A stretch of 64,000 nt of DNA from Aliirhizobium wenxiniae (GTDB lineage Bacteria; Pseudomonadota; Alphaproteobacteria; Rhizobiales; Rhizobiaceae), in the NCBI RefSeq assembly GCF_014201355.1, contig NZ_JACHEG010000003.1, forward strand, positions 124,001 through 188,000, in the 5' to 3' direction. The position numbers were made by a program, and so were the translations under genes. The notes beneath the pieces were generated by a model. It was not told the DNA's origin, did no database searches, and worked only from the letters and a program-made list of their open reading frames with translations. Positions 1 to 64,000 of this stretch are shown here, piece by piece. The stretch's first letter is position 1. Every line of letters begins with the position of its first letter.

Positions 1-1598
1 ATAAAGGGCTGGGTCTGGGTGCCGTCACTGCAACACTGATTGCCGCGGTTCTCATCGGCCAGCTCGGCATCACCATTTCCCCGCCATTGAAGTCGACATT
101 CTTTCTGATGTTCCTTTTCGCGATCGGATATGGGGTTGGCCCCCAGTTCGTGAGAGGGATCGCGAAGGACGGAATTCCGCAAGCGATCTTTGCGGCCGTC
201 GTCTGCCTCTTCTGCCTGGGGTCGGCTTATTTCGGCGCACTCATCGCCGGTTACGACATCGGCTCTGCCGCCGGGCTTTATGCAGGTTCCCAGACGATTT
301 CGGCCTCGATGGGGCTGGCGACGGATGCCATCAACCGTCTTGGTCTTCCGCCTGAGCAGAGCAAGGCGATGCTGGATGCAATGCCTGTCGCCTATGCCGT
401 CACCTATATTTTCGGGACGGTCGGCTCCGCCATCGTCCTTGCGCTGATCGGGCCATCTCTGCTGGGCATAGATCTGGAAGCGGAATGCAAGCGTTACGAA
501 CTCGAGCATGGCGGCAAGAAGGCTCTGGGTGGTGCAGGGACTGCATGGCATCATTACGAGTTGCGCGCCTACCGGGTGAAGGAGGGGGGACGAGCCGCGG
601 GGCTGACCGTACTCGAGGCTGAACGTATGCTTCCGTCCGAACGCGTATTCATCGAACGCATCAGGCGCGACGGAAGGGTGCAGGACGCAACCGTCGATAC
701 TGTAATCGCCGCCGGCGACATTCTCGCCGTGGCAGGTCGAAGGGAAATCCTCGTCGATCTCATCGGCAGCGTGGCGGAGGAAATAAACGACCAGGAACTG
801 CTCGCAGTCCCGGCCGGCGGTGTCGATGTCTTTGTCACCAACAAGGCGGTGGACGGGAAGACGCTTGCCGAGCTTGCATCCATGCCGCTCGCACGTGGCG
901 TCTTTCTGCGCAAGATCGTTCGCGGTGCGACTGCAACCGAAATTCCTATCCTGCCGAACACCCAGGTGCAGCGCGGCGATATTCTGACGATTGTCGGGCG
1001 CACGCAGGATACCGCTGCGGCAACAAACGCTCTTGGCCGGCCGGACGCACAGACGGACATCGCCGACGTGGCCTTCATCGGCGCCGCTATCGCGATCGGC
1101 GCTTTGATCGGGGCGATGACCTACAAGGTTGGCAGCGTACCCTTGACGCTCTCGACATCCGGCGGGGCATTGATTTCTGGCCTTTTCTTCGGATGGCTTC
1201 GGTCGGTTCGTCCGACATTCGGGCGCATACCTTCGCCTACCGTCTGGTTCATGAATTCCGTCGGTCTCAACGTTTTCATCGCCGTGGTCGGCATTTCGTC
1301 GGGACCGGGCTTCGTCGCCGGTCTGCAACAGCTCGGGTTCAGCCTGTTCCTCTGGGGTGTGATGGTGACGACGGTGCCGCTGATCCTTGCGATGTATGTC
1401 GGCAAATACGTTTTCCGCTTTCATCCCGCAATCCTGCTGGGATGCTGCTCCGGCGCACGCACGACGACGGCCTCCCTCGGGATGATCAACGACCGGGCAA
1501 AAAGCCAAATTCCGGGCTTGGGCTACACCGTAACTTATGCCGTCGGAAACACATTGCTGACCATCTGGGGCATGGTTCTGGTCCTGCTTCTGGCCTGA
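1..1598 (+). CDS. AspT-family aspartate:alanine-type antiporter (5' end missing)
   Basis: The reading frame is open to the left edge, so the true start lies outside the window; the first in-frame start-like codon (TTG at 87) is internal. The product is an inner-membrane carrier of the AspT family, which exchanges an amino acid for its decarboxylation product. Two hydrophobic blocks flank a soluble centre with two TrkA-C/RCK-C-like domains (about residues 180-320 counted from TTG 87). The motifs [13 protein letters not shown] and the C-terminal [14 protein letters not shown] match the paralogue at 4561. It ends 149 bases before the decarboxylase start, so the pair is probably co-transcribed. 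The family assignment is firm; the substrate is inferred only from the neighbour. Confidence 0.9.
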
Positions 1599-1746
1599 AG
1601 CAGACAGGTCGGGGGTGAAGAAACTCGTCACCCTCGACGATGCGCAAGTCCTTGCATCTGCAGTTTCTTTCATCGCCAGCGGCGGGAAGCGCGGCCCGGT
1701 TCGACCGGTGCCGCCAACCATAATCGGGAAACAACGGGAGCGTGAA

Positions 1747-4488
1747 ATGTCAAATCGAAACGCACAGATCGACCAGTTCCTCCTCCTCCATTCGGCGCGT
1801 GCGGACAAATGGCGCGAACTGACGACGATGGCAGATGCCTGGGCGAAACAGCAGGGTGACAGGTTGAAGCTGGAGGCAGTCTTGAGCGCCCTGGAGGCTG
1901 TGGAGGAATATCATGCCTATCCCGGGCCTCAGCTTCTTGCCGCACTGCGGGAAAGCATTGCGGCGAATGATGCCGGCGGTGCTGCGCGATTGGCCCGACG
2001 CATCTCCAACGGACTGCTCACAGATGCATATCGCAGCCGGTCGGCGGAATGGGACGTTCACGACGAGATGTCGGCGTCGGAGGTTCCCGACATCCTGCCG
2101 CCCTCGACGAATGAGGCCAGTGAACGGCGTCCCTATTTCGAGGTCCTGTTCGTCAACAGTCAGCCGGCTGCCAGATGGCCGGCCTTCGCACGGGAAATAC
2201 GCCGGCTGCGGCGGCGCGAGGATGCATTCATCTACGAGCCGGTGATGGTCGGCTCGTTTGAAGATGCCATCTGCGCGACGATCCTCAACCCCAATATCGT
2301 CGCCGTCGTTCTCGCGGAAGGTTTTCCCTATCGCTCGCGTCACGATGCGCCGATACTGCGTTCCGTCCTTGATCCGCTCGGCGAGGTTGAGAGTGCAGAC
2401 GCTTCTGCATTGCGGCTTTCCGGTGCCCTGCGCAGGCTTCGCCCGGAACTCGACGTCTATCTGCTGTCCGATCGCGAGGTGGAAAAGATCGCAGGCGACC
2501 CCAATGCGAAGGGCGTGCGACGGGTCTTTTACGCGGTCGAAGAGATGCTCGAATTGCACCTTGCCGTATTGGAAGGTGTCTATGCGCGCTACGAGACGCC
2601 GTTCTTCGACAATCTCAAGAAATACGCCCGCCGACCGATCGGCACCTTTCATGCTCTACCGATTGCCAGAGGAAAGTCGGTCTTCAAGTCGGACTGGATC
2701 CGCGATTTCGGCGAGTTCTACGGCCTGAACCTGTTCCTGGCCGAAAGCAGTGCGACGACCGGCGGACTGGACAGTCTTCTTGAGCCAACGGGCAATATCA
2801 AACGATCTCAGGATATGGCGGCTAGGGCGTTCGGCGCTGACCACGTTTTCTTCGTTACCAACGGCACGTCAACCTCCAACAAGATGGCGGTGCAGGCGCT
2901 GTTGGCTCCGGGCGATATCGCCGTCGTCGACCGCAACTGCCACAAGTCGCATCATTACGGAATGGTTCTGTCGGGCGCGCAGCCCTATTATGTCGAAGCC
3001 TTTCCTATGACGGAATATTCGATGTACGGGGCCGTGCCGCTTGCGACGATCAAGCGGGCGCTGCTGACGTTGAAGGCAGAAGGTCGGCTACAACGGCTCA
3101 AGCTGTTGGATTTGACCAACTGCACCTTCGACGGTCATATGTACAACGTGCGGCGGGTGATGGAGGAATGCCTCGCAATCAAGCCGGATCTGATCTTCCT
3201 GTGGGACGAAGCCTGGTCCGGTTTCGCCCGCTTCTCGCCCTTCCTGCGCCCAAGAACAGCAATGGGTGCCGCGGAGGAAATCGAAGACTGGCTGCGTGAT
3301 CCGGCGTCTCTCAAGGCATTCGAAGCGCAGAAGGCGCAACTCGGTGACAATCCCGGCGATGATGCCCTGCTTGCGGCGCGCCTCATTCCTGATCCGCGTC
3401 TTGTCCGGCTTCGTGTCTACCAGACGAATTCGACCCATAAGTCAATGTCGGCTATCCGGCAGGGATCGATGCTTCTCGTCAAGGACGTCGATTTTCATAC
3501 CGTTGCCGCGCAATTCCGCGAGGCTGTGTTTACCCATGCATCGACGAGCCCCAATCAGCAACTGATCGCGAGCCTTGATGTTGCTCGCCGGCAGATGGAG
3601 CTGGAAGGCTACGGGCTGGTGATGAACGCGATCGAGATTGCACTCAAGATCCGGCGTAGCGTCAACGAGCACAAGCTGATCTCGAAGTATTTCAAGGCGC
3701 TCGATGCCGATGATATGATCCCCAAATCCTATCGTCAGTCGGGGTTTGAGGGGTATATCCGCGACGGCACGACCTGGGCGGATGCCGCCAAGGCGATGCA
3801 CGAGGACGAGTTCTATCTCGATCCGACGCGTATCACGCTTGTCTGCGGCACGGCCGGCTTCGACGGCACGCAATTCAAGGGCGTGCTGGCCGAGAAATAC
3901 GGCATCCAGCTCAACAAGACGTCCCGCAACAGTGTGCTGCTGCAATCCAACATCAACAACACCCGCAGCGATGTCGCACACCTGATCAGGGTGTTGGTCG
4001 AGATATGCCAGTCCATCGAGGAGCGCCTCTCCGATGGCGGGGAAGGCGAACGCACTGCCTTTGCTGCGCGTGTGAAATCACTCATGACGGACGTACCGGA
4101 TCTGCCCAACTTCAGCCACTTCCATGAGGCGTTTCGTCACGATGCAGGCCGCGACACGCCGGAGGGTGATATCCGGACGGCGTTCTTCAAGGCCTATGAT
4201 GCGTCGGTATGCGAATATGTGCCCCTGTTCGGTGCCGAATGTGACAAGCGGCTCAAGGACGGGCCGGAAATGGTCTCTGCAAATTTCGTTATCCCCTATC
4301 CGCCGGGCTTTCCGATCATGGTTCCGGGCCAGGTCCTGACGCAGGAGACGATCGACTTCATGCGTAAACTGGATGTGAAGGAAATCCACGGCTTCGAAAA
4401 GGCGAGGGGGCTGAAGCTTATCCGTTCAGATGCGATTGCCGTGGCAGAACGACCACGAAAGAGCAAGGACGAGAAGCGATCGCATTGA
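1747..4488 (+). CDS. Orn/Lys/Arg-type basic amino acid decarboxylase
   Basis: PLP-dependent decarboxylase of the large fold-type I ornithine/lysine/arginine family, 913 residues. The PLP lysine lies in STHKSMSAIRQG (Lys565 from this start) and the upstream acidic motif LWDEAWSGF is present. A receiver-like wing domain occupies about the first 250 residues, as in inducible acid-stress decarboxylases, and the typical C-terminal domain follows. The frame is open back to a GTG at 1615, but ATG 1747 is preceded by a GGGAG ribosome site and begins the recognisable protein. It sits between two AspT-type antiporters, which suggests a decarboxylation/antiport cycle that consumes cytoplasmic protons. 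Which amino acid is used cannot be told from sequence. Confidence 0.92.
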   Translation: MSNRNAQIDQFLLLHSARADKWRELTTMADAWAKQQGDRLKLEAVLSALEAVEEYHAYPGPQLLAALRESIAANDAGGAARLARRISNGLLTDAYRSRSAEWDVHDEMSASEVPDILPPSTNEASERRPYFEVLFVNSQPAARWPAFAREIRRLRRREDAFIYEPVMVGSFEDAICATILNPNIVAVVLAEGFPYRSRHDAPILRSVLDPLGEVESADASALRLSGALRRLRPELDVYLLSDREVEKIAGDPNAKGVRRVFYAVEEMLELHLAVLEGVYARYETPFFDNLKKYARRPIGTFHALPIARGKSVFKSDWIRDFGEFYGLNLFLAESSATTGGLDSLLEPTGNIKRSQDMAARAFGADHVFFVTNGTSTSNKMAVQALLAPGDIAVVDRNCHKSHHYGMVLSGAQPYYVEAFPMTEYSMYGAVPLATIKRALLTLKAEGRLQRLKLLDLTNCTFDGHMYNVRRVMEECLAIKPDLIFLWDEAWSGFARFSPFLRPRTAMGAAEEIEDWLRDPASLKAFEAQKAQLGDNPGDDALLAARLIPDPRLVRLRVYQTNSTHKSMSAIRQGSMLLVKDVDFHTVAAQFREAVFTHASTSPNQQLIASLDVARRQMELEGYGLVMNAIEIALKIRRSVNEHKLISKYFKALDADDMIPKSYRQSGFEGYIRDGTTWADAAKAMHEDEFYLDPTRITLVCGTAGFDGTQFKGVLAEKYGIQLNKTSRNSVLLQSNINNTRSDVAHLIRVLVEICQSIEERLSDGGEGERTAFAARVKSLMTDVPDLPNFSHFHEAFRHDAGRDTPEGDIRTAFFKAYDASVCEYVPLFGAECDKRLKDGPEMVSANFVIPYPPGFPIMVPGQVLTQETIDFMRKLDVKEIHGFEKARGLKLIRSDAIAVAERPRKSKDEKRSH

Positions 4489-4560
4489 GAATGGTACCGG
4501 ATCTTAGGCGTCGGGCATTCTGGCCCGGCGCGTTCCGGGAACAGACAAGGCTGGTTTTCA

Positions 4561-6252
4561 ATGGTCTGGACCGAACAATTCCTTATCAGGTATCCCGAAC
4601 TGGCGGTGTTCCTCGCGATCAGCATCGGCTATCTGATCGGGACCTTCAAGATTGCGGGCTTTAGCCTGGGGCCTGTGACCGGTTCACTGTTTGCCGGTAT
4701 TGCGATCGGACAGCTGGCCGATGTGCCGATTGCCTCCATGGCAAAGTCCTTCCTGTTTCTCCTTTTTCTCTTCGGAACAGGCTATTCGGTCGGCCCGCAG
4801 TTCATGAAGTCGATCAGGCGAGACGGGCTGAAGCCTATGTTGCTCGCCGTGGTGGTCACCGTCACCGGGCTGGGCATGGCGATTACCATCGCCAGACTGC
4901 TGGATCTCGATCCCGGCTTCGCGGCAGGTCTTCTCTCTGGATCACTGACGGAAAGTCCGGCGATCGGCACTGCCGCCGAGGCGATCAATGCATTGCCGCT
5001 ACCCGATGCGGAGCGCCAACGTCTTGTGGCGCATATCGCTGTGGCTGATGCGGTATGTTACGTCTTCGGCGCCTTAGGCGTGATCCTCTTCTGCAGTGTC
5101 GTCGCTCCCCGGCTGCTCGGGATCGACCTGTCTGCCGAAGCGCTGAAACTCGAACGTGAACTGGGTATCGTCCGCCGATCCGAGGGAGTGGCGTCCGCAT
5201 GGCGCCGGTTCGAGTTGCGGGCATATCGGGTTGCCGAAAACGGACTGGTCGCGGGTCTCTCCATCGCTGCCGCCGAACGGCAGGCTTCGGGCGAGAGACT
5301 GTTCATTCACAGGCTGCGTCGAGGCGATGCCCTGATCGATGCGACACCCTCGACGGTGATCGTTCCTGGCGATGTTCTTGCCGTCTCGGGTGAGCGCGCA
5401 AAACTCGTGAGGTTGATCGGCCCGCATGCCGAGGAGATCGAGGACCAGGCTCTGCTCGATATGCCGGTCGTCTCCACCGACGTCATATTGACCAACCGCG
5501 ATCTCGATGGGCGAACGATTACACAATTGGGAGAGGGAAACCTCGCCCATGGCCTCTACCTGCGCGGGGTGACCCGTGGTGGAAACGAGGTGCCGATCGC
5601 GCCCGGCGTTACCGTGCAGCGTGGCGATATTGTCGGACTTGTCGGGCCGGAAGCGGTGGTCGGCAAAGCTGCCCGACAAATCGGAACAGTCATATCCGCG
5701 ACGCAGACGACGGACTTCTTCGTCCTGGGACTGGGGATTTTCCTAGGTGGGCTTGTCGGCGTCATTGTGACGTTTCCGGTCGGCGGCATGCAGATCTCGC
5801 TCAGCACCAGCGTCGGTGCCTTGTTATCAGGCCTGTTGGTTGGACATTTGCGCACGCGCTTCCCGCTTTTCGGTCGAATACCGGACGCAGGTGTCTCGCT
5901 GATGACCGGCCTGGGGCTTTCGGCGTTCGTGGCTATGATCGGTCTGCATGCCGGACCTGTCTTCTTCTCGGCGATCGCGGAAGCGGGACTGGGTCTTCTT
6001 TTCGGAGGCATGATCGTGACGATAACGCCGTTGATCGTCGGGCTGTATTTCGGCCGCTATGTCCTCAAGATGAACCCCATCCTGCTTCTTGGCGGACTTG
6101 CGGGGGCGCAGACGATGACGGCGGCCATGGCGGCAGTTCAGGAACGTTCAGGCAGCACAGTCGCGGTGCTCGGGTATACGCCGGCAGTGCCGCTTGGCCA
6201 CATCCTGCTGACCACCTGGGGAAGCGTAATCGTCAATGTGATCGCAGGGTAG
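4561..6252 (+). CDS. AspT-family aspartate:alanine-type antiporter
   Basis: Complete 563-residue inner-membrane antiporter, a paralogue of the truncated gene at the left edge. The N-terminal half has about five hydrophobic segments (motif GTGYSVGPQF near residue 80). Two TrkA-C domains follow at roughly 205-375, then a second membrane half ending in GLAGAQTMTAAMAAVQ. This is the usual AspT architecture. Together with the adjacent decarboxylase it probably imports an amino acid and exports the product. Two antiporters beside one decarboxylase may mean two substrates or a heteromeric carrier. The 72-base gap from the decarboxylase fits an operon. The family is secure; the direction and substrate of exchange are inference. 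Confidence 0.93.
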   Translation: MVWTEQFLIRYPELAVFLAISIGYLIGTFKIAGFSLGPVTGSLFAGIAIGQLADVPIASMAKSFLFLLFLFGTGYSVGPQFMKSIRRDGLKPMLLAVVVTVTGLGMAITIARLLDLDPGFAAGLLSGSLTESPAIGTAAEAINALPLPDAERQRLVAHIAVADAVCYVFGALGVILFCSVVAPRLLGIDLSAEALKLERELGIVRRSEGVASAWRRFELRAYRVAENGLVAGLSIAAAERQASGERLFIHRLRRGDALIDATPSTVIVPGDVLAVSGERAKLVRLIGPHAEEIEDQALLDMPVVSTDVILTNRDLDGRTITQLGEGNLAHGLYLRGVTRGGNEVPIAPGVTVQRGDIVGLVGPEAVVGKAARQIGTVISATQTTDFFVLGLGIFLGGLVGVIVTFPVGGMQISLSTSVGALLSGLLVGHLRTRFPLFGRIPDAGVSLMTGLGLSAFVAMIGLHAGPVFFSAIAEAGLGLLFGGMIVTITPLIVGLYFGRYVLKMNPILLLGGLAGAQTMTAAMAAVQERSGSTVAVLGYTPAVPLGHILLTTWGSVIVNVIAG

Positions 6253-6341
6253 GGATCGTCGATGCCGGGCGACCTCGTGCGTGAATATCCGGTTTGGCGG
6301 GAGACAGGCAGTTTCCGCCACGATTGTAAGGAACGGTAACG

Positions 6342-8048
6342 ATGATCGGGCCATCACCCTCTGGCAGCACTGCCGATCTGTCCCCCGCTGGAAGCATCCG
6401 GCGAGATGTCATTGCTGGCTTGACGGCGGCGGCTGTCGTTCTGCCGAAGGCCATGGCCTACGCGACGGTTGCCGGATTGCCTGTGATCGTCGGCCTTTAT
6501 ACGGCATTCGTGCCGATGATCATCTATGCTTTTCTCGGTTCGTCACGGGTGTTGAGCGTCAGTTCGACGACAACCATCGCAATCCTGACCGCAGCTGAGT
6601 TGCAGTTAGTCGTACCCGATGGCGATCCAAGCAAGCTCATCGTCGCCACTGCGACCTTCACGGCTTTGACGGGCGCGCTGCTGCTCATTGCGTCCGGTTT
6701 ACGGTTGGGCTTCGTTGCCAATTTCATCTCGGTGCCGGTGCTGACTGGGTTCAAGGCCGGCATAGGGCTGGTAATCATCCTGGATCAGTTGCCGAAGCTA
6801 TTCGGGCTTCACATCACCAAGGCCGGCTTCTTCAGAGACATATTGGCGTTTGTGGAGCAGCTTCCCCAAGCATCGGTAATCACCGCAATTGTCGGATTGA
6901 CCGCTCTTCTCCTGTTGTTATTGGTGGAATGGATCCGCCCTCACTCTCCGGCGCCGCTTGCTGTCGTCGGGGGCGCGATTGCCGCCTCATGGATGTTGGG
7001 CTTGAGCGACAGAGGAGTTGCCATTATCGGCGAGATTCCGCGGGCGCTGCCAACGGTGACCGTGCCCGATCTCGATCTGGTCATGATGCTGTTGCCTGGG
7101 GCGATCGGTGTGGCACTGATGAGTTTCACCGAGACCGCGGCCGCAGGACGCGCTTTCGCAATTTCTTCGGATCCTCCAATCCGCCCTAATCGCGAGTTGT
7201 TCGCCATCGGTGCGTCCAATCTCGGAGGCGCATTTTTCGGCGCCATGCCAGCCGGGGGCGGGACGTCGCAAACCGCGGTCGTACGTGCAGTCGGAGGGCA
7301 AACCCAGCGCGCCTCACTGGTCACGGCCGCCGTCTCCGTTGCGACGATGCTGGTACTCGCCCCCTTGCTGGGGCTTTTGCCTCAAGCAGCGCTTTCTGCA
7401 ATCGTCATCGTCTATTCACTCGGTCTGATCCGGCCCAGTGAGTTCAGAAGCATACTCCAGGTTCGGCGGATGGAATTTCGCTGGGCCTTGGCTGCGCTGG
7501 TGGGGGTGCTGTTCTTTGGCACGCTCCAGGGTATCGTTGTCGCGATAATCGTCTCTCTGCTCGGCCTATCCAGCCAATCCGCAAACCCACGCATACATGT
7601 AATAGGTCGTGCTCGCGGAGACAGGGCCTTGCGGCCTGTTTCGGACAAGGACGATGAAGAGAATATTGTGGATGGGCTATTGATCCTGCGCCCGGAAGGG
7701 CGGCTGTTCTTCGCCAATGTGCAGCAGGTTGCCGATCGGATCCGCGACCTCGTGCTGCAAAGAAAGCCGAAGGTCCTGTTGCTGGATCTGAGCAGGGTGT
7801 TCGATATTGAATATTCCGCGATGCAGATGGTGATCGCGAGCGATCGAAATCTCGCGGATCAGGGAGTGACATTATGGCTCGCGAGCCTCAACCCCGATGT
7901 ACTCGACTATGTCCGCGCGTCAGGATTCGCTGAACATCTCGGCGACAGCCGTATGTTCAAGCGTGTGGATGACGGGGTTCGCCACTTCCAGCACAGTATC
8001 GAGGCCTCTGTCTCAAGCCCGGTGAAACTCGATCCGCATGACAGCTGA
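6342..8048 (+). CDS. SulP-family anion transporter with STAS domain
   Basis: Inner-membrane SulP (SLC26-type) transporter of 568 residues. The N-terminal PKAMAYATVAGLP motif and roughly ten to twelve hydrophobic segments are followed by a C-terminal STAS domain (about residues 440-560, with LLLDLSRVFDIEYSAMQMV). Family members carry sulfate, bicarbonate or dicarboxylates by proton or sodium coupling; the substrate here is not determinable. The start at 6342 has AAGGAA upstream. It follows the second antiporter by 89 bases and may be the last gene of the acid-response operon, where bicarbonate or anion transport would make sense. Confidence 0.9.
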   Translation: MIGPSPSGSTADLSPAGSIRRDVIAGLTAAAVVLPKAMAYATVAGLPVIVGLYTAFVPMIIYAFLGSSRVLSVSSTTTIAILTAAELQLVVPDGDPSKLIVATATFTALTGALLLIASGLRLGFVANFISVPVLTGFKAGIGLVIILDQLPKLFGLHITKAGFFRDILAFVEQLPQASVITAIVGLTALLLLLLVEWIRPHSPAPLAVVGGAIAASWMLGLSDRGVAIIGEIPRALPTVTVPDLDLVMMLLPGAIGVALMSFTETAAAGRAFAISSDPPIRPNRELFAIGASNLGGAFFGAMPAGGGTSQTAVVRAVGGQTQRASLVTAAVSVATMLVLAPLLGLLPQAALSAIVIVYSLGLIRPSEFRSILQVRRMEFRWALAALVGVLFFGTLQGIVVAIIVSLLGLSSQSANPRIHVIGRARGDRALRPVSDKDDEENIVDGLLILRPEGRLFFANVQQVADRIRDLVLQRKPKVLLLDLSRVFDIEYSAMQMVIASDRNLADQGVTLWLASLNPDVLDYVRASGFAEHLGDSRMFKRVDDGVRHFQHSIEASVSSPVKLDPHDS

Positions 8049-8116
8049 AAGAGAGAGCGGAACCGCGAATATGTGATTGCCGATCAGCACTTTATATAGG
8101 AAACGGGGCATCCTTC

Positions 8117-8563
8117 ATGTTCATGGTCATCCTTCTTTCTGCCGGCATACTGTTTTTCACCATCATCATTCACGGGCTGGTCGTGACATGTCTGTACAGC
8201 CTGTGCATAGGCGCGGTCAGAAATGCCCGAAATCTATCCGGCGTAGCCCGGCTTTGCCTCACCTACGTCTTTGTCTTGGGGTTTGTTTTTGCTCATTTTT
8301 TTGAAATCGTCATCTGGGCTGTGGCTTACCGGGCATTGGGTGCGCTCGAAAGCATGGAGGAGGCCGTCTATTTTTCGGCCGTCACTTTTGCAACAATTGG
8401 CTATGGCGACGTCACGCTTTCCGGTGGCTGGAGGATCGGCAGTGCGATCGAAGGCGTGAATGGCATCCTCCTTTTCGGCTGGACGACAGCATTCCTTTTC
8501 AAGGTTTCGGGAACGCTCTGGTTCATTGAAGACAATGAGAAGCCAAAGCCGGGTCAGAGATAA
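8117..8563 (+). CDS. Small two-TM potassium channel-type protein
   Basis: A 148-residue membrane protein with the K+ channel pore signature TIGYGDV near residue 95 between hydrophobic segments (Ion_trans_2/Kir-like pore family). The layout is two N-terminal hydrophobic stretches, the pore loop, then a last helix, with no cytoplasmic RCK or cyclic-nucleotide domain. The selectivity filter indicates K+ conduction by a tetramer. It lies between SulP and MscS genes on the same strand, in keeping with an ion and osmotic homeostasis block. Promoter arrangement is unknown. Confidence 0.85.
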   Translation: MFMVILLSAGILFFTIIIHGLVVTCLYSLCIGAVRNARNLSGVARLCLTYVFVLGFVFAHFFEIVIWAVAYRALGALESMEEAVYFSAVTFATIGYGDVTLSGGWRIGSAIEGVNGILLFGWTTAFLFKVSGTLWFIEDNEKPKPGQR

Positions 8564-8713
8564 ACATCTACGGTGTCAAAGAGCGACACATGGAGCATGC
8601 CAGTTCGTACGGCTCGCCAGTAGGTTACGGTATTCTACGTATACGCAGGCAACGTCCGGGATATCATTCGGGGCAATAATTTTTGCTGAGTAGCTATCCA
8701 GGACGTACGCATA

Positions 8714-10648
8714 ATGAAGTGGCTGGCGCTATCGCTGTTCCTGCTTTTAGCCGCCGCGCCTGCCTATTCGCAGCCGGCGCCCCCTCTGCCCGAAAAGATC
8801 GAAGCGCTTACAACACTGCTTCAGGATCCCGAGGTCCAGTCCTGGATCAAGCGGGCCGAGGATAAAAGCACGCCGTCTCCGACACCGTCTTCCGAACCTT
8901 CGATCTCGACGTGGGAAACGGCCATCCGGACCCGCATGGACAGGATTGCTGCGGCAATCCCCCGAATCCCAGCTGAAGTTCTGAAGGCTGCCAAACGCGT
9001 CAGGGAGGATGCTGTCTCCAACGGATACGCACCGGTCTTCCTGATGTTTTCTGGGCTCATCCTTGTCGGAATGATTGTTGAGCGGCTTTATCTTCGCATG
9101 CGGTCACATGCCGACAATGGCATTTACGGCCTGCTGTCCGTTTTCGTTTTTGCCGTGCCGCTGGCCATCATATTCTTCGCCGTTCACTGGCCGCCACTTG
9201 TGCGTGTGGCTCTGCTTGTCTACCTGATTGCCTTCGTGGGCTTTCGGTTGGCTTCTGCATTGGTTGTGCTTGCAGTCCCAAGGGAGGGCCTGATACGGGC
9301 ACAGATTCTAGTGGGAGCAGCAGTGCTGGCGATCGCGAATTCGGTCGCCGGTTCTCTGATCGGTATCGATCAGGACGTAGTGGATGCCCTGTCTTATCTC
9401 AGCTCGATCCTCCTTCTGGCCTTGCTGCTGGAGGCTGTCTGGTCGGTGCGGACGCGCAGCCTGCAACGTAGGTTCACGTTGACTTTTGCCATGGTCGTCA
9501 TCTGGGCGCTTTGGTGTCTGGGATTAAAGGGGCTTTTCTGGATCGGGGCTTTTGCGCTGATCCTGCCTGCTACGCTCCAGTCAGTGGGAAAAGCAGCACT
9601 GCGTCTGGTGCCGAATGCCACAGGGATGCGGAGCGTGCTTATCACACGCGGTGCGCGTGCCGCGATCATCGTCGTTGCCTTGGCTTGGCTCGTTTTTGTC
9701 TGGAAGATGAATCCGGAAGGACTTGCGCAGCGGGATCCTGCACTCTCGGCGGTCTTTTATGGGCTGTTGAAAAGTGTCGCAGTCGTGCTTGTTGCCGATC
9801 TCCTGTGGCACATGGCGAAATGCTGGATCGACGGACAGCTCGTCACAAGTGACGAGACAGGTTTGACACCACAGGAAACGTCGCGTCGCGGGCGTCTGCG
9901 CACCTTGCTTCCGATACTGCGAAATGCGCTGGCAGCGGTCGGCCTGACGATAACCGTGCTTCTCGTCCTGGCGGAACTCGGGGTGGAGATCGGCCCGCTG
10001 ATTGCCGGAGCAGGGGTTTTCGGGGTTGCGATCGGCTTTGGCTCGCAGACCTTGGTGAAGGATGTGATCAGCGGTGTTTTTTATATGCTCGACGACGCGT
10101 TCAGGGTCGGAGAATACATTCAGGCGAAGAGTTACAAGGGCACCGTGGAGGGCTTCAGCCTCAGGTCTGTCCGTCTCCGCCACCACCGGGGGCCTATTTT
10201 TACCGTCCCATTCGGCGAACTCGGTGCGGTGGAGAACATGAGCCGGGATTGGGGTGTGGTGAAATTCCGCATTTCTGTCGGTTTCGACGCCGATGTCGAG
10301 AAGGCGCGGAAATTGACGAAAAGGATCGGTGCGACAATGCTGGAGGATCCCGAGTTCGGCCCCATTTTCATCGAACCCTTGAAGATGAAGGGCGTCGAGG
10401 AATTCGGCGATTACGGAATGGTGCTGAGCTTCGGGATGACGCTCAAGCCTTCTCCGATGCAGTCCTTCATCCGAAGGCGTGCAAACCTTCTGTTGCGTGA
10501 GGCTTTCGTCTCGAACGGAATTCAGTTCGCACAGCCGACGGTGAATGTCGGAGGAGAGGGGGCTGCGGGCAATGCGTCTGCGGCAGCATTACAGGCCTTG
10601 AACAAGAACACACAGCCAGCCGCAACCATCGATGGAAACCCGCCATGA
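8714..10648 (+). CDS. MscS-family mechanosensitive channel
   Basis: Inner-membrane mechanosensitive channel, 644 residues. A cleavable signal peptide (hydrophobic run, then AYSQ near residue 20) precedes a periplasmic segment and many membrane helices. The conserved pore helix and beta domain follow: GVFGVAIGFGSQTLVKDV, then the FRVGEYIQ region at about 430-475. The C-terminal alpha/beta domain ends near 600. The size and extra N-terminal helices resemble the YbiO-like large MscS group rather than the 286-residue core MscS. It releases solutes on hypo-osmotic shock. A low-complexity Ala/Asn tail ends the protein. Confidence 0.92.
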   Translation: MKWLALSLFLLLAAAPAYSQPAPPLPEKIEALTTLLQDPEVQSWIKRAEDKSTPSPTPSSEPSISTWETAIRTRMDRIAAAIPRIPAEVLKAAKRVREDAVSNGYAPVFLMFSGLILVGMIVERLYLRMRSHADNGIYGLLSVFVFAVPLAIIFFAVHWPPLVRVALLVYLIAFVGFRLASALVVLAVPREGLIRAQILVGAAVLAIANSVAGSLIGIDQDVVDALSYLSSILLLALLLEAVWSVRTRSLQRRFTLTFAMVVIWALWCLGLKGLFWIGAFALILPATLQSVGKAALRLVPNATGMRSVLITRGARAAIIVVALAWLVFVWKMNPEGLAQRDPALSAVFYGLLKSVAVVLVADLLWHMAKCWIDGQLVTSDETGLTPQETSRRGRLRTLLPILRNALAAVGLTITVLLVLAELGVEIGPLIAGAGVFGVAIGFGSQTLVKDVISGVFYMLDDAFRVGEYIQAKSYKGTVEGFSLRSVRLRHHRGPIFTVPFGELGAVENMSRDWGVVKFRISVGFDADVEKARKLTKRIGATMLEDPEFGPIFIEPLKMKGVEEFGDYGMVLSFGMTLKPSPMQSFIRRRANLLLREAFVSNGIQFAQPTVNVGGEGAAGNASAAALQALNKNTQPAATIDGNPP

Positions 10649-10770
10649 CTGCGAGGCCGCTCTAATGAACGGGCGCCAATCAGGAATGAAACCGGAAGCC
10701 GGTGATTTTCGGTGGTGGAGGCGAGAAGTAACTGGCAACGATTTCTGGTTCGTCTGCGAGGTAACGGATT

Positions 10771-11070
10771 GTGATCGCTCGAGAGACAGATGTTGAGGCG
10801 CTGTGGGGCAATCTTTCTCACAAACAACGTCGAGCGGTCTTGGGAATTTTACTTCGCGATATAGCTAAAGCGTATCGAATGTCGGACGACGACTCCAAAA
10901 TGCGGTGGTCCGGGCCGATCCTGGAGCTCATCGAGATGTTGGAAAGACTCAGACGTGATCCTGCCGATAGCAAACGAGGCGCGGCGCTTGAGGCGATAGA
11001 GCTTGGCTGTCGCTTCACCAGCCAGATTTTGCCGAAAGGCCAAGTTCCATCTGGTCGAGAGACCCAATAG
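10771..11070 (+). CDS. Hypothetical 99-residue soluble protein
   Basis: I do not recognise this protein. It begins with GTG, preceded by GAGG, and encodes a charged, mostly helical protein of 99 residues without signal peptide, membrane segment or cysteine pattern. Motifs such as LSHKQRRAVLGILLRDIAKAYRMSDDD look like a small globular helical domain. Base composition and codon use match the neighbours, which is the main support for it being real. It stands alone between the MscS and DUF2721 genes. Confidence 0.55.
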   Translation: MIARETDVEALWGNLSHKQRRAVLGILLRDIAKAYRMSDDDSKMRWSGPILELIEMLERLRRDPADSKRGAALEAIELGCRFTSQILPKGQVPSGRETQ

Positions 11071-11262
11071 GGTGACTGCGTCCGACAAGGCCTAGCTTTG
11101 CTCGGCGGGTCTATGCGCAAATTGCATTGGCCGGCTTGACTGCAGGATAGCCAAGACTTCCGGTCTGCCCTACCATTTCTCTATTGCTTCAGGTGTTGCT
11201 CCGGTGACGAAGAGGGCTCCGGAACTTCTCAGGGGAGGGCGACGCTTGAACGAGGAGGAAAC

Positions 11263-11697
11263 ATGGATACACCACCCATCATCAACCAGTATGCAGGGAT
11301 AATTCAGACATCGTTGGCGCCTGTCTTTCTGCTTGCCGGGACAGCAGCATTCGTGAGTATCTACAGCCTGCGCCTGGGCAGGGTTGCGGACCGCCTGAAT
11401 GAAGTCGGAGACAAACCCGATTTGGGAGAGAGAGGAGTGCAATGGCTAACCTATTTAAGCCGTCGCACGCTTATTCTGGAGGTAGCAGTCATCTTCGGAG
11501 TGGTATCGGGTTTGTGTACTTGTGCTGCTATTCTTAATCTTCTTGCAGGCGGCCTCTCCATTCGACTTCGACCGGAGAACCTGCCATGGTTCTTTGGCGG
11601 GGCGATCATTTGTCTGATGCTCTCGCTGCTCGCGTTCCTGCTGGAGCTTGTTTATGCGGGCAGGAGTATGCTCCAGCAAATCCGTGAGCGACGCTAG
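11263..11697 (+). CDS. DUF2721 family membrane protein
   Basis: Predicted inner-membrane protein of 144 residues with three hydrophobic segments (about 14-36, 70-95 and 110-135). The motif LAPVFLLAGTAAFVSIYSLR followed by GRVADRLNE is typical of DUF2721 proteins, whose role is unknown. A strong GAGGA ribosome site lies just before ATG 11263. The gene stands alone; no partner can be proposed from context. Confidence 0.8.
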   Translation: MDTPPIINQYAGIIQTSLAPVFLLAGTAAFVSIYSLRLGRVADRLNEVGDKPDLGERGVQWLTYLSRRTLILEVAVIFGVVSGLCTCAAILNLLAGGLSIRLRPENLPWFFGGAIICLMLSLLAFLLELVYAGRSMLQQIRERR

Positions 11698-12004
11698 CCG
11701 GCTCAGCATTTCAAGCCGATCCTCGTCTATGCCTGCTCACGGGCCGCACCACTGCCTCTTGAATATCGCCGTACTGCCGGTGCTGTTGGCACAAGGCCTA
11801 GTCCAGTCTTATCAAGAGCTCGAGCTAGAAACCACGAGTGCCTTGGCCATTTCGTAGCGTTTAGGTGCATCGCGAACAGGCGGATGCCCTGAAAATGTAT
11901 TGAGTGAGTTCGTCGGCGCGATGATTGCGTGCGGCATCATTTTCCCTTTGGCCGAAAATGGGCATTACTTGAAGTCGGATCCACTGTGCTTTTCTGTTCA
12001 TGTT

Positions 12005-12032
12005 GCGTTGCGCTCGTGGCTGAGCGCAACGC
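12005..12032. terminator. Hairpin in the 11,698-12,077 gap, 3' of the chemoreceptor gene
   Basis: A perfect 11-bp inverted repeat (GCGTTGCGCTC / GAGCGCAACGC) with a 6-base loop lies in the gap between DUF2721 and the leftward chemoreceptor gene. On the + side it is followed by CTTTTCT. It may terminate the chemoreceptor transcript (46 bases past its stop). Nothing else was found in this 380-base gap. Confidence 0.5.
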
Positions 12033-12077
12033 ATTGAGGCTTTTCTGACCTACGATAAAGTTACGGAACTCATTTCA

Positions 12078-14309
12078 TCAGGCGGCGCGCATTCTTGACA
12101 CTTGGGCAGCTGCTTGGCGCATCTCAAAACGCATGAGCAGCTCTGAGAGACGGCCGCTTTCATCAGCAAGGCCAGCGCCAGCGGCATTCATTTCTTCAAC
12201 CATGGCTGCATTCTGCTGGGTTACCTGGTCCATGTGATTGACCGAGGTGTTGATTTCAGTGAGACCCGATGCTTGTTCGCGCGCGCCGAGGGCGATCGCG
12301 TCCATGTGCTGGTTGATTGCGGAGACGAGCTTCGCGATCTCGTTCAGCCCGTCACCGGTATCGTTGACCAACGCCACTCCTTGCGTGACCGCGGCTTCCG
12401 AATTGCCGACCAGCGTCTTGATCTCCTTGGCTGCGTTCGCGGAGCGCTGGGCGAGTTCACGGACTTCCTGAGCAACGACCGCAAATCCCTTGCCCGCTTC
12501 GCCCGCACGGGCAGCTTCCACACCAGCGTTAAGAGCCAGAAGGTTGGTCTGGAAGGCGATGTCGTTGATGACACCGATGATCTGGCCTATCTGTGTGGAC
12601 GCTGCCTCGATCTTGCCCATTGCATCGATCGCGTTCGAAACGACCGAACTGGAGGAGTTTGCACGAGCGCTGGCATGGCGAACCATCTCGCGAGCCTCGG
12701 AGGCTCGTTCCGACGTCTGCTTGACGTTTGTCGTAACCTGTTCGAGTGCCGCGGCCGTTTCTTCCAGCGAGGCGGCCTGTTGTTCGGTGCGCTTGGCAAG
12801 TTGGTCTGAGGCAGTGGAAATCTCGTCGCTGCCGCTGCGAACCGTCAGTGCTGACTTGGCGACGCCTTCCAGCGCTGTCCGCAATTGGCGGATGGAGCTA
12901 TTGAAATCGTGGCGCAGGGCTTCGAACTGCTCGGAAAACTCCTCTTCGATTTCGCAGAGAAGATCACCGGCTGCAAGACGGCGCAGGCCGGAGGCGAGGC
13001 CGGAAGTCGCCTGGGTGAGGCGCGCTTCGGCTTCGCTTTCAGCGCGTTTCTGGAAGGCAATGCGCTCGGCTTCCGCCGCCTGGCGAGAACGGACTGCTTC
13101 TTCTTCAAGCTGGCGGTTGTGGATGGAGGCCTCGCGGAAAACCTCGACGGCGCGAGCCATATCGCCGATTTCATCCCTGCGGGCGGCGCCATCGATCTTG
13201 ACCGACAGATCGCCGGCGGCGAGCGTGCGCATGGCGCCGGTCAGCGCGGTGATCGGGTTGGCGATACGGAAGATGATGGTAGAGAAACCGACAATGGCAA
13301 GCGCCAGAGCCAGAAGGGTGGCAACGCCATAGATGACGATCGACCGTGTAGACGTGGCCGCATTGGCGGCGGTCAGAGCAGTCATTTCCTTCAGAGATGC
13401 CGAGGCGATATCGGCAACCGATGCCTGTGCCGGGCCGGCGGGCTTGCGCCAGTCATCCACATTCATGGCAAAGGGCTGACCGGCCTGGAACTGCTTGATG
13501 GCGGCCGATTTCTGTTCGGCATAGGCGCCGGAGAAGTAGGTGTTCTGCGCGACCTTGTGAAGATCGCGGATGGCGGCCGGCGTAGTGTCGCTTGCAACAA
13601 TCTGCGAGATCACGTCCCAGGCCAGAAACACGCGGGCGTCCTGCACGGCGATTTCGGCTAGCTTTTCTGCCGAAAGCGGCTGCTTGGAAATGATGGCACC
13701 GACGATCGACGAATTGGCGGTGCCGAGCTGCGTGCGTGAGGTCCAGGCAAGCGAACGCAGCTGCGTGAACATGATCATGGCAGGACCGCGAGCATTGATC
13801 ACCGCTTCGACCTGATAGGATGCCTTTTCGAGATCGACGAGCATCTGGTCGGCAAGGCCGAGCGCGTTCTTTCCGATACTGGCATCGCGATCCTTGACCG
13901 GAAGGGCGAGTCCCGCATCCACCTTCGCGCGAAGATCCAGCCATTTGCGGTAGTTTTCGAGAACCGGGCCGAGGCTAACCTTCAGGCTTGCCGGTTCGAC
14001 CCTGTCGATGATCGATGTGGCATCATTGAAGGCGGCATCGAGATCACGTCTGCCATCCTCGATATTCTTGCGGGTAGAGGCCATATCCGCCGGCTCCAGC
14101 TTGACGGCTGAGCTGATGGCGCCGCGTTCACCGCGCATGCCGAGCAGCGCATCGAACAGCGATTTATCGAGCGCGGCCAAGCCCGCCAGTTGGCTGGAGA
14201 TGCGCTGGGTTTCGATCTGCCGCAGCAGTTGCTGCGACATAAGACCCATCACTGTGAAACTGAGAACCGCAAACACGGTGACGAGTATGTTTCGAACCGA
14301 AAATTTCAT
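12078..14309 (-). CDS. Methyl-accepting chemotaxis protein
   Basis: Chemoreceptor of 743 residues. It has an N-terminal membrane anchor, a long periplasmic sensor of about 290 residues, and a second membrane helix. Two HAMP-type segments follow (one starts [19 protein letters not shown], the other is around [17 protein letters not shown]). The cytoplasmic signalling hairpin has the near-invariant tip [19 protein letters not shown]. The frame is open further upstream, but ATG 14309 has GGGGCG in front of it and begins MKFSVRN, a normal membrane start. The periplasmic domain contains MRGERGA and may be a nitrate/nitrite-sensing (NIT-like) helical bundle; that is tentative. No C-terminal CheR-tethering pentapeptide is visible. 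Confidence 0.93.
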
Positions 14310-14822
14310 TGCAACGCCCCCAAAGGGACCGGCACGAGACGCAATTCCCCTTGCACACGCCGATCCGATATCCTCCGCGCGATCAAGGCGATCTCGCATT
14401 GCAAGATCAATGTTCAATATTGACTAAATCTTTCCTAATTCACGTCCATATCGATCGAATTATTGTGCGTATTTGTTGTGCGGCGCAACATTCGGCATGC
14501 GGATGATCGAAATTGTGCGCACGGGTTCAGCTACCGCGTGTCCTATCGACTACTTACAGATGATCCGAAGTCGTGGCGTCAGCCAAGCGGTTCTCGAAGG
14601 GCAGTTGACAGCTAAAACAGAGACTTGATGCTTCAGAACCATAGGGTCACAGGTTCGAAGCTATTCAAGAGCTTTGCAGACCCGTCTTTGCGCGCGAAGC
14701 CTCTTCGAACTGCAGCAAACCGCCGAACCTATTCAAGGGAAGGCGGTTTATCTTGCGCAGCTCCAGCTGACAGGTATGTGCTGCGTGCTTTGGCGCAGGT
14801 GTTACCTGTCAAGCCAGGTAGC
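14310..14822. other. Intergenic region, no gene seen
   Basis: This 513-base gap holds the chemoreceptor promoter region and the 3' end of the sugar operon. Short open frames here have no protein-like composition. A stretch near 14,645 (GGTCACAGGTTCGAAG) resembles a tRNA T-arm, but no tRNA can be folded around it. Confidence 0.5.
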
Positions 14823-15986
14823 TTATGCCGGTGGCAGTGCGCTTAGCGTCAAATTCAGTCCGCTATCCGCATCGAATATGTGTGCCTTGTCCATCACGAA
14901 ACCGAGTGGGATCGTCTGGCCACGTTCTGCTTTGTCGATCTCGCCGGCAAAATCGGTCGGGATGCGGGCGGCAAACTCGTGGCCACCGAGATCGAAATAG
15001 GTATAGACCTCGTTGCCCATATGCTCGCGCAGGCGGAAGGTGCAATTGGCGATGGCAGCACGTTCCTGCGATCCCGCAGCAAGAATGCTGCGGGGCGTGC
15101 CGATATGTTCCGGGCGAATGCCGAACTGCACCTTCTGGCCGATCAGGTTGCGAAGCGCATCGGAATATGCAGCGGGAAGCGGCAGCATCGTATCGCCGAT
15201 CTCAACGCCCAACCCGCCGTCGCGCGCCACCACCGTTGCCGGGCGGATGTTCATTTCGGGCGAGCCGATGAACCCAGCGACGAAGGCATTGACCGGGCGA
15301 TCATAGAGTGTCGTCGGCGTGTCCACCTGCTGGATCGTGCCGTCTTTCAGCACACAGATGCGCTCACCCATGGTCATGGCCTCGACCTGGTCATGGGTCA
15401 CGTAGATTGCCGTCGATGGCTGTCCCCGGTCACGCAATTCGCGATGAAGTTCTGTCAGACGCACGCGCATCGAGGCACGCAGCTTGGCATCGAGATTGGA
15501 GAGCGGCTCATCGAAGAGGAACACTTCCGGCCGCTTGACGATGCAGCGGCCGACAGCCACGCGCTGCGCCTGCCCACCCGAAAGCTGGCGCGGCAGGCGA
15601 TCGAGCAGATGCTCCATTTCCAGCATTTTGGCAGCCTGGGTGACGCGTTCGTGGATTTCCTGCTTGGGCAGACCTGCCAGCTTCAGGCCGAAGGCCATGT
15701 TGTCATAGACCTTCATATGCGGATAAAGCGCATAGTTCTGGAATACCATGGCAATCCCGCGCTCCTTGGCGCGCAGATTGTTGACGACCGTATTGCCGAT
15801 TTTGAGTTCGCCGCCCGAAATCGATTCCAGACCGGCAATCATGCGCAGGATGGTGCTTTTCGAGCAGCCGGACGGGCCAACAAAGACCATGAATTCGCCG
15901 TCGCGCACTTCAAGATCGACGCCGTGCACCGCCTCGAAACCGTTGGGATATGTCTTGACTATCTTTTCGAGATTAACACTAGCCAT
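14823..15986 (-). CDS. ugpC: Sugar ABC transporter ATP-binding protein (UgpC/MalK type)
   Basis: Cytoplasmic ATPase of a CUT1-type sugar importer, 387 residues. The nucleotide-binding domain has signature [13 protein letters not shown] and Walker [17 protein letters not shown], followed by a C-terminal TOBE/MalK-type regulatory domain. The Walker A reads GPSGCSKST, with serine where the third glycine usually stands; the essential Lys-Ser/Thr is kept. ATG 15986 (MASVNLEK) has AAGGGAG upstream and is preferred over the longer frame to 16031. It is the last gene of the leftward operon with two permeases, a binding protein, DUF2264 and GH88, so it should power uptake of that operon's oligosaccharide. 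Confidence 0.93.
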
Positions 15987-16002
15987 GATTGGCTCCCTTT
16001 CC

Positions 16003-16926
16003 TCAACCCTTGATGCCGCTCGAGGTCGCACCCTCGATGAAGTAGCGCTGCGCCAGGAAGAACACGGTGAGTGACGGCAGCAGGGCTACGATGGAAATTG
16101 CAATAATATTGGCCCACTCGACCTCGCCACTGACGTCCATGCTCATCTTGAGCGCGAGCGACACAGGGTATTTCTCGACGGTGGAGATGTAGATCAGCGG
16201 CCCGATGAAGTCGTTCATCGTCCAGATGAACTGGAAGAGGGCAACCGAAATCAGCGCCGGTTTCAGAAGTGGCACGACGATGTGCCACAGGAGTTGCAAT
16301 GCGTTGCAACCATCAATGATCGCGGCCTCTTCCATGTCGCGCGGCGTGCCGCGCAGGAACTGGACGACGAGAAAAGTGAAGAACGTATCGACGGCAAAGG
16401 CCGACGGCAGGATCAACGGCCAATAGGTGTCGATCATGCCCAGTTCCTTGAACATCAGATATTGCGGCACGCGCAACACGATCGGCGGCAGGAGCATGGT
16501 GCCGATCATGATGGAAAAAAGGAGCTTTTTCCCCGGATATTCAAAGCGTGCGAAGGAATATGCCACCAGCGTGCACGAGATCAGCGTGACGATAACCCGT
16601 GGGATGACGATGAGGAACGAGTTCAGGAAGTAGGTTGCGAAGGTAAACTCGGTCCGCGTCATCCAGCCATTGTAATAGGCGCTGAAATCGAGCAGCTGGG
16701 TAAGGTCGCGCGGCAGGAACCAGATCGTGGTGAAGATTTCCTGGTTCGATTTGAACGATGCACCCAGCAGCCAGAAAAGCGGGTAGAGCATCAATAGGCC
16801 GACGCTTCCCAGTATCAGGTAGCGCAAGGTGAGCGAGATCCGCTCCCTGCGTTGCGTGCGCAGCACTTCCGCGTTCGACGGGATTCGCGTTTTCGGCAGC
16901 GCGGTTGCGATTGTCTCACTGCTCAT
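16003..16926 (-). CDS. Sugar ABC transporter permease (MalG/UgpE type)
   Basis: Inner-membrane permease of 307 residues with six hydrophobic segments and the permease loop around EEAAIIDGCNALQLLWHIVVPLLKP (EAA-type motif, about residues 210-235). This is the MalG-like partner of the importer. ATG 16926 overlaps the stop of the upstream permease by four bases (ATGA), which fixes the start and shows translational coupling. A longer open frame upstream of it is an artefact of that overlap. Confidence 0.92.
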   Translation of the reverse strand: MSSETIATALPKTRIPSNAEVLRTQRRERISLTLRYLILGSVGLLMLYPLFWLLGASFKSNQEIFTTIWFLPRDLTQLLDFSAYYNGWMTRTEFTFATYFLNSFLIVIPRVIVTLISCTLVAYSFARFEYPGKKLLFSIMIGTMLLPPIVLRVPQYLMFKELGMIDTYWPLILPSAFAVDTFFTFLVVQFLRGTPRDMEEAAIIDGCNALQLLWHIVVPLLKPALISVALFQFIWTMNDFIGPLIYISTVEKYPVSLALKMSMDVSGEVEWANIIAISIVALLPSLTVFFLAQRYFIEGATSSGIKG

Positions 16927-17819
16927 CGCGCTTTCTCCTTTTCCCCTGAATAGAAGACCCAGTATTTCGAGGACCAGAACAGGACGCCTGCAATCGCGAC
17001 GATCAGGAAGAACAGGACCCAGGACAGGGCGCTGGCGTAGCCCATGTTGAAATATTTGAATGCTTCGTCGTAGATGTAGATGGCCATGAAGTAAGTGGAG
17101 TAGAGCGGGCCGCCCTCGGTGATCATGTAAGGCGCGTTGAACTCCTGGAAGCAGTTTACGATCTGCATGATCATGTTGAAGAAGATGACCGGCGTGATGA
17201 TCGGCAGGGTGACATTGCGGAACTGCTGCCAAAAGGATGCACCGTCGATTTCGGCTGCTTCGTAAAGCGATTTCGGCACACCCTGGAGTGCTGCCAGAAA
17301 GATCACCATGGCCGCTCCGAACTGCCAGGTGTTGAGCGCCACGATCGTCCAGACCGCATAACGCTCGCTTGCCAGCCACGGGATCGGATCGATGCCGACG
17401 GTATCGAGGATGATGTTGACCAGCCCCTTCTGCTGGAAGAGGAACTTCCACATCACGGAGATGGCGATCGAACCACCGAGAATGGTCGGCAGGTAATAGG
17501 CGGCGCGGAAGAAATTGATGCCGCGCAGCTTGAAGTTCAGCACCTGCGCGATGAAAAGTGCGACCGCGAGCCTGGCCGGAACGACGATAAGGGCGAAGGA
17601 CACCGTAACCGTCAGCGACTTCCAGAACAGATCATCGTCGAAAACCATCTTTTCGTAGTTTTCCAGCCCGATATAGGTGGGCGATCCGATCAGCGGATAG
17701 TCGGTAAAGCTCAATGCGAACGAGGCCGCGAAAGGGAATAGATTGAAGGCGAGGATGCCCAGAATAAAGGGCAGCACAAAGAGATAGCCAAGGCGTTTGC
17801 TTTCATACATCCGCATCAC
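16923..17819 (-). CDS. Sugar ABC transporter permease (MalF/UgpA type)
   Basis: Inner-membrane permease of 298 residues, six hydrophobic segments, with the EAA loop SLYEAAEIDGASFWQQF near residue 195. It is the MalF-like half of the CUT1 importer and pairs with the permease that overlaps it by four bases. The binding-protein gene lies 117 bases upstream on the same strand. Confidence 0.92.
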   Translation of the reverse strand: MMRMYESKRLGYLFVLPFILGILAFNLFPFAASFALSFTDYPLIGSPTYIGLENYEKMVFDDDLFWKSLTVTVSFALIVVPARLAVALFIAQVLNFKLRGINFFRAAYYLPTILGGSIAISVMWKFLFQQKGLVNIILDTVGIDPIPWLASERYAVWTIVALNTWQFGAAMVIFLAALQGVPKSLYEAAEIDGASFWQQFRNVTLPIITPVIFFNMIMQIVNCFQEFNAPYMITEGGPLYSTYFMAIYIYDEAFKYFNMGYASALSWVLFFLIVAIAGVLFWSSKYWVFYSGEKEKAR

Positions 17820-17936
17820 CTGAGAAATGTTCGGCCGCTGGCCGCGTGGAAGGGTGAGTGCGCCGACCGCAGCCGTCGCACTTTTCCGAAAAGGTCAGGC
17901 TCATCCGGCCTTCACGGGCCGGTGACCCTTGTCGCG

Positions 17937-19232
17937 CTAAAGGCGGGACAGTATCCGGGTGGCTTCCTTGATCAGCTTCGGCGCAGCTTCCTCCGGTGTG
18001 GTCTTGTCGAAGGAAAGTTCTTCGAATGTATTGAACAGAAGCTTGTAGATCAGCGGATGTTCGAAATAGAGCGAGAAGCGCGGCACAAGTCCCTTCTCAT
18101 CGAGTTCCATGATCTGACCTGTTCCGATCTTCTGGATCGGCGGGATGAGATTTTCGTTAGTCAAGACATCCCATTGCGTTTTAGAGGCGGGGATGGCGCG
18201 TGACGTGCCGATGATGCGGGCAGCTTCGGCATCCGTTGTCAGGAAGTTGATGAATTTTGCCGCCGCTTCTTGCTGTTTGCTATGCTTGCTGATCGAATAG
18301 ATGAAGCCGGTGCGGCTCATCGTGCCCGCGGTCTTGGCGTCAGGCAGCATTATGTAAGGTCCGACTTCCAACTGATCGAGGCCGCCGGTAAGCGTGTCGG
18401 CGCGTGATGTCAGCGTGGAATCCTGCGAATAGACGCCGCCCCACTTGCCTTCCACCCAGTCGGGCATCTGCGATGTCGGCTTGTTTGCACCTCCCATGGC
18501 TGTGCGCGCCTTGATGCTGACCAGAACATGTTCGTTTTCCAGTCGTTTGAAGAAGCGCAGCCAGTCGGCCACCTGTTCTTCGCTCATCGACACTTTGGGT
18601 TCGTCCGGATCGATGAAGTTTACGTTGTATTTCTGCATGGCCCAGGACAGCGAGATCAGGAAGCTGCCCTGCGTGGTCGGATCGAGCGGGTAATATTCGT
18701 CGCCCAGACGCTCGCGCATCAGTTTTCCGGCTTCGAACAACTCGTCCCAGGTTTTCGGATAGTCGATTTTGGCCTTCTGCCACGGTTCCTTGTTGTACAG
18801 GAACAGGAATCCGGTTGAGCCGATCGGCACGCCCTGCATCTTGCCGTTGATGCTTACCTGCTCAAGCGTGGTTTTGGGGAATTCCTCGAGATTGATCAGG
18901 CTGGAGAACTTGTTGATGTCTTCAAACCCGTCGCCCTTTTTCGAGAACATCGGCAGCCAAGCCAGTAGTACCTGCATGACGTCCGGTTCAGTTCCGCCGG
19001 CAAACTGAGTGCTCAGGCGCGTCTGGTAACCGTCATAGCCGGAATATTCGGCTTTCACGGTGATGCCCGGGTTTTTCTCCTCGAAAAGTTTTATGACTTT
19101 AAGTGTATTTGCGGCGCGTGCTTCGTTACCCCACCAGGCGAAACGGATCGACGCGTCCTCGGCAAAAGCCGCAGATGTAAGTGAAACAAGCGCTGTGAAT
19201 GTCAGCGCCGCAAGTGTCTTTCGTTTGAACAT
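17937..19232 (-). CDS. Sugar ABC transporter substrate-binding protein
   Basis: Periplasmic solute-binding protein of 431 residues (SBP_bac_1, cluster B). A Sec signal peptide with cleavage near SAAFA-E (residue 24) is followed by the usual two-lobe fold (FAWWGNEARAANTLKVIKLFEEKNPGITV). It delivers substrate to the permeases encoded downstream. Operon partners suggest an unsaturated uronic-acid oligosaccharide, but the ligand is not readable from sequence. Start ATG 19232 has GGAGGA just upstream. Confidence 0.93.
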   Translation of the reverse strand: MFKRKTLAALTFTALVSLTSAAFAEDASIRFAWWGNEARAANTLKVIKLFEEKNPGITVKAEYSGYDGYQTRLSTQFAGGTEPDVMQVLLAWLPMFSKKGDGFEDINKFSSLINLEEFPKTTLEQVSINGKMQGVPIGSTGFLFLYNKEPWQKAKIDYPKTWDELFEAGKLMRERLGDEYYPLDPTTQGSFLISLSWAMQKYNVNFIDPDEPKVSMSEEQVADWLRFFKRLENEHVLVSIKARTAMGGANKPTSQMPDWVEGKWGGVYSQDSTLTSRADTLTGGLDQLEVGPYIMLPDAKTAGTMSRTGFIYSISKHSKQQEAAAKFINFLTTDAEAARIIGTSRAIPASKTQWDVLTNENLIPPIQKIGTGQIMELDEKGLVPRFSLYFEHPLIYKLLFNTFEELSFDKTTPEEAAPKLIKEATRILSRL

Positions 19233-19262
19233 GGTCTCCTCCTAAACTTCCTCTTCAGCTTG

Positions 19263-21008
19263 TTATGATCGCCCTCCGGCGGTCAGGTATGTGCGCATGA
19301 GACTGCGGCTGGCGGGTATGGAGCCGAGCAAGGCAGGCACTGCGGAATGGGGGTGAACAAGATTGGTGTTCGGCGCACAGGGCAGCACGCGTCGCTTCAG
19401 CCTGCCATCGAGATCACGCAGGTCGCTGAACAGCGTCAAACCTTCAGCCGCAGGCCTTTCCTCGGAAGGTCCTGCGCCTTCGATCACCTGCTGCAAAGAC
19501 CGCGGCGGTACCCAAAGATCTGCCGCATGGCCCGTTGCAAGAACCTGCAGCGAAAAATCCGCCTCGATCATGCTCTCGCGCAACTCTCCTGCATCGCTCG
19601 GTCGCTGTCGTGTCGTCACGCGGCAACCGGGAAAGGGTGACCAGACCGTTTTCAGTTCACCGTCTTCAAGAACGGCTTCGTCGATCTCGGTGCGAAATGC
19701 CCAGGTAATGCCATCTCGACTCAATGCGAGCAGGTTGTCGCCGGCAAAGCCGCTCGAAATCCAATCCAGCGATTCCACGCAAAAGCCGTGATGGGAGGAA
19801 TAGGCAAATTTTGCGTATTTATCGGCGACATGCCGGATTTCGCGATGCTTCGGCGGCGGCGCGACCAGATAGGCAACGCCGTTGGAGCGCCAAGTAATCT
19901 GGCGCGATACGGCAACCGCATGGAGAGCGGGCGGAGTGTCCACTTCCTCCTCGGCGCTCCAAAATGGATGGTCTGCGGGAAGAGACAGGGGCGCAAAAGC
20001 TTTCAACGCCCAGAGTGGTGACTGTGCGCTGTTGTAGAACTCGCTCATCAGCAGGTTGGGGTAGGCGTAACCCACGGTTAGCCGCCCTTCGGCATCGAAG
20101 ATCGTTTGATCAAGCCACCAGCGCATCGAGCGAGACCAGAGGCCACGCAGCTTTCCTGCACTCAGTTCGGGATGGCCGACTTCGGCGAGCAGGCCCCAGA
20201 AGCCGGCAACGCCGAAGCGATAGGTCATTGAACGGCCATAGGCTATAGCCGAGCCGTCTTCAGCAAACCAATGGCGGTACGAGAGGGCGAAGGCTCTCGC
20301 CCGCTCGATATAACGCGCCGAGCGCTCGGGATCGTCAACCGCGTGCCAGCGCGCATAGAGGAGCCCGTAGAAATGGAAGGCGAAGGGATTGTAGTAGTCG
20401 AACCGTCCTACCTCAGCGCCGTCCTTGTACCATCCTTCACCGACATACTGGCTGTCGATGAAATCAAGCTCCTCGGCGAGGGCTTTCCTGTCGACCGGCC
20501 AGCCGAGGCTGGCGAGTGCATCGATCACCAGAATTCGGAAGAAACGCCAGTTGCTCGGGTTGATGCGAGCGTCCTGAATTCGGGATAACCAGCGTAACAG
20601 ATTTTCCCGGGAAGCCTGTGGCATCTGCCTGTTCAGGAGCTCGGGTTGTTCACGTAGAAATACGGCGAGCGCTGCCATCTCGACCAGCCGCTGATCCATG
20701 TCGCCGGCTTCACCCCAATAAGCGGGATGATCCGGGTCGGTGCCGTTGGCCAAGCCTTCGATGATGGCTTCCACTCCGGGTACCGAACAGCCGCCGGCGA
20801 GCGCTGGAACCACTCCCCACAGCAGGCGCGAGAGCCCCTCAAGGCGTGCGGCACTTTCATCATAGGCCGCAACGGTTGATCCGAGCTTGAGCCCGGCATT
20901 GCCTTGCGTGAACGCGCCGAGATGGTTGCCGACGAGCCATGAAAGGAGATGCGCGGCGGCATCCCGGTCGATGGCGGCATCTGGATCGATTGGTAGGAAA
21001 GGATGCAT
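19263..21008 (-). CDS. DUF2264 domain-containing protein
   Basis: Large cytoplasmic-looking protein of 581 residues with no signal peptide. The N-terminal three fifths match DUF2264 (GNAGLKLGSTVAAYDESAARLEGLSRLLWGV and later WFAEDGSAIAYGRSMTYRF). This family often sits beside glycoside hydrolases and polysaccharide lyases and probably has an alpha/alpha toroid; its reaction is not established to my knowledge. The C-terminal part is beta-rich. ATG 21008 follows a GGTGAG ribosome site and avoids overlap with GH88; an in-frame TTG at 21026 would overlap it. Location between GH88 and the importer implies a step in breakdown of the same carbohydrate. Confidence 0.82.
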   Translation of the reverse strand: MHPFLPIDPDAAIDRDAAAHLLSWLVGNHLGAFTQGNAGLKLGSTVAAYDESAARLEGLSRLLWGVVPALAGGCSVPGVEAIIEGLANGTDPDHPAYWGEAGDMDQRLVEMAALAVFLREQPELLNRQMPQASRENLLRWLSRIQDARINPSNWRFFRILVIDALASLGWPVDRKALAEELDFIDSQYVGEGWYKDGAEVGRFDYYNPFAFHFYGLLYARWHAVDDPERSARYIERARAFALSYRHWFAEDGSAIAYGRSMTYRFGVAGFWGLLAEVGHPELSAGKLRGLWSRSMRWWLDQTIFDAEGRLTVGYAYPNLLMSEFYNSAQSPLWALKAFAPLSLPADHPFWSAEEEVDTPPALHAVAVSRQITWRSNGVAYLVAPPPKHREIRHVADKYAKFAYSSHHGFCVESLDWISSGFAGDNLLALSRDGITWAFRTEIDEAVLEDGELKTVWSPFPGCRVTTRQRPSDAGELRESMIEADFSLQVLATGHAADLWVPPRSLQQVIEGAGPSEERPAAEGLTLFSDLRDLDGRLKRRVLPCAPNTNLVHPHSAVPALLGSIPASRSLMRTYLTAGGRS

Positions 21009-21016
21009 CGTCGGTC

Positions 21017-22198
21017 TCACCAGCAAAAACGGGAATGGCCGAGCGACCGCATGAGCGCTTCCATGAAATAATAGTCGCCATAGGGCAGCATGTTGCGCAC
21101 CGAGCCCCGCCGTACATGGGCCGCGCCATAATCGAGCAATCCCTGCGCCCCTTCAATTTGCGTAACGTCGCAAGTATCGATCAGGCCATCGAGCAGCCGA
21201 TCGGCAAAGGCGCGCCAACGGATTTTCTCTTCGCCGCTTGTCACATCCGCTAGGATGAAGAGTCCGGCGGACAGAATGGCCCCCGCTGAACTGTCCAGAT
21301 ATTGCGGTTCATCAGCGGGCAGCCGCAGGTCCCAGAGAGGTACACGATCAGCGCCCATAAGTTCTTCGGCCTTGGCGGCGACCAGTCGAGCCGCATCGAG
21401 ATATTCGGGATTGCCTGTGGTGCGGTAGGACTGCGCAAAGCCATGTACCAGCCAGGCCTGACCGCGCGCCCAGCAAGAATCATGCGCATAACCCTGATGG
21501 GTTTCACCGCGCAGCGGAGCGCCGGTCGTGGCGTCGAAAACGAATGTGTGGAAGGACGTGCCGTCTTCCCGGATCAGATTGCGGCGGGTGGTCTCCGCAT
21601 GGGCGTCAGCGATCGTCTTGAAATCGGGCGCGCCGGTTTCGGTATGTGCCCAGTAAAGCAGGGCCAGATTCTGCATCGTATCTGCAATGATCCGTCCGGC
21701 CACGAAGGTGGAGCGCGTCGTATTTTCCGTTCCATGCGAGTTCCAGGCCTGGATATAGCCGCCGGCGGGCCTGAAGCGTGCGCGCAGCGCTTCTGCAGCG
21801 CGCAAGGCCATCTGCCGCGCTGTCTGCGATCCGGTCAGTTTCCAATCGGCCACGCAGTTCAGCGAAAAGATGAAGCCAAGATCATGATCCTGCGCTGCGA
21901 GGTTGGATAAAAGCAGGTTGAGGTCAGACTGACGGGCTCGAGCGAGATTGGCCAATCCCGGTTCGCCATTGAACTGATAAGCGAGCCAAAGCTGCCCGGC
22001 ATAAAAGCTGATGACCCAATCGAACGGATTGCAATATTGCCAGCCGTTTTCCACGCTGCCGATCTGAGGGTTGCGCAGCCCGAAAATGCGCGATGTCGAC
22101 TTCACCCGTTCGACGCACCGTTCCAGGACTGCTTGGCGACCATTTGGCTTTGCCCTGGCAGGAGATTGGACGGAGTGGGGAAGGGTGGCGGTGAGCAT
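21017..22198 (-). CDS. Glycoside hydrolase family 88 (unsaturated glucuronyl hydrolase type)
   Basis: Cytoplasmic 393-residue enzyme that hydrolyses the unsaturated uronic acid left at the end of oligosaccharides by polysaccharide lyases. The two aspartates needed in this family appear to be present: Asp106 in HDLGFIF and Asp173 in IADTMQNLALLYWA. The WARGQAWLVHGFA motif follows. GH105 shares this fold and is the main alternative. It is the first gene of the leftward operon, directly downstream of the palindromic operators and divergent from the LacI regulator. No lyase gene is in the window, so the polymer may be cut elsewhere or by another organism. Confidence 0.87.
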   Translation of the reverse strand: MLTATLPHSVQSPARAKPNGRQAVLERCVERVKSTSRIFGLRNPQIGSVENGWQYCNPFDWVISFYAGQLWLAYQFNGEPGLANLARARQSDLNLLLSNLAAQDHDLGFIFSLNCVADWKLTGSQTARQMALRAAEALRARFRPAGGYIQAWNSHGTENTTRSTFVAGRIIADTMQNLALLYWAHTETGAPDFKTIADAHAETTRRNLIREDGTSFHTFVFDATTGAPLRGETHQGYAHDSCWARGQAWLVHGFAQSYRTTGNPEYLDAARLVAAKAEELMGADRVPLWDLRLPADEPQYLDSSAGAILSAGLFILADVTSGEEKIRWRAFADRLLDGLIDTCDVTQIEGAQGLLDYGAAHVRRGSVRNMLPYGDYYFMEALMRSLGHSRFCW

Positions 22199-22231
22199 GC
22201 AGTTTTCCTCGCTGTCGATGCGAAGACTTTG

Positions 22232-22276
22232 GCATGTGCGAAAATTTTGTCAATTAAGAAAAATTTTCGCACATGC
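22232..22276. promoter_or_regulatory. Large inverted repeat, probable LacI operator pair
   Basis: Two perfect 17-bp arms (22232-22248 and 22260-22276, GCATGTGCGAAAATTTT and its complement) are separated by 11 bases. Each arm carries the core GCGAAAATTTT, which also occurs as a full palindrome at 22399. The repeat lies 34 bases before the GH88 start, where a bound repressor would block transcription; as RNA it would also form a strong hairpin. Confidence 0.75.
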
Positions 22277-22398
22277 GGCGAAAAACACCTTTGTAAATTG
22301 GCGGTTATTATACAAAACAACTACGTGAGTTGTTGTGCTTATTGATTTCAATGCGAAAATTTATGAAAATCGCGACGAAAAGCCGGCAGCTTTTGCGC

Positions 22399-22410
22399 CG
22401 AAAATTTTCG
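22399..22410. promoter_or_regulatory. Palindromic operator-like site CGAAAATTTTCG
   Basis: A perfect 12-bp palindrome 28 bases before the LacI start codon, sharing its core with both arms of the repeat at 22232-22276. A degenerate copy (GCGAAAATTTATGAAAATCGC) lies near 22,353. Two operators flanking a divergent promoter region suit a looping LacI-type repressor that also controls itself. Confidence 0.72.
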
Positions 22411-22438
22411 TGATAGACATTGTGTCGCGGAAGTGCCC

Positions 22439-23512
22439 ATGGCCATTACGAACCGCAGAAGGCGAATGATGAGCGATCCAGACTCCTATCTTTCAACGGC
22501 GACACTTCACGATGTTGCAACGGCGGCCGGAGTTTCGGTCGGGACAGTATCCAAGGCGCTCAACAGACGCGGTGGCGTAAGCCCAAGCGTTGCAGCCCAA
22601 ATCATAGAGACAGCACGCAAGCTCGGATATCAGAAGCGTCAGCTGCCGCCGGAACCCGCATACAACGTTACGTCCGCGACGATCATAACTTTTGACCGGT
22701 TCGTGGTGAGCGGCCAGTTCTACGGCGAGATCCTCGATTCGATAACGAAGGAAGCCGAAAGGCGCAGCATTGCCACCAATGTGGAGCTTCTTCCTTCTGT
22801 CGAAGTTCCAACACTGCTAGCCCAGAAAAACTGGTTTGGACGGCAGCGTCCCGAAAGTCTCATCGTGCTTGGCATCGATACGCCGGAAATGCTGGATGCA
22901 ATCAGCGAGTTGGGCTGTCCGGCCGTTATCGTCAACGGCGCAGACCGCCGGATGCGGATTCCGAGCGTGTCACCCGATTATCACTTTGGCGGATGGCTGG
23001 CGGCACGGCATTTGCTGGAACAAGGGCATCGCAAAATCGCGCATGTGACGCATCCCTGGCGCGTGTCGTTTGCGCTCCGGCTCGACGGTTTTCGAGATGC
23101 ACTCTCGGATTTCGGCATAACTTTCGATCCGGAGGTTCACCTGATCGACACGCAGAGTCGTGCGCTGATGAGCCTTGATGCACGGCGTGCCGTCGAAGAA
23201 AGGTTGGCAGCCGGCAGGCTGGATTATACCGGCTTTGTCTGTGCCGCGGACATGCTGGCGCTCGGCGTCATACAGGCCGCGACCGCGGCCGGTCTCTCGG
23301 TTCCCAACGACATCTCGGTCATCGGCTTCGACGATCTACCAGTCAGCAGTCACTCAACGCCGCCGCTCAGCTCGATTCGCATCGACCGGCAGGAGGTAGG
23401 TCGTACAGCGGTCGATTTGCTGCTCGAGCGAGCCGCCATGCCGGATCGCGTGGCGCGCCGAGTGGGGATCGGCGTCTCGCTCGTATCGCGTTCCTCAGTC
23501 GGAACTATTTAG
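22439..23512 (+). CDS. LacI-family transcriptional regulator
   Basis: Repressor of 357 residues. The N-terminal helix-turn-helix is TLHDVATAAGVSVGTVSKALN (about residues 22-43), followed by the hinge region and a periplasmic-binding-protein-like ligand domain to the C-terminus (DISVIGFDDLPVSSHSTPPL, typical of the family). ATG 22439 is preceded by GGAAG at good spacing; GTG 22433 and ATG 22466/22469 are alternatives. It is divergent from the GH88-DUF2264-ABC operon and almost certainly controls it through the CGAAAATTTTCG-type sites. The effector is probably a sugar from that pathway. Confidence 0.92.
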   Translation: MAITNRRRRMMSDPDSYLSTATLHDVATAAGVSVGTVSKALNRRGGVSPSVAAQIIETARKLGYQKRQLPPEPAYNVTSATIITFDRFVVSGQFYGEILDSITKEAERRSIATNVELLPSVEVPTLLAQKNWFGRQRPESLIVLGIDTPEMLDAISELGCPAVIVNGADRRMRIPSVSPDYHFGGWLAARHLLEQGHRKIAHVTHPWRVSFALRLDGFRDALSDFGITFDPEVHLIDTQSRALMSLDARRAVEERLAAGRLDYTGFVCAADMLALGVIQAATAAGLSVPNDISVIGFDDLPVSSHSTPPLSSIRIDRQEVGRTAVDLLLERAAMPDRVARRVGIGVSLVSRSSVGTI

Positions 23513-23713
23513 TCACGGCCAATCGACATTTCGGGAAGTAATAGCCTCCAGAAATTGCACAGCAAGAATGCGATTAATGCGGCAATCGTTCTGTTTCATG
23601 GGCATTGATAGAGTTCTATATGACGACATCGCCGGCACTCGCTGCGTGCCGCGTGACGATTCAATGGATAGGCGTCGACCTCAGAGCGATCAGACCCGCA
23701 ACATGCATTGACG

Positions 23714-24916
23714 CTATTGGGACAGTATGTACCTGCCATAAAAAATCGCGTAGCCGCAAAAGGCTAGAACCCAAAGCAGACCGGCGAGCGGCAGAAGCAA
23801 CATCGTGTATTGTGGCGCAAGCGCTGCGGCGATGCGTAGTACGGCAGCGGTAACGATTGGCACGTAGATGACGAAAACCGTCGAGGCCGGCGCATGCAGT
23901 GCCTGACCTGAGTGGCCACGGGTTGCGCGGGTCATTACCGCGAGCGTCATGGTGCCGATCGCCCCCGATGTCCACGCATGGATACCGGCCGAGGCGAAGC
24001 TTGAATCATAGGTAAGCAGGGCGATGCCGGTCAAGACAAAGCCAAGTGGCACGAATAGGAACGCGACGTGGAGAATGGTGACGAGCGGTTCGTAGAGCGT
24101 GCGTTCGGGGCACCAGCGCGCCTGCCGGACCAGTTGAAGAGCACCGGCGAGCAGCATCAGGATTGCAGCCGGGGTTGCCAGAGCGTCCCAGTGCGACGCC
24201 AGCGGCCATGCGGCGAGCGCCGTGGTCGAGATCACCATTACGAAAAGGTCAAAACGACCGAAAGGTGGCGGCTCGCGGCCGGGATTATTCTTTCTCAGCC
24301 AGTTGCCGGTAAAGGTGGGAATGATGCGGCCGCCGACGATAGCGATCATCAGGATGATGGCGGATATGGCAAGGCGTCCGGCGACATCGACATGGGCGAA
24401 GCGGGAAAATTCATAAAGGAAAAACGCCTGCGCTGCCGCGATCAGGCCGATCACGGCTGCCAGTTTGTAATTACGTTTGTTTTTGGCCGCCACGACTTCG
24501 CGTAGCGCATAAAGGCCGAGCACTAAGAGGAAGGCGAGATTGATGGCGCTTGAGACGGTGAGGCCGGTATATTCCGAGAGGAAGGTCACCAGCCGTCCCG
24601 CTAGCCAGAGGGCAAACAGAAGAACCAGGGGCGTGCCGGTCAACCGTTTGCGTTTGGTCCAGTTGGGCATGGCTGTCAGTAGGAAGCCAGCGATAATTGC
24701 GGGCACATAACCGAACAGAAGTTCATGCTGGTGCCATGCGATCGGCGACAGTGCCGTCGGCACATGCAGAAAACCGAGATACCACGGCACCCAGAGCAGG
24801 ATCGACAGCGCTGCATAAAGGGCGCCGAACAGAAAGAACGGCCGAAACCCTTCGAGCGCGAGGCTCGAAAGACGAAATTTCCGGGCGGAGGCGGAGGTGT
24901 TCGGCATGGTCAGCAT
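23714..24916 (-). CDS. nnrS: NnrS family protein
   Basis: Polytopic inner-membrane protein of 400 residues, about twelve hydrophobic segments, with the NnrS hallmarks EGFRPFFLFGALYAALS, WHQHELLFGYVPAIIAGF and LTAMPNWTKR near the N-terminus and a heme-type His pattern (ATRGHSG) near the C-terminus. NnrS proteins bind heme and copper and relieve NO stress in denitrifiers. ATG 24916 overlaps the previous gene's stop by seven bases; ATG 24907 is equally possible. It is the last gene of the leftward ABC-nnrS operon. Confidence 0.92.
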   Translation of the reverse strand: MLTMPNTSASARKFRLSSLALEGFRPFFLFGALYAALSILLWVPWYLGFLHVPTALSPIAWHQHELLFGYVPAIIAGFLLTAMPNWTKRKRLTGTPLVLLFALWLAGRLVTFLSEYTGLTVSSAINLAFLLVLGLYALREVVAAKNKRNYKLAAVIGLIAAAQAFFLYEFSRFAHVDVAGRLAISAIILMIAIVGGRIIPTFTGNWLRKNNPGREPPPFGRFDLFVMVISTTALAAWPLASHWDALATPAAILMLLAGALQLVRQARWCPERTLYEPLVTILHVAFLFVPLGFVLTGIALLTYDSSFASAGIHAWTSGAIGTMTLAVMTRATRGHSGQALHAPASTVFVIYVPIVTAAVLRIAAALAPQYTMLLLPLAGLLWVLAFCGYAIFYGRYILSQ

Positions 24917-26130
24917 CTGTCCTGTTCGGTGGTGGCGGGCGACCACAAGAGGGGGAGATAGGCATAAAGCCAGAGAAGGAAGGCGGCAGCCCAGGCGAGG
25001 GCAGACGGGCCATATTGCCCGCCGGGCAACATGAGAGATGGCCAGAATTCCGGTATTACGCGTAGCACCACAGCAGTTAGAAGGCAGAGAATGGCAGCGC
25101 GGGTGAGGCGCGAAAAACCGAGCGCCTGGCCAGTATGCAACAAACCGGCAATCGACGGGACCTGCAACACGCCAAGGCCCAGACCGCCCATCAGCATCAG
25201 GTGCAGGCCGCCGAGCGTCGGAATATTTAGGCCAATCCTGCCGAAGCCGATAATGAGAAGGCCCAGGCCGGCAAGCAGGCTCGAAAGCCACAGGCCTGCG
25301 ATCTCGAACGTCCAACCCTGCCTGCCGATAAAACCTTCGGCGACGCGGTCGAGGAATGCAGCGCCTGTCGCCAGTACCAAGTAGCCGCAGACGGCATCGG
25401 AAAAGCCCGAAAATTCGGCAGCGATCAGCAGTCCTACAAGCCCCGGCGCGAGGTTGATCCGCCCCGGATGCGGCCGGTAGGGCGAGGTTTCCTCACTCGG
25501 GTCGAGAACACGATTGGTGATCGGCACGGTAATGCGAGCCAGAGCCAAGCCGAGAAGGCCAAGAAATGCATATTGCATGAGCCGGATAGCGCGCTCGGCC
25601 AGATCATAGGCGTCCGTCAGCATGGAGAAACGCAGAAGGCCGGCGGCAACTGCCAACGTCGCGAGCAGCGCGACGAAACCGGTCAGCGCCATCGTCCGTT
25701 TTTTCCAGCCCAGACAGGCGGCGTAACCAACAAGGAAAGCCAGCCAGATTTGATCGAGAATGCCACCGAGAACAATTGCGGCATCAATGCCGAACAGGCC
25801 AATCAGCCTGGCCAGAGCCCACAGACAGGCAAGAATAAACAGCGGGTTTCCCTTTAAGCCCCTCGTGTCCGTCCATTCAGGCAAGGCCGAAGTGAGAAAC
25901 CCTAGCAATGCAGCCCCAAACGATCCGATCAGTAGTTCCTGGGCATGCCAGTGGGCTGGCAGGGTGTTGTGAGCGAAGGGCAGGCCGAGCTGCCAGCCTG
26001 CGACCCAAAGCAGAGGCCAGAGAGCTGCGTGCAAGGCAGCAATCGGGAAGAACAACCGCAGCCCTTCGGCGGTCGCTGCCCGCAAAATATTGCGCCATCC
26101 CGGAGAGGTATCAACGGGCATGACCGTCAT
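24910..26130 (-). CDS. Second NnrS family protein (divergent)
   Basis: Polytopic membrane protein of 406 residues related to the NnrS beside it: EGLRLFFPIAALHAALWPLLW, HWHAQELLIGSFGAALLGFL and LTSALPEWTDTRG correspond position by position to NnrS motifs. It is more divergent and slightly longer. Its start overlaps the stop of the upstream ATPase gene by four bases (ATGA), so the two NnrS-like proteins are translationally linked to the ABC transporter. A specialised role, for example handling the imported substrate or a metal/NO adduct, is conceivable but unproven. Confidence 0.87.
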   Translation of the reverse strand: MTVMPVDTSPGWRNILRAATAEGLRLFFPIAALHAALWPLLWVAGWQLGLPFAHNTLPAHWHAQELLIGSFGAALLGFLTSALPEWTDTRGLKGNPLFILACLWALARLIGLFGIDAAIVLGGILDQIWLAFLVGYAACLGWKKRTMALTGFVALLATLAVAAGLLRFSMLTDAYDLAERAIRLMQYAFLGLLGLALARITVPITNRVLDPSEETSPYRPHPGRINLAPGLVGLLIAAEFSGFSDAVCGYLVLATGAAFLDRVAEGFIGRQGWTFEIAGLWLSSLLAGLGLLIIGFGRIGLNIPTLGGLHLMLMGGLGLGVLQVPSIAGLLHTGQALGFSRLTRAAILCLLTAVVLRVIPEFWPSLMLPGGQYGPSALAWAAAFLLWLYAYLPLLWSPATTEQDRC

Positions 26131-26873
26131 CCGGGCCTCCGTTCGAGGAGTTCCTCGACATGTCGAAACAGCGGGTCTTCCTTCATAAAGTGCTGAACGG
26201 TCTCAAAAATCATCCGCTCGTCACGTTCTCCAGGCATGGGTGCGATGTGACGTTTCCCCGATATTCCTTTTCCGCGCCGGTCCAGCACGACGACCCGATG
26301 AGCGATCCGAACGGCTTCTACCATGTCATGAGTGATGAACAGGCCGCCGCGTTTGCCGCTGCCCACATGGCGGATGACGATATCCTGCATATGGCGGCGA
26401 AGCGCGGGATCAAGCGCGGTAAACGGCTCGTCGAAAAACAGAAAATCGGCTTCGCTTGCCAGCGCGCGGGCAATCGCAGTGCGCTGCTTCATGCCGCCCG
26501 AAAGCTGGACCGGATATTTGTCGAGATCTTCGACTTCAAGAGCGACCGCCGCCGCCGCGGCGAGGATACGATCATCGCGATCGCGAGCAGAGAGCCTTTC
26601 CGGAAGCGCCACGCCGATGTTTTTGCGCGCAGTGGCCCATGGCAGTAGCCTTGGTTCCTGAAACACGACTGCGTGTCGTTCATAGGTCCGGATGATGTGG
26701 CCCTGCCGCGGTTCGAGGAGCCCGGCGGCGATATGCAGAAGTGTACTCTTGCCGCAGCCGGATGGCCCGACCAGGGCGACCAGTTCGCCATCGCCGATGT
26801 CGAGCGTAATCCGGTCGAGAACCGTGCGGCCGAGAAACGCGTGCCCGATACCGTTGAGATGGAGGGCGTTCAT
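26127..26873 (-). CDS. NitT/TauT-type ABC transporter ATP-binding protein
   Basis: Cytoplasmic ABC ATPase of 248 residues with Walker A GPSGCGKSTLL, signature LSGGMKQRTAIARAL, Walker B FLFFDEPFTALD and switch His (FITHDM). The size and motifs match the SsuB/TauB/NrtD group for nitrate, sulfonate, taurine or similar small solutes. ATG 26873 overlaps the permease stop by four bases, favouring it over the longer frame. It energises the permease and binding protein encoded just upstream. Confidence 0.9.
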   Translation of the reverse strand: MNALHLNGIGHAFLGRTVLDRITLDIGDGELVALVGPSGCGKSTLLHIAAGLLEPRQGHIIRTYERHAVVFQEPRLLPWATARKNIGVALPERLSARDRDDRILAAAAAVALEVEDLDKYPVQLSGGMKQRTAIARALASEADFLFFDEPFTALDPALRRHMQDIVIRHVGSGKRGGLFITHDMVEAVRIAHRVVVLDRRGKGISGKRHIAPMPGERDERMIFETVQHFMKEDPLFRHVEELLERRPG

Positions 26874-27679
26874 CGTTTGACACCCCACGGCCGGGCAGCA
26901 TGGCGCCAGACCTCCAGTTCGGAACGCGTTGGCTGGATCAGCCCATATTCGACTCCAAGCAGCGCACTAACGGACAGAAGAATCCAAGCAAGCGCGTTCG
27001 CAACGTCGAGGTTCGAGCGAGAGACTGCGAGTGCCTCGCCGATTCCACCTGCATTGGCGAGAAGTTCTGCCATGACTGCCGCCTTGAAAGCGGTTCCGAG
27101 CGCCATGACGAGGATCGGGAGCAGGCGGTTCAGCATCTGCGGAACGGTGATGTGGAAAAATCGACGAACGCGTCCCATGCCGAGCGAGAGCGCCATGTCG
27201 TCGAGCAGCCTGTCGCGGCTGGCGATCCCTTCTGCAGCGCCGAGAAAAACGATCGGCAGACAGGCGACTGCAGCTGTCGTCGTCACTGTCGCCGAACCGG
27301 TGCCGAACCAGATCATCAGAAGTACGATCCAGGCGATCGGCGGTACACCGAGCATCAATGTTATCTGTGGCTGGACGAGGCGCAGGATCGCCGGATGAAA
27401 ACCGGCAATGCATCCGGACACGGTGCCGATCACGCCGGCAAGCGCGAAGCCCGAGAGTGCGCGTGACGAAGTGGTGAGCAAGAGCTGCCAGGCGGAAGCC
27501 TCGCCCAGAAGGGCCTTCGCGGCGGCAAGCGTTTCCAGCGGTGAGGGTAGGATAAAGCTGCCATAGGCTTCATGCGCTACCTGCCAGAAGGCTGCAAAAA
27601 CGCTCAATCCCGCAAGACCGGACCAGCCGGACCAGAGAAATTGTGCCGTTCTTGAAACACGCTCAACAAGTGACGGCAT
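26870..27679 (-). CDS. NitT/TauT-type ABC transporter permease
   Basis: Inner-membrane permease of 269 residues with about six hydrophobic segments and the EAA-type loop around DMALSLGMGRVRRFFHITVPQML. It matches the SsuC/TauC/NrtB permease family. ATG 27679 has GAGGT at six bases upstream; a GTG at 27691 overlapping the previous stop is possible. It forms a complete importer with the genes on either side. Confidence 0.88.
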   Translation of the reverse strand: MPSLVERVSRTAQFLWSGWSGLAGLSVFAAFWQVAHEAYGSFILPSPLETLAAAKALLGEASAWQLLLTTSSRALSGFALAGVIGTVSGCIAGFHPAILRLVQPQITLMLGVPPIAWIVLLMIWFGTGSATVTTTAAVACLPIVFLGAAEGIASRDRLLDDMALSLGMGRVRRFFHITVPQMLNRLLPILVMALGTAFKAAVMAELLANAGGIGEALAVSRSNLDVANALAWILLSVSALLGVEYGLIQPTRSELEVWRHAARPWGVKR

Positions 27680-27687
27680 GACTGACC

Positions 27688-28707
27688 TCACAGATACAGA
27701 CCATCGCCGGGAAGTTTTCCGCCGATCATTTGTGCGTTGGTCTTTGCGATTGCTTCAAGCAGTGCCTCGATCTCGGGGCGCACTTTGCTTGCGGGCGTTG
27801 CGACGAGATTGGAAAAAGGTACGGATTTTTCGATAACCGGCCAGGGCAGTTCCAGCGCCGAAGCGGCGTGGCCAGCCGCGGCTGCCGGGTTGGCAACGAC
27901 CTCGGCGGTCGCTTTTTCGAGACCCGAGAGGAGGGGGGCGATCTTCTCCGGGTGGTCCTGCAGGAAGGCTGGCGCGAGCGCCAACCCCGCTTGAGGCATG
28001 ATGGCCCCAAGCCCCGTCACAGCGCCCCATTCCTTTTGCATGTCGATCACGCGATGAACGGTCTTGCCCGCAGTCGAGGCTTTCATCATCGCAGCGGTCG
28101 CGGCAGGTTCAGGCACCAGTGCCGTTTCGATCCTGCCGGAAAGCAGCAACTGGATGGCCTCAATCGGCGAGCCGGAGCGGCTGACTTTGACTTTGTCAGC
28201 CAGACCGCGATGCGCCAGCACGGCATCGAATACCAGTTCCGGCGTATCGTTGGGGAAGGGCACGGTGATCTCTCTGCCGGCCAGGTCTGCAATGCTGAGA
28301 ATTTCAGGATTGGTCGAGATCACATAGAGCAGGCCATTGGTCATCACATTGGCGAGCTTGACGCCGAAGCCGCGGTTGTTGAGGTTTGCTGCGGCTGTCA
28401 CCGGCATGACCACGGCCTGCATGGTACCGGAGGTGAGGCCCGCGCGCATCTCATCTGGTGTGCGCCAGATGCGGAAACGCACCCGCTCGGCAACATCGTG
28501 CAGCAGTCCGGCGCCAACGGCATAGGCAAGCGTGATCGAAGGGCCGGCCGGCGGGCCGTAAAGCACGAGTTCATCGAGTGTGGCGGCGTTGACACGAGTT
28601 ACGAAAGGAAACGTAAGCGCAGCAGTTGCGGCCGTCTGCAACAGGGAGCGGCGCTCGATGCCGTTCGAGATGTTGGAGTTTTTTTCGGGTTTTCCAAAAA
28701 GATTCAC
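27688..28707 (-). CDS. ABC transporter substrate-binding protein, NMT1/SsuA-like, unknown ligand
   Basis: Periplasmic binding protein of 339 residues. The N-terminus carries a twin-arginine-like signal (ERRSLLQTAATAALTF) with a cleavage-like VNA-A near residue 41, unusual for a simple ABC binding protein and suggesting Tat export or cofactor-dependent folding. The rest resembles the NitT/TauT class (SITLAYAVGAGLLHDVAERV, later EITVPFPNDTPE). It is first in the leftward operon with permease, ATPase and two NnrS genes, and an NnrR-type box lies 56 bases upstream. The ligand is unknown; the setting suggests a solute needed during denitrification, such as an oxyanion or a metal complex. Confidence 0.83.
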   Translation of the reverse strand: MNLFGKPEKNSNISNGIERRSLLQTAATAALTFPFVTRVNAATLDELVLYGPPAGPSITLAYAVGAGLLHDVAERVRFRIWRTPDEMRAGLTSGTMQAVVMPVTAAANLNNRGFGVKLANVMTNGLLYVISTNPEILSIADLAGREITVPFPNDTPELVFDAVLAHRGLADKVKVSRSGSPIEAIQLLLSGRIETALVPEPAATAAMMKASTAGKTVHRVIDMQKEWGAVTGLGAIMPQAGLALAPAFLQDHPEKIAPLLSGLEKATAEVVANPAAAAGHAASALELPWPVIEKSVPFSNLVATPASKVRPEIEALLEAIAKTNAQMIGGKLPGDGLYL

Positions 28708-28762
28708 GACGGGTTCCTTCCATAGGGCGTTAGCAATCTTATCCGGTCCTCAGGCTGCCTCT

Positions 28763-28776
28763 TTGCGTAAGCGCAA
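28763..28776. promoter_or_regulatory. NnrR/DNR-type box (TTG-N8-CAA) before the ABC-nnrS operon
   Basis: TTGCGTAAGCGCAA, flanked by CT and GA as at the nor boxes. Its centre would be at -41.5 for a leftward start near 28,728, about 20 bases before the binding-protein ATG. This places the ABC-nnrS operon in the same putative regulon as nor and hemN. Confidence 0.72.
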
Positions 28777-28802
28777 GAAACGACGGACAACTGGGCGAGT
28801 TT

Positions 28803-29046
28803 TCAGAAGGGGCTCCTGAGGTCCGCATAAAAGCCGCGACCGTCGTCCGGAATATAGGCGGCCTGTCCCGGGCTCACCTGATCCACCACCAGCGTCGACG
28901 TGGCATATTTCTCGTCGAACAGATCGGTGATCTCGCCAAAGATCGAGAGTTTGTCATTGATTCGGTATTCAGATCGATCACAGTGTGAGGATCGGTCCAC
29001 CATGTGTTCATGTTGTCGACCGGCATCTCGTCTGGCACCCGTTTGA
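28803..29046 (-). pseudogene. TonB-dependent receptor, C-terminal remnant with frameshift
   Basis: Only the last roughly 80 residues of an outer-membrane TonB-dependent receptor remain. The 3' part encodes INDKLSIFGEITDLFDEKYA and ends DGRGFYADLRSPF, a typical last beta-strand with terminal Phe. Upstream the homology continues in another frame (VPDEMPVDNMNTWWTDP, then HTVIDLN), so a small deletion lies near 28,960-28,972. The plug domain and most of the barrel are absent; the remnant starts right after the nnrU stop codon. It probably once served the ABC importer downstream on the same strand. Confidence 0.8.
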
Positions 29047-29048
29047 GG

Positions 29049-29732
29049 TTACATGGTCGCCATGATCAGCGGGTCGGCGCCGAACAGAAAGGCGTGGCCG
29101 CCGAGGAGAAGCCAGAGGGTCATGGCCGCTGTCAGGGCAAATGCAAGCGCCATCGGTGCATCGACCCTCATCCTGTTTGTGCCGCTCGCGAGTTTTGGCA
29201 GAACCAGCAGCGGATGATCTGCGCAAAACGCGCTCCAGCCCAGGCCAAGCCGACGTTTTGCCCGCCTGTCGAGCATCAGGAAGCCGGCTGCGGAAAACAG
29301 GCCAAGTCCGCCGAATAGGATGAGAGACCGCAGGTCGCCATTGGCGATCAGATGACCTCCTGACCAGAAGAAAAAGCCCCATAAAACCGGGTGGCGGGTG
29401 ACAGACACGATGGCGCCGGGCTGGTCCCCGCTACGGAAGGTTATCGAGGCCGGGTTGGGTGTAAATAGGCCGGCAAGCACGAGAAATATACCGAGCGGCG
29501 CGAGCACGAGTGTTACCATGGCATGGCTGCCTGATGGCTCCCAGAGTTCCACATAGGGCGTGTTCAAGGCGGCATGAAACACCCAGACGAGCAACACGGT
29601 CGAGACTATCGAATAGGTCAGGATGTAGGTTTTTCGGCCGAGGATGGCGATCACGCCGCTGCGGATCGGCGGAAGTGCCGGTACGGAATGAAGCAGGACG
29701 AATGCGAACAAGGCGAGATAAAGCTGGCTCAA
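29049..29732 (-). CDS. nnrU: NnrU family protein
   Basis: Polytopic membrane protein of 227 residues with about six hydrophobic segments (LALFAFVLLHSVPALPPIR at the start, TRHPVLWGFFFWSGGHLIANGD near 125). NnrU is found with nitrite and NO reductase genes and is needed for normal expression or activity of these enzymes in some denitrifiers; its biochemistry is obscure. The frame is open far upstream but TTG 29732, overlapping the hemerythrin stop (TTGA) with GGGAG before it, gives the usual family length. It closes the leftward small-membrane-protein, hemerythrin, nnrU operon. Confidence 0.85.
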   Translation of the reverse strand: MSQLYLALFAFVLLHSVPALPPIRSGVIAILGRKTYILTYSIVSTVLLVWVFHAALNTPYVELWEPSGSHAMVTLVLAPLGIFLVLAGLFTPNPASITFRSGDQPGAIVSVTRHPVLWGFFFWSGGHLIANGDLRSLILFGGLGLFSAAGFLMLDRRAKRRLGLGWSAFCADHPLLVLPKLASGTNRMRVDAPMALAFALTAAMTLWLLLGGHAFLFGADPLIMATM

Positions 29733-30205
29733 GCGAAGATCTCCCGTTCTTCGGACTCCGCGGCCAACAGGGCTTCCATCATCAGTTTCTCGGTGGAGAC
29801 GTGGCGGCGCAGGCACTCGAGGAAACTGCACAGCATTCTTGCTATCGTGTCGAGCGGCAAGGTGCACTGGCCTTCGGAAAGCGCCGTGAGAGTCAGCCGC
29901 AACTCTTCTGCCGCCAGTCTGTCGTAACGGTGCTCGGCTTTCAAATGTTCGATAATCATGACCGAAAAACACGAACCCGCGCGATGGTCAAAGCCGGGAA
30001 AGAGAACCTCTTCCTCCAGGTTATGCGTTTCGCCAAGTAGCAGGAAGATGGAGTTGAAAAGGTGTCGTAGGTCGGCGTATTTCGGATCGGTTCCAATTTC
30101 TTCCATAGCCTGCTCAAGCTCAAGGCTCAGGCGGAGGAGTTGCTGGTGATTGGTTTCGAGCCGGCAAATATCCGGTGCGTTCAACGAATTGACTCGGGTC
30201 TTCAT
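29729..30205 (-). CDS. Hemerythrin-like HHE domain protein
   Basis: Soluble four-helix-bundle protein of 158 residues with spaced His/Glu residues fit to bind a di-iron centre: NHQQLL, GETHNLEEEVLFP, EHLKAEH, and RRHVSTEK. Such HHE proteins accompany denitrification genes and are thought to handle iron, oxygen or NO during nitrosative stress. It overlaps nnrU by four bases and follows a tiny membrane protein gene, in a unit divergent from norEF with a shared twin-box control region. Confidence 0.87.
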   Translation of the reverse strand: MKTRVNSLNAPDICRLETNHQQLLRLSLELEQAMEEIGTDPKYADLRHLFNSIFLLLGETHNLEEEVLFPGFDHRAGSCFSVMIIEHLKAEHRYDRLAAEELRLTLTALSEGQCTLPLDTIARMLCSFLECLRRHVSTEKLMMEALLAAESEEREIFA

Positions 30206-30214
30206 GACGCTTCC

Positions 30215-30370
30215 CTATTGCTGCAAGAACAGGATGCCGGCAATGATGACCGATGCCGCAACGGCCGAAAGCGTGCCGCCGCGCTGAAGCACTCCCATGC
30301 GCTGCAGGGTGAGCGCGAAGCCGATGATGATGGGTGTCGCGACGAGAAGGCCGACCTGTGCGTCCGTCAT
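30215..30370 (-). CDS. Small membrane protein (51 residues), first gene of the nnrU operon
   Basis: Begins MTDAQVGLLV and contains two short hydrophobic stretches (about 6-20 and 33-49). AAGGAA precedes ATG 30370; an in-frame longer version to 30436 would run through the NnrR boxes and is rejected. I recognise no family. Its place directly behind an NnrR-type box, divergent from norE and nine bases before the hemerythrin gene, suggests an accessory or assembly factor for the NO reductase or hemerythrin. Confidence 0.68.
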   Translation of the reverse strand: MTDAQVGLLVATPIIIGFALTLQRMGVLQRGGTLSAVAASVIIAGILFLQQ

Positions 30371-30402
30371 GGTAAAATTCCTTTCGACGGTTTCACCATG
30401 CC

Positions 30403-30416
30403 TTGGTGATGCGCAA
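30403..30416. promoter_or_regulatory. NnrR/DNR-type box 1 at the norE divergent promoter
   Basis: TTGGTGATGCGCAA, the TTG-N8-CAA form. Its centre (30,409.5) is about 60 bases before the norE start, so position -41.5 would give a transcription start near 30,451 and a leader of about 19 bases. It most likely drives norEF. Confidence 0.75.
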
Positions 30417-30422
30417 TTCTCT

Positions 30423-30436
30423 TTGCCGGAGCGCAA
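30423..30436. promoter_or_regulatory. NnrR/DNR-type box 2 at the norE divergent promoter
   Basis: TTGCCGGAGCGCAA, exactly 20 bases (two helical turns) from box 1. At -41.5 for leftward transcription it predicts a start near 30,388, 18 bases before the small membrane protein gene. The two boxes thus appear to serve opposite directions, each lying nearer the other gene. Confidence 0.75.
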
Positions 30437-30469
30437 AGAAGGACATTTTCGCGACGCCTATCTTCGGGC

Positions 30470-31045
30470 ATGGCTATGCAAAACGAGATATCAGGTGGGG
30501 CGCTGCATCAGACCTCCCATGAAGCGGCTGTCGATGAGGATGTGCTGCTCCTCTGGATTTTGGTCTGGAGCGAACTTATCGCCTTCGGCATTCTGCTCAC
30601 GGCATTTCTCATCATGTCAGGCATACACGCAGATGACTTTGCGGTCGCCCGGATCCACCTAAACCCCGGCCTTGCGGCGGCAAACACTCTCGTGCTTATA
30701 ACCAGCGGTTGGCAGGCTGCGATCGCGGCAAGGCGGCGCGCGACGCCCTCAAAGGCGCGGATTCCGCTTTGCCTGGCCGCTGCCTTCGGGCTTCTGTTCG
30801 TCGTGATCAAATGTATCGAATACGCCGCCGAGTTCCGTTATTCCTTCGATGCGACTTTCTCTTATTTTTTCCAGCTTTATTTCCTCATTACCGGTTTTCA
30901 TCTTCTCCATGTCGCTTTCGGCAGCTTCGTCCTGCTTCTCGTCGCCTGGCGACCAGCGCGGGGCAATATCCTTCTTATCGCCACACTCTGGCACGCGATC
31001 GATCTTGTCTGGCTGGTGATGTTCCCGATCATCTATCTGGTTTGA
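30470..31045 (+). CDS. norE: NorE, cytochrome c oxidase subunit III-like NO reductase accessory
   Basis: Inner-membrane protein of 191 residues with five hydrophobic segments, homologous to subunit III of heme-copper oxidases (WSELIAFGILLTAFLI, ANTLVLITSGWQAAIA, ITGFHLLHVAFGS, WHAIDLVWLVMFPIIY). NorE with NorF supports NO reductase activity or stability but is not part of the purified NorCB enzyme. The start may be the first or the third codon (MAMQ). norF begins five bases after the stop. Confidence 0.92.
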   Translation: MAMQNEISGGALHQTSHEAAVDEDVLLLWILVWSELIAFGILLTAFLIMSGIHADDFAVARIHLNPGLAAANTLVLITSGWQAAIAARRRATPSKARIPLCLAAAFGLLFVVIKCIEYAAEFRYSFDATFSYFFQLYFLITGFHLLHVAFGSFVLLLVAWRPARGNILLIATLWHAIDLVWLVMFPIIYLV

Positions 31046-31050
31046 ACGAT

Positions 31051-31323
31051 ATGCATGACGCCCGTTTTCCAATACTTGGGACATTTGTTCTCGTTCTTGT
31101 TCTGGCTATCGGCGGTGCGTCGATCGCGACTCTGTCTGACGGCAGCCTGATCGCCATCGGCACTGTCCTCCTGATTGCTTTTGCCAAGGCGCGGTTCGTT
31201 ATTCTCGATTTCATGGAACTGCGTCATGGCCAGCGCGGCATGGCACTCTCACTGCTGGCATGGTGCGCCGTGCTGCTTCTCGTAGCCTTGGCGCGGCCGC
31301 TTCTCGTTTCATATCTCGCCTAA
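31051..31323 (+). CDS. norF: NorF, small NO reductase accessory membrane protein
   Basis: A 90-residue membrane protein with about three hydrophobic segments (FPILGTFVLVLVLAIGG, LIAIGTVLLIAFAKARFVILDFMELR, LLAWCAVLLLVALARPLLV). The KARFVILDFMELR motif is shared by cytochrome oxidase subunit IV-like proteins of the NorF type. ATG 31051 gives the usual length; the open frame continues upstream inside norE and is ignored. Position directly behind norE settles the name. Confidence 0.87.
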   Translation: MHDARFPILGTFVLVLVLAIGGASIATLSDGSLIAIGTVLLIAFAKARFVILDFMELRHGQRGMALSLLAWCAVLLLVALARPLLVSYLA

Positions 31324-31341
31324 GCCAAACCGCTCCCTTCT

Positions 31342-31355
31342 TTGCCAATGCACAA
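31342..31355. promoter_or_regulatory. NnrR/DNR-type box before norC
   Basis: TTGCCAATGCACAA embedded in TTCTTTGCC...CAAAGAAGG, so the symmetry extends well beyond the core. The -41.5 position gives a start near 31,390, leaving about 94 bases before the norC ATG. It indicates norCBQD has its own promoter apart from norEF. Confidence 0.78.
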
Positions 31356-31483
31356 AGAAGGCTTTTCACCGAACAATAGAAAGAAGACGTCCCGCATGGC
31401 CGGCGAGGGGATCGTCCGGCCGCAACATGGCGGGGGATTTCGAGCCGTGGTCACTGACTGCGTCAGATGAGAGGACGTAAGGT

Positions 31484-31936
31484 ATGGCAGAACGCCTCAC
31501 CAAGACCGGAGCCCGCAACGTCTTTTACGGCGGGTCAATATTCTTCTTCGCGATTTTCGTGGGGCTGACAGCCCATAGTCATTGGTACATCCGCACGACC
31601 TCGACGGATGAAACGGCGCTCACCGACAGCGTCGCCCGCGGCAAGCATGTCTGGGAAAGAAACGCCTGCATCAACTGTCACACCTTGTTGGGGGAAGGGG
31701 CCTATTTCGCGCCTGAGCTCGGCAATGTCTGGGTTCGTTATGGTGGCAAGGACGACCCGGAAAGCGCCCGCGACAGCCTGAAGGCCTGGATGGCGGCGCA
31801 GCCCTCGGGCATCGAGGGGCGGCGCCAGATGCCGCAGTTCAATCTGACCGAACAGGAACTGAACGACCTCGCCGACTTCCTCGAATGGACGAGCAAGATC
31901 AACACTCAGAAATGGCCGCCGAACGACGCCGGTTGA
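31484..31936 (+). CDS. norC: Nitric oxide reductase cytochrome c subunit
   Basis: Membrane-anchored c-type cytochrome of 150 residues that passes electrons from cytochrome c or pseudoazurin to NorB. One N-terminal membrane helix (about 14-30) is followed by a periplasmic heme domain with CINCH at 62-66 and probable axial Met116 in RRQMPQF. Length and motifs fit NorC exactly. A GTAAGG site lies before ATG 31484. norB follows after 28 bases. Confidence 0.97.
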   Translation: MAERLTKTGARNVFYGGSIFFFAIFVGLTAHSHWYIRTTSTDETALTDSVARGKHVWERNACINCHTLLGEGAYFAPELGNVWVRYGGKDDPESARDSLKAWMAAQPSGIEGRRQMPQFNLTEQELNDLADFLEWTSKINTQKWPPNDAG

Positions 31937-31964
31937 TGAGCTCGGACCTAAGGAGAAACATGCG

Positions 31965-33311
31965 ATGAAATACCAAACTCAAAAGGTCGCAATGCTGTAT
32001 TTCTACGGCGCCATCGGCCTCTTCCTGGCACAGGTCCTGTTCGGCGTTCTGGCCGGCACGATCTATGTCATGCCAAACACTCTTTCCGAACTCCTGCCAT
32101 TCAACATCGTCAGGATGATCCATACCAATGCGCTGATCGTCTGGCTGCTGATCGGTTTCATGGGGGCAACCTATTATCTGCTTCCCGAAGAAGCGGAAAC
32201 CGAACTCTACAGCCCGAAACTTGCGATCGCGCAGTTCTGGATTTTTCTGATCGCCGCGGCCGTTGCCGTGGTGGGCTACATGTTCAAGATCCATGAGGGA
32301 CGCGAATTCCTCGAACAACCTTTTGCCATCAAGGTCGGCATCGTCATCGTCTGCCTGATGTTCCTCTTCAATGTCACCATGACATCGCTGAAGGGCCGCA
32401 AGACCGTTGTCACCAATATCCTGATTTTCGGTCTCTGGGGGATCGCGATCTTCTTCCTGTTTTCCTTCTACAACCCGGCCAACCTCGCGCTCGACAAGAT
32501 GTACTGGTGGTATGTTGTTCACCTATGGGTGGAAGGCGTGTGGGAACTGATCATGGCCTCGGTCCTGGCCTTCCTGATGATCAAGCTCAACGGGATCGAC
32601 CGCGAAGTGGTCGAAAAGTGGCTCTATGTCATCGTCGGTCTGGCGCTGTTTTCCGGCATTCTCGGCACCGGTCACCACTATTACTGGATCGGCGCTCCGG
32701 GTTACTGGCAGTGGATCGGTTCGCTGTTCTCGACGCTGGAAGTCGCGCCTTTCTTCACCATGGTCATCTTCACCTTCGTGATGACCTGGAAGGCCGGCCG
32801 CAAGCACCCGAACCGTGCCGCCCTTCTGTGGTCGATCGGCTGCTCTGTCATGGCCTTCTTCGGTGCCGGCGTCTGGGGTTTCCTGCACACGCTGTCATCG
32901 GTGAACTACTACACCCACGGCACGCAGGTGACCGCAGCGCATGGCCATCTCGCCTTCTTCGGTGCCTATGTCATGCTCAACCTTGCCATCATGGCCTATG
33001 CCGTTCCGGAAATCCGTGGCCGCAAGCCCTATAACCAATGGCTGTCCATGGTGTCCTTCTGGATGATGTGCACGGCCATGTCGGTGATGACCTTCGCGCT
33101 CACCTTTGCGGGTGTCCTGCAGGTTCATCTGCAGCGCGTGCTGGGGGAAGGCTACATGGACGTGCAGGACCAGCTGGCGCTGTTCTACTGGGTCCGCTTG
33201 GGCTCAGGCGTCTTCGTCCTCATCTCGGCATTGATGTTTGTCTGGGCCATTCTGATACCCGGCAAGGATCGCGTCCCAGCGATTAGCGGCATCGCTGAGC
33301 CGGCCGAATGA
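31965..33311 (+). CDS. norB: Nitric oxide reductase catalytic subunit (cNor)
   Basis: Catalytic heme b / heme b3-FeB subunit of 448 residues reducing two NO to N2O at the periplasmic face of the inner membrane. About twelve hydrophobic segments are visible. The heme and FeB ligand region is present: MIHTNALIVWLLIG, HLWVEGVWELIMASVLAF (with the characteristic glutamates), GTGHHYYWIG and AAHGHLAFFGAYVMLN. This is the short cytochrome-c-dependent form, not the fused quinol-dependent qNor. AAGGAG precedes ATG 31965. A hairpin follows the stop. Confidence 0.98.
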   Translation: MKYQTQKVAMLYFYGAIGLFLAQVLFGVLAGTIYVMPNTLSELLPFNIVRMIHTNALIVWLLIGFMGATYYLLPEEAETELYSPKLAIAQFWIFLIAAAVAVVGYMFKIHEGREFLEQPFAIKVGIVIVCLMFLFNVTMTSLKGRKTVVTNILIFGLWGIAIFFLFSFYNPANLALDKMYWWYVVHLWVEGVWELIMASVLAFLMIKLNGIDREVVEKWLYVIVGLALFSGILGTGHHYYWIGAPGYWQWIGSLFSTLEVAPFFTMVIFTFVMTWKAGRKHPNRAALLWSIGCSVMAFFGAGVWGFLHTLSSVNYYTHGTQVTAAHGHLAFFGAYVMLNLAIMAYAVPEIRGRKPYNQWLSMVSFWMMCTAMSVMTFALTFAGVLQVHLQRVLGEGYMDVQDQLALFYWVRLGSGVFVLISALMFVWAILIPGKDRVPAISGIAEPAE

Positions 33312-33317
33312 GTGACT

Positions 33318-33350
33318 TCCCGGCCCGCGATCCTGAAGCGTGGGCCGGGA
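33318..33350 (+). terminator. Hairpin between norB and norQ
   Basis: Nine-bp perfect stem TCCCGGCCC / GGGCCGGGA with a 15-base loop, followed by TTTATCCTTT. It can act as a partial terminator or RNA-stabilising 3' structure, giving more norCB than norQD product. norQ starts 31 bases later. Confidence 0.6.
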
Positions 33351-33380
33351 TTTATCCTTTCATCCTTAAGGAAATCTCCG

Positions 33381-34184
33381 ATGAACATGCATCTGCGTCA
33401 CTCGACCTCCCAGATCCCGGCCTATGCGCCGGCCGGCAATGAATGCGCCCTGTTCGAAACCGCCTGGACACGCCAGCTGCCTCTACTGCTGAAAGGCCCG
33501 ACCGGTTGCGGAAAGACCCGCTTTGTCAGCCATATGGCGGCAAAGCTCGGCCTGCCTTTGACTACCGTGTCCTGCCATGACGATCTCGCCGCCGCCGACC
33601 TTACCGGCCGTTACCTGCTGAAGGGCGGCGATACAGTCTGGGTCGATGGTCCGTTGACGCGGGCGGTACGCGATGGCGGCATTTGTTACCTCGATGAAGT
33701 GGTCGAAGCCCGCAAGGATGTTGCCGTCGTGCTTCACCCCTTGACCGACGACCGCCGCATCCTTCCCTTGGAGCGCACCGGCGAACAGCTGGAGGCACCT
33801 GGCTCGTTCATGCTGGTGGTCTCTTACAATCCCGGTTACCAGAGCCTTTTGAAGACGCTGAAACCTTCGACACGCCAGCGTTTCGTGGCGATCGAATTCG
33901 ATTTCCTGCCCAAGGCACGCGAGATCGAGGTCGTGGCGGAAGAAAGCGGCCTCGATGCCGCCCGTGTGGAGCCGCTGGTCGAACTTGCCCGGCGGCTGCG
34001 GGCGCTGAAAGGCCATGATCTGGAAGAAGGCGTTTCCACCCGTCTTCTGGTCTATTGCGCGAGCCTGATCGATGCCGGCCTGGAGCCGCGTGATGCGGTG
34101 CGCTCGGCCATGATCGAACCTTTGACCGACGAGCCGGATGTGCGCACGGCCCTCCTTGAACTGATGCAGGCGGTAATCCGCTAA
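33381..34184 (+). CDS. norQ: NorQ, MoxR-type AAA+ ATPase for NO reductase maturation
   Basis: Cytoplasmic AAA+ protein of 267 residues, CbbQ/NirQ/NorQ family. Walker A is GPTGCGKTRF (about 38-47) and Walker B is around GGICYLDEVVEARKD, followed by LPLERTGE and SYNPGYQS sensor regions. It works with NorD to insert the non-heme FeB iron into NorB. ATG 33381 is preceded by AAGGAA; the frame upstream to 33312 crosses the hairpin and is not used. norD follows 12 bases later. Confidence 0.95.
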   Translation: MNMHLRHSTSQIPAYAPAGNECALFETAWTRQLPLLLKGPTGCGKTRFVSHMAAKLGLPLTTVSCHDDLAAADLTGRYLLKGGDTVWVDGPLTRAVRDGGICYLDEVVEARKDVAVVLHPLTDDRRILPLERTGEQLEAPGSFMLVVSYNPGYQSLLKTLKPSTRQRFVAIEFDFLPKAREIEVVAEESGLDAARVEPLVELARRLRALKGHDLEEGVSTRLLVYCASLIDAGLEPRDAVRSAMIEPLTDEPDVRTALLELMQAVIR

Positions 34185-34196
34185 GGGGAGGACGCG

Positions 34197-36095
34197 ATGC
34201 TGGATTTTCTCGAACTCGAAGAAACCGTGGGGCGCGCCTGGCACAATTTTGCCGGCAATACCCGCACCTGGCCGCGATACGAGGCGGCGGCGGTGAAGCT
34301 GGAAGAGGTGCTTCCGGTGATCTCCGTCTGCTTCCGTGGTTTTGGTGGCGAGCGGGCGGTACAGCTCGTTCCTGCCCGGGGCAAGGCATCCGCGCATCGC
34401 CTGAAACTCCGCCAGCGCATGGGGTTGGGAGAGGAAAAGCTCATCCATCCTGCTCGCGACGAGGCATCGTTGATGTTGCCGCCGGTGCTAGACCTGATGC
34501 CACAGCGCAATCTAAACCGCGATCTCTATCTCTGGCTGGCGGCGATCATGGCGCGGATGGATCTTGTCCCGATCGATGAAACCGATCCGCTTCAGCGCGA
34601 TCTCGCCTTGCTCGAACAGGCGGCGCGCCGGGTGGAGGATGTGCTCGAGACCTTTCCGGGGTTGGCGCTGCGGTATCAAAACCTCTGCCTGTCGCTGATC
34701 GAACAACGGCAGCGCGGAAAGCTGCCACGTATCGAGCAGATGGTGGAAAACCGCATCGGCGATCTGTTGCGGCATGGCGCCGGCCTTGCGCCGCTTTACA
34801 AGGCGGGACCGTGGCCGCTGAAGGCGCCGCCCGGTTATCTGCCGATGCTGCCGGTGCCGCTGTGGCCGGACGCGCTGTTGCGCGAGGAAGCCGAGCCGCG
34901 GCAGGAGGAGGATCGTCCCGCCGGTGGTGCATCACAGGATGCCATGGCCGGTGGCCGCCATATCGCCGTGCGCGAAAAGGATTCTCAGAGGAAAGGCGAG
35001 CGCAGCCCGTTTATCCTCAACCGGTTCGAAAAAATCCTCGCCATGGCGGAGATGGTCAATGTCGATCGCCCCGGTGACGATAGTGACGACCATGACGCAG
35101 CGGCGGCCGACGAACTGGACGAGATGACGCTGGGCGAGCGCCAAGGGCGGCCATCGGCAAAGTTCCGTTTCGATCTCGACCTGCCGCCGGAAGCGCTGGT
35201 GCATACGCCTCTTGTCGCCGAACTCACTTATCCCGAATGGGACTATCGTCGCGGCATCTATCTGCGCGATCACTGCCGGGTGTTTGCCGGTCCGGCGCCG
35301 CTGGAGGGCGAGGATTTTCAGCAATCGGACGAGGTCAGAAACCTCATTCGCCGGGTGAGGCGGCAGTTCGAGGTGATGCGGCCGAAACGCGAAATGCTGC
35401 GCGCCCAGTTCGATGGTTCCGATCTCGATCTCGATGCCGTGGTGCGCAGCCGCACCGACCTGAAGGCCAGCGGCGAATGCTCGGACCGCGTCCATCTGAT
35501 GAGCCGGCCGCAAGCGCATGATCTGGCGGTGACGCTGCTTGTCGATGTGTCGCTATCTACGGATTCCTGGTTCAACGATCGTCGCGTGCTCGATGTCGAG
35601 AAGGAAGCGCTGATGGTGCTGGCGGAAGGTCTTTCCGCCTGCGGTGACAACCATTCCATCCTGACATTTACCTCACGGCGTTGCGACTGGGTACGGGTGG
35701 AAACCATCAAGGCATTTGATGAGCCGATGAACCATGCGGTGCGCCGCCGTATCGCCTCGCTGAAACCGGGCTATTACACCCGTATCGGCGCTGCCATTCG
35801 CCATGCAGCGGCAAAACTGTCCGAACAGCCCAACCGCAAGCACCTTATGCTGGTGCTGACCGACGGCAAACCCAATGATGTCGATCATTACGAAGGCCGG
35901 TTTGCGTTGGAGGATACGCGGCGTTCGGTGATCGAGGCGCGTCGCAAGGGTGTGCAGGTGTTCGGGGTTACCGTCGATCAGGATGCCAAATCCTATGTGC
36001 CGGCGATTTTCGGTCAGCATGGATTTGCTGTCGTGCCGGATATCCGCAAGCTGCCTTCGGCACTTCCGGCCATCTATCGCGGGCTGGTCGGTTAA
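34197..36095 (+). CDS. norD: NorD, von Willebrand A domain NO reductase maturation protein
   Basis: Cytoplasmic protein of 632 residues. The C-terminal vWA domain (about 440-630) carries the MIDAS motif DVSLSTDSW and later TDGKPND. The N-terminal part is helical, and the middle is acidic and low in complexity (DDSDDHDAAAADELDE). NorD partners NorQ as the CbbO-like adaptor in activating NorB. An AGGGGAGGA ribosome site fixes the start. Last gene of norCBQD, followed by a strong bidirectional terminator. Confidence 0.95.
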   Translation: MLDFLELEETVGRAWHNFAGNTRTWPRYEAAAVKLEEVLPVISVCFRGFGGERAVQLVPARGKASAHRLKLRQRMGLGEEKLIHPARDEASLMLPPVLDLMPQRNLNRDLYLWLAAIMARMDLVPIDETDPLQRDLALLEQAARRVEDVLETFPGLALRYQNLCLSLIEQRQRGKLPRIEQMVENRIGDLLRHGAGLAPLYKAGPWPLKAPPGYLPMLPVPLWPDALLREEAEPRQEEDRPAGGASQDAMAGGRHIAVREKDSQRKGERSPFILNRFEKILAMAEMVNVDRPGDDSDDHDAAAADELDEMTLGERQGRPSAKFRFDLDLPPEALVHTPLVAELTYPEWDYRRGIYLRDHCRVFAGPAPLEGEDFQQSDEVRNLIRRVRRQFEVMRPKREMLRAQFDGSDLDLDAVVRSRTDLKASGECSDRVHLMSRPQAHDLAVTLLVDVSLSTDSWFNDRRVLDVEKEALMVLAEGLSACGDNHSILTFTSRRCDWVRVETIKAFDEPMNHAVRRRIASLKPGYYTRIGAAIRHAAAKLSEQPNRKHLMLVLTDGKPNDVDHYEGRFALEDTRRSVIEARRKGVQVFGVTVDQDAKSYVPAIFGQHGFAVVPDIRKLPSALPAIYRGLVG

Positions 36096-36117
36096 TCCCC
36101 CAACCGACTCCAGCGAG

Positions 36118-36144
36118 GACCCGGCCTTACCCGAAGGCCGGGTC
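36118..36144. terminator. Bidirectional terminator between norD and hemN
   Basis: Perfect 11-bp stem GACCCGGCCTT / AAGGCCGGGTC with a five-base loop, in the 68 bases between the convergent stops of norD and hemN. Confidence 0.75.
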
Positions 36145-36163
36145 CATCTTCTACAATGAGCGT

Positions 36164-37516
36164 TTAAGCCGCTTTGGAATGGGTGCGGCCCGCCTGAGCC
36201 AGATAGGCGTCGAAACAGGCCGCAACTGCCCTGACCAGAAAACGCTCCTCGCCGCGCAGACGCAAAACTCCATCCTCCAATGTTACGATTTCATCTGCGA
36301 GCAGGCGTTGAAGCTGCGGATTCCCATTCACGACCGTATCTGCGGAGACGCCGTGGGACCGGCATATCGCGGCAAGATCGACCGAAAAATCGCACATGAC
36401 CCGCTCGATGATCTCGGCCCTCAGCCGATCGTCAGCGGTCAGCCTATAGCCCTTGGCAGTGGCAAGCTGGCCTGTCGCGATAGACTGTGCGTAGCGGCCG
36501 ATTGCGACCTCGTTCTGCACGTAGCCTTGAGCCGAACGGCCGATCGCAGAGGCGCCGAAGCCGATCAGGGTTTCACAGGCATCCGTCGTATAACCTTGGA
36601 AATTCCGATGTAGCGATCCGGTTTTGGCGGCTATCGACAGGCTGTCGCCGGGAAGGGCAAAATGGTCGAGTCCGATCTGCCTGTATCCGGCATCGAGCAA
36701 TGTCTCGGCAATCGCCTCGGCCTGTGCATGGCGTCCGGCTGCGTCCGCGAGGGCCGTCTCATCGATCAGGCGCTGATGTTTCTTGAAGGTCGGGACGTGG
36801 GCATAGCCGAAAACGGCAAACCGGTCGGGACGCATGGATATGGCGGTTTCTGCCGTTTCGATTGCCGAGGCGACGGTTTGATGCGGAAGGCCGTAAATCA
36901 GGTCGAAATTGATGCTCCCGACACCGGCGGCGCGAAGGCCTTCAGTTGCGGCGCGGGTCTGCTTTGGTGTCTGAACGCGGTTGATCGCCTTTTGCACTTT
37001 CGGATCAAAGCTTTGTACGCCCAGGCTCGCACGCGTGACGCCGGCCTTGCCAAGGGCAGAAATCATCTCATCGGTCAGGGTGCGCGGATCAATCTCTACC
37101 GCCAGTTCCGTTTTCTCGACAAAAGCGAAACGGCTGCGCAGGTGGAAATCGAGATCCAGAAATTCATTTGGTTCCATGATCGTCGGCGTGCCGCCGCCGA
37201 AATGGATCGTGGCTATTTCCGGCTTTCTCGGCATGGCGTCAGCAACCAGGCTTATCTCTCGTTTCAGGACATCGAGATAATCGAGTATCGGCTGGTCCTT
37301 CAGGGTGATTGTCGTGTGACAGCCGCAATACCAGCACATCGACCGACAGAACGGAATATGGACGTAAAGAGAGATCGGATCGCCGCCCTCGATCTGGGAC
37401 AGCCAATCGCCATAGGTTCCGGGACCAATGGACGGAGAAAATCGCGGCGCGGTCGGATAGCTGGTGTAGCGCGGCAGGCGTGCATCGCCATAGCGCTCAA
37501 GAATGCTTCTCTTCAT
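36164..37516 (-). CDS. hemN: Oxygen-independent coproporphyrinogen III dehydrogenase
   Basis: Radical SAM enzyme of 450 residues that makes protoporphyrinogen for heme without oxygen, needed for cytochromes under denitrifying conditions. The [4Fe-4S]/SAM motif is C57-x3-C61-x2-C64 in HIPFCRSMCWYCGC, with the extra cysteine (C66) typical of true HemN. HFGGGTPT and the C-terminal HemN domain are present. Full length for the family. An NnrR-type box lies 53 bases upstream, tying heme supply to the nor and nir genes. Confidence 0.96.
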   Translation of the reverse strand: MKRSILERYGDARLPRYTSYPTAPRFSPSIGPGTYGDWLSQIEGGDPISLYVHIPFCRSMCWYCGCHTTITLKDQPILDYLDVLKREISLVADAMPRKPEIATIHFGGGTPTIMEPNEFLDLDFHLRSRFAFVEKTELAVEIDPRTLTDEMISALGKAGVTRASLGVQSFDPKVQKAINRVQTPKQTRAATEGLRAAGVGSINFDLIYGLPHQTVASAIETAETAISMRPDRFAVFGYAHVPTFKKHQRLIDETALADAAGRHAQAEAIAETLLDAGYRQIGLDHFALPGDSLSIAAKTGSLHRNFQGYTTDACETLIGFGASAIGRSAQGYVQNEVAIGRYAQSIATGQLATAKGYRLTADDRLRAEIIERVMCDFSVDLAAICRSHGVSADTVVNGNPQLQRLLADEIVTLEDGVLRLRGEERFLVRAVAACFDAYLAQAGRTHSKAA

Positions 37517-37568
37517 CGTTCAACTCCTGTGACAGGAGCAAAATTAGAGGTCGCACACCTATCCTTCT

Positions 37569-37582
37569 TTGCCGAATGCCAA
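37569..37582. promoter_or_regulatory. NnrR/DNR-type box between hemN and DUF2249 genes
   Basis: TTGCCGAATGCCAA, with CCTTCT upstream as at norC. At -41.5 it gives a leftward start near 37,534, 18 bases before hemN. It could also serve the rightward DUF2249 genes with a leader of about 100 bases. Confidence 0.72.
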
Positions 37583-37720
37583 GCAGCGAACGGATTGGCT
37601 GCATCTGAAAGATCTTTGAGCCGAAACAAGGAGGGGCCGTTGTGCGTGTGTTAGCGAAAGATCATAGGCCGCGCCCCAGGCCCGACATATCTCGCGGGCA
37701 GATGAAGGACGATAAACACG

Positions 37721-38002
37721 ATGACTGCAAAGCTTGGTGAGGTTCTCTCGATCGATGTTCGCGAAATTCCGGGCGCTCAGCGTCATCGGCGCATTTTCGG
37801 CACGCTGGAGACGCTTGAGCCTGGTGAGGTGCTGCACATTACCGTAGATCACGATCCGATCCCTTTGCGCATGCATCTCGACACCCAATTCGCAGGCCTT
37901 TTTGGGTGGGAATATCTCGAGCACGGCCCGCAGCTTTGGAAGGTCGAGCTCAAGCGGCTCAAGCATGATGGTTGCGGTTGTTCCTGCGGTGGCAATCACT
38001 GA
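37721..38002 (+). CDS. DUF2249 protein with Cys-rich tail
   Basis: Small soluble protein of 93 residues of the DUF2249 (TusA-like fold) family: LSIDVREIPGAQRHRRIFGTL, then the LEPGEVLHITVDHDP motif. The C-terminus HDGCGCSCGGNH is cysteine-rich and could bind a metal or iron-sulfur cluster. DUF2249 genes recur in denitrification clusters; the function is unknown. A paralogue with two such units follows. Confidence 0.85.
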   Translation: MTAKLGEVLSIDVREIPGAQRHRRIFGTLETLEPGEVLHITVDHDPIPLRMHLDTQFAGLFGWEYLEHGPQLWKVELKRLKHDGCGCSCGGNH

Positions 38003-38072
38003 TATAAGTCGACTGTGTTGAAACTGTCGGGTTAATTGCAGCGGCCCACATTCCTTTATTAGGAGAATCCGC

Positions 38073-38582
38073 ATGTCGCAGATTTACAAGGAACTCGATG
38101 TCCGCCCTATTCTGCGCGAAGGCGGGGAGCCTTTTCAGGACATCATGGCGGCTGTTCAGTCATTGGCACCAGGAGAGGGGCTGCGGCTTCTCTCCACATT
38201 CAAGCCGACACCGCTTCTGCCGCTGATGAGCAGACAGGGTTTTTCAAGCGAAACCCATGAGCTCGATACCGGCGACTGGGAGATTATCTTTTCGCCAATT
38301 GCAAAAAAGGCGGCTCATGTCGCCGTATCGAGCGGTGCCGAGGATGCTTCGGATTGGCCGGAGCCGTTATGGCAGGTCGACCTCGTCGGTGTGCAACCAC
38401 CGGTCCCAATGGAAAAAGTCCTGTCGCGACTTTCGCTGATGGAGCCGGGCGAAGTCTTGTTTGTGCTTTTTGACCGCGAGCCAGCATTCCTGGCGACCGA
38501 ACTGGAAAACAGGGGGCACCGCTGGGTCGGTGCTTCAGATGTTTCAGGTAACGTTTATCGAATGCTTATCCGGGTCGGATAG
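38073..38582 (+). CDS. Tandem DUF2249 protein
   Basis: A 169-residue protein made of two DUF2249 units: residues about 5-75 (ELDVRPILREGGEPFQDIMAAVQSLAPGEGLRLLS) and 95-169 (QVDLVGVQPPVPMEKVLSRLSLMEPGEVLFVLFDREP). It lacks the Cys-rich tail of the gene before it. AGGAGA precedes ATG 38073. Probably co-transcribed with the upstream gene and part of the denitrification regulon. Function unknown. Confidence 0.85.
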   Translation: MSQIYKELDVRPILREGGEPFQDIMAAVQSLAPGEGLRLLSTFKPTPLLPLMSRQGFSSETHELDTGDWEIIFSPIAKKAAHVAVSSGAEDASDWPEPLWQVDLVGVQPPVPMEKVLSRLSLMEPGEVLFVLFDREPAFLATELENRGHRWVGASDVSGNVYRMLIRVG

Positions 38583-38637
38583 CGGACTTGGACCTGTTTC
38601 CATCCTGATCGTATCGTTTGTCATGGCAATTAAACAG

Positions 38638-38668
38638 TATAATCAGCCCCGTTTCGGGGCTGATTATA
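38638..38668. terminator. Bidirectional terminator between DUF2249 and napC
   Basis: Perfect 14-bp stem TATAATCAGCCCCG / CGGGGCTGATTATA with a TTT loop, between two convergent stops. The AT-rich outer pairs supply U-tracts in both directions. Confidence 0.88.
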
Positions 38669-38677
38669 TCGTAGCTA

Positions 38678-39382
38678 TCAGTCGATGATGTTACCTTCCC
38701 GGGCTGCCAGATAGGCTGCCAGTTGATCGGTGTCCTGAAGACCGTGCGAGGCGGCCTTACCCATCAGTTCGGCCGGAACCTTCCAGCCCGGATCGACACC
38801 ATCCATGTTGGGAAGTTCATGCGCAATTCCCTTGTGGCAGTCGATACAGGTCGCTTTGCCCGAGAGGAGATAGCGTGTGTGAATGTCGGCGGCACGTTTC
38901 GTCTGCTTGGTCAAATCCATAGCAATCGACGAGTGGCAGTTCCGGCATTCCAGGCTGTCATTGGCCTTCAGGCGCGCCCATTCGTGCTGGGCAAGCTCAA
39001 GCCGCTTGTCGAGAAACTTCTCGCGCGTATTGATCGTGCCGAAGATCTTGCCCCAAACTTCTTTCGAAGCCTGCATCTTGCGTGCGATCTTGTCGGTCCA
39101 TTGATGCGGCACGTGGCAATCCGGACAAGATGCCCGAACACCCGAACGGTTGGAGAAATGCACCGTTTGCGTCAGTTCCTCGTAGACGTTGGTCTTCATT
39201 TCGTGACAGCCGGTGCAGAATTTTTCAGTATTGGTCACTTCCAGTGCCGTGTTGAACGCGCCCCAGAAAATAACCCCTCCGACAAAACCGCCGAGCGTGA
39301 GGAAGCCCAGGCCCAAGGTTCCAGCGGGCGTGGCGAGAATACGCCAGGCCCAAAGGATCACCGCTTTGATCATGCCGATCAT
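38678..39382 (-). CDS. napC: NapC, membrane tetraheme quinol dehydrogenase
   Basis: NapC/NirT-type cytochrome of 234 residues that takes electrons from quinol to NapAB. One N-terminal membrane anchor (about 22-45) is followed by four CxxCH sites at 56-60, 86-90, 146-150 and 179-183. ATG 39382 overlaps the napB stop by four bases (ATGA); the longer open frame is rejected. Last gene of napEFDABC. Confidence 0.97.
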
Positions 39383-39870
39383 TGTCCAGATCCCGCCGGT
39401 TTGAAGCCGAGTTCGCTCATATCCTTGAACGTGTTGTCGACCAGGGGCCGAGTATCTGCCTGCGGGACGTGGCACGCCGTGCAGAAATAACGGCGCGGCG
39501 AAACGTCGGCGAGCATCTGGCCTTCACGGTTCATATAATGGGTGACGCTGATCATCGGCGCACCGGAACCTTCCGTCAGTTCACGTCGGTGACAGGACAT
39601 GCAGCGGTTGGTGTTGACCGACAGCTGGTATCCCTCGATCGAATGCGGGATGACCGGCGGCTGGTCGGGATAGTTGCGCATCTTCTGGATGTCGTCGACG
39701 ATCCATCTTGGCAGCGGATCCGCTCCAGTGTTTTGCATCGGGCTCGGACGGCCCGATAGTTGTGGCACGGTCTGCGCGAGAGCGACCGTGCCGGTGACCA
39801 GACACAGAGCAAGCGCGAAAAGCGTCCAGAGACGCCGGCTCAGGCGACGGGAAGGATCTTGACTGCGCAT
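39379..39870 (-). CDS. napB: NapB, diheme cytochrome c subunit of periplasmic nitrate reductase
   Basis: Periplasmic electron-transfer subunit of 163 residues. A Sec signal peptide (hydrophobic 14-31, cleavage near ALAQ) precedes two heme sites, CMSCH at 90-94 and CTACH at 130-134, with distal His residues such as HYMNREG as axial ligands. Overlaps the napA stop by 31 bases and napC by four, so translation is coupled. Confidence 0.97.
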
Positions 39871-42344
39871 TTTTTGAAATCCGTCTGTTTGGAAATGGGG
39901 TCGGTGGCGTCGAGCGTGACCTTGTTGATCAGCTGGCTGGCGTCGAACCAGGGCACGAAGATCACGCCATGCGGCATGCGGTTACGTCCACGGATATCCA
40001 CCCGGCTGAGGATTTCCCCGCGGCGCGACTGGATTTTCACCTGTCCGCCCTGGTTGATGCCGAGCCGGCGCGCATCGTCTCCGTTCATGAAGCAGCGGGC
40101 ACCCGGAAATGCTTTGTAAAGCTCGGGCACGCGCATGGTCATGGAGCCGGAATGCCAGTGTTCGAGAACACGGCCGGTGACCAGCCAGAAGCCGAACTCG
40201 TCATCCGGCGATTCCGCCGGTGGCTCGTAAGGCGCTGCGAGAATGACGGCGCGACCGTCCTTCTGGCCGTAAAATTTGACGCCTTCGCCTGTTTTCACGT
40301 AAGGGTCATAACCTTCGCGGTAACGCCACTTGGTCTCCTGGTTGTTGACGACCGGCCAGCGCAGGCCGCGGACCTGGTGGTAGAGGTCGTACGGACCAAG
40401 GTCGTGGCCGTGACCACGGCCGAAGCTGGCATATTCCTCGAACAGACCCTTCTGAAGATAGAAGCCGAAAGCCTTCGCTTCGCGGTTCTCATAATCCGAC
40501 GAGATTTCGGAGACCGGGAACTTGTCGACATTGCCATTCTGGAAGAGCACGTCATACAGGTTTTTTCCCTTGTAATCCGGGTTCTGGTCGAGAATGTCCT
40601 GAGGCCAGACTTCGTCGGTGGTGAATCGCTTGGAGAATTCCACCAGCTGCCAGAGGTCGGAGCGGGCTTCGCCCGGTGCGTTGACCAGCTGATGCCAGAC
40701 ATGCGTCCTGCGTTCGGCATTGCCGTAGGCGCCTTCCTTCTCAACCCACATGGCGGCGGGCAGGATCAGGTCGGCTGTCATCGCGGTCACCGTCGGATAG
40801 GCATCCGAGACGACGATGAAGTTGTCCGGGTTGCGGTATCCGAGATAGGCCTCGTTGCTGTTGTTGGCAGCCGCCTGCATGTTGTTGTTCACCTGAACCC
40901 AGTAGAAGTTCAGCTTGCCATCATGCAGCATGCGGTCCTGCTGGACGGCATGGTAACCGGGCTTTTCCGGAATGATGCCGTGCGGGATGTTCCACAATTC
41001 CTCGGCATGCTTGCGGTGTTCGGGGTTGGTCACCGTCATGTCGGCCGGCAGGCGGTGGGCAAATGTGCCAACTTCGCGTGCGGTGCCGCATGCCGAGGGC
41101 TGGCCGGTCAGCGAGAACGGGCTGTTGCCCGGTTCCGAGATTTTGCCGGTCAGGAGATGGATGTTGTAGACCATCTGGTTGGCCCAGACGCCACGGACGT
41201 GCTGGTTGAAGCCCATGGTCCAGAGCGACATGACCTTGATTTTGGGGTCGGCATAAAGCTCGGCCAACTGTTCAAGGAAGGCCTTGTCGACGCCGGCAAG
41301 CTCGGCAACCTTGTCGAGCGTGTATTCGGAAACGTGCTTCTTGAACGCTTCGAAATCTATCGGCGTCATGTCGGCGGCCTTGACCGCACCGGTTGCCTTC
41401 ACTTCCAGCGGATGTTCGGCGCGCAGACCGTAACCGATGTCGGTGGTTGCCTGCATGAACTTGGTGTTCTTGTCGATGAACTCCTGATTGACGCGACCGG
41501 TCTGGATGATGTGGTTGGCGATATAGTTGAGGATCGCCAGATCCGTGCCGGGCTTGAAGACCAGCGGAATGTCGGCAAGATCCATACTACGATGGGTGAA
41601 GGTCGACAGAACCGAGACCTTTACATGCTCGTGGCCCAGGCGACGGTCGGCAAGACGCGTCCATAGGATGGGATGCATCTCCGCCATGTTCGAGCCCCAC
41701 AGCACGAAGGCGTCGGCATGCTCGAAATCGTCATAACAGCCCATCGGCTCGTCCATGCCGAAGGTGCGCATGAAGCCATAAGCCGCCGATGCCATGCAGT
41801 GGCGGGCGTTGGGATCGAGGTTGTTCGAGCGGAAGCCGGCGCGCATCAGTTTTGTCGCGGCATACCCTTCGAAAATCGTCCATTGGCCGGAGCCGAACAT
41901 TCCGAGCGCTGTCGGACCCTTTTCCTTCAGGGTCTTCTTGGCCTTTTCGGCCATGATATCGAAGGCTTCTTCCCAAGTGACGGGTTCGAATTCGCCTTCC
42001 TTGTCGAAGACGCCGTTGCGTTTGCGTAGGAGCGGTGTCGTCAGGCGGTCCTTGCCGTACATGATTTTCGACAGGAAGTAGCCCTTGACGCAGTTGAGGC
42101 CGCGATTGACCTCGGCCTCCATGTCGCCATGGGTGGCAACCACGTGGTTTTCCTTAACGCCGACCATGACACCGCAACCAGTGCCGCAGAAGCGACAGGG
42201 GGCCTTGGACCACTTGATTTCCAGTGCCGCAACGCCACCGGGGACGGATTGGGCGGCTGCCGGCATGGCGATGCCGGCTGTCGATGCTGCGATGGCAGCA
42301 GCTTGCGCTTTCAGCACATCACGCCGCGTGAGTTCTGCCGTCAT
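39840..42344 (-). CDS. napA: NapA, periplasmic nitrate reductase catalytic subunit
   Basis: Molybdenum bis-MGD enzyme of 834 residues reducing nitrate to nitrite in the periplasm. A twin-arginine signal (TRRDVLKAQ) precedes the [4Fe-4S] site C50-x2-C53-x3-C57 and C85. The molybdenum ligand cysteine is Cys183 in [11 protein letters not shown]. The C-terminal molybdopterin dinucleotide-binding domain is complete. ATG 42344 lies inside the end of napD (26-base overlap). Full family length, no defects. Confidence 0.98.
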
Positions 42345-42600
42345 CCGACATCTCCTTTTCTGCAATTGTCTGTTCGAAGACCATGTGTGCGGCGATGACG
42401 TCATCCATCGCCGAAATTCCGATTAATGTTTCACCGAGAAAGCCGGAACTTGGGCCTTCGATGACGATGACGATCTTGCCGCCACCGGTGGCATGCACCT
42501 CGACGCCTTCGATATCGGTGAGGGCGGCAGTCATACGCTCGACCGCCTCCGGCCGTACGACGACCACAGCGCTCGATATATGGTGCTGTGGTTCACGCAT
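42319..42600 (-). CDS. napD: NapD, NapA signal-peptide chaperone
   Basis: Small cytoplasmic protein of 93 residues with the ferredoxin-like NapD fold ([41 protein letters not shown]). It binds the Tat signal of NapA until the cofactor is inserted. Overlaps napF by eight bases and napA by 26, a tightly coupled order. Confidence 0.93.
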
Positions 42601-43093
42601 GCGCCACCTCCATCCTGTTTGTCGTCATGCTGATGGACTGGGCGGGGCAGACCGAAATGCAGGCACCGCAACCAGTACAGGGATCGGTATCGAGCACCGG
42701 TACGAAAGGCCCACCCAGCCGTGGTTTGAACCGGATTGCTGTCGTCGGACAGGCATCGCGACACGCTTGGCAATCAACGAAATTCAACGCGAGACAGGTG
42801 CCTGCGATGACGGCGTGATGGGCAAACGATATGGCGGGTTCAGGCGGGAAAACCCGCTCGGGACATCGCGCGGAACATTCGCCGCAGAACGTGCATTCGC
42901 CGACTTGAAAATCGACGGTGGGAACACGATCACGCAAGCTGATTATTTTCGTCGGACAGGCATCCACGCAGTCACCGCAGCCCGAACAGTTGCGCACGGA
43001 TTCATCCGTTACGCCGGGTGGATAATAACTGCTATTTTCGCGCAAAACGCTGCCGGTCAAGAATGCGCGACGTGTGCTGGCCACCTGCCCCAT
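42593..43093 (-). CDS. napF: NapF, polyferredoxin of the nap system
   Basis: Cytoplasmic iron-sulfur protein of 166 residues with cysteine clusters CSGCGDCVDACP, CTFCGECSARCP, CQACRDACP and CTGCGACISVCP; the third is the shortened form usual in NapF. It assists cytoplasmic maturation of NapA. ATG 43093 (MGQVAST, including an RRAFLTG stretch) is preferred over the longer frame that overlaps napE. Confidence 0.95.
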   Translation of the reverse strand: MGQVASTRRAFLTGSVLRENSSYYPPGVTDESVRNCSGCGDCVDACPTKIISLRDRVPTVDFQVGECTFCGECSARCPERVFPPEPAISFAHHAVIAGTCLALNFVDCQACRDACPTTAIRFKPRLGGPFVPVLDTDPCTGCGACISVCPAQSISMTTNRMEVAHA

Positions 43094-43098
43094 ATCAC

Positions 43099-43314
43099 TC
43101 ACTCCGCCGAATTGGGCCGTGCCGGGGTTATGTCGTGCGGGCCAGGGGGGCCATAGACGATCTGGTAGGCCCAAACTGCAAAGCCATAGGAGGCAACGGT
43201 GCCGACTGCGACTATGGGCCAGATACCAAACGCAAGAACAACAAAAGTCAGCAGCTCGCGACGCCGCTTTTTACGGAACGATGTCTGTTCGAGAGTTGCG
43301 GTCGGCTCAACCAT
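43099..43314 (-). CDS. napE: NapE, small membrane protein of the nap operon
   Basis: Membrane protein of 71 residues with one long hydrophobic span (about 20-52) after a basic FRKKRRRELLTF stretch, matching NapE. Its role is unknown. First gene of napEFDABC; a perfect FNR/FixK site lies 84 bases upstream. Confidence 0.9.
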   Translation of the reverse strand: MVEPTATLEQTSFRKKRRRELLTFVVLAFGIWPIVAVGTVASYGFAVWAYQIVYGPPGPHDITPARPNSAE

Positions 43315-43397
43315 ATTCGCTTCCGGTTTTAGCTGAATCTGAAATGCAAATATGCACCAAATGCCTTAATTATAACCAAATCTGCCAATCGCTCACC

Positions 43398-43411
43398 TTG
43401 ATAAAAATCAA
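43398..43411. promoter_or_regulatory. FNR/FixK-type palindrome upstream of nap
   Basis: TTGATAAAAATCAA, a perfect TTGAT-N4-ATCAA. At -41.5 for leftward transcription the start would be near 43,363, about 49 bases before napE. Unlike the other boxes in the window it has the full TTGAT half-sites, so an oxygen-responsive FnrN/FixK rather than NnrR is the likely activator. The 462-base gap 43,315-43,776 holds this site and the nirK promoter; no gene was seen in it. Confidence 0.82.
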
Positions 43412-43683
43412 TTACAGCCGCAGTTCGCTAAAAAAATATGCGTAAAGATTAAAAAGTAGACAAACAGAAGTTGTACCGCTGGCAACGCACAACATTAACG
43501 ACGATATTTCCAATGACTGAAACCAAGTCCGGTCATCTGGTTTCAGATCGGCCGCTGCCTCGGTGCTCAATGAGCACAACTTCCTTCGCCCGGCGCTTCA
43601 GTGTTCCCCAAAAACCAGCATTGATCAAGTGGACGAGTGTCTCTTCGCGTAATCTACCTATACGCGATAACTTTCGTTTTTAT

Positions 43684-43697
43684 TTGTGTTGGAACAA
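43684..43697. promoter_or_regulatory. NnrR/DNR-type box before nirK
   Basis: TTGTGTTGGAACAA, TTG-N8-CAA. At -41.5 the start would be near 43,732, 45 bases before nirK ATG. The core is less symmetric than the nor boxes, so confidence is lower. Confidence 0.55.
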
Positions 43698-43776
43698 CAA
43701 CGCGCATTCAAGTCGATCTAACTTCAAAGTTGCGGAACAGACATTGATCCGCTTCTTGAAAAAGGGAGAGACTTTC

Positions 43777-44916
43777 ATGAGTGAACAGTTTCGGTTGACC
43801 CGCCGGAGCATGCTGGCCGGCGCAGCTGTCGCGGGAGCATTGGCGCCGGTCGTCACCTCTGTTGCACATGCCGAAGGTGGAGATATCAAGACAAATGCCG
43901 CTGCAGCAGGAGCAAACATCGCGACTCTGAAGCGCGTGAAGGTTGACTTGGTCAGGCCACCATTCGTACATGCCCACACCCAGAAGGCTGAGGGCGCGCC
44001 AAAGGTTATCGAGTTCAAGATGACCATCCAGGAAAAGAAGATTGTCGTCGATGACAAGGGGACGGAAGTCCATGCGATGACATTCGATGGATCTGTTCCG
44101 GGGCCGATGATGGTCGTTCACCAGGATGACTATGTCGAACTGACCCTGGTCAACCCTGATACCAATGAACTGCAGCACAACATAGATTTCCATTCGGCGA
44201 CGGGTGCGCTGGGTGGCGGAGCGCTGACGGTGGTCAACCCCGGTGAGACGGCGGTGCTGCGCTTCAAGGCCACCAAGGCGGGTGTGTTTGTCTACCACTG
44301 TGCCCCCGCCGGCATGGTGCCGTGGCATGTCACTTCGGGAATGAATGGCGCGATCATGGTTCTGCCGCGTGACGGTCTCAAGGACCACAAGGGCCACGAC
44401 CTTGTTTACGACAAGGTGTACTATGTCGGCGAGCAGGACTTTTATGTTCCGAAGGATGAGAACGGCCAGTTCAAAAAGTACGAAAGCGCCGGTGAAGCCT
44501 ATCCGGATGTCCTGGAAGCGATGAAGACACTGACCCCGACACATATCGTGTTTAACGGGGCGGTCGGCGCTTTGACGGGTGACAACGCCTTGCAGGCAAA
44601 GGTTGGCGACCGTGTCCTGATCCTGCATTCGCAAGCCAACAGAGATACGCGTCCGCACCTCATCGGGGGCCATGGCGACTATGTCTGGGCTACTGGCAAA
44701 TTTGCCAATCCGCCAGAACTCGATCAGGAAACATGGTTCATCCCCGGAGGCGCTGCAGGGGCGGCTTACTACACGTTCCAGCAGCCTGGTATCTATGCAT
44801 ATGTAAACCACAATCTGATCGAGGCGTTCGAGCTTGGCGCGGCCGGTCACTTCAAGGTGACGGGCGACTGGAACGATGACCTTATGACTGCTGTGGTCTC
44901 GCCGACCTCGGGTTGA
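43777..44916 (+). CDS. nirK: Copper-containing nitrite reductase
   Basis: Periplasmic trimeric two-copper enzyme of 379 residues reducing nitrite to NO. A twin-arginine signal ([10 protein letters not shown]) precedes two cupredoxin domains. All ligands are present. Type 1 copper: His134, Cys175, His184, Met189. Type 2: His139, His174, His345. Catalytic Asp137 and His294. ATG 43777 has AAGGGAGAG upstream; the frame open back to 43,471 is not protein-like. nirV follows after a hairpin. Confidence 0.98.
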
Positions 44917-44924
44917 CGATGTTT

Positions 44925-44952
44925 GGCTCGGCCTCGGATCGAGTGCCGAGCC
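44925..44952 (+). terminator. Hairpin between nirK and nirV
   Basis: Eight-bp stem GGCTCGGC / GCCGAGCC with a 12-base loop, starting eight bases past the nirK stop. No T-tract follows, so it more likely protects the nirK mRNA 3' end or reduces nirV readthrough than fully terminates. Confidence 0.5.
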
Positions 44953-44998
44953 GCATCCCCGTGCCGGCCAGAGGAGGCCGGAGGGATCGGAGGATCCT

Positions 44999-45895
44999 AT
45001 GACGTTTCCCAATGCCGCTCTTCTTCGTAATGCCTTTTCGTCGATCGCTCTTCCGTTCGCGCTTGTTGTCGGCTTGACGGGCGCAATTGGCTTTCAGTCT
45101 GGATTGCTGCCGACGCGCGGAAACGACGGCCCAGTTCCTGAAACCATCCGCATCCCTGCGGGGCGCCTGGAGTATCGTGAAAGTGGAGAGTTCTTTCGCA
45201 ACGGCCTCGCCGTCGATGCGCCGAAGGTCAAAATTCTTCGGCAGTCGCTGAGCATCATGAAATATCAGGTGAGTGCTGAGAGTTACGATCAATGTGTTCT
45301 CGAAGGGGGCTGTACTCGCCGCGATTTGCTGACATCGTCACGCGCGGATTTGCCCGTGACCGGGGTAAGCTTTGACGATGCGGCCATGTATGCCCGCTGG
45401 CTTTCTGATAAAACCGGAGAGATCTGGCGATTGCCGTCCATTGAAGAACTGGCGTTTGCTGCAGGCTCGAAATATCCGGATGATGCACTCGGCATCGATC
45501 CGGACAGCAAAAATCCCGCATTGCGCTGGCTGGCGGACTATGAACGCGAAACCGCGCGTAAAGCCTCGCGTCTTCCTCTTCCTCAACCCTACGGGAGTTT
45601 TGGCGAGAACGAGAACGGCCTTGCCGATTTCGGAGGAAATATATGGGAATGGACATCAACCTGCCTGCGCAGGGTCATGCTGGACAGGTACTCGAAGCCG
45701 ATATCGGAAGCCGAAAGTTGCGGCATCTATATCACGGCCGGCAAACATAGCGCCCCGTTGAGCTCGTTTATTCGTGAACCCAAAGGCGGCGGTTGTTCGG
45801 TCGGTGCACCACCCGATAATGTAGGCTTTCGCCTCGTGCGTGACAGACGGTGGTATGCGCCGCTGCTTTTTGCCATTTCGGGCCGGCCGATGTAG
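44999..45895 (+). CDS. nirV: NirV, formylglycine-generating-enzyme-like protein
   Basis: Protein of 298 residues in the FGE-sulfatase/SUMF1 fold family found next to nirK. An N-terminal hydrophobic segment (about 14-30) suggests export or anchoring. PVTGVSFDDAAMYARWLSDKTGEIWRLPS and the C-terminal GFRLVRDRR are diagnostic. The exact role beside NirK is unknown. GGAGGAT precedes ATG 44999. Confidence 0.92.
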   Translation: MTFPNAALLRNAFSSIALPFALVVGLTGAIGFQSGLLPTRGNDGPVPETIRIPAGRLEYRESGEFFRNGLAVDAPKVKILRQSLSIMKYQVSAESYDQCVLEGGCTRRDLLTSSRADLPVTGVSFDDAAMYARWLSDKTGEIWRLPSIEELAFAAGSKYPDDALGIDPDSKNPALRWLADYERETARKASRLPLPQPYGSFGENENGLADFGGNIWEWTSTCLRRVMLDRYSKPISEAESCGIYITAGKHSAPLSSFIREPKGGGCSVGAPPDNVGFRLVRDRRWYAPLLFAISGRPM

Positions 45896-45986
45896 CGTTG
45901 CTCAGCCCGATTCCTCAGGGAGGGAAGTGGGCTGCGTTTCGCTATGAACGCGACCTGACCGGCTTCGCACCGAGGAACAAGCCACC

Positions 45987-46691
45987 TTGAAAATCGACCG
46001 CTCGCTTATTCGATCTATTTCGCTTTTCGACCTTATGCCGGACGATGAGTTGGATCGGTTGCTGCAGCATGCGTCTGCGCGGCGCTTTGCCCAAGGGGAA
46101 GCGGTTTTCGAACAAGGCGGATCCGCCGGCAGCTTCTTTCTTCTTCTGCACGGCCGGCTGAAGGTGACGCAGGTGACGGAAGACGGCCAACAGATCATTG
46201 TTAGGGTGGTGCATCCGGGTGATTTGTTCGGGTTTGCCAGGGCACTGCAGCGTACCGACTACCCAGGCACGGCAACGGCCGTCGCCGAAAGTGTCACGCT
46301 GGCCTGGCCAACGGAGCTTTGGCCGAGTTTCGTGGAGCACAATCCGCGCCTTGCCGTGACGGCCATGCAGACTATTGGGGAGAGGCTGGAAGAAGCACAT
46401 GTTCGCATCCGCGAAATGTCGACCGAGGAAGTTGAGCGACGGGTTGCTCACACCGTTCTGCGCCTCGCCAAGAAGGCGGGGAAACAGGAGGAGCTTGGCA
46501 TCCGCATCGATTTCCTGATTTCCCGACAAGACATTGCGGAAATGACTGGCACTACCCTTCATACAGTTTCGCGCATTCTAAGCGCTTGGGAACAAATGGG
46601 TTTTGTACTGGGCGGACGACAAAAGCTCTTTGTAAAAGATATGTCCGGGCTTGAGAGTATTGCCGCGGGCGAATTTCGACGGAGAAAATAA
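45987..46691 (+). CDS. nnrR: NnrR, Crp/Fnr-family NO-responsive activator
   Basis: Regulator of 234 residues: cyclic-nucleotide-binding-like sensor (about 10-130), dimer helix, and winged helix (ISRQDIAEMTGTTLHTVSRILSAWEQMGF, about 170-200). There is no cysteine at all, so no FNR-type iron-sulfur cluster; NO sensing through heme is usual for the NnrR/DNR group. In the recognition helix FNR's conserved Glu is replaced by His (HTVSR instead of ETISR), consistent with the TTG-N8-CAA sites here lacking the AT of TTGAT. TTG 45987, behind GAGGAA, is the probable start; ATG 46035 is possible. Confidence 0.9.
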   Translation: MKIDRSLIRSISLFDLMPDDELDRLLQHASARRFAQGEAVFEQGGSAGSFFLLLHGRLKVTQVTEDGQQIIVRVVHPGDLFGFARALQRTDYPGTATAVAESVTLAWPTELWPSFVEHNPRLAVTAMQTIGERLEEAHVRIREMSTEEVERRVAHTVLRLAKKAGKQEELGIRIDFLISRQDIAEMTGTTLHTVSRILSAWEQMGFVLGGRQKLFVKDMSGLESIAAGEFRRRK

Positions 46692-46855
46692 AACTCCGCT
46701 CCACTTTGCTAGGAAATGGAATCGATCTCACATCGTGATCGGAGCATGCGCTGAGAGCGAAGATTGGGTGCCTAGACGTTGAATATCCAGAACGGATTCC
46801 AGCTGGCAAGTACGGAGACGAAGAAGTTGTCTCGATGATCCGCTCTTCCCGGTAA

Positions 46856-46996
46856 AGCTTTAAGAACGGCTTCGGGTCTCGACTTGTCGAGCGTTTGCTG
46901 GCGGCCGAGCTCAATGGAACGTCAACGATCATATATGATTCTGCCGGGGTCATCTGTGAAATCGAGGCGTTAATGCCGCCACACGGCAGGGCATGA
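46856..46996 (+). pseudogene. Histidine kinase (HWE/HisKA_2 type) C-terminal remnant
   Basis: An open stretch bounded by a TAA at 46,853 encodes FKNGFGSRLVERLLAAELNG and ends TIIYDSAGVICEIEALMPPHGRA-stop. This is the last ATPase segment (G2 box GFGSRLVERLLA) of an HWE-type kinase. There is no start codon and nothing recognisable upstream, so it is a relic. It lies 61 bases before an intact LOV-HWE kinase. The rest of the 366-base gap after nnrR holds nothing I can recognise. Confidence 0.72.
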
Positions 46997-47057
46997 CCAG
47001 CAGGAACCATTTTCCCCGCCATGACTTCTTTGGTGACGCAACTCAATCAGGGCTACT

Positions 47058-48185
47058 ATGCAGGAAAAGGATCAAAACCAACGCGATGCACGCAGCGCCG
47101 GGGACCGTTTGGTCGCAGGGCATGTGAGTGAGGACCCATTCGCGGCGGCGTTCAAAGCCACGCGTATGCCAATGATCGTCACGGATCCAAACCAGGCCGA
47201 CAACCCGATTATCTTCTGCAACGAGGCTTTTAGAAAACTAACTGGCTATGGTGACGATGAGGTCATCGGCCGCAATTGTCGTTTTCTGCAGGGACCTGAG
47301 ACTGATCGGGATACCATCGCGCTGATGCGCGAAAGGATCGGCGCCGGTCAGGACGTGGCCGTGGATATCCTCAATTATCGCAAGGATGGCTCCACGTTCT
47401 GGAATGCCGTATTCATTAGCCCTGTGCGCGACGAAGCAAATAGGATCATCTACTTCTTTGCTTCCCAGCTCGACTTCACGCCCGTCAAGAGTCGAGAAGC
47501 GGATCTGGCCGCCGCGCGGCATCAGGCCGAGGCGGAGGTTGCAAAACACACGGCGAACCTGCGCTCGGCGCTGGACGCCCGCACGCTCCTCGTCCACGAG
47601 GTCGACCATCGGGTAAAGAATAATCTCTTGACGATGGCCTCGATCGTCAAAATTCAGGCGCGTGTCACCAGGGATGATCGGCAAAAACGCACTCTGATGT
47701 CAGTGCTGAACCGGATCGAAGCGCTCAGCACGGTTCAGCGCAAGTTATTTACCCTGGACGATGTATCGAGGTTCGACATGTCGGAGTTCACGCGAGAGCT
47801 TGTCACCGACCTGGTCGATGCGACAGGCCGCAAAGACATTCGCCTTTCGCTGGATCTGTCACCTCTTCTTGTGCCGGCCGTCAAGGCCACACCACTCTCG
47901 CTGATCGTCAACGAACTCGTCGGCGACGCCGTCCGGCGTGGGCTAAGCGATGGCGGCGGCGATATCCATGTTGTCGTCAAACGCCTCAACGGCCACTTTC
48001 TGATCCGCGTCGAAGACACATCGGAGCCGGTTGAGCCGGACAGCGAGAGTGCCGAGCTTGGACGGATGTTGCTTGAGGCCTCCGCCCTGCAACTCGGCGC
48101 CGAAATCGAACGGAAGCGGGACGGGCAGAAGACGATTGTCGATGTCGTCCTTCTCGTCGGCGACCATCAGGAGAATACGCATTGA
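47058..48185 (+). CDS. LOV-domain histidine kinase (LovK-like)
   Basis: Blue-light sensor kinase of 375 residues without membrane segments. The LOV domain (about 28-140) has the flavin-adduct cysteine Cys74 in GRNCRFLQ and the LTGY and FWNA motifs. A coiled-coil linker (145-175) leads to the HWE/HisKA_2 domain with phospho-acceptor His184 in [11 protein letters not shown] and an N-box [11 protein letters not shown]. The ATPase end is degenerate: [10 protein letters not shown] stands where a DxGxG box is expected. It overlaps the response regulator gene by four bases. LovK/LovR pairs act on the general stress response in Caulobacter; a similar role is inferred here. Confidence 0.9.
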
Positions 48186-48607
48186 AAGTCATGATCGTAG
48201 AAGATGAGATGCTGCTTGCCATGGAGCTCGAAAGCGAGGTGGAAATGGCAGGACATATCGTGACCGGGCTTGCCATGAGCAGCACTCAGGCACGCCAGCA
48301 GATCGGCAGTTCGAAACCGGATTTTGCATTTGTGGACATCCATCTCATGGATGGGCCAACGGGCATCGATGTCGGGCGAGAGCTTGCTGCTGCAGGTATT
48401 CCCTACGTGTTCGTCAGTGGCAACATCAAGAAAATTCCCGATGACTTCGCTGGTGCTCTTGGCGCAATCGAGAAACCTTACACGATGAACGGGATGAAGA
48501 ACGCACTCGCTTATGTGTCGGCGATCATCCAAGGAGACGATAGCGGCTCGCCGCCGGTGAGCCTAGTTCTTGCCGAAGATGCGAATGCGGTACGGCGATC
48601 TGCGTGA
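48182..48607 (+). CDS. Single-domain response regulator (LovR-like)
   Basis: Receiver-domain protein of 141 residues with no output domain: acidic pocket EDE (7-9), phospho-acceptor Asp52 in FVDIHLMDG, and conserved Lys98 in IEKPY. The start is probably TTG 48182 (TTGA overlap with the kinase stop); ATG 48191 is the alternative. As the kinase partner it could act as a phosphate sink or pass phosphate on, as LovR does. Confidence 0.9.
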
Positions 48608-48894
48608 ACAGCGACGGTGCAGTTGATTTCGGCTGTACAAGGGACGACACAAAGCTGCTTAACTCAGTTTGATGTCTTCGCTCGTCACGGCCTTCCTGAT
48701 CGTAATTCAGGTCCCTCTTTGGGCCCGGCAGTTTCCGATCCACCGTCGCGTCGTCTGAACCCGTTACACTTGTCGGCTTGGCAATTACGGCTCATCGAAA
48801 GCCGTCGCTCTGACCTCGAGCTCCCTACCAGTCGGATTTTGCCGAAAAATCAGTCCGCCGCCAGCTTTGGTCCTGCCAGTCCATTACCCAAAAC

Positions 48895-49347
48895 TCAGCG
48901 AGATTCGTGCTTTGCGAGGGGGATACGACCGTTCTCCTCGCCGTCCCAGTATTGTATCTCGATGGCCGACACCTTGATCAGCACGATGCCCGCGGTATCG
49001 ATCCCTTCCGGAAACCACCGCTCAAAGTCTTTGACCCAGTGAGCCTTAAACTGAACCTTGTCTCGGATCAGGCTTGCGGTACCGTCTATCGCCAGGAATA
49101 TGCCCGGCTTACCGAGTAAGCTGGGTGGTGCAGTAAACGTCAGGCCGACGCGTGCGTCTCGCTCGATGTCGCTGACCTTGCGGGTCTGCTCATATGAGAA
49201 GAAGTAGGACTCGCCGTCGTAATCGACGTCACCATTGTTGCTCATCGGGCGAACGCTGAACGCGCCAGTTTCGTCCTTCGTTTGGAGCATGCAGAAGTCG
49301 ATTTTCTGCAGCTGCCTTGATAGTTCTTCCAAGCTGCGCGCCGGCAT
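48895..49347 (-). CDS. Pyridoxamine 5'-phosphate oxidase-like stress protein
   Basis: Soluble split-barrel protein of 150 residues of the PPOX/general stress protein 26 group: LQKIDFCMLQTKDETGAFSVRPMS, YFFSYEQTRKVSDIERDARVGLTF. These bind FMN or a related cofactor. ATG 49347 is chosen because GGAGAG precedes it and the predicted stress promoter at 49,381-49,405 would start transcription near 49,374, inside the longer open frame. Confidence 0.85.
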   Translation of the reverse strand: MPARSLEELSRQLQKIDFCMLQTKDETGAFSVRPMSNNGDVDYDGESYFFSYEQTRKVSDIERDARVGLTFTAPPSLLGKPGIFLAIDGTASLIRDKVQFKAHWVKDFERWFPEGIDTAGIVLIKVSAIEIQYWDGEENGRIPLAKHESR

Positions 49348-49380
49348 ATGGCTCTCCAGAAGTCGAGTATGTGCCACTCA

Positions 49381-49405
49381 AACTCGCCGCCACTGCGTTC
49401 GTTCC
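49381..49405 (-). promoter_or_regulatory. EcfG-type promoter for the PPOX gene
   Basis: On the minus strand GGAAC-N16-AGTT, 34 bases before the ATG. Spacer and -35 match the other six elements in the window; the first -10 base differs from the CGTT consensus. Confidence 0.6.
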
Positions 49406-49737
49406 GTGAAGGCCGGGCCGGGAGCCCGTGTCGCGCCGGGTCTCAACAGGCTCTTTCCATCGTGCGTTTGGACCAGACATGATGTTCGACTCCCCACATA
49501 TCTGCGGCGTCAAAACGTCTGGCATGGCTGAGACGGACATCGCATTAATCAATCAGCCTGTCCCGCTACACTTGTTGGTTCGACCCCTTCGATTTGGTCG
49601 CTCGCAATGGAACAGTGAACGCCGCGGCCTGCTTGATCAAAAATCTTGAAAACTCCGCGCGGCGGACGACGGCGTTCAGGGGTGTGCGCGCAGGTTACAG
49701 GTTCACGTAAATGAGCACTTGCACACCCGCCTTCGGA

Positions 49738-49762
49738 GGAACCTTCTTTTTTGCTATCGGTT
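49738..49762 (+). promoter_or_regulatory. EcfG-type promoter for the DUF4174 gene
   Basis: GGAAC-N16-GGTT, giving a start near 49,769 and a leader of about 50 bases. The remainder of the 473-base divergent gap (49,348-49,820) contains only this, the PPOX promoter and no credible gene. Confidence 0.72.
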
Positions 49763-49820
49763 TTACGGTATCTGCGGTGTAGCCGTACTGGCTGCAAATC
49801 TCGCTGTGAAGAGGCGCCCT

Positions 49821-50207
49821 ATGTCTGCTCTATTTGAGGCCAAACGCAAACCGGAATGGATTTTGCTGGTCGCGGGAGATGATACCGGCTTGCGACGTCA
49901 GCAACTGGATGAGCTCCAGCAGCACGTGCAAGAGCTTAAAGAACGAGCAATCATTGTTTTCGAGGTTTCACGAACCGAGGTTACGGCCCTTGAGCAAGAC
50001 TGTCGCTGCGTGGCAGGTTCGGCCGATGTTGCCAAAACTTACAGACTAGCCTTCGATCGCTTCACGGCTTCCCTCGTTGATGTAAACGATTCTGTAAAAT
50101 GGGTGGCACCAATCCCAGTATGTTTCGCAGACATAGTCACAACTATCGAAGAATTACCGCATCGTGAAGCCGAGAACGCAGCGAGGGGGCCGTCGTTATC
50201 CGGTTAA
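49821..50207 (+). CDS. DUF4174 domain protein
   Basis: Soluble protein of 128 residues matching DUF4174, a thioredoxin-like family of unknown function: WILLVAGDDTGLRRQQLDEL, then a C-terminal FADIVTTIEELPHRE motif where family members have a similar LIDAMPMR. No CxxC is present. ATG 49821 has GAGGC upstream; the frame open to 49,719 crosses the promoter and is rejected. Confidence 0.72.
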   Translation: MSALFEAKRKPEWILLVAGDDTGLRRQQLDELQQHVQELKERAIIVFEVSRTEVTALEQDCRCVAGSADVAKTYRLAFDRFTASLVDVNDSVKWVAPIPVCFADIVTTIEELPHREAENAARGPSLSG

Positions 50208-50225
50208 CCTCTGGCTGGACTGCAG

Positions 50226-52184
50226 TCAGTGTCGATCCTGTCTCTTTCCCCACATCCGAGAGATTGACATGCGCTTCCCTTTCTTTGGAATCAGGTCCAC
50301 GTCGCTGACAAGCCTTGCCCCGCCATCCCGTTTCTCGAGAGTAATCTTTCGGCTGTGAAATGCCTCAAGTTCTGTTCGGTGACCAACACTCAGTATCGTA
50401 ACATCCGGCAATTCATTAATGACCGTCTCCATGATCTTGTCCTGGCTTTTGTCATCCAGCGCCGACGTTGCCTCATCCAGTACGACAATGTCGGGGGCAT
50501 TCAACAGCAGTCGGGCAAACGCCAGCCGTTGTTTCTCACCGCCGGACAAGGTGTGGTCCCAAGGGGCTTCATCGGCGATCTTGTCCTTGAGATGTCCCAG
50601 GCCAACCTTCTCCAGCGCTGAACCGATTTCCTCGGCGTTCCAGCTATCGGCTTCTTGCGGATAGGCGACCGCCCGGCGAAGTGATCCCGTGGGAATATAG
50701 GGCTTTTGCGGAAGCATGAACAATCGGGCGTTGGCACGGAAATTGACGCTTCCTTCGCCCCAAGGCCATAGCCCTGCGATTGCGCGCACCAATGTGCTTT
50801 TGCCAGAGCCGGACTCCCCAGCCACCAGCACACGTTCGCCCGGTTCGATCTCTACCTGGGTTTCCTTCACGACGGCTCTACCGTCACCGAGGGACACGGA
50901 CAGATCGCGAAGACTGAGCATGGTATTGTCAACAGCTTCGCCTCTAGCGATGCGGCCAAGGCTGTCGCTGGTTTCGGCGCGTTCGAGGCCATCGAGCGAC
51001 ATCATCAGCGACGCGACCCGGCGAGCACAGGCGTTCCAATCTGCAAGACGGGGATAGTTATCGACCAGCCAACCAAAGGCCGTCTGGACGATTGTAAACG
51101 CCGATGCTGCCTGCATGACTTCACCAAGTGACATGCTTCCATCGAGAAATTTGGGAGCGCATAGCAAGACCGGCACCACAGGGGCAATCAGCATCGATCC
51201 GTGCGAGACGAGCGTGGTGCGCATATATTGATGAGCAAGCTGGCGCCATTGCTCACGCACTTTCTGAAACGTTCTATCGAGGTCGTTTCGCTCCTCTTCT
51301 TCACCTCCGAGCAGAGCAATGCTTTCGCCATTCTCCCTGACCCGCGTGAGTGTATAGCGAAACTCGGCCTCGACCTGATTCTTGACCTCGGAGACCTGCA
51401 CAAAGTTGCGGGCGATGTAAGCGATCGAGCCTGACGTTACGAAGGCGTAGATCACCGCGGCGACAACCAGAAACCCCGGGATCGTAATAGACGATCCGCC
51501 GACCGGCAGTGTTAAGGCGCCGCCGATCGTCCAGAGTACAACGATGAAGGTCGAGGCAGAGAGAAAGGCGGAGATGACACCTGATACAAAATCCACAGGA
51601 GACTCGGTTGCGATCCTCATGTCTTCAGAAATTCGTGCTTCCGGGTTCTGATGGTCACCACCGATCAGGTTCAGTTGGTAATATCGACCATTGGCAAGCC
51701 AGCGCGCGATCAATGCCTTTGTTAGCCAAGAACGCCAACGTCTCTGGATCAGCATCCTGACGAATACCTGAATGGTAACCAGGGCTACGCTGCCTAGCAC
51801 CAGCGGCGGAAACAGAGCTCCCAGATAATAGACCGATGAGGCATTGCGTTGCTCGATCGCGTCGAAGATTTCCCGGTTCCACACATTGATCCCATATTGG
51901 AAACCGACGTTCAAACCAATCAACGCGAGGAGACCAATGGAAACTGGCCATGCCAGACGGTCACCACGACGGCTCCAATAGCCGCGCGCACTGATCCAGA
52001 AGCGCTTTAAAAGATAGGATTTGCGAGCCTGCTCGGCTTCCTCGGGTGACATTGCCTGATCGGGTTCAATGGCCTCAGGTACCGGCTCGGTCTCTGAGTG
52101 CTCTTCATCCTCCTGTGGAGGGATTTCAGCACCCTGTGATGTTGCGAGTTTTTCAGTTGCGGGGTCGATTTTGCGATCACTCAT
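50226..52184 (-). CDS. SbmA/BacA-like ABC transporter (membrane and ATPase fused)
   Basis: Inner-membrane half-transporter of 652 residues, related to YddA and BclA/BacA-type proteins. After an acidic N-terminal tail (1-45) come about six membrane helices (GLNVGFQYGINVWNREIFDAIEQRN, typical of ABC_membrane_2). The ATPase has Walker A AGESGSGKSTLVR, signature LSGGEKQRLAFARLLL and Walker B IVVLDEATSALD. Relatives import peptide antibiotics or act on very-long-chain fatty acids; in rhizobia some are needed for symbiosis. AAGGGG before ATG 52184 fixes the start. Confidence 0.9.
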   Translation of the reverse strand: MSDRKIDPATEKLATSQGAEIPPQEDEEHSETEPVPEAIEPDQAMSPEEAEQARKSYLLKRFWISARGYWSRRGDRLAWPVSIGLLALIGLNVGFQYGINVWNREIFDAIEQRNASSVYYLGALFPPLVLGSVALVTIQVFVRMLIQRRWRSWLTKALIARWLANGRYYQLNLIGGDHQNPEARISEDMRIATESPVDFVSGVISAFLSASTFIVVLWTIGGALTLPVGGSSITIPGFLVVAAVIYAFVTSGSIAYIARNFVQVSEVKNQVEAEFRYTLTRVRENGESIALLGGEEEERNDLDRTFQKVREQWRQLAHQYMRTTLVSHGSMLIAPVVPVLLCAPKFLDGSMSLGEVMQAASAFTIVQTAFGWLVDNYPRLADWNACARRVASLMMSLDGLERAETSDSLGRIARGEAVDNTMLSLRDLSVSLGDGRAVVKETQVEIEPGERVLVAGESGSGKSTLVRAIAGLWPWGEGSVNFRANARLFMLPQKPYIPTGSLRRAVAYPQEADSWNAEEIGSALEKVGLGHLKDKIADEAPWDHTLSGGEKQRLAFARLLLNAPDIVVLDEATSALDDKSQDKIMETVINELPDVTILSVGHRTELEAFHSRKITLEKRDGGARLVSDVDLIPKKGKRMSISRMWGKRQDRH

Positions 52185-52436
52185 GAGCCCCTTAACGGCG
52201 CTTGAGATAAAAGGTTTCACGCTGTTGTGATGGAATTTCAAGCCGCTGTTTAATGCGCACCTCCGGGCCAATAGCTCTCGCCATTCAAGGAGGGAACGAG
52301 AGTCTCGACATCCCTTGGATCGTTCTCCGGGGGGGCTAAAGGCATCGAAGCTTTTTCCCGAATGCAGCCAGGGCGACGTGATGAAGATTGGCGAACCCGC
52401 GTCGGCTATATTGTCATCGCCGACGCGGAGAACTTG

Positions 52437-53339
52437 TCAGAACTTAGCAATAAGTGCCGCTTCTTCGTCGTCTCGCTGTCGTCCCCCAAGTGCAGCGGCC
52501 GCAGAAGCGATGAAGGCACCAACCAAGAGCGATAGTGCGCCAAGCATCGCTGTTGTGGAGGCTGACTTACGAGCCTTGTCTGCCGCTTCCTGCGCTTCAA
52601 TTTTCGCCTGATCGATCCGCTGCAGCACAGCATCGACGCGCGCTGTCGCTTCCTCGGGCGTGAGCCCAGTGCGAGACGCCACGACTGCCGACAAGTAGGT
52701 CTTGTCCTCGTCCGGCATTGAACCAGCCGTCGCTGAATTGAGGAGGATACGGGAAACCTCCGCTGTCGCGGCCGCATCGTCAGTCTGGGTGCGATTGCGT
52801 AGATCCTGCCGACGAAGCAAGGCATCCGTGAAATATCCGGCCGCCACGTTGGCACCTGCTTTGTCAGAGCTGCTGGCGGATGTAGCGCCGACGATCGTCG
52901 CGCTTGAGCTGGCAGATGCCAAAGCCTGAATTCCGCCGCCTACAAGGCTTGTGAAGGCAGATCCCGCCAATCCGGCAACGATGACTGTTGCAAGCGCCCA
53001 GCTTAGGAAGCCATGCGCGGTGTCACGAAAAAACACCTCGTCGGTATGCACGCCGGCCCATTTCGTGCGCAATCGTCCCGTCAGATAGCCACCGAGGGCG
53101 GAAGCGAGCCACTGGACCACAACAAACCAGATTGCTGCTGTGATACTCACTGTGGTGAATGAAGCGCTTTCGCCCGCCCAAGGCGATACCATCGTCAGAC
53201 CAACGCCGGCCCCCACCAGAAGCAGAATGAGCGCAGTAGCCGCTGCAGCAACCGCGCCACCTATAACCGGCCCCCAACTGAGAGCCGAGGCAGAGGATTC
53301 AACTCCGACATCTGATACACCGGATTGATAGAGAGGCAT
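52437..53339 (-). CDS. Membrane protein of unknown function, stress operon
   Basis: Protein of 300 residues with N-terminal hydrophobic Gly/Ala-rich spans (about 22-55, 65-90, 110-140), a hydrophilic helical middle including TGLTPEEATARVDAVLQRID (180-250), and a last membrane span near 265-285. I recognise no named family. It follows a 25-residue membrane peptide gene by nine bases under an EcfG-type promoter, so it probably belongs to the general stress response. GGAGGA precedes the ATG. Confidence 0.8.
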   Translation of the reverse strand: MPLYQSGVSDVGVESSASALSWGPVIGGAVAAAATALILLLVGAGVGLTMVSPWAGESASFTTVSITAAIWFVVVQWLASALGGYLTGRLRTKWAGVHTDEVFFRDTAHGFLSWALATVIVAGLAGSAFTSLVGGGIQALASASSSATIVGATSASSSDKAGANVAAGYFTDALLRRQDLRNRTQTDDAAATAEVSRILLNSATAGSMPDEDKTYLSAVVASRTGLTPEEATARVDAVLQRIDQAKIEAQEAADKARKSASTTAMLGALSLLVGAFIASAAAALGGRQRDDEEAALIAKF

Positions 53340-53348
53340 GTCATCCTC

Positions 53349-53426
53349 CTAGCGCATAAACAGAACCAGAAGGATGACGATCGGCAACGGCACGCCGAGA
53401 AGCCAAAGAAGAATACCGCGCCCCAT
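53349..53426 (-). CDS. 25-residue single-span membrane peptide
   Basis: Encodes MGRGILLWLLGVPLPIVILL and five more residues: one hydrophobic span with a central PLP kink and a C-terminal basic residue. GGAGG stands at good distance from ATG 53426, and an EcfG-type promoter ends 40 bases upstream. Such tiny PLPI-containing peptides are easily missed. Function unknown; coupling to the next gene suggests a partner of that membrane protein. Confidence 0.75.
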   Translation of the reverse strand: MGRGILLWLLGVPLPIVILLVLFMR

Positions 53427-53465
53427 AATAACCTCCGATAAACGACTTGTTGTTGGTACCGCCTG

Positions 53466-53490
53466 AACGCTCCTGAAACTTCCCGGTTCC
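53466..53490 (-). promoter_or_regulatory. EcfG-type promoter for the small peptide / membrane protein operon
   Basis: Minus strand GGAAC-N16-CGTT, a perfect match to the GGAAC-N16/17-cGTT consensus. Predicted start near 53,459, about 33 bases before ATG 53426. Confidence 0.82.
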
Positions 53491-53626
53491 TCGTTATGTC
53501 GCTTTGTACGGTCTTCGGGACTTTCTGCCGAGGAGAGCCGCCGCCACACCGGCGTAGGGCACAAAGTTTTCCCTTAGGCTTTCGCCTATTGCCCTAACGC
53601 CGTATCCGCCATCGAAGACCGCTGCA

Positions 53627-54067
53627 CTACATGCAAAGCGGCTTGATAACGTCCATCCTGATATCGCCCTCGACTACGCCGCGAACCAAGTCGCAGCGCC
53701 CGTGTTCTATCTCGACGACGGTGTAGAGCTTTTCATCCCTGAACGCGCTCGCAGTTCGGGTTGATACATCGTCGGCTGGAGCCGCGTCGATTTCCATGAA
53801 ATCCAGCTCTCGTTCCGCGGCGACTATTCGCGCATCTCCAGCTGTCCGTGCCGCGACGACCACGACACCGTGTCCCGGCTTGTTTGCCCACGCGGGATCA
53901 TCTGCTGGAGCTATCGGTTCAAGCCGATAAATGTTGAGGGCCTCCCCAACGAACTTCGACGGTGCGGCGTCTGCAATCTGGCTTTTACTTTCCATGGATC
54001 GACCGAATGTCGTGCTGCTTGTTGAACTTCCGGTGAGCTCTGGATGTATGTCTTTCAACTGGGGCAT
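53627..54067 (-). CDS. Hypothetical stress-regulated protein
   Basis: Soluble, acidic protein of 146 residues without recognised domain. Two regions look structured: GHGVVVVAARTAGDARIVAAERELDFME (about 75-105) and YTVVEIEHGRCDLVRGVVEGDI (near the end). GGAGGA before ATG 54067 and the promoter at 54,092-54,116 fix the start against the longer open frame. Neighbours suggest a general stress role; no biochemical function can be given. Confidence 0.65.
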   Translation of the reverse strand: MPQLKDIHPELTGSSTSSTTFGRSMESKSQIADAAPSKFVGEALNIYRLEPIAPADDPAWANKPGHGVVVVAARTAGDARIVAAERELDFMEIDAAPADDVSTRTASAFRDEKLYTVVEIEHGRCDLVRGVVEGDIRMDVIKPLCM

Positions 54068-54091
54068 TGCCGTTCCTCCAATTGAGACGAG

Positions 54092-54116
54092 AACACTCTC
54101 GGCTATCTGGTGTTCC
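54092..54116 (-). promoter_or_regulatory. EcfG-type promoter for the 53,627 gene
   Basis: Minus strand GGAAC-N16-TGTT; predicted start near 54,085, about 18 bases before the ATG. Confidence 0.72.
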
Positions 54117-54354
54117 ATTAAATGTCGGGGACAGACCACTGTGTACGTTCATCGCTCTTCCAGCGGAACACGCTGCTCCTATCTTCAATTCAAAAGATGG
54201 GAGGAACGCATTTGAACTTTAGGATGGACGAAGATGAGCTGTTTGGTTCACCCGGACTAAATCGTATCAGCCAGCAGACGCAGCTGAAGGCATCGAGGCA
54301 CCGAGAACGTCATGGTGGAGCCATTTACGGTCGTAATCCGAAAGTTCGCCAATA

Positions 54355-55626
54355 ATGGTATCATCGCAGATCCGATCGAAATCGGGGACCGGCAAGCTCG
54401 ACGCCGCCGATTCACTCACACATCAGCAGCCGCTCCGCCACGCACAACCCCTGTGGCTCGCCAAACCGCGTACATCTATCGTCACGAGAAAGGTCCCGTC
54501 ATCCGATCGCTTCGATGTCATAGTGGTGGGTGCGGGAATTGGCGGCGCCCTCATGGCCCATTCACTCAGCGGCAAGGGGTTGCGCATCCTGACGATCGAC
54601 CGCCGCCATCCGGTTCGTGGCAGCAGCGCCGCAAGCACTGCCATGATCCAGCACGAGATCGATGTCTCGCTTCATCGTCTCGCTCGAACGATCGGTCACG
54701 ACAAGGCTTCACGGGTCTGGCGCAGGTCGGCAGGTGCGGTCGAGGAGTTGAAGAGCCTCATTCGGGATCTCGGCATCAACTGCGAATTCCAGGCGAGGCA
54801 CACGCTTTTTCTCTCCGGGCAAGAGCTTGGCGCGCGAGCGTTGAAAAAAGAGGCGCAGGCTCGAGAAGAGGTAGGAATTCTGGCCGAATATCTCGATCGG
54901 GCGGCGCTTTTGGAGCGTTATGGTATTAACCGAAGTGGAGCGATCAATAGCGCGATCTCCGCATCGTCAAATCCTGTGCAGATGACAACGGGCATTCTTC
55001 GCGCAGCCAAGCAGCAGGGCGTGGAAGTCGTGGAGGGACTGGAGGTCACCGATGTCCGCGAGGTCGGCGATAACGTCATCGTTGCGACAGATCAGGGGAA
55101 GATGATTGAAGCGGCCCATGTCATATTCTGCAGCGGATACGAGTTTCTCGAATGCCTGAGAAATCCACGCCACAAGCTCATGTCGACATGGGCTTTGGCT
55201 AGCAAGCCAAGGCTGAAACGACCTGACTGGCTGGATAATTACCTCGTCTGGGAGGCTTCGGATCCGTACCTCTACTTTCGTTCGACATCCGATGGACGCG
55301 TCATCGTCGGTGGGGAGGACGAGAAAGGTGAAGCTGCCTATCTCGACCCGATAAAGATCAAACATAAGACAGCGGTCCTTGTCGAAAAGCTGGCTGACCT
55401 GACCGGGATTTCGCTCGGCAAACCTGATTTTTCCTGGTCGGCTGCGTTCGGCGTCACACCTGACGGGCTTCCGATGATTGGGACTGCGCCAGGGATGCGC
55501 CGGGTCTTTGTATCGATGGGATTTGGAGGAAATGGCATTACGTTTGCAAAGATTGCGGCAGACCTGATATCCGCCACGGTTCTCGGCCACCAGGACGTCG
55601 ATTGGGATCTGTTTCCCCTCCTGTAG
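54355..55626 (+). CDS. FAD-dependent oxidoreductase (DAO family)
   Basis: Flavoprotein of 423 residues. The dinucleotide-binding motif VIVVGAGIGGALMAHSLSG starts near residue 55, after an unusually long polar N-terminal extension; the start may therefore lie further in, although no better one is visible. The DAO-type C-terminus PMIGTAPGMRRVFVSMGFGGNGITFAKIAADL is complete. DAO proteins oxidise amines or amino acids; the substrate is unknown. The gene lies alone, rightward, among leftward stress genes, with no EcfG-type element found upstream. Confidence 0.88.
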   Translation: MVSSQIRSKSGTGKLDAADSLTHQQPLRHAQPLWLAKPRTSIVTRKVPSSDRFDVIVVGAGIGGALMAHSLSGKGLRILTIDRRHPVRGSSAASTAMIQHEIDVSLHRLARTIGHDKASRVWRRSAGAVEELKSLIRDLGINCEFQARHTLFLSGQELGARALKKEAQAREEVGILAEYLDRAALLERYGINRSGAINSAISASSNPVQMTTGILRAAKQQGVEVVEGLEVTDVREVGDNVIVATDQGKMIEAAHVIFCSGYEFLECLRNPRHKLMSTWALASKPRLKRPDWLDNYLVWEASDPYLYFRSTSDGRVIVGGEDEKGEAAYLDPIKIKHKTAVLVEKLADLTGISLGKPDFSWSAAFGVTPDGLPMIGTAPGMRRVFVSMGFGGNGITFAKIAADLISATVLGHQDVDWDLFPLL

Positions 55627-55693
55627 CCTGGAACGGTTGCCATGTGCCGCGATGCGGTAGCAGCGCACCGCGTCGAATTTTTCGGCATGTTGC

Positions 55694-55930
55694 CTAATCG
55701 AATTTAAGCGCGGACTTGAGCGGGACGGTCAGCGCTACCGAGCCATCTGATCTGACGACCTCAAGACAGTCACCGTCAATGATCTTCCCATTTTTGACGT
55801 TGTTTGCAAGAATCTCTCGGGCCGAACTAACGGCGTAATCGTGGGCTTCATCTAACGTCTTGAATTCCGAGCCGTCCGGATCCTCGGTGAGCACGCCATC
55901 CTGCCTGATATGGAAGAAATATTTCTGCAT
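55694..55930 (-). CDS. DUF6894 family protein
   Basis: Small soluble protein of 78 residues beginning MQKYFFHIRQDGVLTEDPDG, followed by a helical region and a C-terminal beta hairpin. This YFFH...D..G pattern is typical of DUF6894, common in Hyphomicrobiales and often present in many copies. Function unknown. An EcfG-type promoter lies directly upstream. Confidence 0.85.
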   Translation of the reverse strand: MQKYFFHIRQDGVLTEDPDGSEFKTLDEAHDYAVSSAREILANNVKNGKIIDGDCLEVVRSDGSVALTVPLKSALKFD

Positions 55931-55953
55931 GAAACCTCCGTCGCGGCTGTCTT

Positions 55954-55978
55954 AACCATGGAAAGCGGTGAACGTTCC
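55954..55978 (-). promoter_or_regulatory. EcfG-type promoter for the DUF6894 gene
   Basis: Minus strand GGAAC-N16-GGTT, ending 24 bases before the ATG. Confidence 0.7.
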
Positions 55979-56035
55979 AGACTTAGTTAGCCGTTCATCT
56001 GATTGGTGCGGTAGTTGCCGAACACGCGATGAATG

Positions 56036-56191
56036 TCACGACTTTGGATTCAGCACCTCTGATGCAGGGGCGGTTTCAGTCTCTCCAGGAGTTTTGCCAA
56101 ATACGTAGTAACCAGCCAGTAAGAGCCCGACAATGAAGATTATACTGACAAACACATACATCCTTGAACGGGCTTTACCGCCTGTGCTCAT
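56036..56191 (-). CDS. Small single-span membrane protein
   Basis: 51-residue protein: basic N-terminus STGGKARSR, one hydrophobic span YVFVSIIFIVGLLLAGYYVF, and an acidic Thr/Pro tail. AAGGAAG precedes ATG 56191. It overlaps the end of the upstream small gene by 17 bases, suggesting coupling. No family recognised. Confidence 0.62.
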   Translation of the reverse strand: MSTGGKARSRMYVFVSIIFIVGLLLAGYYVFGKTPGETETAPASEVLNPKS

Positions 56192-56408
56192 GTTCTTCCT
56201 TATCTTCCATCCACATTGACAACATGCGCATGCGCCATGAGATATCGCCGCTACAGGCAGTTTCCAGCGCTTCCACAGAAAATCCTGCATATTGAGCTTC
56301 AGCTCTCAGAACCCCTGCCAGCATCGCAAAATCCAGTTCTTCGTCAGCCGGAGTGGCGATGACGGGGAGAAGGAAAATCGAGTCCTCAATCCACTCAGTT
56401 ATTCTCAT
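56175..56408 (-). CDS. Hypothetical small soluble protein
   Basis: 77-residue acidic, helical protein (MRITEWIEDSIFLLPVIATPADEELDFAML...). GGAGCG lies upstream of ATG 56408. No domain recognised. A GGAAC-N16-CATT element ends about 30 bases upstream but lacks the GTT core, so stress control is only possible, not supported. Confidence 0.5.
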   Translation of the reverse strand: MRITEWIEDSIFLLPVIATPADEELDFAMLAGVLRAEAQYAGFSVEALETACSGDISWRMRMLSMWMEDKEEHEHRR

Positions 56409-56489
56409 AAAATCGCTCCGGCTGTGACGAGCTTGATAATGGCCCGATATGGCTTTGGTTCCCGATCATTCTGCCCGCACCAAGGCTAG

Positions 56490-56828
56490 GGCTGCCAATC
56501 AAGTGAGAATATTTCCCATCGGATCGGGCCTTGCACCGGCCTCTCCAAGATGGAGGGAACAAATACGCTGTTTTCTATCGATACGTCCCCTGACCGTCCT
56601 TCCATCCCCGGACCCAATGTGCCGAACCAACCTTCGTTTGCTGAGCAATTCTCCGACATGCGAACGCGTACCAACGGTAGTCGAGCCGCCTATCTTCAAA
56701 AACAATTGACGTTATTTCAATCTGGCAGACGCGGTGGCTCCGCATATCAACGTCTGATGACCGGGTTCGCCAAGAAGCTGGCGAAGGATGATATTTCGGC
56801 CCTCTCAGCTTATTTCAGCATCAGGTAA
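56490..56828 (+). pseudogene. Decayed class I cytochrome c
   Basis: The C-terminal half reads like a normal cytochrome c: AAYLQKQLTLFQSGRRGG and FAKKLAKDDISALSAYFS. Upstream in the same frame, CTGLSKMEG (from 56,532) aligns with the heme site pattern CxxCHGxxG, but the second cysteine and the histidine are Leu-Ser, so heme attachment is lost. The frame has a stop at 56,487 and no start before an internal ATG at 56,550. This looks like a relic rather than a functional gene. Confidence 0.6.
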
Positions 56829-56866
56829 TGCGACAGGCATTTAGTCGAATTGGAAGCGTAACGGTA

Positions 56867-56899
56867 GATGAGAGGTAGAAGCCTGTCCTACCTCTCATC
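56867..56899. terminator. Hairpin between the cytochrome relic and the glycine-zipper gene
   Basis: Perfect 12-bp stem GATGAGAGGTAG / CTACCTCTCATC with a nine-base loop. It directly follows the stop of the leftward lipoprotein gene and probably terminates it. Confidence 0.72.
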
Positions 56900-56905
56900 A
56901 AAGGA

Positions 56906-57157
56906 TCAGCAGCGATCCACGTACCTGTTGCCATTTCGATCGCGATAGTAGCAGCGCCCCGGCTGATCTGCGACGTTGCCGATCAGCGCGCCGGATACGC
57001 CACCAATTGCGGCGCCGACGGCCGCGCCTCTGACGTTGCCAGTGGCGACACCCCCGATGACGGCACCACTCGCGGCACCTATACCGGCACCCCGTTCTGT
57101 CGAAGAGCATGCGGTCAAAGCCAATGCCGCCAACAGTGGAATGATGATTTTATGCAT
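56906..57157 (-). CDS. Glycine-zipper lipoprotein
   Basis: Lipoprotein of 83 residues: signal peptide with lipobox LTACS (Cys near 17), then a glycine-zipper region GAGIGAASGAVIGGVATG repeated as GAAVGAAIGGVSGALIG, and a C-terminal CYYRDRNGNRYVDRC with a likely disulfide. It resembles OsmB/SlyB-type envelope stress lipoproteins. AAGGAGG precedes ATG 57157 and a perfect EcfG-type promoter lies upstream. Confidence 0.85.
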   Translation of the reverse strand: MHKIIIPLLAALALTACSSTERGAGIGAASGAVIGGVATGNVRGAAVGAAIGGVSGALIGNVADQPGRCYYRDRNGNRYVDRC

Positions 57158-57184
57158 TGAAGCCTCCTTCTCTAACAAACGGCA

Positions 57185-57209
57185 AACGTCGTGAGGTGTG
57201 ATGCGTTCC
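57185..57209 (-). promoter_or_regulatory. EcfG-type promoter for the glycine-zipper lipoprotein
   Basis: Minus strand GGAAC-N16-CGTT, a perfect match; predicted start near 57,178, about 21 bases before the ATG. Confidence 0.83.
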
Positions 57210-57217
57210 GCGCATAT

Positions 57218-58945
57218 TTAGCGAGAGAAGAAGTTGGACCTTGCAACATCTATCAGCTCGTCTCCACGACCACTCATCACAGCCTTGGCTGCCCAAAGGC
57301 TCATGCCCATCACCTGCGCGGCCTTGATCTTCGGGGGAATGGATAGCTCTTGCGGATTTGTGACTACATCGAGAAGTGCCGGGCCTGGATGGCGTAGAAT
57401 AGCTTCAATACCGCGTTCCAACTCGGCGGGATCTTCCACACGCACAGCATGGATGCCGGCCGCGCGGGCGACAGCTGCAAAGTCCGGGTTTTCAAGGTTC
57501 GTTCCGGTCTCGATATAGCCGGCCGCCTTCATCTCCATGGCGACGAAACCTAGAGACGAATTGTTGAAGACGATGACCTTCACGGGAAGATTTTCCTGTT
57601 TCAACGTCAGAAAGTCGCCCATCAGCATGGTGAAGCCGCCGTCGCCGGACATGCTGATAACTTGCCTGTCCTTATCGGCAGCCTGCGCTCCAATCGCCTG
57701 GGGCAACGCGTTGGCCATAGAGCCGTGAACGAGCGATCCGATCAGGCGCCGTTTGCCGTTCATCTTGAGATAGCGGGCAGCCCAGACCGTGGGCGTTCCG
57801 ACGTCGAAGGTGAAGATCGCGTCGGCCGATGCCTGTTCACTGAGCAGTCTCGCAACATGTTGCGGGTGAATTGTCCCTCCCGCTTTGCCGGTCGCGAGGT
57901 CGTCCAGCCCTTCGCGCGCCTTCTCGTAGGCTGCCAGGCAGCGATCGAGGTGTTTGGTGTCTGTCCGCTCTTTAAGCTTCGGAAGTATTGCGTCGAGCAT
58001 CGACTTGACATCAGCGACGATCGCCAGGTCTAGCGGTGTTCGCCTGCCAAGGTTCTCGGGCCGGACGTCAATTTGCACAACCTTTGCATCAGTCGGATAA
58101 AACTGCCTGTATGGAAAATCGGTCCCGAGCATAATCAGGGTGTCGCATTCGAGCATCGCCCTGTAACCGGACGAAAACCCGATCAGACCGGTCATGCCCA
58201 CATCATACGGGTTTTCCCATTCGACATGCTCCTTGCCACCAAGTGCATGGACGATCGGTGCCTTGAGACGCGAAGCCATGGCAACGACTTCGTCATGCGC
58301 GCCTTGGCAGCCACGGCCGCATAGGAGAGTGATTTTTGAACTTTCGCCCAGCAACGTGATCAAGCTGTCGACCTGCTCATCATCCGGGACCACGTGCGGC
58401 ATGGCCAACTTAAGGGCCGCCGGAGACGAGATTTTTGCGGAAAAATCGGCAAGGGCGATATCTCCGGGGATAACGATGACCGCAACACCGCGTTTGCCAA
58501 TTGCAGCCCGAATGGCGGCCTCCATGACGCCCGGCAACTGCTCGGGTTGGCTGACGAGCTCGCAATAATGGCTGCATTCCCGAAAAAGCTGATCCGGATG
58601 CGTTTCCTGAAAATAACCTCTGCCAATTTCCTCGGACGGGATCTGCGCTGCAATTGCGAGAACCGGGACACCCGACCGGTGGCAGTCAAACAACCCGTTG
58701 ATCAGATGCAGGTTGCCCGGACCGCAACTCCCTGCACAGACGGCGAGTTCGCCTGTGATATGAGCTTCTGCGCCGGCGGCAAAGGCCGCAGTCTCCTCGT
58801 GGCGAGTATGAACCCACTCGATATCTCCTCGCTTGCGCAAGGATTCCGTCAGTCCATTCAGGCTATCGCCGACAACGCCATAGATCCGCTTTACGCCGGC
58901 GGTGTGCAAAATCTCGGTCATTACGTCGGCGACTTTGGACTTCAT
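57218..58945 (-). CDS. poxB: Pyruvate dehydrogenase (quinone), PoxB type
   Basis: Thiamine-diphosphate and FAD enzyme of 575 residues that oxidises pyruvate to acetate and CO2 and passes electrons to ubiquinone at the membrane. Close to E. coli PoxB throughout: [16 protein letters not shown] (catalytic Glu), [41 protein letters not shown], and the ThDP motif [18 protein letters not shown]...NN. The C-terminal membrane-association segment ([16 protein letters not shown]) is conserved. ATG 58945, after AAGGAG, is chosen over the adjacent GTG. PoxB is a stationary-phase and stress enzyme in E. coli, fitting the region, but no EcfG-type element was found upstream. Confidence 0.94.
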
Positions 58946-59184
58946 CACGGTACTCCTTCGAAAATTGGCTCACAGCGGGGGGCACTGAACCACTTAGTCC
59001 CCTAGCGGATCATTCCAACCCCGGCCTTGGCTGGATCGTTGGAGACGCTGACCGCTTTCGAGATGCCGTATCAATGCCATGCGAACGGACGATACCGCAG
59101 CTTCCGGCTTCGATATTGCATGATTGCTCGTCAGATTTTTTCGATCGACTGGGAACCCGTTGTCAGCCCGCGTCTTGTTCAGGC

Positions 59185-59478
59185 ATGAGAGCGTCGCCGA
59201 AGAAAAACGAACGCAGCGGAGCTGATCTCCATGTCCGAGATCAGATAATTCACGCACTCTATCTCAAGCTAAAATCCGAGAGGGAGACGCGTGAGGCTCT
59301 TCTCGATGCGTACCAAGCGGGAGCCGGACCTGAGGTTATGGAAGCGATTGCATCCGATCCGGTCCCGTTGATCGACGACTTGGGACAAGAAGAGACGGTG
59401 AGGGCGCTCGTCGATCGGTTTATCACGAGATCGGATATGCAGCCGGTCGAGAATAGTGGCATTGGCGGTGACGCCTGA
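59185..59478 (+). CDS. Hypothetical protein upstream of ligD
   Basis: 97-residue charged, helical protein ([37 protein letters not shown]). No recognised domain. Its TGA overlaps the ligD ATG by one base (TGATG), so the two are probably translated together. ATG 59185 is the best start; the frame is open to 59,074 without a ribosome site. A DNA-repair-associated role is suggested only by this coupling. Confidence 0.6.
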
Positions 59479-62111
59479 TGGCCAGCAAGGTTTCTGCCTA
59501 TCAAGCTAAACGCGATTTCAAGAAAACTAGAGAACCGTCCGGAGACGTCGAGGTTCGATCGTCGAACCGCCTTCGGTTTGTCATCCAGAAGCACGATGCC
59601 AGCCGACTGCATTATGATCTGCGCCTGGAACTTGATGGGGTCTTCAAATCCTGGGCGGTGACCCGCGGGCCATCTCTCGACCCCGCCGACAAGCGGCTGG
59701 CCGTCGAGGTGGAGGATCATCCCCTCGACTACGGTGACTTTGAAGGCACGATCCCGAAGGGCGAGTATGGCGGCGGCACCGTCATGCTGTGGGATCGCGG
59801 TTACTGGGAGCCGGAAGACAACATGTCGCCCGAGGCCGCCCTGAAGAAAGGCGATCTCAAGTTTGTTCTCCACGGCGATCGCCTAAAAGGCAGCTTCGTG
59901 CTGGTCCGCATGAAGAAGGATCGCGATGACGGCAAGCGTATCAACTGGCTGCTGATCAAGCATCGCGACGATCATGCCGCCAGCAGGAATGGTGGAGCGA
60001 TTCTCAATCGAGAAAAAACATCGGTCGCCTCCGGCCGCGACATGGCAGGCATCTCGTCGGGTAAGGGGCGCAAACCGAAGTCATTCATGCTGAGCGAGGC
60101 GGCTATCGACGCCGACGCCGTCTGGGATAGCAGTATTGGTTTGGCCGCAGAGGAGAGGAGCGCCAGGAAACCCTCTGCATCGAAACGAAGCAGGCGCTCA
60201 AGCAAAACTTCCATGCCCGCATTCATCCCGCCGCAGCTCTGCAAAACCCAGAATCGACCTCCCTCGGTTTCCGGATGGCTGCATGAAATCAAGTTCGATG
60301 GCTATCGAATCCAGATGCGCATTGAGGCAGGCAAGGCTCAACTGAAGACGCGCAAGGGCTTGGACTGGACGAAGCGTTTCAATGCGATCGCTGCGGACGC
60401 GAAGGTACTGCCTGATGCTATCATCGACGGCGAGATTTGCGCTCTGGATGGCAGCGGCGCCCCGGACTTCGCGGGCCTGCAGGCCGCCTTGTCGGAGGGC
60501 AAAACCGAGGATCTCGTCTATTTCGCATTCGATTTGCTTTTTGCCGGCAACGAGGATCTGCGCGGTATGCGGCTGGATGAGCGCAAGGCCCAGCTCGAAA
60601 TCTTGCTTGCCGATGCGAAGGCTGGACCGCGCATCCGCTTTGTCGAGCATTTCGAGACGGGAGGAGATGCGGTGCTCCGTTCGGCTTGCCGGCTTTCACT
60701 CGAAGGCATCGTGTCGAAGGAGCTCGACGCGCCTTATCGATCGGGCAGGAGCGATAGTTGGGTCAAGTCTAAATGCCGGGCAGGGCATGAGGTGGTGATT
60801 GGTGGCTATGCCACGAACGGCAGCCAGTTCCGCTCCCTGCTGGCGGGCGTCTATCGCGGCAAGCACTTCGTCTATGTCGGGCGGGTTGGAACCGGCTTCG
60901 GTAATGGCCGGGCGAGAATGTTGCTCGACACCTTTGAGCCACTGAAAATCGGACGCTCCCCGTTCACCGGTATCGGTGCGCCCAGGAAAGAGGAAGGTGT
61001 CCATTGGGTGACGCCGGACCAGGTTGCCGAAATCGAGTTTGCCGGATGGACGGCCGACGGTCAGGTGAGGCAGGCCGCCTTCAAGGGGCTGCGGGAAGAC
61101 AAGCCGCCGAGCGAGGTCACGGCCGAAGAGCCTGCACCTCAAAAGCGGGCCGCGCCGACGGCCGAGCTCAATCACACGACCTCTACGAAGACGGCCGCCC
61201 GGAAAGGCGCGAAGGCGGAGGTGATGGGCGTACTAATCTCGAACCCTGACAAGCCGCTGTGGCCGGAAGAAGACCCTCCAGTCACCAAACAGGACTTGGC
61301 GCTCTTTTATGAGGCCGTCGGCGCATGGATGATCGACCATCTGCGCGGCCGGCCCTGTTCCGTCGTCCGGGCGCCTGACGGGATCGGTAAAGAGCAGTTC
61401 TTCCAGCGCCACGCCATGCCCGGCACATCCAGCCTGCTGGAACTCGTCAAAGTTTCCGGCGACAAGAAGCCCTACCTGCAAGTCGATCGCGTAGAAGGCC
61501 TTGCAGCGCTGGCGCAGGTGGCGGCTGTCGAACTCCATCCATGGAACTGTCATCCGGGCAAGCCGGATGTTCCCGGCCGTCTGGTCTTCGATCTTGATCC
61601 GGGCCCGGATGTGGCTTTCGCCACGGTCGTCGACACCGCCCGTGAATTGCGTGATCGGTTGGATGATCTCGGTCTCGTCAGCTTTTGCAAGACCACCGGC
61701 GGTAAGGGGCTCCATGTTGTCACCCCGCTTGACGCCGGCAGAAGCAAATCTGTCCGTTGGGAGGAAGCAAAGGATTTCGCCTATCGAGTTTGTCAGCAAA
61801 TGGCTGATGATCAGCCGGATCTCTATCTGACGAAGATGGCAAAGAAGCTAAGGGCAGGCCGGATCTTTCTCGACTATCTTCGCAACGATCGAATGGCGAC
61901 GGCTGTCGCGCCACTGTCACCACGAGCCCGGTCGGGGGCAACTGTGTCGATGCCTCTAACCTGGGCCCAAGTGAAGTCGGACCTCGACCCCAAACGGTTC
62001 ACCATCCGAACCGTGCCTGCTCTCCTTAACAAAACCGAGCCCTGGAAGGACTATGATCAATCCAAGCGCTTGCTTGCACAGGCGATGAAACGGCTCGACG
62101 GGAAAACCTGA
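59478..62111 (+). CDS. ligD: DNA ligase D (NHEJ ligase-polymerase-phosphoesterase)
   Basis: Multidomain repair enzyme of 877 residues. Domain order: 3'-phosphoesterase (about 30-170, [18 protein letters not shown]); a Lys/Ser-rich linker; ATP-dependent ligase (about 245-560) with adenylation Lys272 in EIKFDGYR; and primase-polymerase (about 590-877) with [18 protein letters not shown] and TTGGKGLHV. This is the Rhizobium/Pseudomonas order, and all active-site motifs are intact. It joins double-strand breaks with Ku. It converges with the two ku genes: its stop is four bases from the stop of the nearer one. Confidence 0.97.
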
Positions 62112-62115
62112 TCAG

Positions 62116-62931
62116 TTACTTCGTCTTGGACCGGCGATTGTCTGCTTCGACTGACTTGCGAAGAGCGTCCATGATGTTAATGACATTACTCGGCTTTTCA
62201 ACTTCCTCAGGCTCGGAGGTTTTTGTGGCCGTTGGCTTTCGGCGTTTCTTTTTCGATTTTATGATGTCGAGAAGGTTATCCTGGACGGGGTCCGAGACCA
62301 TCGCTGCGTCCCAGTGTCGGGTCTGCTTCTTTATCAGCTTGCGGACGAGCGGCAGCGCTTCCTTTTCCGGCTTTGCTTTGCTCAAGCCATCGAAATAGTC
62401 TTTTGTCTCGCGCACCTCATCGCCATAGCGAAGCGTCCACAGGACGATGCCTTTGCCTCGTGGCTCAAGCATCACGGCCCGCTCGCGGCGCCCGAGGACG
62501 AGCCGGGAAATTCCAACCATTTTCTGGCTATCCATGGCAGCACGGATGACGGCGAACGCTTCTACGCTCACTTTGTCGTTTGGCGTCAGATAATAGGGCT
62601 TGTCGAGCCAGATCCAGTCGATCTCTTCGCGGGGCGTAAAGGTGGAGATGTCGATCGTCTTCGTGCTTTCCAGCGCGACATGCTCGAGATCGTCGTCTTC
62701 CAGTATGACATAATCGTCTTCCGCCCGCTGGTAGCCCTTCACCTCATCCTGCTCGCGAACTGTCTTTCCGGTGACCGAGTCGACGTATTGGCTCAGAACC
62801 CGATTGTTTGTCTTACGGTTCAGCGTATGGAACTTGATCTTCTCGCTATCGGAGGTCGCAGGGGTCATTTCGACCGAGCAGGTAACGAGCGACAGTTTGA
62901 GGTAGCCTTTCCAGTAGGGACGCAGTGGCAT
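62116..62931 (-). CDS. ku: Ku protein, second gene of the ku pair
   Basis: Bacterial Ku of 271 residues that rings DNA ends and recruits LigD. The core starts RPYWKGYLKLSLVTCSVEM and contains FHTLNRKTNNRVLSQYVDS and LDKPYYLTPND; the C-terminal tail is lysine-rich. It follows the other ku gene by 14 bases on the same strand. The two proteins are clearly different, so a heterodimer is plausible, as described for tandem Ku proteins of Sinorhizobium meliloti. Confidence 0.95.
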   Translation of the reverse strand: MPLRPYWKGYLKLSLVTCSVEMTPATSDSEKIKFHTLNRKTNNRVLSQYVDSVTGKTVREQDEVKGYQRAEDDYVILEDDDLEHVALESTKTIDISTFTPREEIDWIWLDKPYYLTPNDKVSVEAFAVIRAAMDSQKMVGISRLVLGRRERAVMLEPRGKGIVLWTLRYGDEVRETKDYFDGLSKAKPEKEALPLVRKLIKKQTRHWDAAMVSDPVQDNLLDIIKSKKKRRKPTATKTSEPEEVEKPSNVINIMDALRKSVEADNRRSKTK

Positions 62932-62945
62932 CGTGGTTTGGCTCC

Positions 62946-63830
62946 CTATCCGGCTTTGCGACGAGACGATCCGGCGGACTTGGACTTACCGCTGTTTGCC
63001 GCCGTCTTCCGCGTGGTGTTTGAGTTGGCGGATTTCCGGTTGGTCGACTTTTTCTGGGCCGCGCCGGCACTGTCCCTCAATGCCTGGAGGAGATCGCTCG
63101 GCTTCGATGCCTTCGGCGCCGCAATTTTCTTGAACGGCTTGCCTTCGACCTTCGCCTTCACCAATTCGGCAAGAGCCTCCTCATAACGGTCGTCAAACTT
63201 CGACGGGTCGTAGGCGCCCTTCTTCGTGCCTATGATATGCGAGGCCAGATCGAGCATTTCCTTGTCGATCTTGATGTTAGCCATATCATCGAAGGCCACG
63301 TCTGCCGGTCGCACCTCGTAATCGAAATTCAATGTGGTGCCGATCAGACCATCGCCATGGGGGCGGATCAGCAACGTTCGAAGCCGGCGGAACAGCACGG
63401 TGCTGGCAACGGCCGCGACCTGGGCCTCCTTCATTCCGTCGCGCAGCAGAGCAAAGGCATCTTCGCCTGTTTCCTGTGGCGCCAGATAATAGGGCTTATC
63501 GAAATAGACGTCATCGATCTCATCGCAAGGAATGAACGCCGTGATTGCCAAGGTCTTATCGCTGTCGGGAACCGCCGAGGCGATCTCGTCCGGCTCCAGC
63601 ACGACATAGCGTCCATTGCTGGTCTCGTAACCCTTCACCTGCGCGTCGTGTTCGACGACGTCGCCGGACACGCTGTCGACGAACTCGCGCCGGACACGAT
63701 TGCCGGTCTTGCGGTTGAGGATGTTGAAGCTGATCCGTTCCGAGGATGAGGTGGCTGTGAATAGGGCCACAGGGCAGGTGACTTCGCCGAACCTGATGTG
63801 ACCCTTCCAGTTGGCGCGTGGCAATGCCAT
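62946..63830 (-). CDS. ku: Ku protein, first gene of the ku pair
   Basis: Bacterial Ku of 294 residues: ANWKGHIRFGEVTCPVALF, FNILNRKTGNRVRREFVDSV, and YFDKPYYLAPQE are typical. The C-terminus is long and basic (KKSTNRKSANSNTTRKTAAN, then KSKSAGSSRRKAG), a DNA-binding tail known in some Ku proteins. It is transcribed first, from an EcfG-type promoter 33 bases upstream, with the second ku downstream. Past the gene, the final 170 bases of the window hold this promoter and nothing else recognised. Confidence 0.95.
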   Translation of the reverse strand: MALPRANWKGHIRFGEVTCPVALFTATSSSERISFNILNRKTGNRVRREFVDSVSGDVVEHDAQVKGYETSNGRYVVLEPDEIASAVPDSDKTLAITAFIPCDEIDDVYFDKPYYLAPQETGEDAFALLRDGMKEAQVAAVASTVLFRRLRTLLIRPHGDGLIGTTLNFDYEVRPADVAFDDMANIKIDKEMLDLASHIIGTKKGAYDPSKFDDRYEEALAELVKAKVEGKPFKKIAAPKASKPSDLLQALRDSAGAAQKKSTNRKSANSNTTRKTAANSGKSKSAGSSRRKAG

Positions 63831-63862
63831 CTTCCGATATCTCCGATACAGCTTTGTCCATC

Positions 63863-63887
63863 AACAGGATAGGCGCTGAATCGTTCC
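63863..63887 (-). promoter_or_regulatory. EcfG-type promoter for the ku pair
   Basis: Minus strand GGAAC-N16-TGTT, ending 33 bases before the ATG of the first ku gene, with a predicted start near 63,856. Confidence 0.72.
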
Positions 63888-64000
63888 GGCTACGGTGTCG
63901 TTTTGGGCAACGGCCCGGCGTTAACATGAACAGAGCGTCGGGTCGTAGGTCCGTGCCTACGCCGTTTCAGACGAGCGGTCTTCTTTCAGGGGCGGACGGG

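Follow-up and report, generated by a model that had tools for sequence, protein, structure and literature searches.

NnrS proteins are conserved membrane proteins of the response to nitric oxide (NO), and to our knowledge their biochemical role is not settled. The accessible parts of published work describe NnrS as binding heme and copper (PMC1274295, PMC4138514) and as protecting the iron pool from dinitrosyl complexes (PMC9246220). Importers of the NitT/TauT type, such as NrtABC, SsuABC, TauABC, and ThiXYZ, comprise a single permease, a single ATPase, and a binding protein with the NMT1 fold. The locus described here has the same composition, but its proteins match sulfonate, taurine, and nitrate models only at scores under the curated thresholds, and they have a constant NnrS partner. 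A search of mostly open literature, with some papers accessible only in part, found no report in which NnrS and an ABC importer are treated as one unit, which is weak evidence that none has been described.

Within a window of 64,000 nucleotides (the whole stretch of DNA analysed), five genes lie head to tail on the minus strand from 28707 to 23714, downstream of a perfect NnrR-type box. The first encodes a binding protein of 339 amino acids (27688-28707, minus strand) that starts with GTG, carries a twin arginine near its N-terminus, and belongs to a distinct family. It is followed by an ABC permease of the NitT/TauT kind (26870-27691, minus strand; 273 amino acids from a GTG; Pfam BPD_transp_1, 69.7 bits) and by an ABC ATPase (26127-26873, minus strand; ABC_tran, 101.7 bits), for which the ATG at 26873 and a GTG at 26888 are both open as starts. 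Two NnrS genes complete the operon, and their products are termed NnrS1 (24910-26130, minus strand) and NnrS2 (23714-24916, minus strand; start at the ATG at 24916 or at 24907). Pfam matches and the sequence bear out the gene order, families, and upstream box given in a sequence-only reading of this DNA. That reading also described ATGA overlaps, which is exact for two of the four junctions, permease/ATPase and ATPase/NnrS1. The binding protein and permease genes instead share GTGA, provided that the GTG at 27691 is the start, and the NnrS genes overlap by 7 nt or, with the second ATG, are separated by 2 nt, though all four junctions are tight.

Neighboring genes encode NnrU (29049-29972, minus strand; PF07298 at residues 84-301, with the true start probably near 29730) and a hemerythrin-domain protein (29729-30205, minus strand; PF01814). 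Also adjacent is what we take to be a NO reductase operon (30470-36095, plus strand) of norE, a short ORF where norF would lie, norC, norB, norQ, and norD; these genes are named by family, and the norE product alone was scanned against Pfam. No relative was found in the viral contigs searched.

A TonB-dependent receptor gene persists as a 3' remnant with a broken frame (28803-29048, minus strand). Only its last 246 bases are present; aligned over 253 columns, they share 84.6% nucleotide identity with the 3' terminus of the intact receptor gene at locus L017. L017 and L018 carry an intact receptor gene at the same place, and no orthologue was found elsewhere in the genome to which the window belongs. 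Such a loss would fit an operon that is decaying in this strain and has no function. However, dN/dS is 0.10-0.19 for each of the five operon genes, also in comparison with L025, another receptor-less lineage, and the box is perfectly kept. All five genes are under purifying selection, and decay is extremely improbable.

The importer and NnrS1 form a conserved module. Two peptide patterns recovered 60 loci, a set that is biased to close relatives and in which some loci are the same organism on two contigs (L033/L081 and L039/L043). The order binding protein, permease, (TonB receptor), ATPase, NnrS1 is kept in 58 of 61 loci, some of them cut by contig ends; of the other three, two run into a contig end and one has an apparent deletion. 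The module recurs in Neisseria and Campylobacterota, and it is also present in Azospirillum, Paracoccus, Cereibacter, Martelella, Agrobacterium, Chelatococcus, Shinella, Bartonella, and Nitratiruptor, and with changed gene order in Aliarcobacter and Sulfurimonas. In Devosia indica (L061/L024), the ATPase is fused to NnrS. A functional fusion was considered and set aside in favor of a deletion, because the fused protein lacks the first 88 NnrS1 residues, including the helix-2 histidine, and because the ATPase and NnrS are unfused in a related Devosia (L056).

The match of the binding protein to Pfam NMT1 is weak (29.4 bits; cut-off 20.5), and its scores are far under those required by the curated models for SsuA (TIGR01728, 30.2 bits; cut-off 163.5) and for taurine (TIGR01729, 18.8 bits; cut-off 304.25). 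Likewise, the permease reaches 45.6 of the 209 bits set for ntrB (TIGR01183), its best NCBIfam matches being SaoP and SsuC at scores far below cut-off, and the ATPase reaches 139.8 of the 291.8 bits set for ntrCD (TIGR01184). At E 0.001, the NCBIfam matches listed for the binding protein include no thiamine-precursor model. Among the matches listed from 398 genomes, with at most five candidates scored per genome, members of the binding-protein family score at least 294 bits and all others at most 63. The NMT1-type fold and the NitT/TauT-type permease and ATPase would suit an importer of an ordinary kind, for nitrate, taurine, sulfonates, or thiamine precursors, that lies by chance in a denitrification island, but these scores, the sharp gap between them, and the constancy of NnrS1 as a partner make this very unlikely.

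The best structural match to the binding-protein model is Parabacteroides BDI_1369 (PDB 3hn0, "nitrate transport protein"; Z 33.3), which is also its best profile match in the PDB (63.6 bits; next 37.5). The two proteins share PD, AANLYNKG, and GGRLPD motifs at approximately 20% identity. BDI_1369 is probably a distant member of the family. The nearest structures with known ligands bind PQQ, sulfonates, bicarbonate, nitrate, and thiamine precursors; these are organic molecules or small anions, which speaks against a metal as the solute.

The solute might instead be an organic cofactor or precursor (PQQ-like, thiamine-precursor-like, or another small aromatic acid) that NO prevents the cell from making or using properly, with NnrS1 as the redox partner by which it is used or protected. 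Among solved structures with a known ligand, those nearest to the binding-protein model include PqqT with PQQ (Z 26, at 19% identity), SsuA, TauA, THI5, and a thiamine-binding protein. Nor does the binding protein resemble a bare-metal binder, for none of its His, Cys, or Met residues is conserved at the 90% level. However, PqqT scores just 20 bits by profile, under SsuA and THI5, and no Rfam family, hence no known riboswitch, reaches its gathering score between positions 20000 and 46000 of the window.

Outer-membrane receptors bear on the same question. In 20 of the 61 loci, the module includes an FFGG-type TonB receptor, in agreement with the earlier suggestion that TonB receptors are partners. 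PqqU (YncD) is the nearest solved relative of the FFGG-type receptor and the nearest by sequence to the intact receptor of L017 (85 bits; next 31), as an organic cofactor would lead one to expect. PqqU proteins are recognized, in the available part of PMC12124388, by Y/F/W at position 99 plus R304 and R365. The L017 receptor, however, has Pro in place of Y99 and Asp in place of Q84 (R304 and R365 are outside the aligned part), and this departing motif is kept across relatives.

Other loci have a different partner. An OprC-like barrel is located at most 70 nt upstream of the binding-protein gene in five loci (two Neisseria-like, Phreatobacter, Rhabdaerophilum, and L186), and two more lie 0.6 and 1 kb upstream (L076 and L083); the barrels of these seven loci form one group. 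The OprC/NosA copper receptor (TIGR01778) is closest to them, and except for one weak match the PDB relatives of the two barrels searched are OprC, but the four that were scanned score 174-195 bits, far below the cut-off of 472, and no Pfam plug domain was found in them. The window has no such barrel. No FFGG-type receptor was found in 41 of the 61 loci, some of which are cut by contig ends, and only 4 of these have an OprC-like barrel; the two receptor types were not seen together at any of the loci. The partner receptor at L181 resembles hemin receptors (278 of 317 bits), and that of Aliarcobacter is unspecific (hemin 204, B12 197, and siderophore 193 bits). TdfF was considered as the identity of the Neisseria receptor and dropped for want of confirmation. 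The OprC-like and hemin-receptor-like partners count in favor of a metal complex as solute and against an organic cofactor, which we regard as possible but unlikely. They uphold part of the earlier suggestion of a metal complex or cofactor; the twin arginine that had hinted at it is common in the binding-protein sequences (64 of 78) and proves no cofactor.

Both NnrS1 and NnrS2 match PF05940 over nearly their full length (209 and 344 bits; cut-off 28). In a tree of 104 tips, built after dropping sequences at least 85% identical to one retained, NnrS1 falls into a clade of 44 tips, all from this module, with support 0.999, apart from 30 other NnrS tips and 30 that carry the NnrS2 label. It is NnrS2, not NnrS1, that groups with the other NnrS proteins. 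The labels were 42 NnrS1, 32 NnrS2, and 30 others (29 from a search for NnrS in other genomes and one that is this genome's own third copy), where "other" means that no binding-protein or permease gene was seen in the 1.5-kb flanks. The NnrS proteins of L094 and L099 are the copies linked to the module, but their best BLAST hits gave them the NnrS2 label; the tip for L142, which carries two NnrS genes, may be the second. Ten NnrS matches in other genomes came without a locus and were left out of the tree, three of them at approximately 200 bits (G129, G123, and the second G060 copy). The sequence-only reading had treated the two NnrS proteins as a pair, but the first alone is constant, and a second follows it in 39 of the 61 loci. 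The private clade of NnrS1 and its constant link to the importer favor the part of that reading in which NO-linked uptake supplies a solute handled alongside NnrS, and they tie importer and NnrS together far more strongly than was visible in the sequence alone.

Three histidines are common to NnrS1 and NnrS2 (H62/H65, H310/H316, and H332/H338). NnrS1 does not conserve H286 of NnrS2 (42 of 48), and at the place of H67 (44 of 48 in NnrS2), NnrS1 proteins have Q in 32 of 70 and H in 26 of 70. NnrS1 is further distinguished from the rest of the NnrS family, such as the R. sphaeroides and V. cholerae proteins, by an ABC partner, none being reported for them in the literature consulted, and by its own charged residues, E85, D88, D210, H221, D261, and E265, each present in 60-69 of 70 sequences.

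NnrS1 is predicted to have the fold of subunit I of heme-copper oxidases and NO reductases. Its structure model (pLDDT 93.6) matches CcoN with Z 31.1 (367 residues, 3.3 Å) and NorB with Z 30.0 (354 residues, 3.5 Å), at 9-13% identity, and histidines conserved close to where helices 2 and 10 begin are counted as a further likeness to oxidase subunit I. Oxidases hold CuB/FeB in helices 6-7; in contrast, none of the conserved NnrS1 histidines lies within these helices. An hhalign comparison of NnrS1 with a small NorB/CcoN-like alignment of five sequences gave a probability of 0.2%, which is not significant, and COX1 is not among the nine families listed in a Pfam scan of 44 members. Searched by sequence, NnrS2 has no match in the PDB. 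That a family is missing from the fold lists was not counted as evidence. A search of the literature by title found nothing that places NnrS in the oxidase superfamily, a weak negative for sources seen in part.

The NnrR-type palindrome, TTGCG-TAAG-CGCAA (28763-28776, no strand assigned), is centered 62 nt before the GTG of the binding protein, so a class II start at +41.5 would give a leader of approximately 21 nt, close to the 20 bases that had been proposed. TTGCGTAAGCGCAA is the sole exact copy within the window; the NnrR consensus is ctTTGcgnnnncgCAAag in the part of PMC1274295 available. The 6.4-Mb genome contains 16 TTGCGN4CGCAA sites, compared with 9 for a reversed control; if one mismatch is allowed, the window has 5 sites, where 4.9 are expected. 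Judged by these counts, the box is weak evidence and could be a chance occurrence. However, it is identical in four relatives at 62-63 nt from the start, and in a fifth it differs by one base at 64 nt. Upstream TTG-N8-CAA is found in 44 of the 61 loci, compared with 0-6 for other spacers. After clustering of the binding proteins at 90, 80, and 70% identity, it remains in 24 of 38, 16 of 27, and 10 of 17 clusters, with control spacers at 0-5, 0-5, and 0-2. A chance origin is therefore rejected.

A palindrome at the class II position that is kept in relatives is what membership in the NnrR regulon calls for, and NnrR would be expected to turn the operon on under denitrification. Crp/Fnr genes adjoin distant members of the module, and nor, nap, nirK, NnrU, or hemerythrin genes occur within the retrieved stretch in 31 of 61 loci. 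Within the genus, norB is present in 7 of 8 carriers of the operon and 9 of 28 other genomes (p 0.012, uncorrected for relatedness); because those nine have norB without the operon, the operon is not required for denitrification.

A second palindrome, TGA-N9-TCA, lies 26-29 nt after the NnrR box, centered at the expected transcription start, in 23 of the 61 loci (0.01 in shuffles), and it resembles the RirA motif as given in the portion of PMC8822346 consulted. Of the tests applied, only this fixed-distance one is strong, and its 23 loci are largely from related lineages; the bare count over 61 loci is 30, compared with 18 for an N6 spacer and 13 for N11, and 6 of 17 clusters at 70% have it, compared with 5 for N6. 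The solute could accordingly be iron rather than copper, as a ferric chelate or iron-nitrosyl complex: NO would wreck the iron pool, and the cell would re-import the iron and denitrosylate it through NnrS1. This would agree with the reported protection of the iron pool by NnrS, and with the genes adjoining the copies in Nitratiruptor (transcriptional repressor, ferritin, FTR1, and imelysin), Cereibacter (heme, iron transport, and FeoA), and Bartonella (iron ABC transporter). However, TGA-N9-TCA was not found at that place in the window or in the close relatives L025-L030, nor upstream of 26 of 29 receptor genes. Its register also fits an NsrR-like site, and it could serve another Rrf2 regulator such as NsrR. 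The OprC-like partners point to copper, and we consider iron alone rather unlikely.

The reading we prefer, with a probability of roughly 0.4, is an importer that NO induces and that takes up a metal complex, with copper slightly favored over iron, in concert with a dedicated NnrS1; both the solute and the control by NnrR are inferred. The machine would consist of the binding protein, the NitT/TauT-type ABC transporter, and a private NnrS1, to which some close relatives add an outer-membrane receptor. NnrR would switch the operon on during denitrification, and the binding protein would capture the complex, somewhat more likely a copper than an iron chelate, in the periplasm for passage through the ABC transporter. 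NnrS1 might then handle the imported metal, or its redox or nitrosyl state, at the membrane, a step that fits the role reported for NnrS in the accessible part of PMC9246220. In the strain of the window, the complex would have to cross the outer membrane by another route. The sequence-only interpretation as a whole is thus partly supported.

A bolder version, which we consider rather unlikely, is that these loci represent an undescribed class of importer. Its dedicated membrane partner, a stripped NnrS1 with the heme-copper-oxidase fold, would receive or redox-process imported copper or iron complexes under NO stress, and interchangeable receptors, an FFGG-type TonB receptor or an OprC-like barrel, would feed the machine.

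Because NnrS1 is locked to an importer, the cargo of that importer offers a handle on the family: it would be the substrate or the partner of this NnrS. The binding protein lends itself to direct identification of the ligand, being soluble, confidently modelled, and shared by bacteria from Rhizobium to Neisseria and Campylobacterota. The match of the NnrS fold to the catalytic subunit of NO reductases and oxidases, if confirmed, would place NnrS in a known superfamily. Should a copper or iron complex prove to be the ligand, the system would show how denitrifying and NO-exposed bacteria secure metal while NO attacks their metal centers.

The operon lies on the minus strand of the window (28707 to 23714) and encodes, in this order, a binding protein, a permease, an ATPase and two NnrS proteins, designated here NnrS1 and NnrS2. 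All of its junctions are tight, with GTGA joining the binding-protein and permease genes, ATGA overlaps at the permease/ATPase and ATPase/NnrS1 junctions, and a 7-nt overlap (or 2-nt gap) between NnrS1 and NnrS2. Gene order and junctions thus bear out the operon proposed in the sequence-only reading. Its suggestion of a denitrification-linked uptake system is right in outline, and we now find that the importer together with one private NnrS is a widespread unit. Each of the five genes is under purifying selection (dN/dS 0.10-0.19). The genome is Rhizobium-like (6.43 Mb), and the best named relatives of the binding protein are from Rhizobium wenxiniae and R. smilacinae (90-91%).

Upstream of the operon and on the same strand are genes for NnrU and a hemerythrin-domain protein, beyond which NO reductase genes diverge. 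Farther to the right, homology identifies genes like hemN, napC/napA and nirK/nirV. The nirK-like gene is preceded by a perfect FNR-type palindrome, TTGATAAAAATCAA (43398-43411), whereas the NnrR-type sites on the nor side (30403, 30423 and 31342) are all imperfect.

The order binding protein, permease, (receptor), ATPase, NnrS1 is kept in 58 of 61 loci (the window plus 60 homologous loci). Two of the three exceptions, L033 and L081, are contig ends of one organism, and the third is L061. In Devosia indica (L061, L024:6594-8261) the ATPase and NnrS1 are joined in frame, probably by a deletion, and the NnrS N-terminus and helix-2 histidine are missing. In seven of the first eight relatives examined, the full set of five genes adjoins NnrU and hemerythrin genes, and the same module genes are annotated together in plasmid records of Azospirillum, Paracoccus, Cereibacter, Martelella, Agrobacterium, Chelatococcus, Shinella, Bartonella and Nitratiruptor. 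The module genes are also together, in changed order, in Aliarcobacter and Sulfurimonas. In a Neisseria gonorrhoeae record they occur alongside a receptor split over two frames, and other genes or gaps are interspersed; there (L092:4937-6857) the NnrS reading frame is short, and in the Neisseria-like locus L182 the receptor is, in contrast, undivided. The binding protein occurs alongside part or all of the transporter gene set, and with no NnrS annotated nearby, in Diaphorobacter, Pseudomonas nitroreducens and Paraclostridium, and with receptors only in one Diaphorobacter. The Paraclostridium locus (L101:189-10675) also includes a Crp/Fnr gene, two cupins, a hemerythrin and hcp. Across 398 genomes sampled evenly from the phylum (at most five candidates scored in each), the binding protein scores at least 294 bits in 10 genomes (11 copies) and the other matches listed score at most 63, so on these scores the family has a sharp boundary.

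In a tree of 104 NnrS proteins, the module-linked copies group in a single clade (44 tips, support 0.999) that extends from Rhizobium to members of Neisseria and Campylobacterota. Outside it fall the NnrS2 copies from the same operons and 30 other NnrS proteins, 29 of which were sampled from 115 genomes of the class. Histidines H62, H310 and H332 of NnrS1 are common to the NnrS1 and NnrS2 groups; H286 of NnrS2 is missing from NnrS1, which carries distinctive charged residues. NnrS2 follows NnrS1 in 39 of the 61 loci and is therefore an optional extra. The window genome carries a third, distant NnrS paralogue (contig C2, 1541869-1542900).

The structure model of NnrS1 (window 24910-26130; pLDDT 93.6) has twelve long helices and a new feature, the predicted fold of subunit I, the catalytic subunit, of heme-copper oxidases and NO reductases. 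It aligns with CcoN over 367 residues (Z 31.1, 3.3 A) and with NorB over 354 (Z 30.0, 3.5 A). Foldseek gives E-values of only about 1e-3 with a probability of 1.00, sequence identity to subunit I is 9-13%, and profile comparison with NorB yields no significant match. In the model, the conserved histidines of helices 2 and 10 lie close to where these helices begin, at the place of the low-spin heme in oxidases. None of the conserved residues corresponds to the histidines in helices 6-7 that form the copper/iron centre of oxidases, which suggests that NnrS1 binds heme but lacks the catalytic binuclear site. Modeled here for NnrS1, the fold may be true of the whole NnrS family.

The NnrR-type box TTGCGTAAGCGCAA (28763-28776), the sole exact copy within the window, matches the NnrR consensus ctTTGcgnnnncgCAAag given in PMC1274295. 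Such sites number 16 genome-wide versus 9 for the reversed control, so by sequence alone the box could be a chance match. Its conservation upstream of the binding-protein gene in relatives nevertheless shows the box of the sequence-only reading to be real: an identical box is 62-63 nt from the start codon at four loci (L025-L028), and one differing by a single base is 64 nt away at a fifth (L029). More broadly, TTG-N8-CAA is found upstream of the binding-protein gene at 44 of the 61 loci (0-6 for other spacers) and, after clustering at 80% identity, in 16 of 27 clusters (0-5 for other spacers).

At 23 of the 61 loci a second palindrome, TGA-N9-TCA, follows the NnrR-type box by 26-29 nt, compared with a mean of 0.01 in shuffled sequence. 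These loci are from more distant Rhizobiaceae (among L031-L049, L051, L075, L079, L081 and L082), and no such palindrome was found upstream of the operon in the window. Its center coincides with the transcription start expected from a class II site. TGA-(N9)-TCA is the published motif of RirA (PMC8822346). The NsrR motif, gATGyAT-N5-ATrCATc (PMC1274295), has the same register, but the inner bases match it poorly, and on these sequences a RirA site therefore seems likelier than an NsrR site. Together, the two palindromes would predict an NO-and-iron gate, with NnrR as activator and iron-dependent repression in a Ciceribacter-type strain.

Within the genus, 8 of 36 genomes carry the binding protein; norB is present in seven of these carriers versus 9 of 28 non-carriers (Fisher p 0.012, with genomes treated as independent of relatedness). 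Gene content thus indicates that the operon favors denitrifiers without being essential for them or confined to them, because those nine non-carriers have norB and two genomes, G025 and G040, have no norB match. Elsewhere, nor, nap, nirK, NnrU and hemerythrin genes are recurrent neighbors (31 of 61 loci), and several loci have adjoining genes that we take to be for anaerobic ubiquinone synthesis.

Two related loci, L017 and L018, carry a TonB receptor gene in intact form between the NnrU and binding-protein genes. The window retains its last 246 bases (28803-29048; 84.6% identical, out of frame); hence, as a further new point, the receptor has been lost in this strain. No orthologue was found elsewhere in the window genome (E 1e-30), and among 18 carrier genomes tested a close one is present only in G028 and G007, with a distant one in G308. 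Orthologues occur at 20 of the 61 loci, upstream of the binding protein, divergently in L068 and L071, or, in Azospirillum and Caenispirillum, between the permease and ATPase genes. The plug motif FFGGNDQPRIQIRGSGLQQNP is conserved apart from small changes. Of 29 receptor genes examined, 21 have their own TTG-N8-CAA site. Among solved structures, PqqU/YncD is the receptor's closest relative (85 bits; next 31), but the PqqU criterion residue Y99 is proline in the module receptor.

Other lineages have an OprC-like barrel at most 70 nt upstream of the binding protein (L050:7874-9883; L072 up to 9865 and L180:9755-11716, which are the same locus; the Neisseria-like L182:10462-12381; L186:7517-9403; and, in two frames, L092), or about 0.6 and 1 kb upstream (L076 up to 9333 and L083 up to 8934, respectively). 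Four barrels scanned match the OprC/NosA copper receptor model TIGR01778 at 174-195 bits (curated cut-off 472) and have no Pfam plug domain, and the PDB relatives of both barrels searched are OprC, bar one weak match. At none of the loci examined were both receptor types found, and 37 of the 61 loci yielded neither. The L181 receptor is closest to a hemin receptor model (278 of 317 bits), and that of Aliarcobacter is unspecific in model scores. The Sulfurimonas copy is accompanied by a small barrel of the phenol-MetA type, and a similar one is seen by eye at the Nitratiruptor copy. In L186, a 272-aa protein, which has a signal-like N-terminus and matches no Pfam family, is encoded directly 3' of the binding protein (10402-11220).

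The binding protein, whose mature form would span about residues 43-339, matches Pfam NMT1 weakly (29 bits), and it scores far below the cut-offs of the curated sulfonate and taurine models that it matched, as do the permease and ATPase for nitrate models. Its structure model (pLDDT 92) is closest to 3hn0, a Parabacteroides protein that shares motifs with it (Z 33.3) and is also its best profile match (63.6 bits); next are 3un6, PqqT, SsuA, CmpA and NrtA (Z 25-26). Of 78 sequences, 64 have an adjacent arginine pair close to the N-terminus. Among the conserved residues are W81, D85, R88, D154, E200, Q224 and W227, and no His, Cys or Met is conserved at 90%, which makes a bare metal ion a less likely ligand than an organic molecule or a chelate. 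An organic cofactor is the main rival as the solute. Several observations point to a metal complex: the OprC-like barrels, a receptor of the hemin type at one locus, the iron-type box, the iron genes that adjoin some copies, and the role of NnrS, which reportedly keeps the iron pool free of dinitrosyl complexes (PMC9246220). Copper is slightly ahead of iron, given OprC and the description of NnrS as containing heme and copper (PMC1274295, PMC4138514).

In the likeliest mode of action, NO or nitrite respiration would turn the operon on through NnrR, and in other Rhizobiaceae an iron-type repressor may impose a second condition. The outer-membrane receptor, where retained, would hand the compound to the binding protein, from which the ABC transporter would import it, and NnrS1 would then act on the compound or receive it at the membrane.
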